Position numbers and translations under genes: made by a program. The notes under the pieces are model-generated. The model did not search any database. It was not told where the DNA came from and saw only the letters and a program-made list of their open reading frames with translations. Source: a virus. From it: a stretch of DNA of 39,013 bases. Below are positions 1 to 39,013 of the stretch, piece after piece. How positions within the stretch are numbered: position 1 is the first letter of the stretch; each line of letters begins with the position of its first letter. The stretch covers positions 1 through 39,013 of IMG/VR virus record IMGVR_UViG_3300047560_000910. One strand, given 5' to 3'.

Positions 1-106
1 GATTACGAATCAGAAATTCGCTATCATCCTCACCAGTAATCTCAGCAAGAATTTCTTCTCCTGTTACGAGTTTAATTTGTCTAATGTCTCTTGGAAGATA
101 TTTCAT
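1..106 (-). CDS. Sm-like (LSm-type) small protein, 3' part outside window
   Basis: Only the first 35 codons are in the window. The protein begins MKYLPRDIRQIKLVTGEEIL, and the segment IKLVTGEEILAEI resembles the first strands of small Sm/LSm-fold proteins that marine T4-like phages often carry. The ATG at 106 overlaps the stop codon of uvsW as ATGA, so it should be translationally coupled to uvsW and belong to the same uvsY-uvsW transcript. Sm-fold proteins usually bind RNA. Here the role is unknown, and the family call rests on one short N-terminal motif. Confidence 0.5.
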   Translation of the reverse strand, partial: MKYLPRDIRQIKLVTGEEILAEITGEDDSEFLIRN

Positions 107-1584
107 GTCAATTGAATCTCGTGTATCGTGTAATTGAACTGCTCTTTAGTATATATCTGCACGCGTATACCTGCATGCTGTAACGTAAAGTTCTTGTTAG
201 TCTTCCAATGTAAGTCATCACAAATATCATATAAGACAGTATCACGACCATCATCTGATTTACGAAGACCACGACCAATAGATTGTAACACCTTAATCTG
301 TGACTTCGAAGGGGAAGCGAAGATAACGTTATGTAGGTTACGAATGTTAATACCAGTTGAGAATGTACCTAACGATGCAACGATGATAGCATCTTTCTCT
401 TTTTCCGTAATAGCACGAATTGCTTCACGATCATCAACTGCTGTTTCACCTGACACATAGAAAATCTTTCGACCTTCTGCTGCCTTTTCTTGAATCAGTT
501 TGAATAAAGGTTTACCATGCTTCTCAACTAGATTGAAGAGAACAAGTGTATTACCTTGCTGTGACAATGCAAGATTACGTACAAAGTTATTTCGCTTCTG
601 ATGCGATACAATAAAATCGATTTCCTCAGCGTATGTCTTGCCTTTAACTTGCTTACATTCATCATCGCTATACTTCAACACCAAACACTTGATATCGAGT
701 TTAGCAATCTGATCATTGTCCATCAGTGATTTAGTTGTAGTAACCTGATAAACTGGACCAAACAATCCTTCTAATACAAGCTTGTGTGTCAGTGTACCAT
801 CTAATGTACCTGTTAAACCAAAACGATATGGACAATCAGTTAACTTCTCCATGATAGAAGATAGTGACTTGGCTTGGAATGTATGCGCTTCATCACCTAC
901 GACCATTCTAAACGGTTCGAACCATGACTTAGGCATCTTATAGATTGATTGCCAAGTTGTAATAACGATTGGTGCTAATGTATCTTTCTCTTTACCGCTA
1001 TAGATTGTATGAATCATAGACTCATCAAATCCATCATCATTCTGTGCATACGACAAGAAGTCTGAACGCATCTGTTCAACTAGCGATGTTGTTGGTACAA
1101 TCAAGAGCATACGCTTACCTTTGATTGCTTCGAAGAAGAATCTAGTAAGGATGTAAATGATGAATGATTTGCCTGAAGATGTAGGCGAGAGAAGCAATGC
1201 ACGTTTATTACGTAGCGCATGTGTCACTGCTGTGTATTGATAATCATGAGGTTCGAATGGAACGTTCAAGATTTTTTGACGGAAGAGTTTAACATCCTCT
1301 TCGTTTATTTTTGCGATATGACCATTGAAGTTCTGCTCAACAACGTAATCACGTTCCTCTGCAAACTTCTTAATATAATCTAATAGACCAACATATAGTG
1401 TTAATGAACGTAGATCGTATAAACGGATCTTACCGTCCCACATTTTATTTTTAAATGCAGGCATGAACTTATAACCCGGAACATAGAACGTGAAATAGTC
1501 TGCTAGTTCTTGTCTAACACCGCTATCGCATTCTATACGGATGAATACGTCATTGACTTTACTAATTACTAACTTGTCCATCAT
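103..1584 (-). CDS. uvsW: UvsW-like superfamily 2 DNA helicase
   Basis: About 493 residues. UvsW is the T4 recombination helicase that branch-migrates and unwinds recombination intermediates and R-loops, helping the switch from origin- to recombination-dependent replication. Visible motifs are Walker A SPTSSGKS (about residues 133-140), the DEAH box GDEAH (about 230-234), the SF2 motif GLTGT and motif VI QSIGRGLRK. I chose the ATG at 1584, which overlaps the uvsY stop as ATGATG, over an upstream GTG at 1608 lying inside uvsY. The gene follows uvsY directly, as in T4-like marine phages, and probably shares the sigma70-like promoter ahead of uvsY. Length is close to T4 UvsW. Confidence 0.93.
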   Translation of the reverse strand: MMDKLVISKVNDVFIRIECDSGVRQELADYFTFYVPGYKFMPAFKNKMWDGKIRLYDLRSLTLYVGLLDYIKKFAEERDYVVEQNFNGHIAKINEEDVKLFRQKILNVPFEPHDYQYTAVTHALRNKRALLLSPTSSGKSFIIYILTRFFFEAIKGKRMLLIVPTTSLVEQMRSDFLSYAQNDDGFDESMIHTIYSGKEKDTLAPIVITTWQSIYKMPKSWFEPFRMVVGDEAHTFQAKSLSSIMEKLTDCPYRFGLTGTLDGTLTHKLVLEGLFGPVYQVTTTKSLMDNDQIAKLDIKCLVLKYSDDECKQVKGKTYAEEIDFIVSHQKRNNFVRNLALSQQGNTLVLFNLVEKHGKPLFKLIQEKAAEGRKIFYVSGETAVDDREAIRAITEKEKDAIIVASLGTFSTGINIRNLHNVIFASPSKSQIKVLQSIGRGLRKSDDGRDTVLYDICDDLHWKTNKNFTLQHAGIRVQIYTKEQFNYTIHEIQLT

Positions 1585-2030
1585 CCACCAGAAGTGAACT
1601 GCCTCCACTTAATCATATTCGAAATAGTCTGATGTCTCCATGTAATGTTAGAAACGATATCAGATAATGTATCTATCACAGTTTTCCAATACTCAATTGC
1701 AGATTGTAAGCGTTGAATATCTGGATCAGCATCATAGAAATAATCCATGTCACTCTTCATTGGTTTGGTTAATCCATTAAATGGATCATAATCCCAACCT
1801 TTGTCATCAATAGTGTTCTTGTCCATCTTGCCGTTATACCACATAAACTTATCGCGCAGAAGAGTTTTAAACTCCAACTCTTTGCGGTGCTTTTGTAGTT
1901 TGGCTTGGGAAAGAAGCTCCACGTATTTTGAGTGGAGCTTTGGTGTTTCACGTGAAGACTTGTCTAATTCGAATTCCTCGATTACACAATCTTTTTTCCA
2001 TTCATCTAGTATTTGTTCAAGTGTTAGCAT
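1581..2030 (-). CDS. uvsY: UvsY recombination mediator
   Basis: 149 residues, similar in length to T4 UvsY (137). In T4 it loads the UvsX recombinase onto gp32-coated single-stranded DNA. The N-terminus (LTLEQILDEWKKDC) carries the conserved acidic-helical start, the middle is a basic coiled-coil-like region (AKLQKHRKELEFKTLLRDKF), and the C-terminus ends in WRHQTI-IKWRQFTSG, which matches the family's C-terminal pattern. Its position next to uvsW agrees with marine T4-like genomes. The ATG at 2030 lies just downstream of a TTTACT-17-TATAAT promoter and a small hairpin in the leader. Unlike its structural neighbours it has no late promoter. Confidence 0.88.
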   Translation of the reverse strand: MLTLEQILDEWKKDCVIEEFELDKSSRETPKLHSKYVELLSQAKLQKHRKELEFKTLLRDKFMWYNGKMDKNTIDDKGWDYDPFNGLTKPMKSDMDYFYDADPDIQRLQSAIEYWKTVIDTLSDIVSNITWRHQTISNMIKWRQFTSGG

Positions 2031-2045
2031 ATTAAAATTTTCAGC

Positions 2046-2062
2046 GGGTTAATGATTAACCC
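2046..2062 (-). promoter_or_regulatory. Hairpin in uvsY leader
   Basis: A perfect 7-bp stem GGGTTAA/TTAACCC with a 3-nt TGA loop lies just downstream of the uvsY -10 box, so it would form at or near the 5' end of the uvsY-uvsW mRNA. It could stabilise the transcript or act as an operator. It is not followed by a T-run on the minus strand, so it is unlikely to be an intrinsic terminator. Confidence 0.4.
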
Positions 2063-2091
2063 ATTATATCATGTTTTTATTCAAAAGTAAA
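2063..2091 (-). promoter_or_regulatory. Sigma70-like promoter for uvsY-uvsW
   Basis: On the minus strand TTTACT (2091-2086) is followed after exactly 17 nt by a perfect TATAAT (2068-2063), about 30 nt before the uvsY start. This is a host-sigma70-type promoter. It overlaps the 3' end of the upstream tube-fold gene and would allow the recombination genes to be expressed before late transcription begins. Confidence 0.6.
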
Positions 2092-2562
2092 GTAATCGTA
2101 CCTAAATGTTACATCAATCGTTCCATATACAACTTCTGCTTCAGCAACGTTAAAGTTAACATTACCTAATTCAACAGGGAATGCGTTTCTAAAGATAATC
2201 TTTTTATTCGGATTATTTTTACTTGTTAAGATGTGTGCAGTAATATCATCATACATGTCTGATGCATTATTTGCTGTTACTGATTTTAACAACCAATCAT
2301 AGATTTCTTTAAAGTTATCCATATCTTCAGAGACTAACATCGTTACACTTAATGGTGCATATACGAGTTTGTCACCTGGAAAATATGCGTCACGTTGTGG
2401 ACGAGCAGCAACAGTTTCACTCACCGTAATATTTGGAATGGTGAATGTCTGCAAGAAAAATTCAACGTTTGGTGCACGATGAAATGTTAATTTAAACCCG
2501 TCTGATACTGCTAACGGATTCTTGTTTTGTGTTAATACACTTGATCCTGGGATGATTTTCAT
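2077..2562 (-). CDS. Tail-tube-fold protein at the gp3 locus
   Basis: 161 residues. The central region reads like the T4 gp19/gp54 tube family: IPNITVSETVAARPQRDAYF, then PGDKLVYAPLSVTML and EDMDNFKEIYDWL. It is clearly different from the 175-residue gp19 at 7954-8481. In marine T4-like phages the gene between gp23 and uvsY is usually gp3, the tail completion and sheath-stabilising protein, so gp3 is the favoured identity by position. A gp54-like baseplate-tube junction role is the alternative. It has its own TATAAATA late promoter 18 nt upstream of the ATG and a good Shine-Dalgarno (GGAGATATT-ATG). The virion assignment is firm; the exact gp number is not. Confidence 0.6.
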   Translation of the reverse strand: MKIIPGSSVLTQNKNPLAVSDGFKLTFHRAPNVEFFLQTFTIPNITVSETVAARPQRDAYFPGDKLVYAPLSVTMLVSEDMDNFKEIYDWLLKSVTANNASDMYDDITAHILTSKNNPNKKIIFRNAFPVELGNVNFNVAEAEVVYGTIDVTFRYDYFTFE

Positions 2563-2579
2563 AATATCTCCTATGAAAC

Positions 2580-2587
2580 TATTTATA
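2580..2587 (-). promoter_or_regulatory. T4-type late promoter before tube-fold gene
   Basis: An exact TATAAATA on the minus strand ends 18 nt before the ATG at 2562, with a GGAG ribosome site between them. This is the consensus read by the gp55-class late sigma factor of T4-like phages. It sits just after the gp23 terminator, so it restarts transcription there. Confidence 0.75.
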
Positions 2588-2600
2588 AGCCACCCAAATG

Positions 2601-2630
2601 AAAAAAGAGGGACCGAAGTCCCTCTTTAAA
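2601..2630 (-). terminator. Intrinsic terminator after gp23
   Basis: On the minus strand a 10-bp perfect stem AAAGAGGGAC/GTCCCTCTTT closes on a TTCG tetraloop and runs into a stretch of six T residues. The stem covers 2604-2627 and the T-run 2606-2601. It lies about 35 nt past the gp23 stop and should end the head-gene transcript. Confidence 0.85.
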
Positions 2631-2661
2631 GTCTTACTTATAATTTTTGTTATGTGTAAGA

Positions 2662-4038
2662 TTAAGCGTCTAACAAACCAGTAACTTTGAAGATACGGAA
2701 GTAAACGTTAGAACGGTTCAAGCCAACACCGTTAGACAATGCAGCTGGGTTTGCAAATGGGTTTGCAATCATACCGTAACGTGTCTTGAAACCGATCTTA
2801 GGTTGGAATGTACCTTGGTCAACTGCACGAACCATTGTTAATGGAACGTATGGGCAGTAGAATAGACCAGCGTCGTATGGGTTTGTACCACGGTAACCAA
2901 CAGTGATGTAGTCTGTAGTTGCATATGGATCGATATAAACCTTGATACGACCGTTGATTGTACCAGCAAATGTGTTACCAGTGTCATCAACTTGCAATGC
3001 TGTTGACATTGCTGGGTTGTATACTAACATACCAGAAGCGGCAAGAGCTGTAGCAACATCGCTTGAACAAACGATGAAGTTACCTTTACCACGACGTGTA
3101 TCTTTAGCGATTTGGTTCGCTTCACGGTCTAACTGAACTAGAAGACCCTTGAACTTTTCAACTGACCAACGACCGTCAGCATCAGTTGCTAGGTTAAATG
3201 TACCAGCGCTTGTGCAGTTAGCTGTTTGAGCACCTAACTTAGCCTTAACGTTGATAGTACGGATAACTTCACGGTTAATTTCAGCAAGAATTTCTGCAGA
3301 AAGGATGTTAGACAATTCAGTCTCAGCGTCAAGACCATGAACTGCTTTCAAGTCTTGTGCCAATTCCATTGTGTATTCAGCTTTCAATGCACGTGTTTGT
3401 GCAGTTACAGTAGCTTTCTCGATTGAGAATGCCATTTGTGCGAAGCTGTTTGAAGAAGAATCACCAAGTGCTTCACCTTCAGCTGTAGTCATACCTGAAC
3501 CAACACCGAATGGGTCAGCAACTGTATCAGCAGCAGTAGTACCAGCTGTACCAGCACCACCAGCGTTAACTGTTGTGTCAGTACCTGGAAGAGATGAAGA
3601 ATCACCACCGTGTGTACCGTTCTTAGGAGTACCAGTTGCACCGTTGAATGAAGAGCTAGAGAAGTCTGTATCAGCTTCTTGGTATAGAGCTTCAGCACCG
3701 TTTTGAGCTGTGTAGCGTGACTTCATAGCGAAGATCAAGCCAGTTGGACCTGACATTGGTTGAACACCAGCGATGTCATAAGCCATTAGGTTAGGCATAG
3801 AACGGCGAACCAAGCTGATAAGGATTGGGTCGAAGTTAGAGATGCCAGCGCCTGTAGCGTTAGTGTGAGCAGCTTCAGTCATGAAACCTGCTTGAGCACG
3901 TTCTTCAGCTAATGCCTTCTCTTGGTTTTCTAGGATAACAGCAGTAACTGCACGCTTGTATGGGTCAGTAATTGCTGGTAGATCTGCGTGGTCGAGAACT
4001 TCAGACCATTTTTGTTGCGATTGTTCTGATAAAAACAT
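2662..4038 (-). CDS. 23: Major capsid protein gp23
   Basis: 458 residues. It forms the hexameric lattice of the T4-type head. Diagnostic stretches are GISNFDPILISLVRRSMPNL, DIAGVQPMSGPTGLIFAM and AMAFSIEK-type sequence before RALKAEYTMELAQDLK. The N-terminal about 60 residues form the propeptide expected to be removed by gp21 protease; a likely site is FMTE|A near residue 55, although T4 prefers Ile or Leu two residues before the Glu. A Ser/Thr/Gly-rich low-complexity stretch spans roughly residues 127-195, where gp23 sequences vary. The gene follows gp22 and has a Shine-Dalgarno (GGAAAACATAAA-ATG). A strong terminator lies downstream. Confidence 0.97.
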   Translation of the reverse strand: MFLSEQSQQKWSEVLDHADLPAITDPYKRAVTAVILENQEKALAEERAQAGFMTEAAHTNATGAGISNFDPILISLVRRSMPNLMAYDIAGVQPMSGPTGLIFAMKSRYTAQNGAEALYQEADTDFSSSSFNGATGTPKNGTHGGDSSSLPGTDTTVNAGGAGTAGTTAADTVADPFGVGSGMTTAEGEALGDSSSNSFAQMAFSIEKATVTAQTRALKAEYTMELAQDLKAVHGLDAETELSNILSAEILAEINREVIRTINVKAKLGAQTANCTSAGTFNLATDADGRWSVEKFKGLLVQLDREANQIAKDTRRGKGNFIVCSSDVATALAASGMLVYNPAMSTALQVDDTGNTFAGTINGRIKVYIDPYATTDYITVGYRGTNPYDAGLFYCPYVPLTMVRAVDQGTFQPKIGFKTRYGMIANPFANPAALSNGVGLNRSNVYFRIFKVTGLLDA

Positions 4039-4052
4039 TTTATGTTTTCCTT

Positions 4053-5138
4053 TTATTTCTTGATAGTACGGGAAATGGCAGCCATGTAAGCTGTCATACG
4101 TGGTGAAGTAACTGCTTCAGTGGATTGCTCTTCTACTTCTTCTGAAATAGTTTCAGTAGTTGTAGTCTTTGTGAAGTGAGCTTCTTTAACGATAGAAACT
4201 TTCTTAGCGAATGCTTCAGCGTCTTCAAAGTCAACACCTTCAACTAGGCCAGCAAGCTTATCAGCTTCTGTAGCGATCATGCCTTCAGTAGCTTCACGAA
4301 CGATTTTTTCACGAGTAAGTTCTTCAACTGCCTCTGCAAGCTTAACTGATTGCTCAGTAGTTGCTTGTAATTGTTCTTCAAGTTCTTCAACTTGTTCAGC
4401 TAAACCGTCAACTAGGTCTGCCTTGCCTTCTGGAACTTCAACGTAGTGTTCTACGAATACGTTCTTTAAAGAGTCAATGAATGATTCAGCAATCTCAGCA
4501 CGTAGGCCAGATTCAACTGCAACTTCATTTTCTTCCATCCATTGTTCAACAACATAGTTCAAATAACCGTCGATTTTCTCAACTAGTTCTGAACGAATGC
4601 CTTGTACTTCTTCATCTAATTTAGATTGATACTGATCTTCTAGTTTCTCTACTTCTTCTGACAAACGTGAAGATAATGCAGCTTGGAATAATACAGTAGT
4701 CTTCTCTTTGAATTCCTCAGAGAGATTAGCTTCGCCTTCAACAAGAGCTTTTAGGTCTTCTTGAACTTGTTCTTCGCTAACTACTTGTTTTTCTTCAGCC
4801 TTAACTTCTTGTTCAGCAGCCTCTTCAGCGAAGAGTTTACCGTAAATAACTTGAAGGTCTTCCTTTTTTAGACTGTTCAGTTTTTCAACTGTCTTTGCAA
4901 TGATGCCCGATTTAGTTTTTGGTGCTTCAGCAGTTTTAGTTGCGCCTAGATCGGCAAGAGTTTTCTTCTTGTCGTCTTGGAAGTCCGCACCTTGACCAAA
5001 GTCGGCAGACTTAGCGTCGCCCTTTGTGTCGATAGATGCAGCTGCGCTGCCTTCTTCTAGCTGTTCCTCAGAAACTTCAACGAGTTGTTCATCACTAAGC
5101 TGTTCGTCTAGTTGATCTTTAAGATCTTTTTGTGACAT
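4053..5138 (-). CDS. 22: Prohead core scaffold gp22
   Basis: 361 residues, very rich in Glu, Gln, Lys and Ala and almost fully helical or coiled-coil in appearance. T4 gp22 is the main internal scaffold of the prohead and is digested by gp21 during maturation. The sequence holds many (I/L)-x-E tripeptides that could be cleavage sites. A region ending EADKLAGLVEGVDFEDAEAF resembles the conserved C-terminal part of marine gp22 proteins, and the protein ends SPRMTAYMAAISRTIKK. It lies between gp21 and gp23 as expected and has a strong AAGGAG ribosome site before its ATG. Length is larger than T4 gp22 (about 269). Confidence 0.9.
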   Translation of the reverse strand: MSQKDLKDQLDEQLSDEQLVEVSEEQLEEGSAAASIDTKGDAKSADFGQGADFQDDKKKTLADLGATKTAEAPKTKSGIIAKTVEKLNSLKKEDLQVIYGKLFAEEAAEQEVKAEEKQVVSEEQVQEDLKALVEGEANLSEEFKEKTTVLFQAALSSRLSEEVEKLEDQYQSKLDEEVQGIRSELVEKIDGYLNYVVEQWMEENEVAVESGLRAEIAESFIDSLKNVFVEHYVEVPEGKADLVDGLAEQVEELEEQLQATTEQSVKLAEAVEELTREKIVREATEGMIATEADKLAGLVEGVDFEDAEAFAKKVSIVKEAHFTKTTTTETISEEVEEQSTEAVTSPRMTAYMAAISRTIKK

Positions 5139-5156
5139 TCAAATCACTCCTTAGTG

Positions 5157-5804
5157 TTAAAGTTTAGAGAGGAAATGTTGGAAAACACGAATCTGTGCTT
5201 CAGCAAGCTGAGCCTTAGGTGTTCTCTTAATTTCAGTCTCAATCTTTTCAATTTCCTGAGGTTTAAACACTCCATTGTCGCAAATCCATTCGACACCTTC
5301 CATGATTCCGTTAACGAAAGCTGCAGGTGCTGATGGATCTTGAACGATGTCGACAGTCGCTAAGTGAAAATCATTCTTCACATAGTTCACGCCGTTACGT
5401 GCCTCAAGACTACCCATACCACGAGATGATACTCCTAATTTTACACCGCCTTCGAGTAAACCTTTTACGATTTGACCCATAGGTGTGTTAAGGATTTTTG
5501 CCTTACCAATTACATTTGAACCTTCGATACGAAGATCTGTAATTAAGTGAGATACTTTGTCGAGGTTGATTGTTGGACCATCTGGGTGGTTCAACTCACC
5601 AACTGCACGACCTGTTTTTACTTGTTCACTGATGTATTTTTCAACAGCAGGATGCAAAATCTTTGATTCGTAAATACGACCATTGCGGTTCTGTGAATCA
5701 GCCATCATAAAGATACCTTCGATGAAGTAATCTTTAGTGCCATTCTGTTTAGCTTCAGTCACTACTTGAATGTCTGAGTCTAATGTTTCTGTAATTAGTT
5801 TCAT
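5157..5804 (-). CDS. 21: Prohead maturation protease gp21
   Basis: 215 residues, matching T4 gp21. This serine protease cleaves scaffold and capsid proteins inside the prohead. The expected catalytic segments are present: GELNHPDGPTI with His73, GVKLGVSSRGMGSL with Ser126/127, and DIVQDPSAPAAFV near residues 152-165. The start FIEGIFMMADSQNRNGRIY is also typical. Its ATG overlaps the stop of the small gp68-like gene as ATGA, so translation is probably coupled. The gp20-67-68-21-22-23 order is intact. Confidence 0.95.
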   Translation of the reverse strand: MKLITETLDSDIQVVTEAKQNGTKDYFIEGIFMMADSQNRNGRIYESKILHPAVEKYISEQVKTGRAVGELNHPDGPTINLDKVSHLITDLRIEGSNVIGKAKILNTPMGQIVKGLLEGGVKLGVSSRGMGSLEARNGVNYVKNDFHLATVDIVQDPSAPAAFVNGIMEGVEWICDNGVFKPQEIEKIETEIKRTPKAQLAEAQIRVFQHFLSKL

Positions 5805-6004
5805 TCTTTTAAATTCCCTAATGATTCAACCGCAATACTTGCAACTTCTTCAGCTGCTTCAAGAGTGAGGAACTCCTCAACTTGAATATCATTAATACAA
5901 ACTACATAAGAGTCTCTGATCATTTTGACCTGGACTCTACCGTTTTCTGCAACGTATGTACTTACTACATTGCTTCGTAATTCTTTAAATCTCTTCAGAT
6001 CCAT
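5801..6004 (-). CDS. Small gp68-position prohead core protein
   Basis: 67 residues from the ATG at 6004, which overlaps the end of the preceding gene by 20 nt and has GGAAG upstream. A longer reading from 6040 would lie further inside the upstream gene. The protein is basic at its start (MDLKRFKELR) and mixed alpha/beta later (VKMIRDSYVVCINDIQVEEF). It sits where T4 has gene 68, a minor prohead core protein of 141 residues, but is about half that length, and I see no direct sequence match. The name is positional. It is coupled by ATGA to gp21. Confidence 0.5.
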   Translation of the reverse strand: MDLKRFKELRSNVVSTYVAENGRVQVKMIRDSYVVCINDIQVEEFLTLEAAEEVASIAVESLGNLKE

Positions 6005-6212
6005 TAGATGCTTCCGTTTCAACTTGATCATCTGCATCATCAGTCACTTCAGGAGCTACAGCATTATTATAAATGCTTTTTGCTAACTCGATTTTCTTTG
6101 CTTGCAACATCTCGCCAATCTTAGCTGACATTGCATCATTGAATGCTGTATTCATTTGGTCGTTATCACCAGTTTCAATAGCACTCATCAAGTTATTTAC
6201 ATAATCACTCAT
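5985..6212 (-). CDS. gp67-like prohead core protein
   Basis: 75 residues, close to T4 gp67 (80). The segment FNDAMSAKIGEMLQAKKIEL is a recognisable motif of small prohead core proteins and scaffold N-termini in T4-like marine phages, and the C-terminus is very acidic (DDADDQVETEASNGSEEI). It comes right after the portal gene, as gene 67 does in T4. An exact late promoter ends 18 nt upstream of the ATG at 6212, which rules out the in-frame codon at 6227 as the normal start because that lies next to the -10 box. Confidence 0.65.
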   Translation of the reverse strand: MSDYVNNLMSAIETGDNDQMNTAFNDAMSAKIGEMLQAKKIELAKSIYNNAVAPEVTDDADDQVETEASNGSEEI

Positions 6213-6229
6213 GATTTTCTCTTTCAATA

Positions 6230-6237
6230 TATTTATA
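6230..6237 (-). promoter_or_regulatory. T4-type late promoter before gp67-like gene
   Basis: An exact TATAAATA on the minus strand, 18 nt ahead of the ATG at 6212. It would drive the gp67-68-21-22-23 head operon as far as the terminator near 2615. The arrangement copies the spacing seen at 2580-2587. Confidence 0.75.
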
Positions 6238-6257
6238 CAATTGTGTTTTTCAACACA

Positions 6258-7886
6258 TTAACCATTAAATGGATTTTTAGGTTCGAATGGATTAGATGGT
6301 TGTGGAGCTTCTTGCGGTGGTGCTGGAGGTGCATCCTGTGGAGGTGCGTCACCTGCAACCATGCCATTTGGACCAGCTGCCATATCAGAGACTGGTGCTT
6401 CTTCTTCACTGATCTCTTCATCCATCTCTTCAATCTCATCATCTGTGAATTGAAGCACATGCTTCTTAATCCATTTTTGAGAGTAGTATTTGCCAACATA
6501 AGGATCAACTAACGCTAACGTATTCAAACGTTCACGAAGGATTTCACCTTCTTTTAGTTCAGCAAAATAGTTGTCTTTAAAGAAGTCAACCTTAATTTGT
6601 TCCTTAAGCTTTTCCCAATCATCCTTATTGATGATACCTTTAAGGATAAGTTGTGTCTTAAGAGTCTGTAATAGTAAGTCAGCAAACTTCTTACGTAAAC
6701 GAGAAACAAACTTTGTGAACTTCAATTCATCACGAGAAATTTCAGATGAACGACCTAAGTTGAAACCTGATGATTCAGATTCCATACGTGACATAGGAAC
6801 GTTCAATGAACGATATAACTTTTTCTGGAAATAAATGATGTCTTCAATCTGACCTAGGTTTTCGCCACCTGGTAGAGTAGAAATTTCTGTACCTTTACCA
6901 CCTTCACGACGTGGTAACCAGAAGTCTTCAAGCATTGCCATATGTTTACGATCATCACGGATTTCACCAGTCGATGCGTCATATACAATCTTGTTCTTAT
7001 AGCGAGCCATGATATCGCGTAGATATGCTTCAGCTTTACCCTTTGGCAAGTTACCAACGTCGATGTAGAAAATACGACGTTCAGGTGCACGAGCCATACG
7101 ATAGATGACCAATGAGTCTTCCATCATACGTAACTGATTAACTGGTTTCAATGCTTTGTAAAGATGAGAAAGCATCTTCTTAGATGTAGCATCAATCAAA
7201 CCAGATGGTGTATAAATGATTGAGTCTTTAGAGATACGTAGACCTTGCGCACCACGTAAACCTGATGCGCCGCCAATACCAGCACCGCCTGACATCAATA
7301 CATCTTGATAGATGTAGAATTCATTGAAACCTTTAACTAAGCGTGCGCCAGTCTTTGGATCTTTTTCTTCAATGATCTGACGCACTTTACGAATCTTTAA
7401 AGAATCGATTGGACGCAATTCCAAAATACCATTCTTGGGATTCTTTTCATCAATGATCATATGATAGTACAAACGACCATCTACATACCACTTACGGAAA
7501 ATGTCATGCGCATTGATGTTGAATTTTAATAGACGAAGAACTTCTTTGAATTCGTCTGTGATAATCTTTTTAATCTTCTCGCTGTATTCCACATCATCAG
7601 TGATAATACGAACTGGTTGTGTATCTTCGTCTGCAACAATAGCTTCATTAATAATATCAGTGATAGCTGCATCGCACTCAGGATAAAGAGAGATTTCACG
7701 GTACTTCTTAATTAAGTCCGCATCATCTTTAGCCTTAGTGCCCTCGATATCTACATATTGCCCATAATGACCACCCTCGGATACAACCGATGCGCCGTCA
7801 TCTGTGTCAGGAGCAACAAAAGATTGTCGTTTCTTTTGTTCTTCCTCGTCCTTTTTACGAGATATTTCGAAGCCGAATAATTCCAT
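6258..7886 (-). CDS. 20: Portal vertex protein gp20
   Basis: 542 residues, near T4 gp20 (524). The portal is the dodecameric ring through which DNA enters and leaves the head; it also starts prohead assembly. The start MELFGFEISRKK, the segment KYREISLYPECDAAITDIIN and the block RAPERRIFYIDVGNLPKGKA are hallmarks. LNVPMSRMESESSGFNLGRS is also typical. The C-terminus is a Pro/Ala-rich tail (about residues 500-542). I chose the ATG at 7886, preceded by AAAAGG, over 7946, because the longer form would start inside an intergenic hairpin and adds residues not expected in gp20. Confidence 0.96.
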   Translation of the reverse strand: MELFGFEISRKKDEEEQKKRQSFVAPDTDDGASVVSEGGHYGQYVDIEGTKAKDDADLIKKYREISLYPECDAAITDIINEAIVADEDTQPVRIITDDVEYSEKIKKIITDEFKEVLRLLKFNINAHDIFRKWYVDGRLYYHMIIDEKNPKNGILELRPIDSLKIRKVRQIIEEKDPKTGARLVKGFNEFYIYQDVLMSGGAGIGGASGLRGAQGLRISKDSIIYTPSGLIDATSKKMLSHLYKALKPVNQLRMMEDSLVIYRMARAPERRIFYIDVGNLPKGKAEAYLRDIMARYKNKIVYDASTGEIRDDRKHMAMLEDFWLPRREGGKGTEISTLPGGENLGQIEDIIYFQKKLYRSLNVPMSRMESESSGFNLGRSSEISRDELKFTKFVSRLRKKFADLLLQTLKTQLILKGIINKDDWEKLKEQIKVDFFKDNYFAELKEGEILRERLNTLALVDPYVGKYYSQKWIKKHVLQFTDDEIEEMDEEISEEEAPVSDMAAGPNGMVAGDAPPQDAPPAPPQEAPQPSNPFEPKNPFNG

Positions 7887-7911
7887 TTTTAACCTTTTTA
7901 TATAACGAAAC

Positions 7912-7935
7912 GGAGAGAAGGTTTCCCCTCTCTCC
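7912..7935 (-). other. Intergenic hairpin between gp19 and gp20
   Basis: A 7-bp stem GGAGAGA/TCTCTCC is extended by two further G-C pairs after one A.C mismatch and closes on a 4-nt loop. On the minus strand it is followed by GTTTCGTT, only weakly T-rich. It may be a leaky terminator or an RNA-stability element that tunes gp20 against the more abundant gp18/gp19. No exact late promoter is seen between it and gp20. Confidence 0.5.
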
Positions 7936-7953
7936 TTATATATCAACTACTGA

Positions 7954-8481
7954 TTAAGACGTTGTGTCTGATTCCCAGTATTGGACTTGCATCTCTACTG
8001 TGAATTCTTCAATTGCGTCTGTTGATTCATATGATAGATCAATTGCTGATAATGCTGTTGGGAATGTACCACGGAAGTTGTACACTTTAACTTCATTACC
8101 TGCTTTGTCTAACTGAGCAACTGATAAGTCAGCTTGGTAATCTGCTGGGTTTGTTAAACCAGTATTGTTACGATGCTGATTGATTGCATTCATCCAACGT
8201 TCGAAAGCATTACGTACCTTGAAGTCATTATCGTTAATAACGGTAATTGACCATGGTTCGAATGTACGATCACCAGCGATAATAACTTGACGACCGCGGA
8301 ATGGAACGTTGATTGCACCAATTGTTGATGCTGGTAGTGTTGCAGCCTTAATCAAGAACGATGTTAGTTCAACTTCACCACCTGCGAAAGATGGGAAATT
8401 AACTGTCGCCTTGAATAGGTTAGGACGTGCACCGCCACCAACTAATTTTGACTTGAAGTCATCAACTCCTAAAATAGCCAT
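7954..8481 (-). CDS. 19: Tail tube protein gp19
   Basis: 175 residues, similar to T4 gp19 (163). Hexamers stack into the inner tail tube. The sequence shows the expected pattern: GGARPNLFKATVNFP, IKAATLPASTIGAINVPFRG, RTFEPWSITVINDNDFKVRN, and a C-terminal beta-rich end with EEFTVEMQVQYW. It lies immediately after gp18 with a full GGAGG ribosome site, consistent with very high expression. Confidence 0.95.
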   Translation of the reverse strand: MAILGVDDFKSKLVGGGARPNLFKATVNFPSFAGGEVELTSFLIKAATLPASTIGAINVPFRGRQVIIAGDRTFEPWSITVINDNDFKVRNAFERWMNAINQHRNNTGLTNPADYQADLSVAQLDKAGNEVKVYNFRGTFPTALSAIDLSYESTDAIEEFTVEMQVQYWESDTTS

Positions 8482-8483
8482 GA

Positions 8484-10193
8484 TTAACCTCCAATTTCTG
8501 AGAAGTCAACACCAGTGCGAGTAGCGATGAAGTTCAGAGTAATAAAGTTGATTGAACGTGCTGGCTTGATGTAGATATCGGCAACGAATTGGTTGCTATC
8601 GATAACTTCACCTGTGTTATTTGTCTCGTCACAAACAACCTTAAAGTCTGTAACACCACGGCGACCTTTGATTTCACGAAGGAACGGCTCAGTCATGTTG
8701 CGGAACATTGCACGTGTGAACTCGTCGTTAAGTTCGAACAATTGGTATTTAGCAGCTGTAGCAATTGCTTTTTCCAAGATGATGAACAAGCGACGTACGT
8801 TAATACGATCGAATGCAGAAGGCTTAGCTTGAAGTGTCTTATCACCGTAAAGGATTGTGCCTTCACCTGGGAAAGAAACGATTGGGTTAACGCGCTTCTT
8901 GTATAGATCATCACGTTCTGCTTTCTTTGGATTGAAAGCGATCTTTGTGATACCTAAAATTTGACCACGGTTGAAACCACCTGGTGAGAACCATGGGTCT
9001 GCAACGTCATCAGTCTTAGCACACAAACCAGCCATATGACCAGCAAGTGGGATCCAACGATATACATCATTATATTTATCATAGACTTTAACAGCTGTAG
9101 AATCCATGAATGCATAAGAGCTTGATGTTAATTGATCAGCAAATGTTAATACGTTTGTCTTTTGATCAGAATTACCAACTGTTGCAACCATTGGAGGAGA
9201 GATGAACGCGACAACGTCACGACGACCTTCAGCAACTGCAATTAAGTTATTAGCTTGTGTAACACCATCTGCATAATCTGTACCAGTACCCAATGTTGGT
9301 GCACCGATTAATAGATTAACATCAACAGTTTCTGCATCAGCAAAAACTTGGAAACCTGTGTCGATATCACCTGCGTCTAGTTCTAATGAATCTACACCAC
9401 CAGATAATACTTCATCATAGATTGTAGATGGAGCAACGAATGTTTCAGAAGCTTGTTTACCAGCTTGTGTTAAAGCTGTTGGGTGATCTAGAACCCAAAT
9501 CCACTTAGATTGTGAATTGATTACTTCTTTGTAATAGTTTGTAGAACCATCGAAGTTTTTAGCATCGCTTGCTTGCGATAGGCCAGAGAACTTTTCAAGG
9601 ATTGCGCCTTTTGTACCAGTGATGTAACCTGTTGTGTCTAATACAACTAAGTGCATTTCGTCATTTAAACCACCTTTAGATTCAGCGTATGCTGAAGTTC
9701 CTGGTGCATCTGAGAATGCATCTGATACTGCAGCATCAACAAGAGCTGCGTCCCAACCGGCAAAACCAGTTGCTGATGTTACATAAGAAACACGGATCAA
9801 ATCGCCTAGTGTGCCTGGACACTTAGCTGCGAATTCACCTTGTGTTGCTTCACCGCTAGAATAGCTGTCATAATAGTGGTCAGAGTTCTTAATTAAAAGA
9901 CCGCCACCTGCGACTGTTGAATTCTTTGCGTCGTTAGCAATTGCGCGTACTACTTTAAGATTGTTACCGTACTTAAGGAAAGCTGCTGCGTTGAAGAAGT
10001 ATGGTGCAGTTTCATTAACTGGTACACCGAATACATCTGCGAGTTCTTTCTCGTTAGTGATGGTTACAATCTCCTCTGCTGGACCCCATGTGCCCGCAAT
10101 AACTGTTGCTCCGATTGAAGTAGAGACAGCAGGTACTACGTTTGTAAGGTCGATTTCGCGTGTTACCACGCCAGGAGAAACTTGAAAAGCCAT
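8484..10193 (-). CDS. 18: Tail sheath protein gp18
   Basis: 569 residues. This protein forms the contractile sheath. The N-terminus (SPGVVTREIDLTNVVPAVST, then GATVIAGTWGPAEEIVTITN) and the C-terminus (AFDRINVRRLFIILEKAIAT, then MTEPFLREIKGRRGVTDFKV) are clear family signatures. Length is shorter than T4 gp18 (659), as is usual for marine relatives that lack part of the protruding domains. Two exact late promoters lie 63 and 85 nt upstream, and GAGGTAGAG serves as ribosome site. gp19 follows 2 nt later. Confidence 0.97.
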   Translation of the reverse strand: MAFQVSPGVVTREIDLTNVVPAVSTSIGATVIAGTWGPAEEIVTITNEKELADVFGVPVNETAPYFFNAAAFLKYGNNLKVVRAIANDAKNSTVAGGGLLIKNSDHYYDSYSSGEATQGEFAAKCPGTLGDLIRVSYVTSATGFAGWDAALVDAAVSDAFSDAPGTSAYAESKGGLNDEMHLVVLDTTGYITGTKGAILEKFSGLSQASDAKNFDGSTNYYKEVINSQSKWIWVLDHPTALTQAGKQASETFVAPSTIYDEVLSGGVDSLELDAGDIDTGFQVFADAETVDVNLLIGAPTLGTGTDYADGVTQANNLIAVAEGRRDVVAFISPPMVATVGNSDQKTNVLTFADQLTSSSYAFMDSTAVKVYDKYNDVYRWIPLAGHMAGLCAKTDDVADPWFSPGGFNRGQILGITKIAFNPKKAERDDLYKKRVNPIVSFPGEGTILYGDKTLQAKPSAFDRINVRRLFIILEKAIATAAKYQLFELNDEFTRAMFRNMTEPFLREIKGRRGVTDFKVVCDETNNTGEVIDSNQFVADIYIKPARSINFITLNFIATRTGVDFSEIGG

Positions 10194-10255
10194 TTTCTCT
10201 ACCTCGATTTTCTATTAATATGGTTTGATGAGAACATAATATGGAGCATAATAAG

Positions 10256-10263
10256 TATTTATA
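10256..10263 (-). promoter_or_regulatory. Late promoter proximal to gp18
   Basis: An exact TATAAATA on the minus strand, about 63 nt before the gp18 ATG. It is the second of two identical boxes 22 nt apart, suggesting high late expression of sheath and tube. Confidence 0.72.
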
Positions 10264-10277
10264 TCACTTCTTGGATA

Positions 10278-10285
10278 TATTTATA
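10278..10285 (-). promoter_or_regulatory. Late promoter distal to gp18
   Basis: A second exact TATAAATA, 22 nt upstream of the first, lying just past the end of the membrane-protein gene at 10298. A 22-nt offset is about two helical turns, so the two polymerase sites overlap and are probably alternatives. Confidence 0.68.
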
Positions 10286-10297
10286 AAGTATGCTTTT

Positions 10298-11266
10298 TCA
10301 TGGCTCAAAACGATAAACGCTGTTACGCTTAATAACCATTACATCTTCTTCCGCCTTTTTAGGTGGTTTCTTTGGTGCAGGTTTTGACGGTTTTGCAGGT
10401 TTAGCAGGATTTTTTGGTTTAATCGGTGCTTTAGGTTTCTTAGGTTTAATTGGTGCTAACATTGTTACTTTTGGCACTTCTTCCTCTTCCTTCTTTTCTT
10501 CCACAATTGGAAGAGTTTTATGCTTTATCATTTCCATGTTCGCCGCAATTAACAACAATATTGCCAATGGATCAAACACAAAGATGATTAGAATAATCAT
10601 CAAGCGTACTGCTTTACCAATCACCTCTTCATTGCTGGAACCATAAACTAATTCAGCAACATATTTGATTGGTCCAACTTCTGCTTCTATCTTAGTGAGT
10701 TCAGCTTGTAATGGTAAACGCTCTTCATTAAATACAGACACTCGCTTCTGTTCGGTTTCGATGTCTGCCATGATCCTCTTGCGTTCAGTTTGTTGCGAGC
10801 GGCGCAATGATGATGCCTTACCAGCACCTTCTTCTGATGTCGAGCGTGCCATAGTTTGGTCCACTGCCTCATCCATTTGTTTAAGAGATTTGCGCGATTG
10901 TTCAATATTCTCTTTTGAAGTTTTAATTTTTTCATCTAATATTCTCACTTTGTCTGCGCTACCACCAATCACAACAGATTGATCTAAGTGTGCCTTAGAC
11001 AAATAACCAAAAATACCCATCGATGTAATGATCGACAAAATAACAACTGCTGCAGTGAAATAGTATTTTAAAACTTTAGGAGCAGTATTCCAATTGCGAT
11101 ATACCCATGATGCAGCAACAAGTTTACCAATACCAAGTGAAGCACCCATAATAACAGATGCAATAGCTTGTGATGAGAAGATAGACACTAAACCAGCAAT
11201 TGAATAAAATTCTGCTACACCTGAAATTACAAAGGCTGATAAAAATAATATTATTGAAAAGTTCAT
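10298..11266 (-). CDS. Membrane protein with coiled coil and Lys-Pro tail, between gp17 and gp18
   Basis: 322 residues from the ATG at 11266, which overlaps the gp17 stop as ATGA. Four hydrophobic segments are visible at about 3-25, 34-55, 68-90 and 221-243. Between the third and fourth is a charged coiled-coil region (about 100-200). The last segment contains IIFVFDPLAILLLIAANMEM, a pattern I associate with uncharacterised membrane proteins of phages. Residues 272-304 are a Lys-Pro-rich repeat, and the tail ends VIKRNSVYRFEP. T4 has no gene here. Membrane remodelling, anchoring of assembly or packaging to the membrane, or superinfection exclusion are possible, but no function can be assigned. 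Confidence 0.75.
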   Translation of the reverse strand: MNFSIILFLSAFVISGVAEFYSIAGLVSIFSSQAIASVIMGASLGIGKLVAASWVYRNWNTAPKVLKYYFTAAVVILSIITSMGIFGYLSKAHLDQSVVIGGSADKVRILDEKIKTSKENIEQSRKSLKQMDEAVDQTMARSTSEEGAGKASSLRRSQQTERKRIMADIETEQKRVSVFNEERLPLQAELTKIEAEVGPIKYVAELVYGSSNEEVIGKAVRLMIILIIFVFDPLAILLLIAANMEMIKHKTLPIVEEKKEEEEVPKVTMLAPIKPKKPKAPIKPKNPAKPAKPSKPAPKKPPKKAEEDVMVIKRNSVYRFEP

Positions 11267-12933
11267 TCTAATCTCATCTCTACTGGAAATTCCATCCACG
11301 TTTGTCCTGATGCATCAACAGTTCTAACTGGATCCATAGACAATCTGCCATCTTCAATAAATCCAAATGGCAATACTTCATCTTCGATTGCTTGCATTTG
11401 TTGACGATAGATAAATTCTCTCATCGTTAAGTCAACAGCTTCTACAAACATTGGTGTTCCAGTGAACCAACCAAATAATACCAAGTTCATGACTAAGTCA
11501 TCATGACAACCTGGAAGTGCTTCATATGATTGTCCTTTAGCAGAGAATGTAGAAAGTTCTACAATAGTTTCTGCGTCAACAACTTCTAATTTGTGTTGTT
11601 CAATTAAGTCTTTCATATTAGAGCATCCAATACGTTTGACCTTCTTATCCATGAACACGCCAATACCATCTTGTTTTACAGAAGATGATACGTATACATT
11701 TTCATATTCTAAGTCATAATATAAACCATTACAAACAACTGTACCCTGATCGTTATTTTCAATTACAACAACTGCTTTATTATAAAGCTTAGCATACTTA
11801 TGTATCATATCAGGAAATAGCAATGGAGAAATTAAGTTATCTCTAAACGTTGCAACTTGTCTGAATGGTTTACTTGTGATATCGAGAATATTAAATGTAG
11901 AATAGTCTTGACCACGACCTTTAGCTACGTCAACAAACATCATGTAGTTGTGATCTTTAGAATCTGGGATTTCAGGGTCTACTTTAATTGGTGTCTCATA
12001 GACAGTCACATTATTCATACGATAGATTGGTGACTTAGCTTTCAATGCAAGTAATGTATTTGCATTGATTAATGTATTACCTGTGCCATGGAAGTTATTA
12101 CCAAATTCTTGGTCGAATTGCAATTCAGATGTGTTTGCAATTGTTTGTTTCTTCCATGCTTCATCACGACCAGGAACGTCCCACCAATCAACACGAAATG
12201 GTTTGTATTCGTTAGTTCCTTGAACTGCACCTTCCCACAATTTGTGGTATTGGTTACCTAAACCATTTGCAGTTGATGTGATGATAACTCGAGTAGTCTT
12301 ACCAGATGTAACTACTGGATATGTAGATGTATAAAATACTGCGTCATTCTCAACGAATGCAAATTCATCAAGGAATAGTAAGTTAACTGACATACCACGA
12401 ATTGAAGAACCTGATGTAGCAGCTGCAACAATACGAGAGTTGTTAGAGAATTCAATTGATTTTTTATTTAATGTCTTACAACCTGGTTGCAAGAAGAATG
12501 GCAAGTTTTCTAATGCCAACGTGACACGTGATAACATTTCCTGTGCGGTTGAACCTTTGTTGGCCAACACAGCAATTGTTTGTTCAGGTTTGAAGATTGC
12601 ATACCATAACAAATATACAACGGATGAAATGGATTTACCAGATTGACGACAAGCGAGAACGATTGAGAATCGATTCTCATTGAAGTGACTAAACATTTGT
12701 TCCTGATATGGATACAAATCAAATGGAACTAAACCTTTATCAAGGTTAATAACCTTTACGTACTTACGTGCGAAGTACGCAGGATCATTCATACAACGAA
12801 TGTATTCTGTTAATTCTTGTTGGGTAAATGTTTGTTCGACACCATCTCGTTTTACTAACGGATTGCCGAGATACCCAAACTCGGAGTTCTTAAGACTGGC
12901 TTGCGCTGTCGTCTGCGATATTTGGGCTGACAT
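11263..12933 (-). CDS. 17: Terminase large subunit gp17
   Basis: 556 residues. This is the DNA-packaging motor ATPase and nuclease that docks on the portal. Walker A is CRQSGKS (about 95-101), Walker B NLLFLDE (184-190, with catalytic Glu190), and the coupling motif TSTAN is at 219-223. The RNase H-like nuclease domain begins near FVDVAKGRGQDYS, with Asp335 as a likely metal ligand, followed by VVIENNDQGTVV and the late Asp in HDDLVMNLVL. Its first 44 nt overlap the end of gp16 in another frame. Length is a little below T4 gp17 (610). Confidence 0.97.
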   Translation of the reverse strand: MSAQISQTTAQASLKNSEFGYLGNPLVKRDGVEQTFTQQELTEYIRCMNDPAYFARKYVKVINLDKGLVPFDLYPYQEQMFSHFNENRFSIVLACRQSGKSISSVVYLLWYAIFKPEQTIAVLANKGSTAQEMLSRVTLALENLPFFLQPGCKTLNKKSIEFSNNSRIVAAATSGSSIRGMSVNLLFLDEFAFVENDAVFYTSTYPVVTSGKTTRVIITSTANGLGNQYHKLWEGAVQGTNEYKPFRVDWWDVPGRDEAWKKQTIANTSELQFDQEFGNNFHGTGNTLINANTLLALKAKSPIYRMNNVTVYETPIKVDPEIPDSKDHNYMMFVDVAKGRGQDYSTFNILDITSKPFRQVATFRDNLISPLLFPDMIHKYAKLYNKAVVVIENNDQGTVVCNGLYYDLEYENVYVSSSVKQDGIGVFMDKKVKRIGCSNMKDLIEQHKLEVVDAETIVELSTFSAKGQSYEALPGCHDDLVMNLVLFGWFTGTPMFVEAVDLTMREFIYRQQMQAIEDEVLPFGFIEDGRLSMDPVRTVDASGQTWMEFPVEMRLE

Positions 12934-13372
12934 CGATCACTGAACCTTTATTCTGTTGCGCGAGAATAAAACGTTGTAAGTCCGTAGTAGAACCTACAAA
13001 AACATTATTATTTGTAACTTGTGGGGAATTCGATTGACCAGAAGGTGGTACGCCATTTTTACCATAGCGTAAATTCTGAACCTTCTTTTGAAGATCTGCA
13101 AGCTTATCTGTATTATCAGCTTGAGTTTTAAGTAATGCAGCTAACACTTCAAACGCGCGTGGGTGTTGAGAGTCCTTAGCTAACTCCATCATCAAATCGA
13201 TAGCTTCATTGCCCTTTGTAATAAGTTCTTTATATGTCTCTCTCGACACATCATAGTCGATCTGCAGATCATCGACCGGTGGAGAAGATTTTTCATCTAC
13301 CGATATCGGTAAATTCTTATTAAGGGCTTCTGCTATCTTTTCTCTTTTACTAGTATTATCTATACTTTTCAT
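12890..13372 (-). CDS. 16: Terminase small subunit gp16
   Basis: 160 residues from the ATG at 13372, five nt past the gp15 stop. A longer form from 13408 would begin inside gp15, and neither start has a strong ribosome site. Small terminase subunits recognise DNA and stimulate gp17. The sequence is helical and polar, with YKELITKGNEAIDLMMELAK and SQHPRAFEVLAALLKTQADN, which fit the central helices of T4-like gp16, followed by a coiled-coil LADLQKKVQNLR. The C-terminal third is low-complexity and includes a hydrophobic end that may interact with gp17. The identity also follows from position directly upstream of gp17. Confidence 0.9.
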   Translation of the reverse strand: MKSIDNTSKREKIAEALNKNLPISVDEKSSPPVDDLQIDYDVSRETYKELITKGNEAIDLMMELAKDSQHPRAFEVLAALLKTQADNTDKLADLQKKVQNLRYGKNGVPPSGQSNSPQVTNNNVFVGSTTDLQRFILAQQNKGSVIDVSPNIADDSASQS

Positions 13373-13376
13373 AGTT

Positions 13377-14153
13377 TTATTCAGACGCGAAACCGAAGTC
13401 AGTATCATAATTGATAATGGTTTCGTTAATCACGTAATCATCCTCTGGTCCAACATTCAATGGAGAAACTTGATCATTAATAGTAACAACCTTTTTCCCG
13501 TTATTATCTGCATTACGAAGATTGACTGTAGTGTCTTTAATAACACCAACGTCTTTCTGCATTGGTCCATAAAATTGGACTTTCATATTAAAATCTAAAG
13601 TGTAGATCAACGATCTACGTTGTTCAAATTCACCTTCATAATCATCTGACATTGTAATATTTTGTAATGTCACTGGCACATCACGTACCAAGTTAATAGA
13701 TGGAATTTCTTTAACTGTAACTATATATTCTGGATTAAAGTATGGAATAATTTGTTCAATAATCTGAAGCACTTCATCCTGTGTTTTACCAATAATATTC
13801 AACTGCATGCTTAAGTTATATGGAGCTGAAGTGTAAATCGTATTCACACCATGAATGGATGGAGTTTGTAATTTTAAATTTTTATTTAGTTTAGCAGTAG
13901 TATCATATGCAATGGCTGTAATTTCAAATGACATACGTGGTAAACGAATAGAAACTTCTGGCGCTGTCAAATCTGGTTCTTCACGTAGACGTGCTAAGAA
14001 CTTTTGCTTTGGTCCATAAGCTAATGGTACCTTCACTGTAGAAAGTACATTACCTTGTGCATCAAGTTTCACAACGTTAATATTGTTGAAGAGCGTACCA
14101 AATATGGCAACGCTCTTGCGTAAATGTTGATTATAAAAATATTGACCGAACAT
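13377..14153 (-). CDS. 15: Tail sheath stabiliser / terminator gp15
   Basis: 258 residues, close to T4 gp15 (272). gp15 caps the tail and joins it to the neck. The N-terminus MFGQYFYNQHLRKSVAIFGT, then KVPLAYGPKQKFLARL and VSIRLPRMSFEITAI, is the standard signature of this family, and a conserved hydrophobic segment QIIEQIIPYFNPEYIVTVKE follows in the middle. It sits between an extra structural gene and gp16, whereas T4 has gp14 directly before gp15. Confidence 0.94.
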   Translation of the reverse strand: MFGQYFYNQHLRKSVAIFGTLFNNINVVKLDAQGNVLSTVKVPLAYGPKQKFLARLREEPDLTAPEVSIRLPRMSFEITAIAYDTTAKLNKNLKLQTPSIHGVNTIYTSAPYNLSMQLNIIGKTQDEVLQIIEQIIPYFNPEYIVTVKEIPSINLVRDVPVTLQNITMSDDYEGEFEQRRSLIYTLDFNMKVQFYGPMQKDVGVIKDTTVNLRNADNNGKKVVTINDQVSPLNVGPEDDYVINETIINYDTDFGFASE

Positions 14154-14156
14154 ATA

Positions 14157-15065
14157 TTACCAATTTGTATCCCATGGGATACGCTTCCAAATTGAAGGTT
14201 GATCTAAATCGATTCTCATACCATTATAATCTGCAATTTTAGAACCAGCTTCATAAACAATTGTGATTTCATTTTCAATTGAATCATGGATAATTTGTCT
14301 AATCTTGCGACCATAACCATCATATGTTACATATAAATGTGCACCTTGACCAACATCATGTGCATCTAATAATGCCTGATATTCTGGTTTCCAACGAGCA
14401 CAAAATACATATGTGCCTGCATCAACTTCACGACCGATTTCATAATATGTGTTTATACTACTTACGAATGAACCATTTAAATGTAACAAATAATATTGTT
14501 GATTATTAATACCTGTTTCTAAACTGACTTGTGTCACAATACGTGTAGTAACACCATCAGTTACATACCAATCAACTTCAGGCGCATCATACGCTGGATT
14601 AACTTTTAATGCAATAGTTCCATCAGTATTTGATGAATATGCTTGTAATGAAAAATCGATATAATCTTCATCATGTAACCAAACAAAATTTGTATATGAC
14701 GCTTGTTGAATATAATCAGCCATACACACATAAAGATATGCAGGAGAGAATGCCATATTACCAGCAACGTGACCATCCACACCAGCAGAATTTGGCGGTT
14801 CACCCACGAAAATGCCGATATCAGGTCTATTATTTAAGTCATAAAAGTCACCAGATACGGCAGCAACAGATAATGTTGGTCTATCACGAAGATCTAAATA
14901 TGAACCAGTTTTTAATACGTCACCACCTGAAATTGTTACACCATCATTAGCAAGTGCACCATAAATTTCATCAAAGTTTGCTTTGATCTTTAAACCACCG
15001 GCACGTAATGTGTCACCAGTTTTATCGTTGTTTTTTATACCGACGTTTAGTACTTGTTTTGCCAT
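14157..15065 (-). CDS. Virion structural protein between gp14 and gp15
   Basis: 302 residues, beta-rich and not a T4 core gene. The N-terminus LNVGIKNNDKTGDTLRAGGL followed by KANFDEIYGAL is a version of a short motif (N-G-x-x-DGTGDPLR-x-x-x-x-KIN-NF-E) common at the start of phage fibre and neck-appendage proteins. The rest holds aromatic-rich strands but no catalytic motif. Its place in the neck cluster suggests a neck or whisker-like appendage; a tail-fibre attachment protein is the alternative. It is 3 nt from gp15. Confidence 0.65.
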   Translation of the reverse strand: MAKQVLNVGIKNNDKTGDTLRAGGLKIKANFDEIYGALANDGVTISGGDVLKTGSYLDLRDRPTLSVAAVSGDFYDLNNRPDIGIFVGEPPNSAGVDGHVAGNMAFSPAYLYVCMADYIQQASYTNFVWLHDEDYIDFSLQAYSSNTDGTIALKVNPAYDAPEVDWYVTDGVTTRIVTQVSLETGINNQQYYLLHLNGSFVSSINTYYEIGREVDAGTYVFCARWKPEYQALLDAHDVGQGAHLYVTYDGYGRKIRQIIHDSIENEITIVYEAGSKIADYNGMRIDLDQPSIWKRIPWDTNW

Positions 15066-15079
15066 TTTAATTTCCTAAA

Positions 15080-16117
15080 TTACATTGAATCCCATTTTGC
15101 AGTATTTTCATCCAAGCGAAGTAAGTGATCGTCGAATGTAATTGCTGATGGTTCATATGCGCTTAATGTTGTTAGATTGTAGTCACCACCTGGTTCACCA
15201 AATGGATTTGCTTCTGAAAAGTCTAATATACCATCACCAAATTCTTCGAATGCTGCATTTTGTGAGTTGGCATCATTTGGTAAATCTTGTGCATCCTGTG
15301 CAACATCAATTAAATATGCTGCACCGCTAATCATACCCAATAAACGACGTTCAACTGCAGCTTCACCAATACCAGATTCCTGGAAGTATCTAGCTTTTCC
15401 ATCAGTCGATCGAATTTGGTTAACATTAATCGCAACAGCAATACCTGCAGCAAATTCTACAGATGCTAAGTTACCAACGACGAAGATAGGTTGATTATTC
15501 TCATCATAACCAACGAACTGTTGTACTTCTTCGTTCTCTCTAAATGACACATCATTACCGACACCGAGGTTTAATGTCTGTGCAAAAGCATATGTATTTT
15601 CAATACCATCAAGAACGTCATAACCAGTATTGAACTTCTCGCCAGAGTATTCGAATGTTTCACAGTGTAATTCATAAACGAAGATGTTAGCCAACTGGTA
15701 GAAGGCAGCTTCGTGTTCTACGAACTTGATTTCCATGAATGTACCTGACAACGGAATATAAATCAAGTCACCTTCGTTTGGACGACCACCAATCATGGTA
15801 GTGTTTTCACGACCAATAAAGTTTTCCCAACGACGACGTGAAACAACTAATGAAGCCTGATCTCGAATTTCAAGACCAAACTTGGACATGATTGTACCTT
15901 CACCGGTATAACCACCTTCATCAATGTACATTTCAATTAGATACGCTTGATTAAATTCTGATGCGACAGCATCATTCATAACCTGGTCTAAATTCTTAAG
16001 GTTGCGCGGAATATAATAAACGTCTTGCCCGTAGATTCGTAAAGATTCCTCGATCATGTCTTCATAGAGACGCTGCTCTGACATAACCCCCGGGTTGAAG
16101 TAGACATTGGTTGGCAT
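15080..16117 (-). CDS. 14: Neck protein gp14
   Basis: 345 residues. With gp13 it forms the neck that closes the filled head and accepts the tail. The beginning YFNPGVMSEQRLYEDMIEES followed by IYGQDVYYIPR is a clear family signature, and SRRRWENFIGRENTTMIGGR and GDLIYIPLSG are also typical. It is longer than T4 gp14 (256), because of a C-terminal extension rich in Asn, Asp and Glu after about residue 250. It follows gp13 as in T4. Confidence 0.93.
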   Translation of the reverse strand: MPTNVYFNPGVMSEQRLYEDMIEESLRIYGQDVYYIPRNLKNLDQVMNDAVASEFNQAYLIEMYIDEGGYTGEGTIMSKFGLEIRDQASLVVSRRRWENFIGRENTTMIGGRPNEGDLIYIPLSGTFMEIKFVEHEAAFYQLANIFVYELHCETFEYSGEKFNTGYDVLDGIENTYAFAQTLNLGVGNDVSFRENEEVQQFVGYDENNQPIFVVGNLASVEFAAGIAVAINVNQIRSTDGKARYFQESGIGEAAVERRLLGMISGAAYLIDVAQDAQDLPNDANSQNAAFEEFGDGILDFSEANPFGEPGGDYNLTTLSAYEPSAITFDDHLLRLDENTAKWDSM

Positions 16118-16123
16118 ATATGA

Positions 16124-16861
16124 TTATCCTGCGAAGAAGTCTACTGGTAATTCGTGTGTGCTGCGTAATTCTTCTTCTAAAAGGCGAATGTCATTTTCAG
16201 CATCATCGATGTATTGTCGAGCATTAATTGTAACGCCACCAGGTAATTGCATACCATCGAACTTAGCAAGGTTAGCACCCCATTGAAATTGAATTAAGGC
16301 TGTTGCATAACGCTTTAACCAGAAGTCATTCCAAACTTCTTCGTTATCTACACGTGTATAACACTCAACCATAATATATTGATTTGCTTGAAGCTTATCA
16401 CTCCATTTCATGTCAATGTATAAACGATTGCCATGACGTTGGTATTGAACAGCTTGAACACCATTTAATAGAGAATCTAGTGTTGAAAGATATTGCTGCA
16501 TTTCAACATAATACTGCATTGAGTCAGCTTTGTATAATGCATAGAAGTCATTCAAATACATTTGGTATTTCATACTAAACATATTAATAGAAGACCATGA
16601 ATTTGAAACTGGCAATACACGTGTGACGCTAATTACATCGTCAGTCAACATAGTATAACCATTAGCGATATCAATCTCTGTAATTCTTACAGGAAGATAA
16701 ACACGACGCTGACCATCATAGTGATAGTCATAATACTTCTGAAGTGCTTCATCGATACGATCGTCAATCTGATCTTCATCAATGTTAACTTCAAGAACTG
16801 GTTGACCTAAAGCACGAAGGCAATAGTCTTTTAATTCTTGTCTGTTGGTTGGTTTTGCCAT
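16124..16861 (-). CDS. 13: Head completion / neck protein gp13
   Basis: 245 residues, compared with 309 in T4. gp13 binds the portal after packaging and forms the neck together with gp14. Recognisable parts are the start MAKPTNRQELKDYCLRALGQ, then DEDQIDDRIDEALQKYYDYH, the central VECYTRVDNEEVWND and LKRYATALIQFQWGANLAKF, and the ending RLLEEELRSTHELPVDFFAG. The gene is separated from gp14 by 6 nt, and a Dps-like gene lies immediately upstream. Confidence 0.93.
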   Translation of the reverse strand: MAKPTNRQELKDYCLRALGQPVLEVNIDEDQIDDRIDEALQKYYDYHYDGQRRVYLPVRITEIDIANGYTMLTDDVISVTRVLPVSNSWSSINMFSMKYQMYLNDFYALYKADSMQYYVEMQQYLSTLDSLLNGVQAVQYQRHGNRLYIDMKWSDKLQANQYIMVECYTRVDNEEVWNDFWLKRYATALIQFQWGANLAKFDGMQLPGGVTINARQYIDDAENDIRLLEEELRSTHELPVDFFAG

Positions 16862-16862
16862 T

Positions 16863-17291
16863 TTATGCCTTTAGTAATGAACGAACCATCCAAGCATGTT
16901 TCTTATGTGCACCTAAACGATCTGCAGCATAGTTAGAAATTTGATGTTCGTGGTTTTGTTCTGCGACATTATATAATTCTTCAAATAGACGAATCATAGT
17001 TGCATTATCAACCATGAACTGATTAAACATTTGTTCTGCATTAGGGAATGATTCTTCATCTTTAACACTAGAGATTTCAGCATAGACACTTAAAGATCCA
17101 GGTGCATATTCACCAAGTTGTCTAATATATTCTGCTAATGTATCAGTCTGATCAAATAGATCTTCATATACACCGGACCAAAATGCATGATATTCTGCAA
17201 AGTTTTTACCTTCAACGTTCCAATGGAACATATGTGTTTTTAAATACAATGCAAAATTAGTTGCTAATACTTTTCTTAAAATTTCATTCAT
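16863..17291 (-). CDS. Dps-like ferritin-family protein
   Basis: 142 residues. Dps proteins form 12-subunit cages that oxidise and store iron and shield DNA from Fenton damage. HMFHWNVEGKNFAEYHAFW followed by EDLFDQTDTLAEYIRQLG is a near-textbook Dps helix pair. The expected ferroxidase residues are His23, His35, Asp50 and Glu54, with the canonical spacing of 12, 15 and 4. The flexible Lys/Arg-rich N-terminal tail used by many Dps proteins for DNA binding is missing, so iron handling seems more likely than nucleoid compaction. It lies within the late virion block between a fibre gene and gp13, with a GGAACAATT-ATG ribosome site. I cannot tell whether it is packaged in the virion. Confidence 0.88.
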   Translation of the reverse strand: MNEILRKVLATNFALYLKTHMFHWNVEGKNFAEYHAFWSGVYEDLFDQTDTLAEYIRQLGEYAPGSLSVYAEISSVKDEESFPNAEQMFNQFMVDNATMIRLFEELYNVAEQNHEHQISNYAADRLGAHKKHAWMVRSLLKA

Positions 17292-17300
17292 AATTGTTCC

Positions 17301-18485
17301 TTAAACTGGTGTTCCCCAAGATGTGATGTCATTAGCAGTTATCAATGCACCAGTTGACAACAATGCCATTACTGTGGTGCCGTTATATTTAAATAATAAT
17401 GAACCATCTCCATTTGGATCTTGTTCTACAGTCCATGCACCAAGTGTTAATGTTTTCTCTGTTAAACGAGCATTTGGCAATACTACATCAGAAGTAGTAA
17501 CCTTAGATGCGTTAATTTTATTTGATATTGTTATTTCATCATTGGCTGTTGTAAATGTTGTGCCATTAATTGCAAGCGTACCGCTAAATGTGCTATTACC
17601 TGTTACGCCTAATGTTCCGCCAATAGTTGTGTTACCATCTACATTCAATGTAGAATCAAAGTCGACACCAGCTACAACATCTAAAGTTCCAGTAATATTT
17701 GTATTACCACCAATAGATGTGTTACCATCTACATTCAATGTAGAATCTAGGTCAACTGCACCCATTGTGTGTTGAGTACCATGAATAACTGTATTACCAG
17801 TTACATGATCAACAGTGAAAAGATCATTGACATTGAAGTCATTTAGAACTTTGATATAACCAGTAATGTCTGCATCACCAGTCATACTTAATGACGCATT
17901 AATAGTGACGTCACCATTTAATGTAGTTTCTTGTCCTACATTAAAAATGCCTTTAAGCGTTGTTGTACCATATGTGCCTAAAGAAGTATCATAAACAATA
18001 TTGCCATCAGCAATATTTAAATTATTTACAACTTCTAGGTTGTTATTTATTTTGACGTTGCGTCTAAAGGTAACTAGTGATATGTCACCGGTATTACCGA
18101 TGTTAATATTATTGGCAGCATTACCAAAGTGAATAGTTAATGCCGTTGTGTTTAATAGATTGAAGTTCAAGTTGGTAGTAATTAAATCACCACCGCTTAA
18201 TGTCAAGTCATTCTCGATATGAACAGTACTTAGCGCATGTACATGTTCATCAAGCGTAGTTTCATGAATAACTTCTAATGATTCAAGAGTTGTCTTGCTA
18301 TTGACAAGTAATGTGCCATCTAAAACTGCGTTACCTAGTGCAGACACCACAAAATTATCATTCAAATTTAATGAATGAATATTTACATGACCGTCAGTTG
18401 TAATTTCACCAGTGTTTGCATCGATTGATACACGACCTAGTAATAGACCTTCTTCTACTTCACAGAACTTTTTAATTACGCTCAT
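17301..18485 (-). CDS. Tail-fibre-like beta-repeat protein lacking an S74 domain
   Basis: 394 residues dominated by short imperfect repeats such as STLNVDGNTSIGGNTNITGT and STLNVDGNTTIGGTLGVTGN, the type that builds trimeric beta-helix fibre shafts. The N-terminus KFCEVEEGLLLGRVSIDANT may be the attachment end. The protein ends at NDITSWGTPV. In the 1111-residue fibre of this window the related sequence NDITSWSSSDRNLK leads straight into the S74 chaperone, so this protein stops where such a domain would start. Its ATG overlaps the upstream stop as ATGA. Confidence 0.8.
   Translation of the reverse strand: MSVIKKFCEVEEGLLLGRVSIDANTGEITTDGHVNIHSLNLNDNFVVSALGNAVLDGTLLVNSKTTLESLEVIHETTLDEHVHALSTVHIENDLTLSGGDLITTNLNFNLLNTTALTIHFGNAANNINIGNTGDISLVTFRRNVKINNNLEVVNNLNIADGNIVYDTSLGTYGTTTLKGIFNVGQETTLNGDVTINASLSMTGDADITGYIKVLNDFNVNDLFTVDHVTGNTVIHGTQHTMGAVDLDSTLNVDGNTSIGGNTNITGTLDVVAGVDFDSTLNVDGNTTIGGTLGVTGNSTFSGTLAINGTTFTTANDEITISNKINASKVTTSDVVLPNARLTEKTLTLGAWTVEQDPNGDGSLLFKYNGTTVMALLSTGALITANDITSWGTPV
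17611..17760 (-). repeat. 90-nt tandem repeat inside fibre gene
   Basis: The stretch beginning CAATAG-TGTGTTACCATCT on the plus strand occurs at 17621 and again at 17711, with about 37 nt almost identical. The 90-nt period encodes a 30-residue fibre repeat (DSTLNVDGNT-IGG). It looks like a recent duplication of a shaft unit. Confidence 0.65.
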
Positions 18486-18904
18486 ATTGTTCCGCCTGTA
18501 GAAATGTAGTTTCTAATTAATGATACCTTAACACGATCAGATGTTCCATAATCATGTTCTTTTAATTTTACATAAACAACACTATTGTCTTGGGAAATAT
18601 CAACATCAACTAATTTTCTATCAGTGAATACACGACCATAAATTGTGTACACAGTATTCTCTTTGTTAGACATTACTGTCATTTCAAAGGTATCCAATTT
18701 GTGAGGTTGTTCGTTTTGTGATTCACAGATGATTGTATACTTGGCAATCATTGTGTCTACCATGTGAAAGCTATCTACGACAGAAAATCTATCTGGGTAC
18801 ACATATGTACCTTGTGATGTTTCATGATGGCATGCAGCACCATTACGAAGAACTAAACCTCCGTCTGTGCGTCTTTGAAAAAAGTAGTCTAACCAGTGTG
18901 ACAT
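18482..18904 (-). CDS. Small virion structural protein
   Basis: 140 residues, beta-rich. It starts SHWLDYFFQRRTDGGLVLRN, a type of N-terminus I associate with small structural proteins of marine T4-like phages. No catalytic motif is seen. It is the first gene after a late promoter at 18938-18945 and is coupled by ATGA to the repeat fibre that follows. This suggests a fibre-associated or connector role. The function remains unknown. Confidence 0.6.
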   Translation of the reverse strand: MSHWLDYFFQRRTDGGLVLRNGAACHHETSQGTYVYPDRFSVVDSFHMVDTMIAKYTIICESQNEQPHKLDTFEMTVMSNKENTVYTIYGRVFTDRKLVDVDISQDNSVVYVKLKEHDYGTSDRVKVSLIRNYISTGGTI

Positions 18905-18937
18905 CCGAATGCCCTAAAATAAATTAATTTCTTAATC

Positions 18938-18945
18938 TATTTATA
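18938..18945 (-). promoter_or_regulatory. Late promoter before the fibre-Dps-neck block
   Basis: An exact TATAAATA on the minus strand about 33 nt before the ATG at 18904. It separates the second enzyme cassette from the virion genes and could drive everything from the 140-residue protein down through gp13-gp17. Confidence 0.72.
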
Positions 18946-18966
18946 ATTATTACGATGCCGATTATC

Positions 18967-19578
18967 TTAGAAAAGGCTACTTGTTCGCTTTACTACGATG
19001 TTTGATGCAAAAACCACACGTAGTTCATCAGTCATATTCTGTGTAACATAGTGATCTAAACATGATGGAAATATAACTATCGCGCCATCAAACATTGGAG
19101 GTTGAAACATATTAGGATATTGATCCAATGGATCAAGTTCTAAATATTTTAAATGCTTGGAAAATCTAGGTGTAGGGAATACAAATTGTCCAGCATCTTG
19201 ATTTGGTTGTTTTAGAATAACTGCACAAGAAAATGCTGGACAATTCGTTGTTATATGATCATGTAGATGTTGGAATCCATACTTTGCATGCACATTATAC
19301 CATGTATCAATACTCATTTCCCATGGAAACTGGAAATTAAATGAATTAACATAGTTTCTAATATATGGTTCTAATGTCTCATTCCATTTATCAAAGAATT
19401 CTTTATCTTTAGTCCAACGCTGTGATTCATTCTTTGCAAAATTCTGAAACCCATTTGAACCACCATTAGTGTCATCAATATCTAAACATTTTGGCAAGTA
19501 GTGATTCTGTAATGTTATTAAGTCATCACTCGTCAATTGAGTAATAACCACTGGGTAACCTTCAATCCATAATTGCAT
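18967..19578 (-). CDS. 2OG-Fe(II) oxygenase-like protein
   Basis: 203 residues. The core GFQHLHDHITTNCPAFSCAV supplies the first iron ligands (an H-x-H at 104/106 or 106/108), and FDGAIVIFPSCLDHYV the distal His176. Arg187 in DELRVVFASNIVV is the likely 2-oxoglutarate-binding residue. This double-stranded beta-helix arrangement is that of small phage 2OG-Fe(II) oxygenases. Many act as hydroxylases, but no substrate is known here. Its ATG overlaps the stop of the preceding oxygenase as TAATG. It closes the GT9-carbamoyltransferase cassette. Confidence 0.8.
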   Translation of the reverse strand: MQLWIEGYPVVITQLTSDDLITLQNHYLPKCLDIDDTNGGSNGFQNFAKNESQRWTKDKEFFDKWNETLEPYIRNYVNSFNFQFPWEMSIDTWYNVHAKYGFQHLHDHITTNCPAFSCAVILKQPNQDAGQFVFPTPRFSKHLKYLELDPLDQYPNMFQPPMFDGAIVIFPSCLDHYVTQNMTDELRVVFASNIVVKRTSSLF

Positions 19579-20213
19579 TAATGTTCACCGCGTTCTAATG
19601 TAATATTGAATGATAAACTGATACGATCATCTTCTGTTTTATTTTCATAAACACCGTGATCCATGAAACTTGGCCACATCACAAGACGACCCTGTTCTGG
19701 AGAGAACTCTGCTTCATGCGCTATAGTTGCACCAACTGGATTACACTTCAATGCTTTTAATGCATTACGGAAATAGATGTTACCATCATTACCATTTGTT
19801 TTAAACCAATACACACCACTAATTTGATTAGTGCCATGATCATGGATATGTGCATGTAAACCTGGTTTTGTCAATGTCAACCATGAACTGACGATTGCAG
19901 GTTTGTATCCAGGTTTGGTATTCGTAGCAGACATATAATGCAAGCAGTGATGGAAAATCATTGACACTACTGCTTGCATATTTTCTTGTTCTAATAAATT
20001 CTGTTCGAAATTACCAGCATTTGATAAGAAATGTTCAGAGGAGTTCCATTGTTTATTTTGACCCCATGTATCATTAGCATATAGTTTATCAACTACTGTT
20101 TGCAGTTCTGATTGAACATTGCCATAACTATCACCTTCTAGTTTAGTCGTATAAACAGGAGTTGGGAATAATCCCAAAACCTGTCCTTCATCTGCGCACT
20201 TATGCTCTGTCAT
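19578..20213 (-). CDS. 2OG-Fe(II) oxygenase-like protein
   Basis: 211 residues from the ATG at 20213, preceded by GGTGGAG and overlapping the carbamoyltransferase end by 14 nt. An in-frame codon at 20240 would lie deeper in that gene and is less likely. The N-terminal LGLFPTPVYTTKL is the FPTPV signature of the phage 2OG-Fe(II) family often annotated TIGR02466. PGLHAHIHDHGTNQISGVYW supplies the first ligands (His124/His126), RLVMWPSFMDHGV the distal His186, and Arg197 probably binds 2-oxoglutarate. The substrate is unknown. The cassette context suggests modification of the same molecule handled by the glycosyl- and carbamoyltransferases. Confidence 0.85.
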   Translation of the reverse strand: MTEHKCADEGQVLGLFPTPVYTTKLEGDSYGNVQSELQTVVDKLYANDTWGQNKQWNSSEHFLSNAGNFEQNLLEQENMQAVVSMIFHHCLHYMSATNTKPGYKPAIVSSWLTLTKPGLHAHIHDHGTNQISGVYWFKTNGNDGNIYFRNALKALKCNPVGATIAHEAEFSPEQGRLVMWPSFMDHGVYENKTEDDRISLSFNITLERGEH

Positions 20214-22011
20214 TGTGTTTAATCTCCACCATGATTTCAACAGCAGGGAAATAAATGTAATTAATCCCTGAATTATATAGAGTTCTCATAGCGTCATCAA
20301 TAGTTTCAACTAGTGGTTCACCACCAAGGTTGAATGATGTATTAAATAATGCTGGAATACCTGTTTGATTTTTAAATTCTTTGATTAAGTTATACCAATG
20401 GAAGTTTTCTTCTGGCGTAACTGTTTGAATACGACATGTGCCATCAACGTGAATAACTGCTGGAATTTTTTCCTGTACACCAGGTTGGCAATTCACTGCA
20501 TACATCATTGATGGAGAATCTTTCATACCACGTAAGTCAAACCATTCATGAACATCTTCTGCTAATACTGATGCAGCAAATGGACGGAAGTATTCACGCT
20601 TCTTAATCAAGTTAACGAAGTCTTTACCATTTGGATCTGTTGCATCATACATCAATGAACGATTGCCTAATGCGCGTGGACCGTTTTCACAACGTTCTTG
20701 GAATAGAGCAACAATATTTCGATCTCTAATAGTATCAATAACACGTTCATAATTAACATTCTCGTAAACTGTACCACTGTATTTCATTGCAGTTTCAATT
20801 ACTTTCTCGCGAGTAATTTCTTGAACTGGGCCAAGATATAGCGTTTCATTCTTTTGTCTCACTCGATCATCTCCACTAATAGTATAATATGCCAATAACG
20901 CTGCACCGATTGCAGTACCTGCATCATTCGAAATTGGTTCAACAAATAACTTTGTGCCCTCTGGTAATTTATCCAAGTACCAATAGTTAGCAACACAGTT
21001 CAAACCATAACCGCCGCTAATAACGATATTCTTATTACCATTTTTAGCAATAGCTTTTTGGATTAACTTTAAAACCTCTGCTTGTGATTCTGTCTGAATG
21101 TTGTACGCCATATTACGGCGTGAATCTAATAACGTTACATCTTCTGTAAGAGATTCATTATAATAATCATTCAACTCTTTTAATTCTTCTTGTGATGAAT
21201 TCTGATTGTATTTGCGTGATTCTGCTTGTACGTCATATTTACGATCACGAAGTTGTGGATAGTTTGCTTCATCAACGACTGAACCATTTGGATATGTTGG
21301 AATGATAACATCACGACTTACACCAAATTCATTAAAGATTTTTGGAGCTTTATCTGCTTCACCATATGGGAACAATCCCATAGTTTTACCAGCTTCGATC
21401 GGTGCCCAACCACAAAATTGTGTAACTGCTTCATATGCCTTAACGATACCTGGACGATCATTAATCAAAACTTCACAACCATTTGATTCATAATGTTCAG
21501 TTTGCCAAGGACCACGACCGCCAAAGTGTTTATATGTTTCTTTGAATGTTGCAGGATATGATGCTTCATATACTGATTCAACTTCCCACATAGTTTCACC
21601 ATCTTGACGACGAATAAATGTACCAGCTCCATCAACAATGATAACGTTTGCTGAATCAAATCCTGAACGATAGAATGCACATGCAGCATGATTACGGTGA
21701 TGATTATCCCACATCTCGATAACTTGATCATTGCTTTCAATTAAACCTAGTTTTCGTGCAAGTGATGGATATGTATTTTCACCAGTGAAGTCAACACGAC
21801 TTTCATCTGGTTGTGTATGTGAAATGACAAGATAGTCAATTTTATCTGTGTACTCTAGAAGTTTTACAATAGATGCATATGGACCGCCATCATATTTTTT
21901 ACGTGTTAAACGTTCTTCTTCAATAGAGAATATAATTTCACCATCTTTTAATAGACATACACCAGCATTATGTCCACGCGCAATGCCTGCAATATAACCA
22001 GTCTTCTTCAT
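20200..22011 (-). CDS. Carbamoyltransferase, NodU/CmcH/TobZ family, two domains
   Basis: 603 residues. Enzymes of this family make carbamoyl-adenylate from carbamoyl phosphate and ATP, then move the carbamoyl group to a hydroxyl on a sugar or antibiotic. The N-terminal Kae1-like domain (about 1-370) carries HHRNH metal ligands (His104/His108), VDGAG with Asp127, and SNDAGTAIGAALL. The C-terminal YrdC-like domain (about 395-600) has ENGPRALGNRS, KKREYFRPFAASVL, IPAVIHVDGTCRIQTV and NTSFNLGGEP, all expected. It follows a one-domain paralogue with an ATGA overlap and a GGAAATGAA ribosome site. Likely acceptors are sugars of host or phage glycans. Confidence 0.93.
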   Translation of the reverse strand: MKKTGYIAGIARGHNAGVCLLKDGEIIFSIEEERLTRKKYDGGPYASIVKLLEYTDKIDYLVISHTQPDESRVDFTGENTYPSLARKLGLIESNDQVIEMWDNHHRNHAACAFYRSGFDSANVIIVDGAGTFIRRQDGETMWEVESVYEASYPATFKETYKHFGGRGPWQTEHYESNGCEVLINDRPGIVKAYEAVTQFCGWAPIEAGKTMGLFPYGEADKAPKIFNEFGVSRDVIIPTYPNGSVVDEANYPQLRDRKYDVQAESRKYNQNSSQEELKELNDYYNESLTEDVTLLDSRRNMAYNIQTESQAEVLKLIQKAIAKNGNKNIVISGGYGLNCVANYWYLDKLPEGTKLFVEPISNDAGTAIGAALLAYYTISGDDRVRQKNETLYLGPVQEITREKVIETAMKYSGTVYENVNYERVIDTIRDRNIVALFQERCENGPRALGNRSLMYDATDPNGKDFVNLIKKREYFRPFAASVLAEDVHEWFDLRGMKDSPSMMYAVNCQPGVQEKIPAVIHVDGTCRIQTVTPEENFHWYNLIKEFKNQTGIPALFNTSFNLGGEPLVETIDDAMRTLYNSGINYIYFPAVEIMVEIKHNDRA

Positions 22012-23075
22012 TTCATTTCCTTTGTATAACGATATGTCAATAATGCTGCACCAATAGAAGTTCCAGCATCGCTTGAATTGGGCTCAACATAGAGATTAAT
22101 TCCAAGCTCGTTCAATTTTTCTTTGTAGTAATAATTTGCAACACAATTTAATGCATAACCACCAGTCAAACAAACATTCTTATTGCCTGACATTTCACTT
22201 GCTTTAATAATCAACTTCAAAACTTCTTGTTGTGTTTCTTGTTGAATCTTATATGCAATATCTTCAGCAGATATATCATTTATATGTTTAAATTTTGCAA
22301 CATTAATATGGCTTGCAGCTTTAAATGTTGGTGTAATTAATGCAGTATTTACGTAAGACCATTCTCCATCATGAAGGAAAAAATTTGGAATGTGCGCATT
22401 TGGTTTTCCATATGCTGATAATCCCATAGTTTTTCCGCATTCTAATAAAGAAAAACCAAGATAATCTGTAACAGCATCATATGCTCTACCAATTCCAGCA
22501 GAAAAATCAACTATAGTTTCACAACCATTAACTATTCTTCTATCAGGTAATACTTGTACATTTTGTGCACCATATCTTTTATATATTGCACTATAATTAT
22601 CAACGTCTACAAAGTTATATATTGATTCGATTTCATATGCTCTTATAGGTTCTTTATGATCATCTAAGATATTTAATTTTATATCACTACCAGCACCATC
22701 AACTACCACAACTGCAGCAGATTCAAATCCTGAATTGTGAAATGCACATACTGCATGTGTTAAGTGATGTCTATTTGTATAATTCAAATATTGATCATTA
22801 GAACTTACTAAACCAAGTTTGCGTGCGAAACCACTATATACGTGCTCGCGTGTATATTCTAATAGCGGTCTATCTTCCGCAGGATATGCGATCGCAATAT
22901 AATCGACTTTATCAGTATAATCTAAAACTTTTAATAGACCAAGAAGGGGTGCTCCATCTGCCTTTGATCTAGATAATCGTTCTTCTTCAACAGAAAAAAC
23001 AATTTCACCATCGTTTAAAAGGCATATTGACGCATTATGACCCAACGCTAGACCAATAATATAACCAGTTTTCAT
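22008..23075 (-). CDS. One-domain carbamoyltransferase paralogue (Kae1-like half only)
   Basis: 355 residues, aligned from end to end with the first part of the next gene. It starts KTGYIIGLALGHNASICLLN, has HHLTH (His103/His107), VVVDGAGS with Asp126, and SSDAGTSIGAALL near its end, so the transfer-domain metal ligands are intact. It stops at YRYTKEMK, before any YrdC-like domain. The stop is shared with the start of the full-length paralogue (ATGA), with no leftover C-terminal sequence, so this is a clean one-domain gene and not a frameshifted copy. It may use carbamoyl-adenylate made by its neighbour, form a mixed complex with it, or have a different acceptor. Confidence 0.88.
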   Translation of the reverse strand: MKTGYIIGLALGHNASICLLNDGEIVFSVEEERLSRSKADGAPLLGLLKVLDYTDKVDYIAIAYPAEDRPLLEYTREHVYSGFARKLGLVSSNDQYLNYTNRHHLTHAVCAFHNSGFESAAVVVVDGAGSDIKLNILDDHKEPIRAYEIESIYNFVDVDNYSAIYKRYGAQNVQVLPDRRIVNGCETIVDFSAGIGRAYDAVTDYLGFSLLECGKTMGLSAYGKPNAHIPNFFLHDGEWSYVNTALITPTFKAASHINVAKFKHINDISAEDIAYKIQQETQQEVLKLIIKASEMSGNKNVCLTGGYALNCVANYYYKEKLNELGINLYVEPNSSDAGTSIGAALLTYRYTKEMK

Positions 23076-23077
23076 GT

Positions 23078-24073
23078 TTATTTAGGTGTGCAGCAAGATG
23101 ATTGTTGTTGTGATGGAGTTTCTGGCATTTTAAACTGTTTAAAGTTATTTTTGCCCAAAGTACTTTCAATTGCTTTAACTATATCATTAATAGTTGCATT
23201 AGAAAGTTTCATGAGATTCTCATTATTTCTGTCTGCTAACATATCAAACGAAATACGAATTGGAGAATATACTCGTTCATCTTTACCATTATCAACAATA
23301 TTAAATTTCTTATTTTCTGGATAAGAAATATTTTCTGGAAATGTTCCGCCAATAACGACAGTGCTTGGTTTGCCAATTGAATTTGCCATATGTTGGCCAA
23401 CAGAATCACAACCTAAGAAGTAATCTGCTTCAGCAATCAATGCGGCCCATTGCAATAAGTTTAAACCTTCAGGTGTCATAACACCAAGTGGTTCTTCTGA
23501 CGCAATCTTAATATCTGACATCACAATTACACCATAATTTTCATTAAGTTTCTTAATAATTTTCTTGATGTCATCTACTTCAAAAGATCGACCGCTAGTG
23601 TCAACAATATATGAACCATCTACTTTTGCTCCTGAACCAAATGGTTGGAATACAACAACTTTATCTCGTTGTAAGTGACGTTTACATTCATTAACAAGAT
23701 TTTTGGCGACGACTACGTCAGCTTTGCCAAGTTCAAAGTTGAATTTTTTAGTTTGTGGGATTTCGAGCGAAGATGCGTCTTGATTGATAAGTATATCAAA
23801 CGCTTGGATTAAATTTACTTTCTGATTGAAGTAAGCATTTAATCTATAAGGCTCTGGTGTGACTAGTTCACGATCTTTAACAATGTCAAACAATCCATTA
23901 TGTTGGACGCTATACACATTATTTCTAATGATTTTACTAGTTAAGAAGAGTTCCATCCATCCTTCTGCAATAATTGGTGCAGTTGGATCAATGTTCTGAA
24001 TGTGGTATTCTAAAGCGGGAATGGCGCAGAGTACACGACCTGCGCCACCATTAATAAAAAACGCTTTTTTCAT
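23078..24073 (-). CDS. Glycosyltransferase family 9-like (heptosyltransferase-type)
   Basis: 331 residues. The C-terminal half looks like GT9/ADP-heptose transferases: VVVFQPFGSGAKVDGSYIVD at the start of the nucleotide-sugar domain, LLQWAALIAEADYFLGCDSV followed by GQHMANSIGKPSTVVIGGTF, where the Asp-Ser and following helix bind the nucleotide sugar. The N-terminus KKAFFINGGAGRVLCAIPAL matches the GT9 GGIGD-x-x-x-x-P loop. The last residues, SQQQSSCCTPK, are unusual. It is the first gene of a cassette with two carbamoyltransferases and two oxygenases. AAGGAATATT-ATG is the ribosome site. Donor and acceptor are unknown. Confidence 0.78.
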   Translation of the reverse strand: MKKAFFINGGAGRVLCAIPALEYHIQNIDPTAPIIAEGWMELFLTSKIIRNNVYSVQHNGLFDIVKDRELVTPEPYRLNAYFNQKVNLIQAFDILINQDASSLEIPQTKKFNFELGKADVVVAKNLVNECKRHLQRDKVVVFQPFGSGAKVDGSYIVDTSGRSFEVDDIKKIIKKLNENYGVIVMSDIKIASEEPLGVMTPEGLNLLQWAALIAEADYFLGCDSVGQHMANSIGKPSTVVIGGTFPENISYPENKKFNIVDNGKDERVYSPIRISFDMLADRNNENLMKLSNATINDIVKAIESTLGKNNFKQFKMPETPSQQQSSCCTPK

Positions 24074-24093
24074 AATATTCCTTCATAATTTGT

Positions 24094-24122
24094 TATACAC
24101 TATACACGTCGTATAGTGTATA
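24094..24122. promoter_or_regulatory. Perfect 12-bp inverted repeat, possible operator
   Basis: TATACACTATAC and GTATAGTGTATA are perfect inverted copies separated by 5 nt (ACGTC). The element overlaps the spacer and -10 box of a sigma70-like promoter. It lacks a T-run, so it does not look like a terminator. A dimeric repressor site is the simplest reading; an RNA hairpin is the alternative. Confidence 0.55.
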
Positions 24123-24128
24123 TATCAA
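24099..24128 (-). promoter_or_regulatory. Sigma70-like promoter for the GT9-carbamoyltransferase cassette
   Basis: On the minus strand TTGATA (24128-24123) is followed after 18 nt by TATAGT (24104-24099), each one mismatch from consensus. The GT9 start is about 25 nt downstream. There is no exact TATAAATA here, so the cassette may be expressed earlier than the surrounding late genes. Confidence 0.45.
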
Positions 24129-24145
24129 TTCAAACAAAAGCTATT

Positions 24146-24853
24146 TTAATAAACTCCAGGAGGAAGTTGTCTCATTTTTTCGATATCTGTTGGTGTTCTA
24201 TCGGCAATTCGAATCACATCAACATGTGGATCTTCAAAAACAGGATCATATGTTTCAATCGGTGAACGTGGAAAACGAATTAAGAAGTTTGGAACTTCAG
24301 CCATATCGATTGGTAGATCACGAAGTTTTTGACGATAATCCAACCATGCTTGCTTTAATGATTCTGGCATATCTTCAGAGATTTTACCATCAGAAGCAGT
24401 TAATAATGCATTACGAACTTTTCTAACCCATTCATCTGAACGATCACGAGATTGAACTCTAAATTGTAATGGTGCTGTATAGTCACGCATTACTGCGGCT
24501 TCATCATATACTTCGCGAATATCAGTTGGATCTTTGATAGTTGTATTTGGATAATCTTCTGGACCAATATCAACTTCATAAACCTTTGGTACCTCTAATC
24601 CGCCATAGATTAATGCAATCTTGATGCGATCTTCATCATTTTGTGCAGTGAATACAACACGATCTAAGTTCAATGCCAATGGGCGATCATGTTCTTCACC
24701 CGGTGCAAACGATTCAAAAATTGAACCATCTGATTTTTCAAGATGAAGAATTAATTCTTCAGGTCCATTGAAGAGTTGTGTTCCAGTTTTGCCTTGTGTT
24801 CTTTGATTAGAATACAAATGATCTGGAAGATTGTATGTTAATGTTCTTGACAT
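24146..24853 (-). CDS. Protein with tail-assembly-chaperone-like C-terminus
   Basis: 235 residues. The segment near 135-185 (RDRSDEWVRKVRNALLTASD, then SLKQAWLDYRQKLRDLP) resembles the AWxxYRQALRDLP motif of the small tail-fibre/tail assembly chaperones encoded next to phage fibres. The N-terminal 130 residues form a separate beta-rich region. No catalytic motif is seen. It is the last gene of the tail-fibre block, after three Cys/Gly-rich paralogues, which supports a role in fibre assembly or as a minor virion protein. The family call rests on one motif. Confidence 0.6.
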   Translation of the reverse strand: MSRTLTYNLPDHLYSNQRTQGKTGTQLFNGPEELILHLEKSDGSIFESFAPGEEHDRPLALNLDRVVFTAQNDEDRIKIALIYGGLEVPKVYEVDIGPEDYPNTTIKDPTDIREVYDEAAVMRDYTAPLQFRVQSRDRSDEWVRKVRNALLTASDGKISEDMPESLKQAWLDYRQKLRDLPIDMAEVPNFLIRFPRSPIETYDPVFEDPHVDVIRIADRTPTDIEKMRQLPPGVY

Positions 24854-24868
24854 TTTAAATTTTTCCTA

Positions 24869-25696
24869 TTAACTATAAGTTACTTTAACTAAACCGCCAG
24901 CGCCAAAGCTGCCCCAACATGCATCAGTTGCATCAGTTGCATGACCTGCACCGCCACCACCTGGGAACGCAGCATGTGCTGTACAACATGCCAAATTACC
25001 AACGCAACGATGTTTACCAGTGATACCGTGAGCTGCAGTAAATGGACCAGAAGGAGCGCCTGCTGTTGAGAATGCATGAGCACAGCAATCATATTGTCTA
25101 GTGAATCCACCAGTAGTGCCTCTAAATTCTACATCACCACCATAGGTTGGACTATCACATGCATGAGTTACCCAACCTGCATTATAATTACCTCTACTGC
25201 ATTGAGTATTACCAATATGGCAATTGTAACAGTTAGATGATATATCCCAATGTGTTGAACCACCCATACCGCCAATCGCGCAGAAATTGCTTAAACCAGA
25301 TCCTGTGACAAATGATGTACAGCCATGTCTACAATTTGCATTACATGAACAACAGCATGAACAATCAGATGTGCCAGCAGCACAAATTGTATATTGACAT
25401 CCAGGAACAAAGTGACCAGCAGAACGACGCAATGTTTTCATTGTATAGTTTCCACCTTGACCACCAACACCATGATCATAGTCACCACCTGATGATCCAC
25501 CAGGACCACCACCGCTTAAAAGTTCGAATACAATTGTAGTTGTTCCAGCTGGAACTGTCCATAAACAACATGATCCACCATTAGTTGGTGTCCAGTGATT
25601 ACCATTATATACGTAGAATTCATTTTTCTGAACGTTTTTATAATGTCTTGTCCCATCAGGGAATACAATCGAATCGTCGTCTAATATAATCGCCAT
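24869..25696 (-). CDS. Cys/Gly-rich virion protein, paralogue 3 of 3
   Basis: 275 residues, about 21 Cys and many Gly. It opens with ILDDDSIVFPDGTRHYKNV, followed by CCLWTVPAGTTTIVFELLSG and the GGGPGGSSGGDYD loop. The middle holds DCSCCCSCNANCRHGCTSFV; the end is FPGGGGAGHATDATDACWGS and GGLVKVTYS. The N-terminal sequence looks like the start of fibre-associated proteins and the rest like glycine-rich receptor-tip proteins. It shares nearly all Cys positions with its two neighbours. Disulfide bonding outside the cell, metal binding or enzymatic crosslinking are possible. A tail-tip or adhesin role is inferred from position. Confidence 0.72.
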   Translation of the reverse strand: MAIILDDDSIVFPDGTRHYKNVQKNEFYVYNGNHWTPTNGGSCCLWTVPAGTTTIVFELLSGGGPGGSSGGDYDHGVGGQGGNYTMKTLRRSAGHFVPGCQYTICAAGTSDCSCCCSCNANCRHGCTSFVTGSGLSNFCAIGGMGGSTHWDISSNCYNCHIGNTQCSRGNYNAGWVTHACDSPTYGGDVEFRGTTGGFTRQYDCCAHAFSTAGAPSGPFTAAHGITGKHRCVGNLACCTAHAAFPGGGGAGHATDATDACWGSFGAGGLVKVTYS

Positions 25697-25712
25697 ATTT
25701 TTTTACCTATTC

Positions 25713-25720
25713 TATTTATT
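25713..25720 (-). promoter_or_regulatory. Near-consensus late promoter (weak candidate)
   Basis: AATAAATA on the minus strand, one mismatch from the T4 late box, 16 nt before the start of the third Cys-rich gene and overlapping the stop of the second. It could give extra expression of that copy, but one AT-rich octamer in an AT-rich genome is weak evidence. Confidence 0.25.
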
Positions 25721-26546
25721 AGCTATACGATACTTTAACTAGACCACCAGCACCAAAACCACCCCAACACGCATTTGATGAACCTGTGCCATGACCATAA
25801 CCGCCACCACCTGGGAATGCAGAATGACCTGAGCAACACGCTAAATCACCTACACACCAGTGTTTACCGCTAATACCATGACTAGCTGAGAACGGTCCAG
25901 AAGGAGAACCAGGAATAGTAGCAAAGTCAGCACAACAGTTATACTGCTTAAACATTGAACCCATAGTGCCACGGAATTCAATATCACCACCATAAGTTGG
26001 CGTATTGCATGTACAGTTACCCCATTGACCGTTAAAAATACCTAGGTTACATTGACCATTACCAATATGACAGTTATAACAACTGTCCATAATTTCCCAA
26101 CCGGTATAACCGCCTTGACCACCCATTGCACAGAAGTTTGATAAACCAGAACCCGTTACAAATGACGTACAACCATGTCGTGTAGTACAGTTACATACAC
26201 AGCAACATGAACAGTCTGATGTACCAGCTGCACAAATTGTATATTGACAACCTGCAACGAAATCACCTGCAGATTTTCTAAGAGTTTTTACTGTATAATG
26301 ACCACCTTGACCACCAACGCCGTAGTCGTAGTCACCACCTGATGATCCACCAGGGCCGCCGCCCGATAAAATTTCAAATTTAATTGATGTTGTTCCAGCT
26401 GGAACTGTCCACAAACAGCATTTGCCTCCATTTAATGGAGACCAATGATCGCTATTATAAACAAAGAAATGATTTCGTTCAACAGTTTTGTACTGTCTTG
26501 TCCCATCAGGGAATAGGATCGAATCGTCGTCTAATTGAATTGCCAT
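25719..26546 (-). CDS. Cys/Gly-rich virion protein, paralogue 2 of 3
   Basis: 275 residues with about 22 Cys. The order of motifs is the same as in the other two copies: KCCLWTVPAGTTSIKFEILS, GGGPGGSSGGDYDYG, DCSCCCVCNCTTRHGCTSFV, SNFCAMGGQGG, and a closing HSAFPGGGGYGHG. It differs mostly in the surface-like stretch between about 150 and 200 (DSCYNCHIGNGQCNLGIFNG, then a unique CTC pair). This uneven divergence fits variation in an exposed, possibly ligand-binding region. GGAAAAAAT-ATG precedes it. The function is unknown. Confidence 0.72.
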   Translation of the reverse strand: MAIQLDDDSILFPDGTRQYKTVERNHFFVYNSDHWSPLNGGKCCLWTVPAGTTSIKFEILSGGGPGGSSGGDYDYGVGGQGGHYTVKTLRKSAGDFVAGCQYTICAAGTSDCSCCCVCNCTTRHGCTSFVTGSGLSNFCAMGGQGGYTGWEIMDSCYNCHIGNGQCNLGIFNGQWGNCTCNTPTYGGDIEFRGTMGSMFKQYNCCADFATIPGSPSGPFSASHGISGKHWCVGDLACCSGHSAFPGGGGYGHGTGSSNACWGGFGAGGLVKVSYS

Positions 26547-26557
26547 ATTTTTTCCTA

Positions 26558-27388
26558 TTAACTATAAGTTACTCTAACTAGACCACCAGCACCAAAACCA
26601 CCCCAACATGCATTAGTTGATGCGGTACCGTTAGCACCGCCACCGCCACCTGGAAAGGCTGCATGATGTGAACAACAACCCATATTACCAACACACATGT
26701 GTTTACCGCTAATACCATGCCATGCAGCAAACGGACCAGAAGGAGAACCAGCAGTTCCATGAATATCAGCACAGCAGTCTGGTTGTGTTCGTCTCATACC
26801 ACCTGATGTACCACGGAATTCAATATCACCACCATATGTTGGTGAATTACATACATGATTTACCCAACCAGCATTATAGTTACCAACTGAACATTGCGTA
26901 TTACCTAAAAAGCAATTATAACAACTGCTCATAATATCCCAAGATGTTGAACCACCCATACCACCAATTGCACAGAAGTTTGATAATCCTGGACCAGTGA
27001 CAAATGATGTACAACCATGTCGACAGTTCATGTTACATGAACAACAGCATGAGCAGTCTGATGTGCCAGCAGCACAAATTGTATATTGTGAACCATCTAC
27101 AAAACCAGCAACGTTGCGCGTGATAGTCTTAACAGTATAATTTCCGCCTTGACCACCAGTACCAACGTCATAGTCACCGCCTGATGATCCACCAGGACCA
27201 CCACCGGATAATAATTCAAATTTGATAGATGTTGTACCATTTGGAACTGTCCACAAACAGCATTTACCGCCGTTCAGTGGATCCCAAATATTACTATTCC
27301 AAACGTAAAATTCTTTTTCTTCTACGTTTGTATATTGTACTGAACCATCAGTATGAGTGATGGTTGTATTTCCTAAAATAATAGCCAT
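26558..27388 (-). CDS. Cys/Gly-rich virion protein, paralogue 1 of 3
   Basis: 276 residues with about 21 Cys. It directly follows the large S74 fibre gene (3-nt gap) and has the best ribosome site of the three (AGGAGAATAATCA-ATG). The N-terminus ILGNTTITHTDGSVQYTNVE has diverged from the DDDSI-FPDGTR version of the other two copies. The Cys-rich centre DCSCCCSCNMNCRHGCTSFV and the Gly-rich end FPGGGGGANGTASTNACWGG are kept. Adjacency to the fibre suggests a receptor-binding tip or adhesin; no direct evidence for this is visible. Confidence 0.72.
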   Translation of the reverse strand: MAIILGNTTITHTDGSVQYTNVEEKEFYVWNSNIWDPLNGGKCCLWTVPNGTTSIKFELLSGGGPGGSSGGDYDVGTGGQGGNYTVKTITRNVAGFVDGSQYTICAAGTSDCSCCCSCNMNCRHGCTSFVTGPGLSNFCAIGGMGGSTSWDIMSSCYNCFLGNTQCSVGNYNAGWVNHVCNSPTYGGDIEFRGTSGGMRRTQPDCCADIHGTAGSPSGPFAAWHGISGKHMCVGNMGCCSHHAAFPGGGGGANGTASTNACWGGFGAGGLVRVTYS

Positions 27389-27391
27389 TGA

Positions 27392-30300
27392 TTATTCTCC
27401 TAATTTTGCTTTAAGAGCATTAACCTCAGCAGTTAGTTCTTTAATACCTTGGATTAGAAGCGGTACTAATTTTTCATAGTTAACTGCTAGGTAACCATTA
27501 TCGCGTTCAATAACAACTTCTGGTTGTACTGCTTGAACTTCTTGAGCAATAACACCAACGTCTTGACCTTCTTGCTTTTCAGCTTCTGGTTTCCATGTGA
27601 ATGTATAACCACCGATTTGAGCGATCTTATCAAGAGCACCAGTGATTGGTGTGATATTATCTTTCAAGTTACGGTCAGAAGATGACCATGATGTGATATC
27701 GTTATAGAAGAATGAAGCTGCTGTAACATGTAGAGCACCAGAGATACCAACACCACCAGTAACTTTCAATGCACCAGTTGTTGCACTTGTTGCAGCTGTT
27801 GCGTTACTAATTGTTGTAACACCGCTAATGTTTGTAGTAGAAAGTGTTGTTATACCACTTACAGTTGCAGTTTCTGTGTATAACGCACCGATATCTAATG
27901 TACCTTTAGTAGCATTAGCATAAGTGATTAATGTAGTTGGTTTGTTATAAACTTGGTAACCAGTGAATAACTTGTAACGACCATCATTGTGATCGCGTGT
28001 TAAACCTGTGTAACGTAGACCATTAACAAATGCACCTAATGATGCAACAGCGTTCAATAGAACACCAGTGAATGATCCACCAGTTTTCGTTACAGTGATG
28101 TTATTAGCATCAACAATAGTGATAGTATTGTAAGTTCCGTCATATTCAGTATGGTTAGTAATACCGCTTAATGTGATACGATCTTTAGCTTGTGCGCCGT
28201 GGTTAACTTTGTAGATGTTAACTGTTTCGCCAGTTGCTGTAATAGCAGCGTTAGCTAATGCAACAGGTGTGTATGAATCAGCAGCAACACGATATGAACT
28301 AACTGTACCAAGATCAACTACGTCTGCGCCGTTACCGTCACCAGAGAAAATCATTGGATCAGAAACAGCCATGTTTTGTGTAGTCAATGTTGTTGAACCG
28401 CCAGCGATAACAATTTGACCTTCAATTGTTGTATTACCAACAATGTGTACACTACCACCAACGTTTAAGTTACCTTGAACACCGATACCACCAGTTACAC
28501 GTAGAGCACCAGTAGTTGTACTTGAAGAATCTGTTGCTGAATAAATTTCAACACCTGGGGCGTGACCTGGGCGTGTTGTACCAATAATGCGCATACGTTC
28601 ATATGATGAATCTTCAAAACCACCAGTTGAAAATACTAGGTCGTTTTGTACGCCGTTGCTAGATGTCGACATGTAAAGGTTACCGAGTTCATCAGTAGAA
28701 CCTTCTTTAGCTGACATGAAAATATAACCATCACCCTTACCAGTAACACCGAATGAAGGATCATCATAGTTCTCAGAACAAATACCCATATCGATCCAAC
28801 CGGAATTATTATCACCGGCTGAAGAGTAAAGGATCATATCTGTAGAAGCAAATTGACCCGTTGAAGTATTCTTCAATGCCATTTGCACGAATGCATCAGC
28901 ATTACCAGTCATAATTGCAGATGCGTTTGTTAGACCTGCATAACCAGTATAAACCCAATCATTATCTTGTAAACGAATTGCGTCTTCACCTTGGCAAATA
29001 ACACCGCTATCAGCGCGCAAGTCACCTTTTGTACAAATATTACCTTCAACACCTAGACCACCAGTAATACGCATTGCACCTGTGTCATATGATTCAGAAA
29101 CAGAGTCGAGATAAACTTCAACACCTGGATAGATTGTACGACCAGTTGGAATACCAGCATTTAATTCTGGGCGTTCTGAACCGATTAAGCGCATCTTGAT
29201 TTGTGATGCATCAAAACCGCCAGTAAAGAATGTGATATCGTTATTTAGACCATTACCACCTGTACCGATAACCAAGTCACCGTTACCTGTTGTGCCTAAT
29301 GGTGCATTCATAAACAAGTAACCGTCGTTATTCTTAGTTACTGTCCAATCATCTGAACCGAATGTTGATGATGTGATACCCATATCCATCCAACCAGATT
29401 CGTTATCGCCGTTATCAGCATAAACGATCAAGTCAGTAGAAGCACCAGTACCATCATTTTCATTCTTCAATGCGAATTGAACGAATGCATCAGCGTCACC
29501 GACGAAAATACCAGAAGCGTCTGTTAACCCTTTGTATGCAGTTGGTGAACGCAATTCAACAAGTAAATCACCTGGATTACCTAGCCAAACTGAACCTGTT
29601 CCACCTAAACCTGGAACAACGAAGGAGAAAATACGTGTTGTATGATTGATTGCAGAAATTTCAGCTGCAATGTTAGCAACCGTGTTAGGTTCTGGCATAC
29701 CAGAAACTGCAACGCTCCAACCAACTTGTGCATTAGCGAGCGCAGAACCAACTGCATATTGCATTGTTAAAATGCCACCAGATTTTGAAGCATTTGAAAG
29801 GTCTGCAGAGATATCGAAAATACCGATATCAGTTGTAAGATCCATTGCACCAGGACCTTGATACACGTCACCTTGAACGATGTGAGCGTTACCTTGAACG
29901 ATCAAATCACCATCGATTGCAACATCAACGTTCCATACTGGAAGATGTGTTGTAGGATCAATTTGTAGAACACCGTTATCTGCACCAACTGGTAAACGAA
30001 CTGCACCAGTATCACCAAAAACTGCTAAGTCACCAGGTGTAGTCATAACTGACTGATCTGAACCTTGGACTAGATTTTGCCAGTATTGTTCTGACAAATC
30101 TTGTGATGGATCTTGGTTAATACCAGATTGTTTAGCAACATATGAAGATGATGAAACTTTAACAACATCACCTGGATGGTATTCAACTGATGATGACCAT
30201 GCACCGCGTGTACGTAGACCGTGTACAAAAATACCCCAAGCATCTAATGTTGAAGCTGGATCGTCACCTAGTGTGTCGCGCTTTGCTAAGTATGTGTTAC

Positions 30301-30727
30301 CACCGAAACGAACGATGTCACCAACTTGGTACTGTTCTGTTTCTGACCAGTCGCCTTCAAGTTCAACACCGTTTACAAAGTTTTCCCACTTTGTAGATTC
30401 GTCTGTCCAGAAGTCTGCATCTGCAGTATGACCATCGATTGCAATATAAGTGTCAGCACCGAATTTAACGATGTCGCCAGCTTTATAATATGTGCCAGTT
30501 GTCCATAGACCTGCCCATGCAATACCATCAGTCATTAATTCCCATTTGAATGGGGCTGTTTCGAGTGCTGTATAAAAGCTCTCGTCATTAATACCTGATG
30601 AGTGTGCGCCTGTACAAACGTAAGACTTACCACCGAAACGAACTACATCGTCCTTAACGTAAGCTTGGCCAGTTTGCCATTCGCCCTTCCACCAGAACTT
30701 TAATCTACCAAGTTTAAACTCTGCCAT
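27392..30727 (-). CDS. Large tail fibre with C-terminal S74 intramolecular chaperone
   Basis: 1111 residues. The first about 220 residues hold four copies of a roughly 50-residue module built on W-x-x-G-x-W....Y..GD.V.(F/V)....Y.A, similar to CBM5/12-like carbohydrate-binding modules. Two related blocks of about 130 residues follow (ADAFVQFALKN, GWMDMGI and ADAFVQMALKN, GWIDMGI), separated by a fibre repeat TGAMRITGGLGVEGNICTKG. The C-terminal about 100 residues are a peptidase S74 domain beginning SSDRNLKDNITPI, where the Ser and Lys five apart match the self-cleavage dyad, and continuing QDVGVIAQEVQAVQPEVV and VNYEKLVPLLIQGIKELTAE. The chaperone trimerises the fibre and is then cut off. Confidence 0.9.
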   Translation of the reverse strand: MAEFKLGRLKFWWKGEWQTGQAYVKDDVVRFGGKSYVCTGAHSSGINDESFYTALETAPFKWELMTDGIAWAGLWTTGTYYKAGDIVKFGADTYIAIDGHTADADFWTDESTKWENFVNGVELEGDWSETEQYQVGDIVRFGGNTYLAKRDTLGDDPASTLDAWGIFVHGLRTRGAWSSSVEYHPGDVVKVSSSSYVAKQSGINQDPSQDLSEQYWQNLVQGSDQSVMTTPGDLAVFGDTGAVRLPVGADNGVLQIDPTTHLPVWNVDVAIDGDLIVQGNAHIVQGDVYQGPGAMDLTTDIGIFDISADLSNASKSGGILTMQYAVGSALANAQVGWSVAVSGMPEPNTVANIAAEISAINHTTRIFSFVVPGLGGTGSVWLGNPGDLLVELRSPTAYKGLTDASGIFVGDADAFVQFALKNENDGTGASTDLIVYADNGDNESGWMDMGITSSTFGSDDWTVTKNNDGYLFMNAPLGTTGNGDLVIGTGGNGLNNDITFFTGGFDASQIKMRLIGSERPELNAGIPTGRTIYPGVEVYLDSVSESYDTGAMRITGGLGVEGNICTKGDLRADSGVICQGEDAIRLQDNDWVYTGYAGLTNASAIMTGNADAFVQMALKNTSTGQFASTDMILYSSAGDNNSGWIDMGICSENYDDPSFGVTGKGDGYIFMSAKEGSTDELGNLYMSTSSNGVQNDLVFSTGGFEDSSYERMRIIGTTRPGHAPGVEIYSATDSSSTTTGALRVTGGIGVQGNLNVGGSVHIVGNTTIEGQIVIAGGSTTLTTQNMAVSDPMIFSGDGNGADVVDLGTVSSYRVAADSYTPVALANAAITATGETVNIYKVNHGAQAKDRITLSGITNHTEYDGTYNTITIVDANNITVTKTGGSFTGVLLNAVASLGAFVNGLRYTGLTRDHNDGRYKLFTGYQVYNKPTTLITYANATKGTLDIGALYTETATVSGITTLSTTNISGVTTISNATAATSATTGALKVTGGVGISGALHVTAASFFYNDITSWSSSDRNLKDNITPITGALDKIAQIGGYTFTWKPEAEKQEGQDVGVIAQEVQAVQPEVVIERDNGYLAVNYEKLVPLLIQGIKELTAEVNALKAKLGE
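28565..29542 (-). repeat. Internal duplication of a ~130-residue block in the large fibre
   Basis: Two protein blocks, encoded near 29542-29165 and 28945-28565, share the same order of segments: GLT(D/N)AS, DADAFVQ or NADAFVQ before ALKN, ST-(L/M)I-YA or YS, GW(M/I)DMGI, DGY(L/I)FM, TGGF, and MR(L/I)IG. Each is followed by an RPE/RPG sequence and a TGGLG or TGGIG shaft repeat. They are clearly diverged, so this is an old duplication. Confidence 0.75.
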
Positions 30728-30753
30728 GTTGGTCCTCGTACCTTATATGATTT

Positions 30754-30761
30754 TATTTATT
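30754..30761 (-). promoter_or_regulatory. Near-consensus late promoter before the large fibre (candidate)
   Basis: AATAAATA on the minus strand, one mismatch from TATAAATA, 27 nt ahead of the fibre ATG and overlapping the last codons of the upstream gene, which stops at 30760. The spacing is comparable to that of the exact late promoters in this window. Confidence 0.4.
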
Positions 30762-31128
30762 AAACATCTGTTGGATAGTTTCTGTCAGCACCAACTGATG
30801 CTACAAACTCACCATTGTCATCGATGTAGTATGAAATTTTAACTTTGTCAATACGCCACTGCTGATAGAATAAAGCTTCTTCAGGATTAGTAGCATCCGT
30901 ATCGTAAAGTTCCCTTTGATTAAAAAATTCATGAAATGGGAGTGGAGATAAACCACCATCACGTGTCAACGGTTGTGAATACAAACGAACGTCATCATTT
31001 GGATTTTTCAAATCTGCAGAACCTAACCATAAAGTGCCTTCTTCATCACGGCGTAAACCGTAGTAGTAGCGTGGTCTTTCGTCTAGGTTTGCAAAACCTT
31101 CTGCGCTTGCGCCAATTACATGAGCCAT
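30760..31128 (-). CDS. Small virion-associated protein of unknown function
   Basis: 122 residues, acidic, with many aromatic residues: DERPRYYYGLRRDEEGTLWL, then YQQWRIDKVKISYYIDDNGE. I do not recognise a known fold. It sits between a run of small beta-rich tail proteins and the large fibre gene, has a good ribosome site (AAAGGGAATTAA-ATG), and is probably a fibre-attachment or baseplate-edge protein. Confidence 0.55.
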   Translation of the reverse strand: MAHVIGASAEGFANLDERPRYYYGLRRDEEGTLWLGSADLKNPNDDVRLYSQPLTRDGGLSPLPFHEFFNQRELYDTDATNPEEALFYQQWRIDKVKISYYIDDNGEFVASVGADRNYPTDV

Positions 31129-31142
31129 TTAATTCCCTTTAC

Positions 31143-31484
31143 TTATGAGTAAGTAATTACAACAACACTTAATAATGCATCAACGCCATCTGGCCAAGAT
31201 GATACAATTTTAACTGTGTTGTTTGGCGCAAGTAATAATTTTTCTCCGCCATTTACAACTTTTAAACTACTGTTTGGTGCGATTAAAATATCTTTAATAT
31301 AATAACCTTCATTACCATCCGCATCAGTTACTGTAACTGAAACATAAACACCAGTGTCTACAACATTACAAATGTTTAGACCAACAACAGCACCTTTTTG
31401 GTTTACATCTGTATGAACCAATTGTACTGGAGTTCTTCCAATTTCTGGATAAACTTTATTTGTGATATTACTTACTGATGCCAT
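31143..31484 (-). CDS. Small beta-rich virion protein
   Basis: 113 residues, predicted by eye to be nearly all beta strands with an Ig-like pattern: VGLNICNVVDTGVYVSVTVT, YYIKDILIAPNSSLKVV, LLSVVVITYS. The N-terminus NITNKVYPEIGRTPVQLVHT is not recognised. It lies in a series of five small genes between fibres and shares no motif with enzymes. It is likely a structural or decoration protein of the tail. Confidence 0.6.
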   Translation of the reverse strand: MASVSNITNKVYPEIGRTPVQLVHTDVNQKGAVVGLNICNVVDTGVYVSVTVTDADGNEGYYIKDILIAPNSSLKVVNGGEKLLLAPNNTVKIVSSWPDGVDALLSVVVITYS

Positions 31485-31487
31485 ATA

Positions 31488-31766
31488 TTATCCAAAAATG
31501 ATAGCTTGTACTAATGCAATTTCTTCTGCACCAGAAGCGTTAACCGCGTCACCAGCTTGAGCAACAGATTGCCATCCAGTGCCATTCCAAATTTCAGCAA
31601 CACCACGATCTAAATTTAGACGTGTAGTACCTTGAATTGGTTCAGGTAAACCAGCTGTACCAGGACGATCTGCGTCATATCCAACTGGAATAACGAATTG
31701 ACGACCAGGTTTCTGATCGATAACCAAATCGTCTTTAATTATGAATGCTTTATCTATTGTTGACAT
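31488..31766 (-). CDS. Small virion protein with fibre-type motif
   Basis: 92 residues. The middle part, DRPGTAGLPEPIQGTTRLNL followed by EIWNGTGWQSVA, is the short repeat found in many phage structural proteins in which RPG...P..G..R.N......E.YNG..W occurs at the junction of fibre segments. The start codon lies only 7 nt from an exact TATAAATA, so mRNA from that promoter would begin at or next to the ATG. It is otherwise unremarkable and has no catalytic motif. Confidence 0.65.
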   Translation of the reverse strand: MSTIDKAFIIKDDLVIDQKPGRQFVIPVGYDADRPGTAGLPEPIQGTTRLNLDRGVAEIWNGTGWQSVAQAGDAVNASGAEEIALVQAIIFG

Positions 31767-31773
31767 ATTCTTT

Positions 31774-31781
31774 TATTTATA
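31774..31781 (-). promoter_or_regulatory. Late promoter abutting a start codon
   Basis: An exact TATAAATA on the minus strand ends 7 nt before the ATG at 31766. T4 late transcription starts about 6-7 nt past this box, so the resulting mRNA would be leaderless or nearly so. The promoter also overlaps the final codons of the upstream 156-residue gene. Confidence 0.65.
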
Positions 31782-31782
31782 C

Positions 31783-32253
31783 TTATGCCTGAACGACTGT
31801 ACGAGTAAATTTAAATGTTGTATTAGGATGTGTTCCAGTAGCATTTAAAAATATTACATCCACATCTAAATCAGCAGTGAATGTAGCTAACTCATCATTC
31901 GTATACATTAAACCATAGCGGGTGATATACACATTTGTGCCATCATGCATTAATAATAATTCAATCGTTTGAAAATCATTACCATGTGTGCATTGAATAA
32001 CATATTTAGCAGAACGATATACTGTTGCATCAAGACTATCGATATTTTGATCTGGAATCGTATTATCAGACATCTCATAATAATTTGATTGTACAGTACC
32101 AATAGATTGTGATAACACAACACCATCATCACGCTGAGCAAAGATCTTTGCATCGGCAGTATTAATTGCCAATTCAGCTTGATATAAAGAAGATGGTTCC
32201 ACATTATGTGTGGCATTCTTCTTTAATAATACTGTTGTGCCGTTTGTTGCCAT
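31783..32253 (-). CDS. Virion structural protein, fibre-associated
   Basis: 156 residues, beta-rich. The N-terminus TVLLKKNATHNVEPSSLYQA followed by ELAINTADAKIFAQRDDG is the ELAIN..D..I....DG motif found in the first part of many phage fibre proteins. The remainder looks like a single beta domain with a Thr-rich end. The ATG overlaps the stop of the coiled-coil gene as TAATG. Confidence 0.65.
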   Translation of the reverse strand: MATNGTTVLLKKNATHNVEPSSLYQAELAINTADAKIFAQRDDGVVLSQSIGTVQSNYYEMSDNTIPDQNIDSLDATVYRSAKYVIQCTHGNDFQTIELLLMHDGTNVYITRYGLMYTNDELATFTADLDVDVIFLNATGTHPNTTFKFTRTVVQA

Positions 32254-32447
32254 TAGTCTTCAGTCTTTTTAATTTCTGAACCGCCGAAGTCATCTTCTTT
32301 TTTAGATGCTTCAGCCGTTAATTCTGCGATCTTTTTGCTTGACATTACTAGTTGTGTTTCTAATAATACAATCTTGTTTGTAAGATCTGCAATTGCACGT
32401 TGCTGTCGTTCAATATATGCATTAACAAATTCTTGATCAGCTTCCAT
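32253..32447 (-). CDS. Short coiled-coil protein
   Basis: 64 residues. Residues 5-45 form a single amphipathic heptad-like helix (AYIERQQRAIADLTNKIVLL, then ETQLVMSSKKIAELTAEA); the end is charged and polar. A small structural or fibre-trimerisation role is possible; no family is recognised. It is placed between two fibre-type proteins and is coupled to the next gene by TAATG, which supports it being real despite its size. Confidence 0.6.
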   Translation of the reverse strand: MEADQEFVNAYIERQQRAIADLTNKIVLLETQLVMSSKKIAELTAEASKKEDDFGGSEIKKTED

Positions 32448-32462
32448 AATATATCCTTATTT

Positions 32463-33848
32463 TTAATATGTACCGCAGTCGATATGACCGAATGTTGGCA
32501 ATCCTGATGCGCTCATTTGTAGAACTTGACCGGTAATATCGCCACCGTTATAAATGCTTGTATCATCACCTGTGATGAAACTTGCATCACCGTTAACATC
32601 AATCCATGGCACTGAATTTGCAGTGAATGAAGAGAATGATAACTCTGTTAATAATGCATTGCCGAAACGAACATCTGATGCTGTACCAGAGAATGTGTCG
32701 TTTGTATTAGTTGCATCTTCAATGAATGTGAAACGATTTGCAGATGAATCATAACCGAAGAAACCCGATTTTGCTGCAGAACCATTATGCCATCTAAATT
32801 CTAAACCTTTATCTAATCCATCTGGTGCTAACAATAGCGTTTCATCGCCATTGGCATCTGATTGCATACCCAAAATCAATGTTGGGTTATTAGATTGAAC
32901 TGACGCAGAGTTAACTGTAGTAGTTGTACCCTTAATTGTCAAGTTACCTTCAATAACAACAGAACCGGTATTTTGTGCGCCAGTTGATGGATCCAAATAC
33001 ATGATGTCAGTACCAAATGTACTAACTTTGTTATTTTTGATTTGTAAACCGATTGGTGTGGCTGCAGTCAAATCTGTTGAGAATTTTGATGAGCCATCAT
33101 TATCAACACGTAAACGTTCTAAACCATCTGTGAACATACGCAATTGATTGTTGTTTGCACCAGGAGAATTTTCTGGAGAAACGTATGTGTTACCATCAAT
33201 ATCTTGTAGACGTGAACCGATCGCGTTCCAAGCAATACCATCATAACCTTCGAACACATTTGATGTTGTGTTGAAGCGGAACATACCAGCAAGTGGAGAT
33301 GCATCACGTGTTGCGGTATTACCTACTGGAACACGAATAGCATTTTGACCAGAGAACTGAACATAACCTGTTCCAGTTGGAACAATAAAGATCTTACCAT
33401 CAGTACGTGATGATGAAACAGTGTCAACGTTAATAACTGACAAGTCAATATCTGAATCGATCTTAACTTTACCAGTACCGTTTGCTGCTAGATGCAAGTC
33501 ACCGTTTGTTTCAGTGATCGATAATGTATTACCGTCTAAGCGTAAAGCATCAACGTTTAATACGTTGACTTTTGAATTACTGTCAGTGATAATCGCAGAG
33601 TTTGGATGTAAGACACCATTTTCATGGTCCAACATATCCATGAAGTACTTACCACCGATATGTACAATATCAGTAGCTTCACCAGCAATTTCAGTACCTG
33701 TACCAATATATAAACGATCACCACCAGTAGATGATACTACGCCTTCGATTGGAAGTTGTTGTAGGTATGAGTAAGCTAATTCACCAGTAGCAAGGGTTGA
33801 CGGTGAGCCGCTTAGCCCGGAATTTTTAATTTTAATGATCGTTGCCAT
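32463..33848 (-). CDS. Tail-fibre-like structural protein
   Basis: 461 residues. The start IIKIKNSGLSGSPSTLATGE followed by LAYSYLQQLP resembles the N-terminal SG..P..L..GELA.N motif of fibre proteins in T4-like marine phages. After it comes a beta-rich shaft with paired segments (DALRLDGNTLSITETNGDLH, VIEGNLTIKGTTTTVNSASV), and a C-terminal region ending GQVLQMSASGLPTFGHID. No S74 domain is present. It has TNPTLILG-type loops typical of fibre domains. It is preceded by two small proteins of the same late operon. Confidence 0.78.
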   Translation of the reverse strand: MATIIKIKNSGLSGSPSTLATGELAYSYLQQLPIEGVVSSTGGDRLYIGTGTEIAGEATDIVHIGGKYFMDMLDHENGVLHPNSAIITDSNSKVNVLNVDALRLDGNTLSITETNGDLHLAANGTGKVKIDSDIDLSVINVDTVSSSRTDGKIFIVPTGTGYVQFSGQNAIRVPVGNTATRDASPLAGMFRFNTTSNVFEGYDGIAWNAIGSRLQDIDGNTYVSPENSPGANNNQLRMFTDGLERLRVDNDGSSKFSTDLTAATPIGLQIKNNKVSTFGTDIMYLDPSTGAQNTGSVVIEGNLTIKGTTTTVNSASVQSNNPTLILGMQSDANGDETLLLAPDGLDKGLEFRWHNGSAAKSGFFGYDSSANRFTFIEDATNTNDTFSGTASDVRFGNALLTELSFSSFTANSVPWIDVNGDASFITGDDTSIYNGGDITGQVLQMSASGLPTFGHIDCGTY

Positions 33849-33851
33849 GGT

Positions 33852-34079
33852 TTAGTACTTTCCTCCGATGATTTTCGTCTTGGCTCTTGGATGATCGATC
33901 GTGGCCGTTAATTTGAATTTTTGTGTTTCACTGTCATAAATCATCATGGCACCGTCTTCTAATTCGGTTGCGTCAATATCATTTAGGTCTAATAGGTTTA
34001 GAGACGTAATACCAAGTGCGAATGTACGCACTGTTACTGGGGTATCTAGTCTAATTTTGGATCTAATTGCTGTAGACAT
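33852..34079 (-). CDS. Small fibre/baseplate-type protein
   Basis: 75 residues. The core, LNLLDLNDIDATELEDGAMM followed by IYDSETQKFKL, is the LSDLxDVDxTxLxDGxVLxYxSxTxKW-type motif that recurs in phage tail proteins. The N-terminus TAIRSKIRLDTPVTVRTFAL is of unknown type. The start overlaps the upstream stop as TAATG. Length and context point to a structural connector. Confidence 0.6.
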   Translation of the reverse strand: MSTAIRSKIRLDTPVTVRTFALGITSLNLLDLNDIDATELEDGAMMIYDSETQKFKLTATIDHPRAKTKIIGGKY

Positions 34080-34417
34080 TATGCACCTCTAGTTGCACGT
34101 GGGGTTACAGTTATCTGTCCTTCAACAACTCGAATGACAGTGCCTAATGTAGCATGAACAATTTCAATATCATATACATAACGACCATCGCGCATTGCTG
34201 CAGTTTGTGAGTTTGTGAGTGTTAATTTAACTTCGCCGCGGTTAGTTGTTTTAGTACAACCGATTTGAACCGAAGTGATTGAAGTGTACGACTTTCTAAT
34301 TTGACCGCGCACGTTATATGGTGTCAAATCAATTGGTGTACCAATAGAATCTTCGACGTCAAGCGTGGCTACAAAGTCTGAGCCTTGATCGACAACTAAG
34401 TTAACTAATTGAGACAT
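34079..34417 (-). CDS. Virion protein with BppU-like beta domain
   Basis: 112 residues. VVDQGSDFVATLDVEDSIGT, then PIDLTPYNVRGQIRKSYTS and AAMRDGRYVYDIEIV and EGQITVTPRATR form the pattern of a small Ig-like domain also found at the N-terminus of baseplate upper proteins (BppU) and in other tail-fibre adaptors. It is the first virion gene after the radical SAM cassette and has its own exact late promoter. An adaptor between baseplate and fibre is likely but not shown. Confidence 0.65.
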   Translation of the reverse strand: MSQLVNLVVDQGSDFVATLDVEDSIGTPIDLTPYNVRGQIRKSYTSITSVQIGCTKTTNRGEVKLTLTNSQTAAMRDGRYVYDIEIVHATLGTVIRVVEGQITVTPRATRGA

Positions 34418-34452
34418 GTATGATTAAATCCAAAAATGTGTTATTCTGGCTT

Positions 34453-34460
34453 TATTTATA
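34453..34460 (-). promoter_or_regulatory. Late promoter of the tail-fibre block
   Basis: An exact TATAAATA on the minus strand about 35 nt ahead of the ATG at 34417, within the 66-nt gap after the upstream oxygenase. It marks the boundary between the first enzyme cassette and the virion genes. Confidence 0.72.
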
Positions 34461-34483
34461 TAAGTTGCAGTCTTAAAACTATA

Positions 34484-35059
34484 TCAGGAATGAGTATGTA
34501 GGAATAAATCTACTGGCAAAGCTAGTCTAATATTATGCTGATATGTAGAAACATAATGATATAGGAAACTTGGGAATACAATAATATCACCAGTTTGTGG
34601 AACAAAGGATAGATTTTCGAACCATGGCATAAAGGATTCATCATATCCTCGGTTAGAATTCTGTCTAGGATCTGTGAAAGTAATATTTCCACCAGATTTT
34701 TGGTTTTCACACATTAAATAAAACACTGCAGAAATTTGTGCACCTCTATGATTATGGTGACCAATACTGTAATTGTTATTATTTGTGCCAGCAATCCAAC
34801 CCTTCATTTTATGGCTTTTCCAGTCACTAATATTCCTATTCAAGGATTCTGAAAGGAATGAATTAAACGCAGGATATATTACATTTTCCTTAAATTTATT
34901 AATGTGTTCATCTGGATTTTCTAGTACATTAATCTTTCCAAAGTCACTTGGAAACTTGTTCATATCATAATTAAATAGTAATGTGTTTGCCATCTCTTCA
35001 GCAATAGTAGTATCAATACTAGTTCTATAAACTGGAGTTGCCCAAAGGTTATGCATCAT
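34484..35059 (-). CDS. 2OG-Fe(II) oxygenase-like protein
   Basis: 191 residues. The N-terminal LWATPVYRTSI is the (L/F)xTPVY signature of the phage oxygenase family also seen at 19578. YSIGHHNHRGAQISAVFYLM gives the first ligand pair as H-x-H (His102/His104), not the usual H-x-D; the distal His168 is in IIVFPSFLYHYV and Arg178 likely binds 2-oxoglutarate. The ATG overlaps the preceding stop as ATGA with AGGAG upstream. It ends the radical SAM cassette. The substrate is unknown. Confidence 0.82.
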   Translation of the reverse strand: MMHNLWATPVYRTSIDTTIAEEMANTLLFNYDMNKFPSDFGKINVLENPDEHINKFKENVIYPAFNSFLSESLNRNISDWKSHKMKGWIAGTNNNNYSIGHHNHRGAQISAVFYLMCENQKSGGNITFTDPRQNSNRGYDESFMPWFENLSFVPQTGDIIVFPSFLYHYVSTYQHNIRLALPVDLFLHTHS

Positions 35060-35568
35060 GATATTCTCCTAAGCATCAAGTTCAAGGTGACTCTACTTGA
35101 TTCACCATAATATGTTTCAACACTATGCCAAACATTAGCAGGGAATATAATAAATTGTCCAGCTTTAAATGGTACTACAAAAGTATTGCTATTTTTGTTT
35201 TTAGTATCTGACATCCATTGAGGATTTTTCCAAGATGGATCATATAATTTAATATCACCACCGTTATCCTCATCACCAAATAACTGAAGTACACCAACTA
35301 GTTGATTTCCATAATGGCTATCACAGTGTAATTCGAAATTATTATGACCTTTAGATGTTAATGTTCTAATCCATCCATCGCATATTTCATATTCTGCCAG
35401 GTAATAACGATTCACATATTCTAATAACATTCTTTTATCATTATCATCTAAGACATCTTCGTAATCTTTAGATTGGACATCTACATGTTGAGAATAAATC
35501 TTTGTGCATAGATCTAATGGAACATCAACATTAACTACGCGCGTTGGCCACAAATCATATAACTTCAT
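35056..35568 (-). CDS. 2OG-Fe(II) oxygenase-like protein
   Basis: 170 residues. It has a standard H-x-D...H...R set: ELHCDSHYGNQLVGVLQLFG (His81/Asp83), GQFIIFPANVWHSVE (His148) and SRVTLNLMLRR (Arg159). GGDIKLYDP is the strand between them. The N-terminus LYDLWPTRVVNVDV carries the WPTRV variant of the family's FPTPV motif. It overlaps both neighbours by ATGA, so the three genes after the second SPASM protein are probably translated together. Hydroxylation of a protein or small-molecule substrate is the family expectation. Confidence 0.84.
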   Translation of the reverse strand: MKLYDLWPTRVVNVDVPLDLCTKIYSQHVDVQSKDYEDVLDDNDKRMLLEYVNRYYLAEYEICDGWIRTLTSKGHNNFELHCDSHYGNQLVGVLQLFGDEDNGGDIKLYDPSWKNPQWMSDTKNKNSNTFVVPFKAGQFIIFPANVWHSVETYYGESSRVTLNLMLRRIS

Positions 35569-35969
35569 ATCATAAATTCTTCTTTAAAATAACCATACAC
35601 ATCTGGTACCATGCCAGATGATTCATCAAATTCCCAACCACCAATAGTATTTAATATCTGATGATATGATAATGGATCAGTGCTGTATTGTACAAAATAT
35701 GGATCATTACCGTATAATAAATTTGGATCTTCTAAATATTCTAGTGGACGACCACCAAATTCTTTAGCAAGCCATCGTGCATAACATATTGCAACCATAT
35801 ATGATTTAGCAGGATAAATCCAACCAATATCTCGCTTAGTAAAATATTCCACAGCATGTAAAACTATATCATTCGATATAACAATATCTTTATCATGCAA
35901 GTCATCATCATGAACAGGATTTAATTTGTGATAAATTTCCTGTCGTATTTTCCAATCATTATTTTTCAT
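35565..35969 (-). CDS. Unknown protein within the radical SAM/oxygenase cassette
   Basis: 134 residues from the ATG at 35969, preceded by AGG 5 nt before it; an in-frame TTG at 35984 is a less likely start. The protein is mixed alpha/beta with several His and Asp near the front (LNPVHDDDLHDKDIVISND), a helix YMVAICYARWLAKEFGGRPL, and a C-terminus rich in Gly, Pro and aromatics. I do not recognise a family. It has no Cys cluster. Because it is coupled by ATGA to an oxygenase and follows a radical SAM gene, it may be a partner, a recognition protein or a substrate for them. Confidence 0.6.
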   Translation of the reverse strand: MKNNDWKIRQEIYHKLNPVHDDDLHDKDIVISNDIVLHAVEYFTKRDIGWIYPAKSYMVAICYARWLAKEFGGRPLEYLEDPNLLYGNDPYFVQYSTDPLSYHQILNTIGGWEFDESSGMVPDVYGYFKEEFMI

Positions 35970-36010
35970 TGGGCCTATGTACAACGGTGTATTAAAGTGT
36001 TAAAATAGAT

Positions 36011-36928
36011 CTACCCCCAGGGGCCAGTAGTATACCATTTAATTAATTTACTAAAGCCATTGCAGGATTCATCTACAGATTTTACATCTCTTAGATGTTC
36101 AGATAAACAGTTTCCATAATATTCGCATGCATTACAGAATTTATTATTAGAGACTCTATCATGTTCAATATCACACCATTTTAAGTATTCATCAAACGTA
36201 TCATACTCTTTAAAGAATTCATTGTCATTCAAGTCAAATTCCAAAACACCATATTTTCCATTAGGAGTTATATAAACGTGATCATTTGAAAAACTGTTTC
36301 TAGTCTTATTTAGTACAGATTCCAGAAGCGCTTCATTTACGAATTCAAAATTCTTATTAGGATGTTCTATCCACCTCTTCACAAAATCCTCATACATCGT
36401 ATATGGAATATTGAATTGGTTTGCTTGATTAGTGCTATATGGTTTTATTTCAACAGAGATTAAGTTATTCAAGACATTAAGCGTATTAACCATGTCATCA
36501 ACATCTTTTCCTATTAAATCTGGACCTGCTAAAATCAATACAGAAAACTCTTTATTTAATAATGCCATATTACGCCACACACGTTGATGTTGTTCTCTAG
36601 CATTAAAATCATAACTAACTGAAGTGTGAACTCTAGGATCTGTTGTAATTTCATTAACCATGGAAAGGTTTGTGATGATATTAATATTTTTAATTCCATA
36701 GAGACGAAGCATATCAATCATATCATTCCAATAATCCAATGGAAGTAAACCAACTTCACCACCATAAATGTCAACCATATCGATTGTGCATTCAGAAGAA
36801 ATTTCAGATAACATTTCCTCCAAACGATTTAATGGCAATAATGTCTTGTCAGATAGTTGTTCTGGTGTAAGATAGCAAAATTCACAATGGAAGTTACAAT
36901 AGTACCATGGGTTAATTGATAAAATCAT
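36011..36928 (-). CDS. Radical SAM protein with short SPASM-like C-terminus
   Basis: 305 residues. The N-terminal CNFHCEFC (Cys11, 15, 18) is the CX3CX2C motif that binds the SAM-cleaving 4Fe-4S cluster, and DIYGGEVGLLP the GGE motif. The barrel continues with NINIITNLSM and ends near residue 170. The C-terminal part has FCNACEYYGNC (Cys265, 268, 274) and Cys252/Cys289, a SPASM-type auxiliary cluster arrangement but with fewer Cys than the neighbour at 37439. Such enzymes usually act on peptides. The last residues are TTGPWG. It overlaps the upstream oxygenase stop as ATGA. Confidence 0.85.
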   Translation of the reverse strand: MILSINPWYYCNFHCEFCYLTPEQLSDKTLLPLNRLEEMLSEISSECTIDMVDIYGGEVGLLPLDYWNDMIDMLRLYGIKNINIITNLSMVNEITTDPRVHTSVSYDFNAREQHQRVWRNMALLNKEFSVLILAGPDLIGKDVDDMVNTLNVLNNLISVEIKPYSTNQANQFNIPYTMYEDFVKRWIEHPNKNFEFVNEALLESVLNKTRNSFSNDHVYITPNGKYGVLEFDLNDNEFFKEYDTFDEYLKWCDIEHDRVSNNKFCNACEYYGNCLSEHLRDVKSVDESCNGFSKLIKWYTTGPWG

Positions 36929-37458
36929 CCTACTAATATCTCATTAATGTTATAATTGAATAGAGCAACTCGTCTATCCATTGGCAATTTCAGTTCTGTC
37001 ACAATATGTTCGAATCTTAATCCATGGTTCATAAATGATACATCATATTTCTGTGGATAAAATTCACCCGTTAATTCTTTTGTTTGTGCATCTCTAAATC
37101 GTGTCATTCCACCAATATCTTCATCCATCGAATCCAAATAAAGGAGCACACATATGTTATAACCTTCTACATTATCATTATGCCATGACAACGTTGCATC
37201 ATCCATACCATTTACAATTTCACAATCATTACCAATTCTATAAGATGAATCTAATGAATGCAAGTACTTATTTGCAATCAAGTGTTGTGTATTTTTAATT
37301 GCATATTCTATTGCAGGATTACGTTTAATTAATTGTAAACCTTGACCCTTCCAATTTTTCCATTCCCATGAATCAATATCATTTAGATATCGAAACATTT
37401 CTGGATCGTTTATTTTGTGAAAGCCATTATTAAAAAAATTATCGTGCAGCGTTTGCAT
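36925..37458 (-). CDS. Probable 2OG-Fe(II) oxygenase-like protein
   Basis: 177 residues. LSWHNDNVEGYNICVLLYLD supplies H-x-D (His93/Asp95); GGMTRF is the usual strand after it; the distal His is probably His151 in GLRFEHIVTE (or His145 in MNHG), with Arg162/163 as the 2-oxoglutarate contact. This pattern resembles prolyl-hydroxylase-type 2OG enzymes more than the FPTPV group in this window. It sits between two radical SAM/SPASM genes, overlapping them by 20 and 4 nt. AAGGATATTATAG-ATG is its ribosome site. Confidence 0.72.
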   Translation of the reverse strand: MQTLHDNFFNNGFHKINDPEMFRYLNDIDSWEWKNWKGQGLQLIKRNPAIEYAIKNTQHLIANKYLHSLDSSYRIGNDCEIVNGMDDATLSWHNDNVEGYNICVLLYLDSMDEDIGGMTRFRDAQTKELTGEFYPQKYDVSFMNHGLRFEHIVTELKLPMDRRVALFNYNINEILVG

Positions 37459-38473
37459 CTATAATATCCTTCGATAGCAATTTCATCTTTTTACAATGAA
37501 CTTCTGTTAAACCGTAATCTTTATGATCTTTAATTGTTTTCCTGCAACCATTGCAGATTTCAAACATTGGACATGTATAACAATCATCAGTCATAGTCTG
37601 TAATTCCATAACATGCTTAATTGGAAAAATCTTTGTACCTGACATTTCAGATTTAAAATCTATTGGATATAATCTGTCATCACCAAATGCACCACATGAA
37701 TAGTAGTCTCCACTTGGTTGGAGTGTCCTAATACCAGAATCACAGTCACGATTTTGTGGACAACACGTAGATTGACCACGTAATCTTTTCATCATCTGTT
37801 TGGTATTAAATTCCCAATGGTGTAACTTACGTTTCCAAATATCAACATAGATTTCATAGATGTCTGCAAGAAGATATGGTTGACCTTCTTGACCCATGAT
37901 AATACCTTTGAATTTTGTAGGAGGACCAGAAGACATGGCATAATTTAACTTGCATTCCACATCCATGCGCATAGCAAGTTGAACATTTTTATATGCTAGG
38001 TGTTCATTTTCTTTTGTAATAACAGAGATAAATCCTGGACGATATCCACAATGCTCTAACATTGCATCAGATACTTTCCAAAAATCTTCCTCAGTAAACT
38101 CGCTCAAGTCTCCTTTGAGTCTACCTCCACCATATTGAAATGATGTTGTGACACCTACTCGTCTATTATTAAATAGGTCTTTCCACTTCTCAGGATTTTT
38201 ATAAAATGGCCAAAGATTGCTTGTGATACTTATTGTTGTATTCTCATAATCATTTGCATCTAACCATTCAATGATTTTCCAATAGTAATCTACTGGCATC
38301 ATTAATGGATCGCCACCATTTACAATAATGGTTCTAGTTTCTGGGAATCTTTTTAGAAAATCAAACACGTACTGTAAATCCAGTTCTGCAGACTTATCAT
38401 CAGTGATATGTGTGCTAGAACAGAATGTGCATTTGAAATTACACTTCTCAGTAGGTTTAATTATCAAGTCCAT
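37439..38473 (-). CDS. Radical SAM protein with SPASM domain
   Basis: 344 residues. CNFKCTFC (Cys11, 15, 18) is the SAM-cluster motif and VNGGDPLMMP the GGD/GGE motif. The C-terminal domain carries nine Cys: STCCPQNRDC (237, 238, 244), YYSCGAFG (260), then DDCYTCPMFEICNGC (298, 301, 307, 310) and Cys327. The CX2CX5CX2C...C layout is the SPASM signature that holds auxiliary 4Fe-4S clusters in peptide-modifying enzymes. The ATG lies inside the end of the preceding radical SAM gene. The substrate is unknown, and it has no recognised RiPP leader-binding (RRE) domain. Confidence 0.9.
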   Translation of the reverse strand: MDLIIKPTEKCNFKCTFCSSTHITDDKSAELDLQYVFDFLKRFPETRTIIVNGGDPLMMPVDYYWKIIEWLDANDYENTTISITSNLWPFYKNPEKWKDLFNNRRVGVTTSFQYGGGRLKGDLSEFTEEDFWKVSDAMLEHCGYRPGFISVITKENEHLAYKNVQLAMRMDVECKLNYAMSSGPPTKFKGIIMGQEGQPYLLADIYEIYVDIWKRKLHHWEFNTKQMMKRLRGQSTCCPQNRDCDSGIRTLQPSGDYYSCGAFGDDRLYPIDFKSEMSGTKIFPIKHVMELQTMTDDCYTCPMFEICNGCRKTIKDHKDYGLTEVHCKKMKLLSKDIIDANAAR

Positions 38474-39013
38474 CTAAATACCTTTGAACCCAATCTTCAA
38501 TACGTAAACCATCATATAATAAAAAGTCTTCATCTAATCTTTCACCTAACACAATCTTGTCAATTTCTCGTTTGATGTTTTTAAACCAATCAAATTCTTG
38601 GATTTCTTGATATCGTTTACGCAGTTCAATGCTAGGCAATTGACCATCTTTTACAGTAGGACCAAATGCACGTTGGGCATAATTCATGAAGAACATTTCT
38701 TTCCATTCTTCAGATGTAAAACTATACGATTCAATTACAAATTCTTGTGGAGATTTATATTTAGTTAATACACAATCTGACACATAACAAATATCATTAT
38801 CATCATTTTCAGTAATCCCAGCTTTTGTAGTTTTGATTTTATGCAATCGTTGATATAATGTATTTGCAAGTTCTGTTGCTGGTAATACAGACAATGGACC
38901 ACGACTCCAGTCCCAAAACTTTGTATGAAGAACTAAATCCATTTCAGCATAAAATGTATCTATAGTCGAACCAGGTAATCCTAAAATCAATTCTAGTTTA
39001 CCATGTTTATTAT
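38457..39013 (-). CDS. C-terminal part of a radical SAM protein, possibly B12-dependent type
   Basis: The reading frame is open to the window edge, so the true start is upstream. An in-frame TTG at 38990 is not a believable start, because the conserved motif begins before it. NKHGKLELILGLPGSTIDTF matches the ELILGLPGET strand-loop near the end of the radical SAM barrel in B12-binding-type enzymes, and GPLSVLPATELANTLYQRL the following LxVLPGTEL segment. The Fe-S cluster Cys residues and any B12 domain lie outside the window. It leads the cassette and overlaps the SPASM gene by 17 nt. Confidence 0.72.
   Translation of the reverse strand, partial: NKHGKLELILGLPGSTIDTFYAEMDLVLHTKFWDWSRGPLSVLPATELANTLYQRLHKIKTTKAGITENDDNDICYVSDCVLTKYKSPQEFVIESYSFTSEEWKEMFFMNYAQRAFGPTVKDGQLPSIELRKRYQEIQEFDWFKNIKREIDKIVLGERLDEDFLLYDGLRIEDWVQRYLDGLDN

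Follow-up and report, generated by a model that had tools for sequence, protein, structure and literature searches.

What do the radical SAM enzymes of a phage act on when their genes sit among those of the tail? The question is raised by a viral contig of 39,013 nucleotides (the whole stretch analyzed, called the window below), in which such enzymes and 2OG-Fe(II) oxygenases are encoded directly before the tail-fiber genes. The 332-Vera paper, in the text available, describes eight radical SAM genes inside a structural cluster and calls them highly unusual. The available parts of the reports on FLC6, S13 (SURPRISE13), RP12/RP31 and 332-Vera hold radical SAM annotations only and put forward neither a substrate nor a tail motif nor a function; the papers found list such genes, and none, in those parts, proposes that radical SAM enzymes mature a virion protein's tail. 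The jumbo phages FLC6 and S13 carry the same cassette as the relatives of the window, and RP12/RP31 and 332-Vera are likened to it only through the available published descriptions, not by sequence. Our comparison of sequences suggests that the tip of an attachment fiber is chemically remodeled in many phages and in some predatory bacteria.

A cassette cut by the contig end

Seven cassette ORFs were located on the − strand (34484–39013), exactly where a first-pass annotation had placed them (Table 1). That annotation had joined all seven by overlaps into one operon before the tail-fiber genes; the ORFs, their strand and their place held, and the junctions in transcription order are −17, −20, −4, +26, −4 and −4 bp, so that one of them is a gap. 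Another gap, of 66 bp, separates the last cassette ORF from the LtfC-like gene F9, which also matches phrog_3304 (E 1.8e-22) and, below cut-off, PF23926 (E 0.005). The F7 gene further downstream is syntenic with its counterparts in loci L002, L006 and L013. By family consensus, F1 probably starts at the ATG at 35969; it is present in 75 loci, shares its 7 phage records with rSAM3, and has no convincing PDB relative.

Table 1. Cassette ORFs of the window and the genes that follow them.
Feature	Coordinates	Strand	Evidence and remarks
B12-type (KedN5-like) radical SAM, family F13, C-terminal 184 aa	38457..39011	−	5′ part beyond contig end
rSAM3, SPASM radical SAM enzyme	37439..38473	−	PF04055 E 4.6e-9; phrog_1802 E 1.2e-58; CNFKCTFC and SPASM cysteines
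2OG-Fe(II) oxygenase, family F4	36925..37458	−	PF13640 E 1.5e-5, just under curated cut-off
rSAM4, twitch-like radical SAM enzyme	36011..36928	−	PF04055 E 4.8e-5; phrog_1802 E 1.8e-37; Cys pattern
F1, unknown cassette protein (phrog_20737)	35565..35984	−	phrog_20737 E 1.6e-53
2OG-Fe(II) oxygenase, family F2	35056..35568	−	PF13759 E 8.3e-8; HCD and distal His
2OG-Fe(II) oxygenase, family F2, HxH replacing HxD	34484..35059	−	PF13759 E 2.9e-11; HNH
F9, LtfC-like / L-shaped tail-fiber assembly homologue; first structural gene after cassette	34079..34417	−	phrog_1084 E 5e-27
F14, small conserved protein, between LtfC-like gene and fiber gene	33852..34079	−	phrog_13853 E 1.4e-25; 24 loci
Family F7 tail-fiber-type protein, downstream of cassette	32463..33848	−	F7 cluster, 65 loci

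Whether such a cassette always travels with the same neighbors was a question raised by the first-pass annotation. Across 80 related IMG/VR loci and 4 isolate phages, gene order was conserved, with fiber or other structural genes adjoining. The cassette is also carried by jumbo phages of Agrobacterium, Sinorhizobium, Burkholderia and Pseudomonas and by the chromosomes of some Bdellovibrionota. In relatives it runs several kb past the point where the window's contig stops: the 5′ half consists of F6 (cupin/JmjC-like), rSAM1, F5, the two unknown proteins F3 and F8, and rSAM2, with a B12-type radical SAM gene added in a subset, and the genes present in the window follow as the 3′ half, in the order rSAM3, 2OG, rSAM4, F1, 2OG, 2OG. 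Judged by this order, the window holds only the 3′ half of a larger conserved cassette, the rest of which falls beyond the contig end. The position of F5 lies past that end, which explains its absence from the window, and synteny with relatives predicts it in this virus; a search for a near-identical contig running past 39013 found none. A fiber gene directly precedes the cassette in T4-likes, Atu_ph07, Phosso and the short-form lineage, and its C-terminal domain is common to these groups; elsewhere the cassette starts after another structural gene. Neither the Burkholderia/Pseudomonas jumbo lineages nor Bdellovibrionota yielded this shared domain.

Enzymes of the cassette

The CxxxCxxC motif is intact in rSAM3, rSAM4 and all sampled orthologues except one truncated ORF call. 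Two SPASM enzymes had been proposed, and this is borne out for rSAM3, in which both auxiliary Fe-S cysteine motifs were found by inspection and pattern (TIGR04085, the SPASM domain model, narrowly misses its cut-off of 27 with 23.8 bits) and whose orthologues form one clade across the loci treed. In rSAM4 the first auxiliary-cluster motif is absent and only the second is present; it is therefore twitch-like rather than a full SPASM enzyme. SPASM-type cysteines, which are typical of peptide and protein maturases, occur in rSAM1–3, and the best NCBIfam relatives of rSAM1 and rSAM3 are the peptide maturases PapB and DynA (rSAM3 to DynA, E 2.8e-15, far below the DynA cut-off).

The ORF at the contig end, already read as the C-terminal fragment of a radical SAM protein, is 69% identical to residues 313–487 of the 499-aa F13 protein of L002. 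That full-length protein matches Radical_SAM (E 1.2e-11), more weakly and below cut-off a B12-binding domain (E 9.5e-4), and locally NF033712, the KedN5-type C-methyltransferases (E 1.9e-37); the window's fragment lacks the N-terminus, where the B12-binding domain would sit. The annotation of three 2OG-Fe(II) oxygenase-like proteins agrees with PF13640 or PF13759 matches for all three. Metal ligands are well kept in these families: HxD...H...R in 97 of 98 F4 members, the ligands plus Arg in 106 of 110 F2 members if HxH is allowed (most have HxH), and HxD/E...H in all 63 F6 members.

F5 is a likely substrate

In relatives, the gene adjoining rSAM1, the first of the radical SAM genes, encodes F5, a protein of ~190 aa with a variable body and the invariant C-terminus CHxSCHxSCHxSRGRR. 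Among 90 aligned sequences, C174, H175, C178, H179, C182, H183, R186, R188 and R189 are invariant, and the tail is the only strongly conserved part (mean top-residue frequency 0.87 vs. 0.46 in the body). In the structure model (pLDDT 88, pTM 0.81), the body is confidently folded and the tail has low confidence. F5 matches no NCBIfam model, and no solved relatives were found for F5, F3 or F8; kinship of the F5 body with the YGYGQ family, seen in L091, was rejected at an hhalign probability of 5%. Tandem copies of the F5 precursor occur in 22 loci. When tail residues were compared with the accessory enzymes F13, F15, F17 and F18, none of 40 Fisher tests survived correction (best p 0.005). On conservation and position, F5 is likely the substrate of the cassette.

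As a reciprocal test, viral contigs were scanned at the DNA level by the F5 motif only, blind to the enzymes. The scan returned 120 loci, 115 with the motif in frame near a C-terminus, and in 109 of these 115 radical SAM genes lay within the fetched DNA, the nearest at a median of 3 bp from the motif. Three to six radical SAM genes are constantly near the motif. Four of the five remaining loci resemble chance DNA matches; the fifth, L178, has radical SAM genes and F3, and an in-frame motif was not recovered there. In all 12 whole records tested, including 4 complete jumbo genomes, the motif occurs exactly once. Locus L022 had seemed to lack F5, which proved to be a matter of where the fetched DNA ended, the motif lying ~1 kb further out in the whole record. 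Matches in Frankia, Pseudoalteromonas and Bordetella genomes had neither an in-frame motif nor a cassette and look like chance.

Link to virions and to predatory bacteria

In the Agrobacterium phage Atu_ph07, F5 is gp170. The MS-defined virion clusters of this phage, in the part of the paper available, include CDS 170–215, ending at the major capsid protein gp215 (PMC6102473), and the cluster boundary at CDS 170 indicates that F5 is very probably present in Atu_ph07 virions. Its C-terminal tryptic peptide, NMWYQSANVTASIGVDFCHSSCHASCHNSR, has a computed monoisotopic mass of 3311.375 with free thiols; the corresponding values for the unmodified form in SURPRISE13 and DT01 are 2413.021 and 2510.158.

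Chromosomal cassettes of Bdellovibrionota adjoin Peptidase_S74 proteins, two of three being fused to N_methyl prepilin signals. The MAT fiber adhesins of Bdellovibrio are likewise phage-like fiber proteins with S74 chaperone domains, but they bear signal peptides, whereas the protein beside the cassette is a fusion of S74 with a prepilin-type signal; radical SAM enzymes go unmentioned in the MAT paper (PMC10769870).

Comparison with known maturation systems

The RiPP clusters of PapB, DynA and HxsABCD resemble the cassette in that a ribosomally made protein with a Cys/His/Ser-rich repeat is encoded near SPASM enzymes, and the H-x-S pattern of the HxsA concept recurs in the F5 tail. In contrast to those clusters, F5 has a large folded body, the cassette is viral and fiber-linked, and its scores all fall far below the family cut-offs; HxsB (27.4 bits vs. 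a curated 370) and HxsC (28.5 vs. 267.9) place it outside the His-Xaa-Ser (Hxs) system. Among the cassette families scanned, no family matched a PqqD-like RiPP recognition element and no protease, exporter or transporter gene was found, host and distant phage genes lying outside that scan. F3 was considered as a recognition element, which its AF2 model does not support: the model is confident, yet has no PDB match.

Polytheonamide-type proteusin clusters combine B12-type and SPASM radical SAM enzymes with 2OG oxygenases. The first-pass annotation had drawn this parallel, and the same three types do adjoin in loci with F13; these are only 24 of 64, and no proteusin-type leader or secretion genes were seen. 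QhpD performs SPASM chemistry on a protein that is kept whole as a structural part, as F5 would be on our proposal; its substrate is, however, a bacterial enzyme subunit, and the likeness is one of concept, not sequence.

What the cassette may do

We think it probable that the cassette is a radical-SAM/oxygenase system for maturing the F5 tail, with F5 a virion protein at or near the fiber tip; the chemistry is what we infer. During infection, the radical SAM enzymes would act on the three Cys-His-x-Ser units, most likely forming Cys-centered thioethers or other crosslinks between side chains; hydroxylation of tail residues would fall to the oxygenases. Modified F5 would then be incorporated in the virion at or near the fiber or baseplate tip, where its rigid, possibly metal-binding tail could contact or penetrate the host envelope. 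The Bdellovibrionota cassette, located beside the prepilin-S74 fiber fusion, may arm a surface fiber. Metal binding at the tip and enzymatic modification could both hold together.

The RiPP-like cassette first proposed, perhaps acting on a virion protein of the phage itself, thus gains a candidate substrate with a conserved tail, while strict RiPP membership is not supported: relatives do have a conserved core region beside maturases, and among the cassette families scanned no recognition element, leader protease or exporter was found. We consider it unlikely that F5 is a strict RiPP precursor whose modified CHxS tail is cleaved and released free, for instance against bacteria or competing phages. 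The core-like C-terminal repeat, the several maturases and the tandem precursor copies do recall RiPP clusters, but the cassette families scanned include no peptidase, transporter or known recognition element, the modeled F5 body is large and folded rather than a short leader, and F5 bounds a virion cluster of Atu_ph07. A shade less probable is another target, such as a fiber protein, the window's Cys-rich glycine-rich adhesins or a host protein, with F5 as partner or carrier, for example in metal or Fe-S delivery. The three Cys and three His of F5 are potential metal ligands, and Cys-rich Gly_rich_2 proteins do occur in the window; these, however, lie outside the conserved neighborhood, while each whole record tested has a single F5 motif, found with the cassette, and F5 is very probably a virion protein in Atu_ph07.

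Phage radical SAM and 2OG genes are frequently called auxiliary metabolic genes (PMC7150976), a label that would suit synthesis of a small molecule or modification of nucleotides, sugars or lipids; the making of ddhNTP, as by viperin, would be one such case. Weak viperin matches exist, but they cover mainly the N-terminal SAM-binding core and score 31.7 bits against a cut-off of 180, on which a viperin-like function was rejected; PADLOC viperin matches are mostly to the same radical SAM core. With SPASM-type cysteines in rSAM1–3 and a linked invariant-tail protein that has no role in such a pathway, we regard this reading as very improbable. Hardly any weight falls on the idea that the motif is solely a structural metal-binding tip, with the enzymes acting elsewhere. 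Known phage spike tips do bind iron via HxH motifs, the metal being coordinated by His at the spike apex, and the CHxx repeats could plausibly serve as ligands, but metal binding alone leaves the constant company of radical SAM genes unexplained.

Implications

Maturation of the F5 tail would give the radical SAM genes that stand out as odd in several jumbo phages a specific candidate substrate, with a target at the level of residues; if true, F5 would be the first virion protein known to be matured by radical SAM enzymes. Atu_ph07, SURPRISE13, DT01 and Phosso are cultured and have laboratory hosts, which makes the proposal directly testable. More tentatively, several unrelated phage lineages and some predatory bacteria may have in common a radical chemistry by which a Cys-His-x-Ser tail on a surface or virion protein becomes a crosslinked, hydroxylated tip that attacks Gram-negative envelopes. 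If this is right, virions bear post-translational modifications of a kind so far described in RiPP antibiotics and in a handful of enzymes, and Bdellovibrio-like bacteria, which likewise enter Gram-negative cells, would have the same device.

A putative maturation cassette precedes the tail-fibre genes

The first-pass annotation had described an operon of radical SAM and 2OG-Fe(II) oxygenase genes directly before the tail-fibre genes. This observation was confirmed in the window: the gene set and position held, and only the assignment of the 305-aa enzyme as a SPASM protein had to be revised, as it carries just the second auxiliary-cluster motif and is thus twitch-like. The majority of the gene junctions overlap, by 4–20 bp. 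Past a 66-bp gap, the last oxygenase is followed by an LtfC-like (L-shaped-fibre-assembly) homologue, then by a small conserved protein, and then by a tail-fibre gene. The source record, a virus contig of 39 kb, breaks off within the first of the operon genes listed here.

Cassette genes and other enzyme and structural genes in the window
Feature	Position	Strand	Order (39013 to 34484)	Remark
Radical SAM protein, C-terminal 184 aa		−	first	contig stops inside gene
SPASM radical SAM enzyme (rSAM3), 344 aa	37439–38473	−	second	
2OG-Fe(II) oxygenase, 177 aa		−	third	
Radical SAM enzyme (rSAM4), 305 aa	36011–36928	−	fourth	twitch-like
Protein of unknown function (F1), 139 aa	35565–35984	−	fifth	
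Two more 2OG-Fe(II) oxygenases		−	sixth and seventh, ending 34484	
Second enzyme block	18967–24073			between tail genes
Two further PF13759 2OG oxygenases	within 18967–24073			
Full carbamoyltransferase	within 18967–24073			N and C domains
Carbamoyltransferase N-domain protein	within 18967–24073			
Glycosyltransferase-9-like protein	within 18967–24073			
Three tandem Gly_rich_2 paralogues	24869–27388			glycine- and cysteine-rich; adjoin fibre genes
Fibre, 1111 aa	27392–30727			three CBM5/12 carbohydrate-binding modules; C-terminal Peptidase_S74 chaperone
Ferritin/Dps-like protein	16863–17291			amid baseplate and tail genes

The cassette recurs in a fixed order in related phages

Among annotated phage records, the 344-aa enzyme gave seven tblastn matches representing six distinct phages (Agrobacterium Atu_ph07, with two records; Burkholderia FLC6, FLC8 and SURPRISE13; Sinorhizobium Phosso; Pseudomonas pPa_SNUABM_DT01), and F1 was present in the same seven records. 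Scanning IMG/VR with this enzyme yielded 165 stretches encoding a relative, from which 80 loci were kept. When every ORF of these loci was clustered, a repeated order emerged: a structural gene, F6 (cupin/JmjC-like), rSAM1, F5, F3, F8, rSAM2, sometimes F13 (a B12-type radical SAM enzyme), then rSAM3, an oxygenase, rSAM4, F1 and oxygenases. The last cassette oxygenases are followed, in T4-likes, by the LtfC-like gene and by fibre genes. ORF boundaries are approximate because a simple greedy script was used, which misassigned some ORFs in GC-rich genomes (L083, L084, L085); the gene content of these loci was confirmed from annotated records.

The cassette radical SAM enzymes group into four clades of orthologues, with F18 as a fifth. 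The 64 loci with enough downstream sequence hold 3–6 radical SAM genes each (mean 4.1), together with F3 (63/64), F6 (57/64), F8 (56/64), F1 (56/64) and F13 (24/64). The papers on FLC6, S13 and RP12/RP31 name genes for radical SAM, cupin or 2OG proteins and, in the passages covered, give no function for them. The 332-Vera paper calls its many radical SAM genes, eight within a structural cluster, highly unusual.

F5 is the likely substrate

The F5 gene lies immediately 3′ of rSAM1 and encodes a strongly variable body with the C-terminus CHx[S/N]CHx[S/N]CHx[S/N]RGRR. In a 90-sequence alignment, only tail columns were invariant, namely those of the three Cys-His pairs and of three arginines (mean top-residue frequency 0.87 in the tail vs 0.46 in the body). 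Exactly three units occur in 172 of 173 distinct sequences and four in one; 156 of the 173 end in RGRR. An F5 variant with four CHxN units lies at 8105–8878 of L117, a viral contig whose cassette has seven radical SAM genes. The AlphaFold2 model has a confident body (pLDDT 88, pTM 0.81) and a low-confidence tail. Foldseek found no match in the PDB; its significant viral matches comprised the protein from Atu_ph07, two that are unnamed or uncharacterised, and proteins from a single further phage assembly. Neither the F5 tail nor a substrate is described in the open-access literature searched, whose coverage stops short of preprints and most subscription papers.

We scanned the viral collection with a degenerate DNA pattern of the tail, blind to the enzymes, and obtained at least 120 loci. 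Among the matches listed, the motif was in frame near an ORF C-terminus in 115 of 120 loci, and 109 of these 115 had radical SAM genes in the fetched DNA (motif-to-gene distance: median 3 bp, maximum 2392 bp); the other six were mostly short or reached the edge of the fetched stretch. Two in-frame copies occurred in 22 of the loci listed, mainly as a short form of ~126 aa adjoining fibre genes. In this short-form lineage (L086, L110, L119, L153, L160, L164 and others), tandem F5 copies lie directly 3′ of giant fibre genes, accompanied mainly by F18-type enzymes. Twelve of 12 whole records scanned, four of them complete jumbo genomes, held the motif exactly once; the window lacks it because the contig ends before the F5 position. 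F5 is the likely substrate of the cassette enzymes. The Gly_rich_2 paralogues of the window are possible alternative targets of the oxygenases.

The cassette occurs sporadically in genomes assigned to predatory bacteria

Scanning bacteria and archaea with the tail pattern plus stop gave 19 stretches: in 16, an F5-type ORF accompanied the in-frame motif, almost always alongside other cassette genes, and three were apparent chance matches. Several genuine bacterial matches were Bdellovibrionota MAGs. By inspection of long contigs from three genomes (L234/L240, L235/L241, L236), the cassette lies amid ordinary chromosomal genes; the placement appears chromosomal, with some residual probability of MAG binning error. 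The exact motif occurred in 8 of 291 sampled Bdellovibrionota genomes, all eight already found by the earlier scan, so the cassette is sporadic in this group. In the three genomes, a Pfam Peptidase_S74 protein adjoins the cassette, with an N_methyl prepilin signal above cut-off in two of three; Bdellovibrio bacteriovorus recognises prey via phage-like S74 fibres, in a paper that does not mention radical SAM (PMC10769870). The L234/L240, L235 and L236 cassettes also lie near a ~200-aa protein whose last residues are GRHWVKVK or similar, and near small proteins that have twin-arginine-like N-termini.

Probable virion location and proposed mechanism

In Atu_ph07, F5 is FDI40_gp170. The genome paper reports three clusters that encode most of the virion proteins detected by ESI-MS/MS; CDS 170–215 is one of them (PMC6102473), and this numbering agrees with the record (gp215, major head protein; gp181, baseplate wedge subunit). 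Because this MS-defined cluster is bounded by gp170, F5 was, most simply, detected in virions, on strong but indirect evidence. The downstream cassette genes (gp165–169) fall outside the cluster; rSAM1 (gp171) and F6 (gp172) fall inside it by number alone. Upstream of the cassette, the fibre genes of T4-likes, Atu_ph07, Phosso and the short-form lineage have a C-terminal domain in common; the copy in the L002 locus is weakly similar to Peptidase_G2.

Gene linkage, the invariant F5 tail and intact catalytic motifs are demonstrated for the cassette. The first-pass interpretation, that the phage may modify one of its own virion proteins or a host protein, is supported and sharpened. We infer that rSAM1–4 act on the F5 tail. 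Since rSAM1 is similar to ranthipeptide and dynobactin maturases and rSAM3 to the dynobactin maturase, Cys-centred thioether or other side-chain crosslinks would be the favoured class of bond, and the presence of oxygenases would favour hydroxylation. No protease, exporter or recognised RRE was found among the cassette families scanned, which argues that F5 would stay whole. The cassette is a putative radical SAM protein maturation system, of a new form and in an unusual home; from its neighbourhood and the virion evidence, a role for F5 at the fibre or baseplate tip is predicted.
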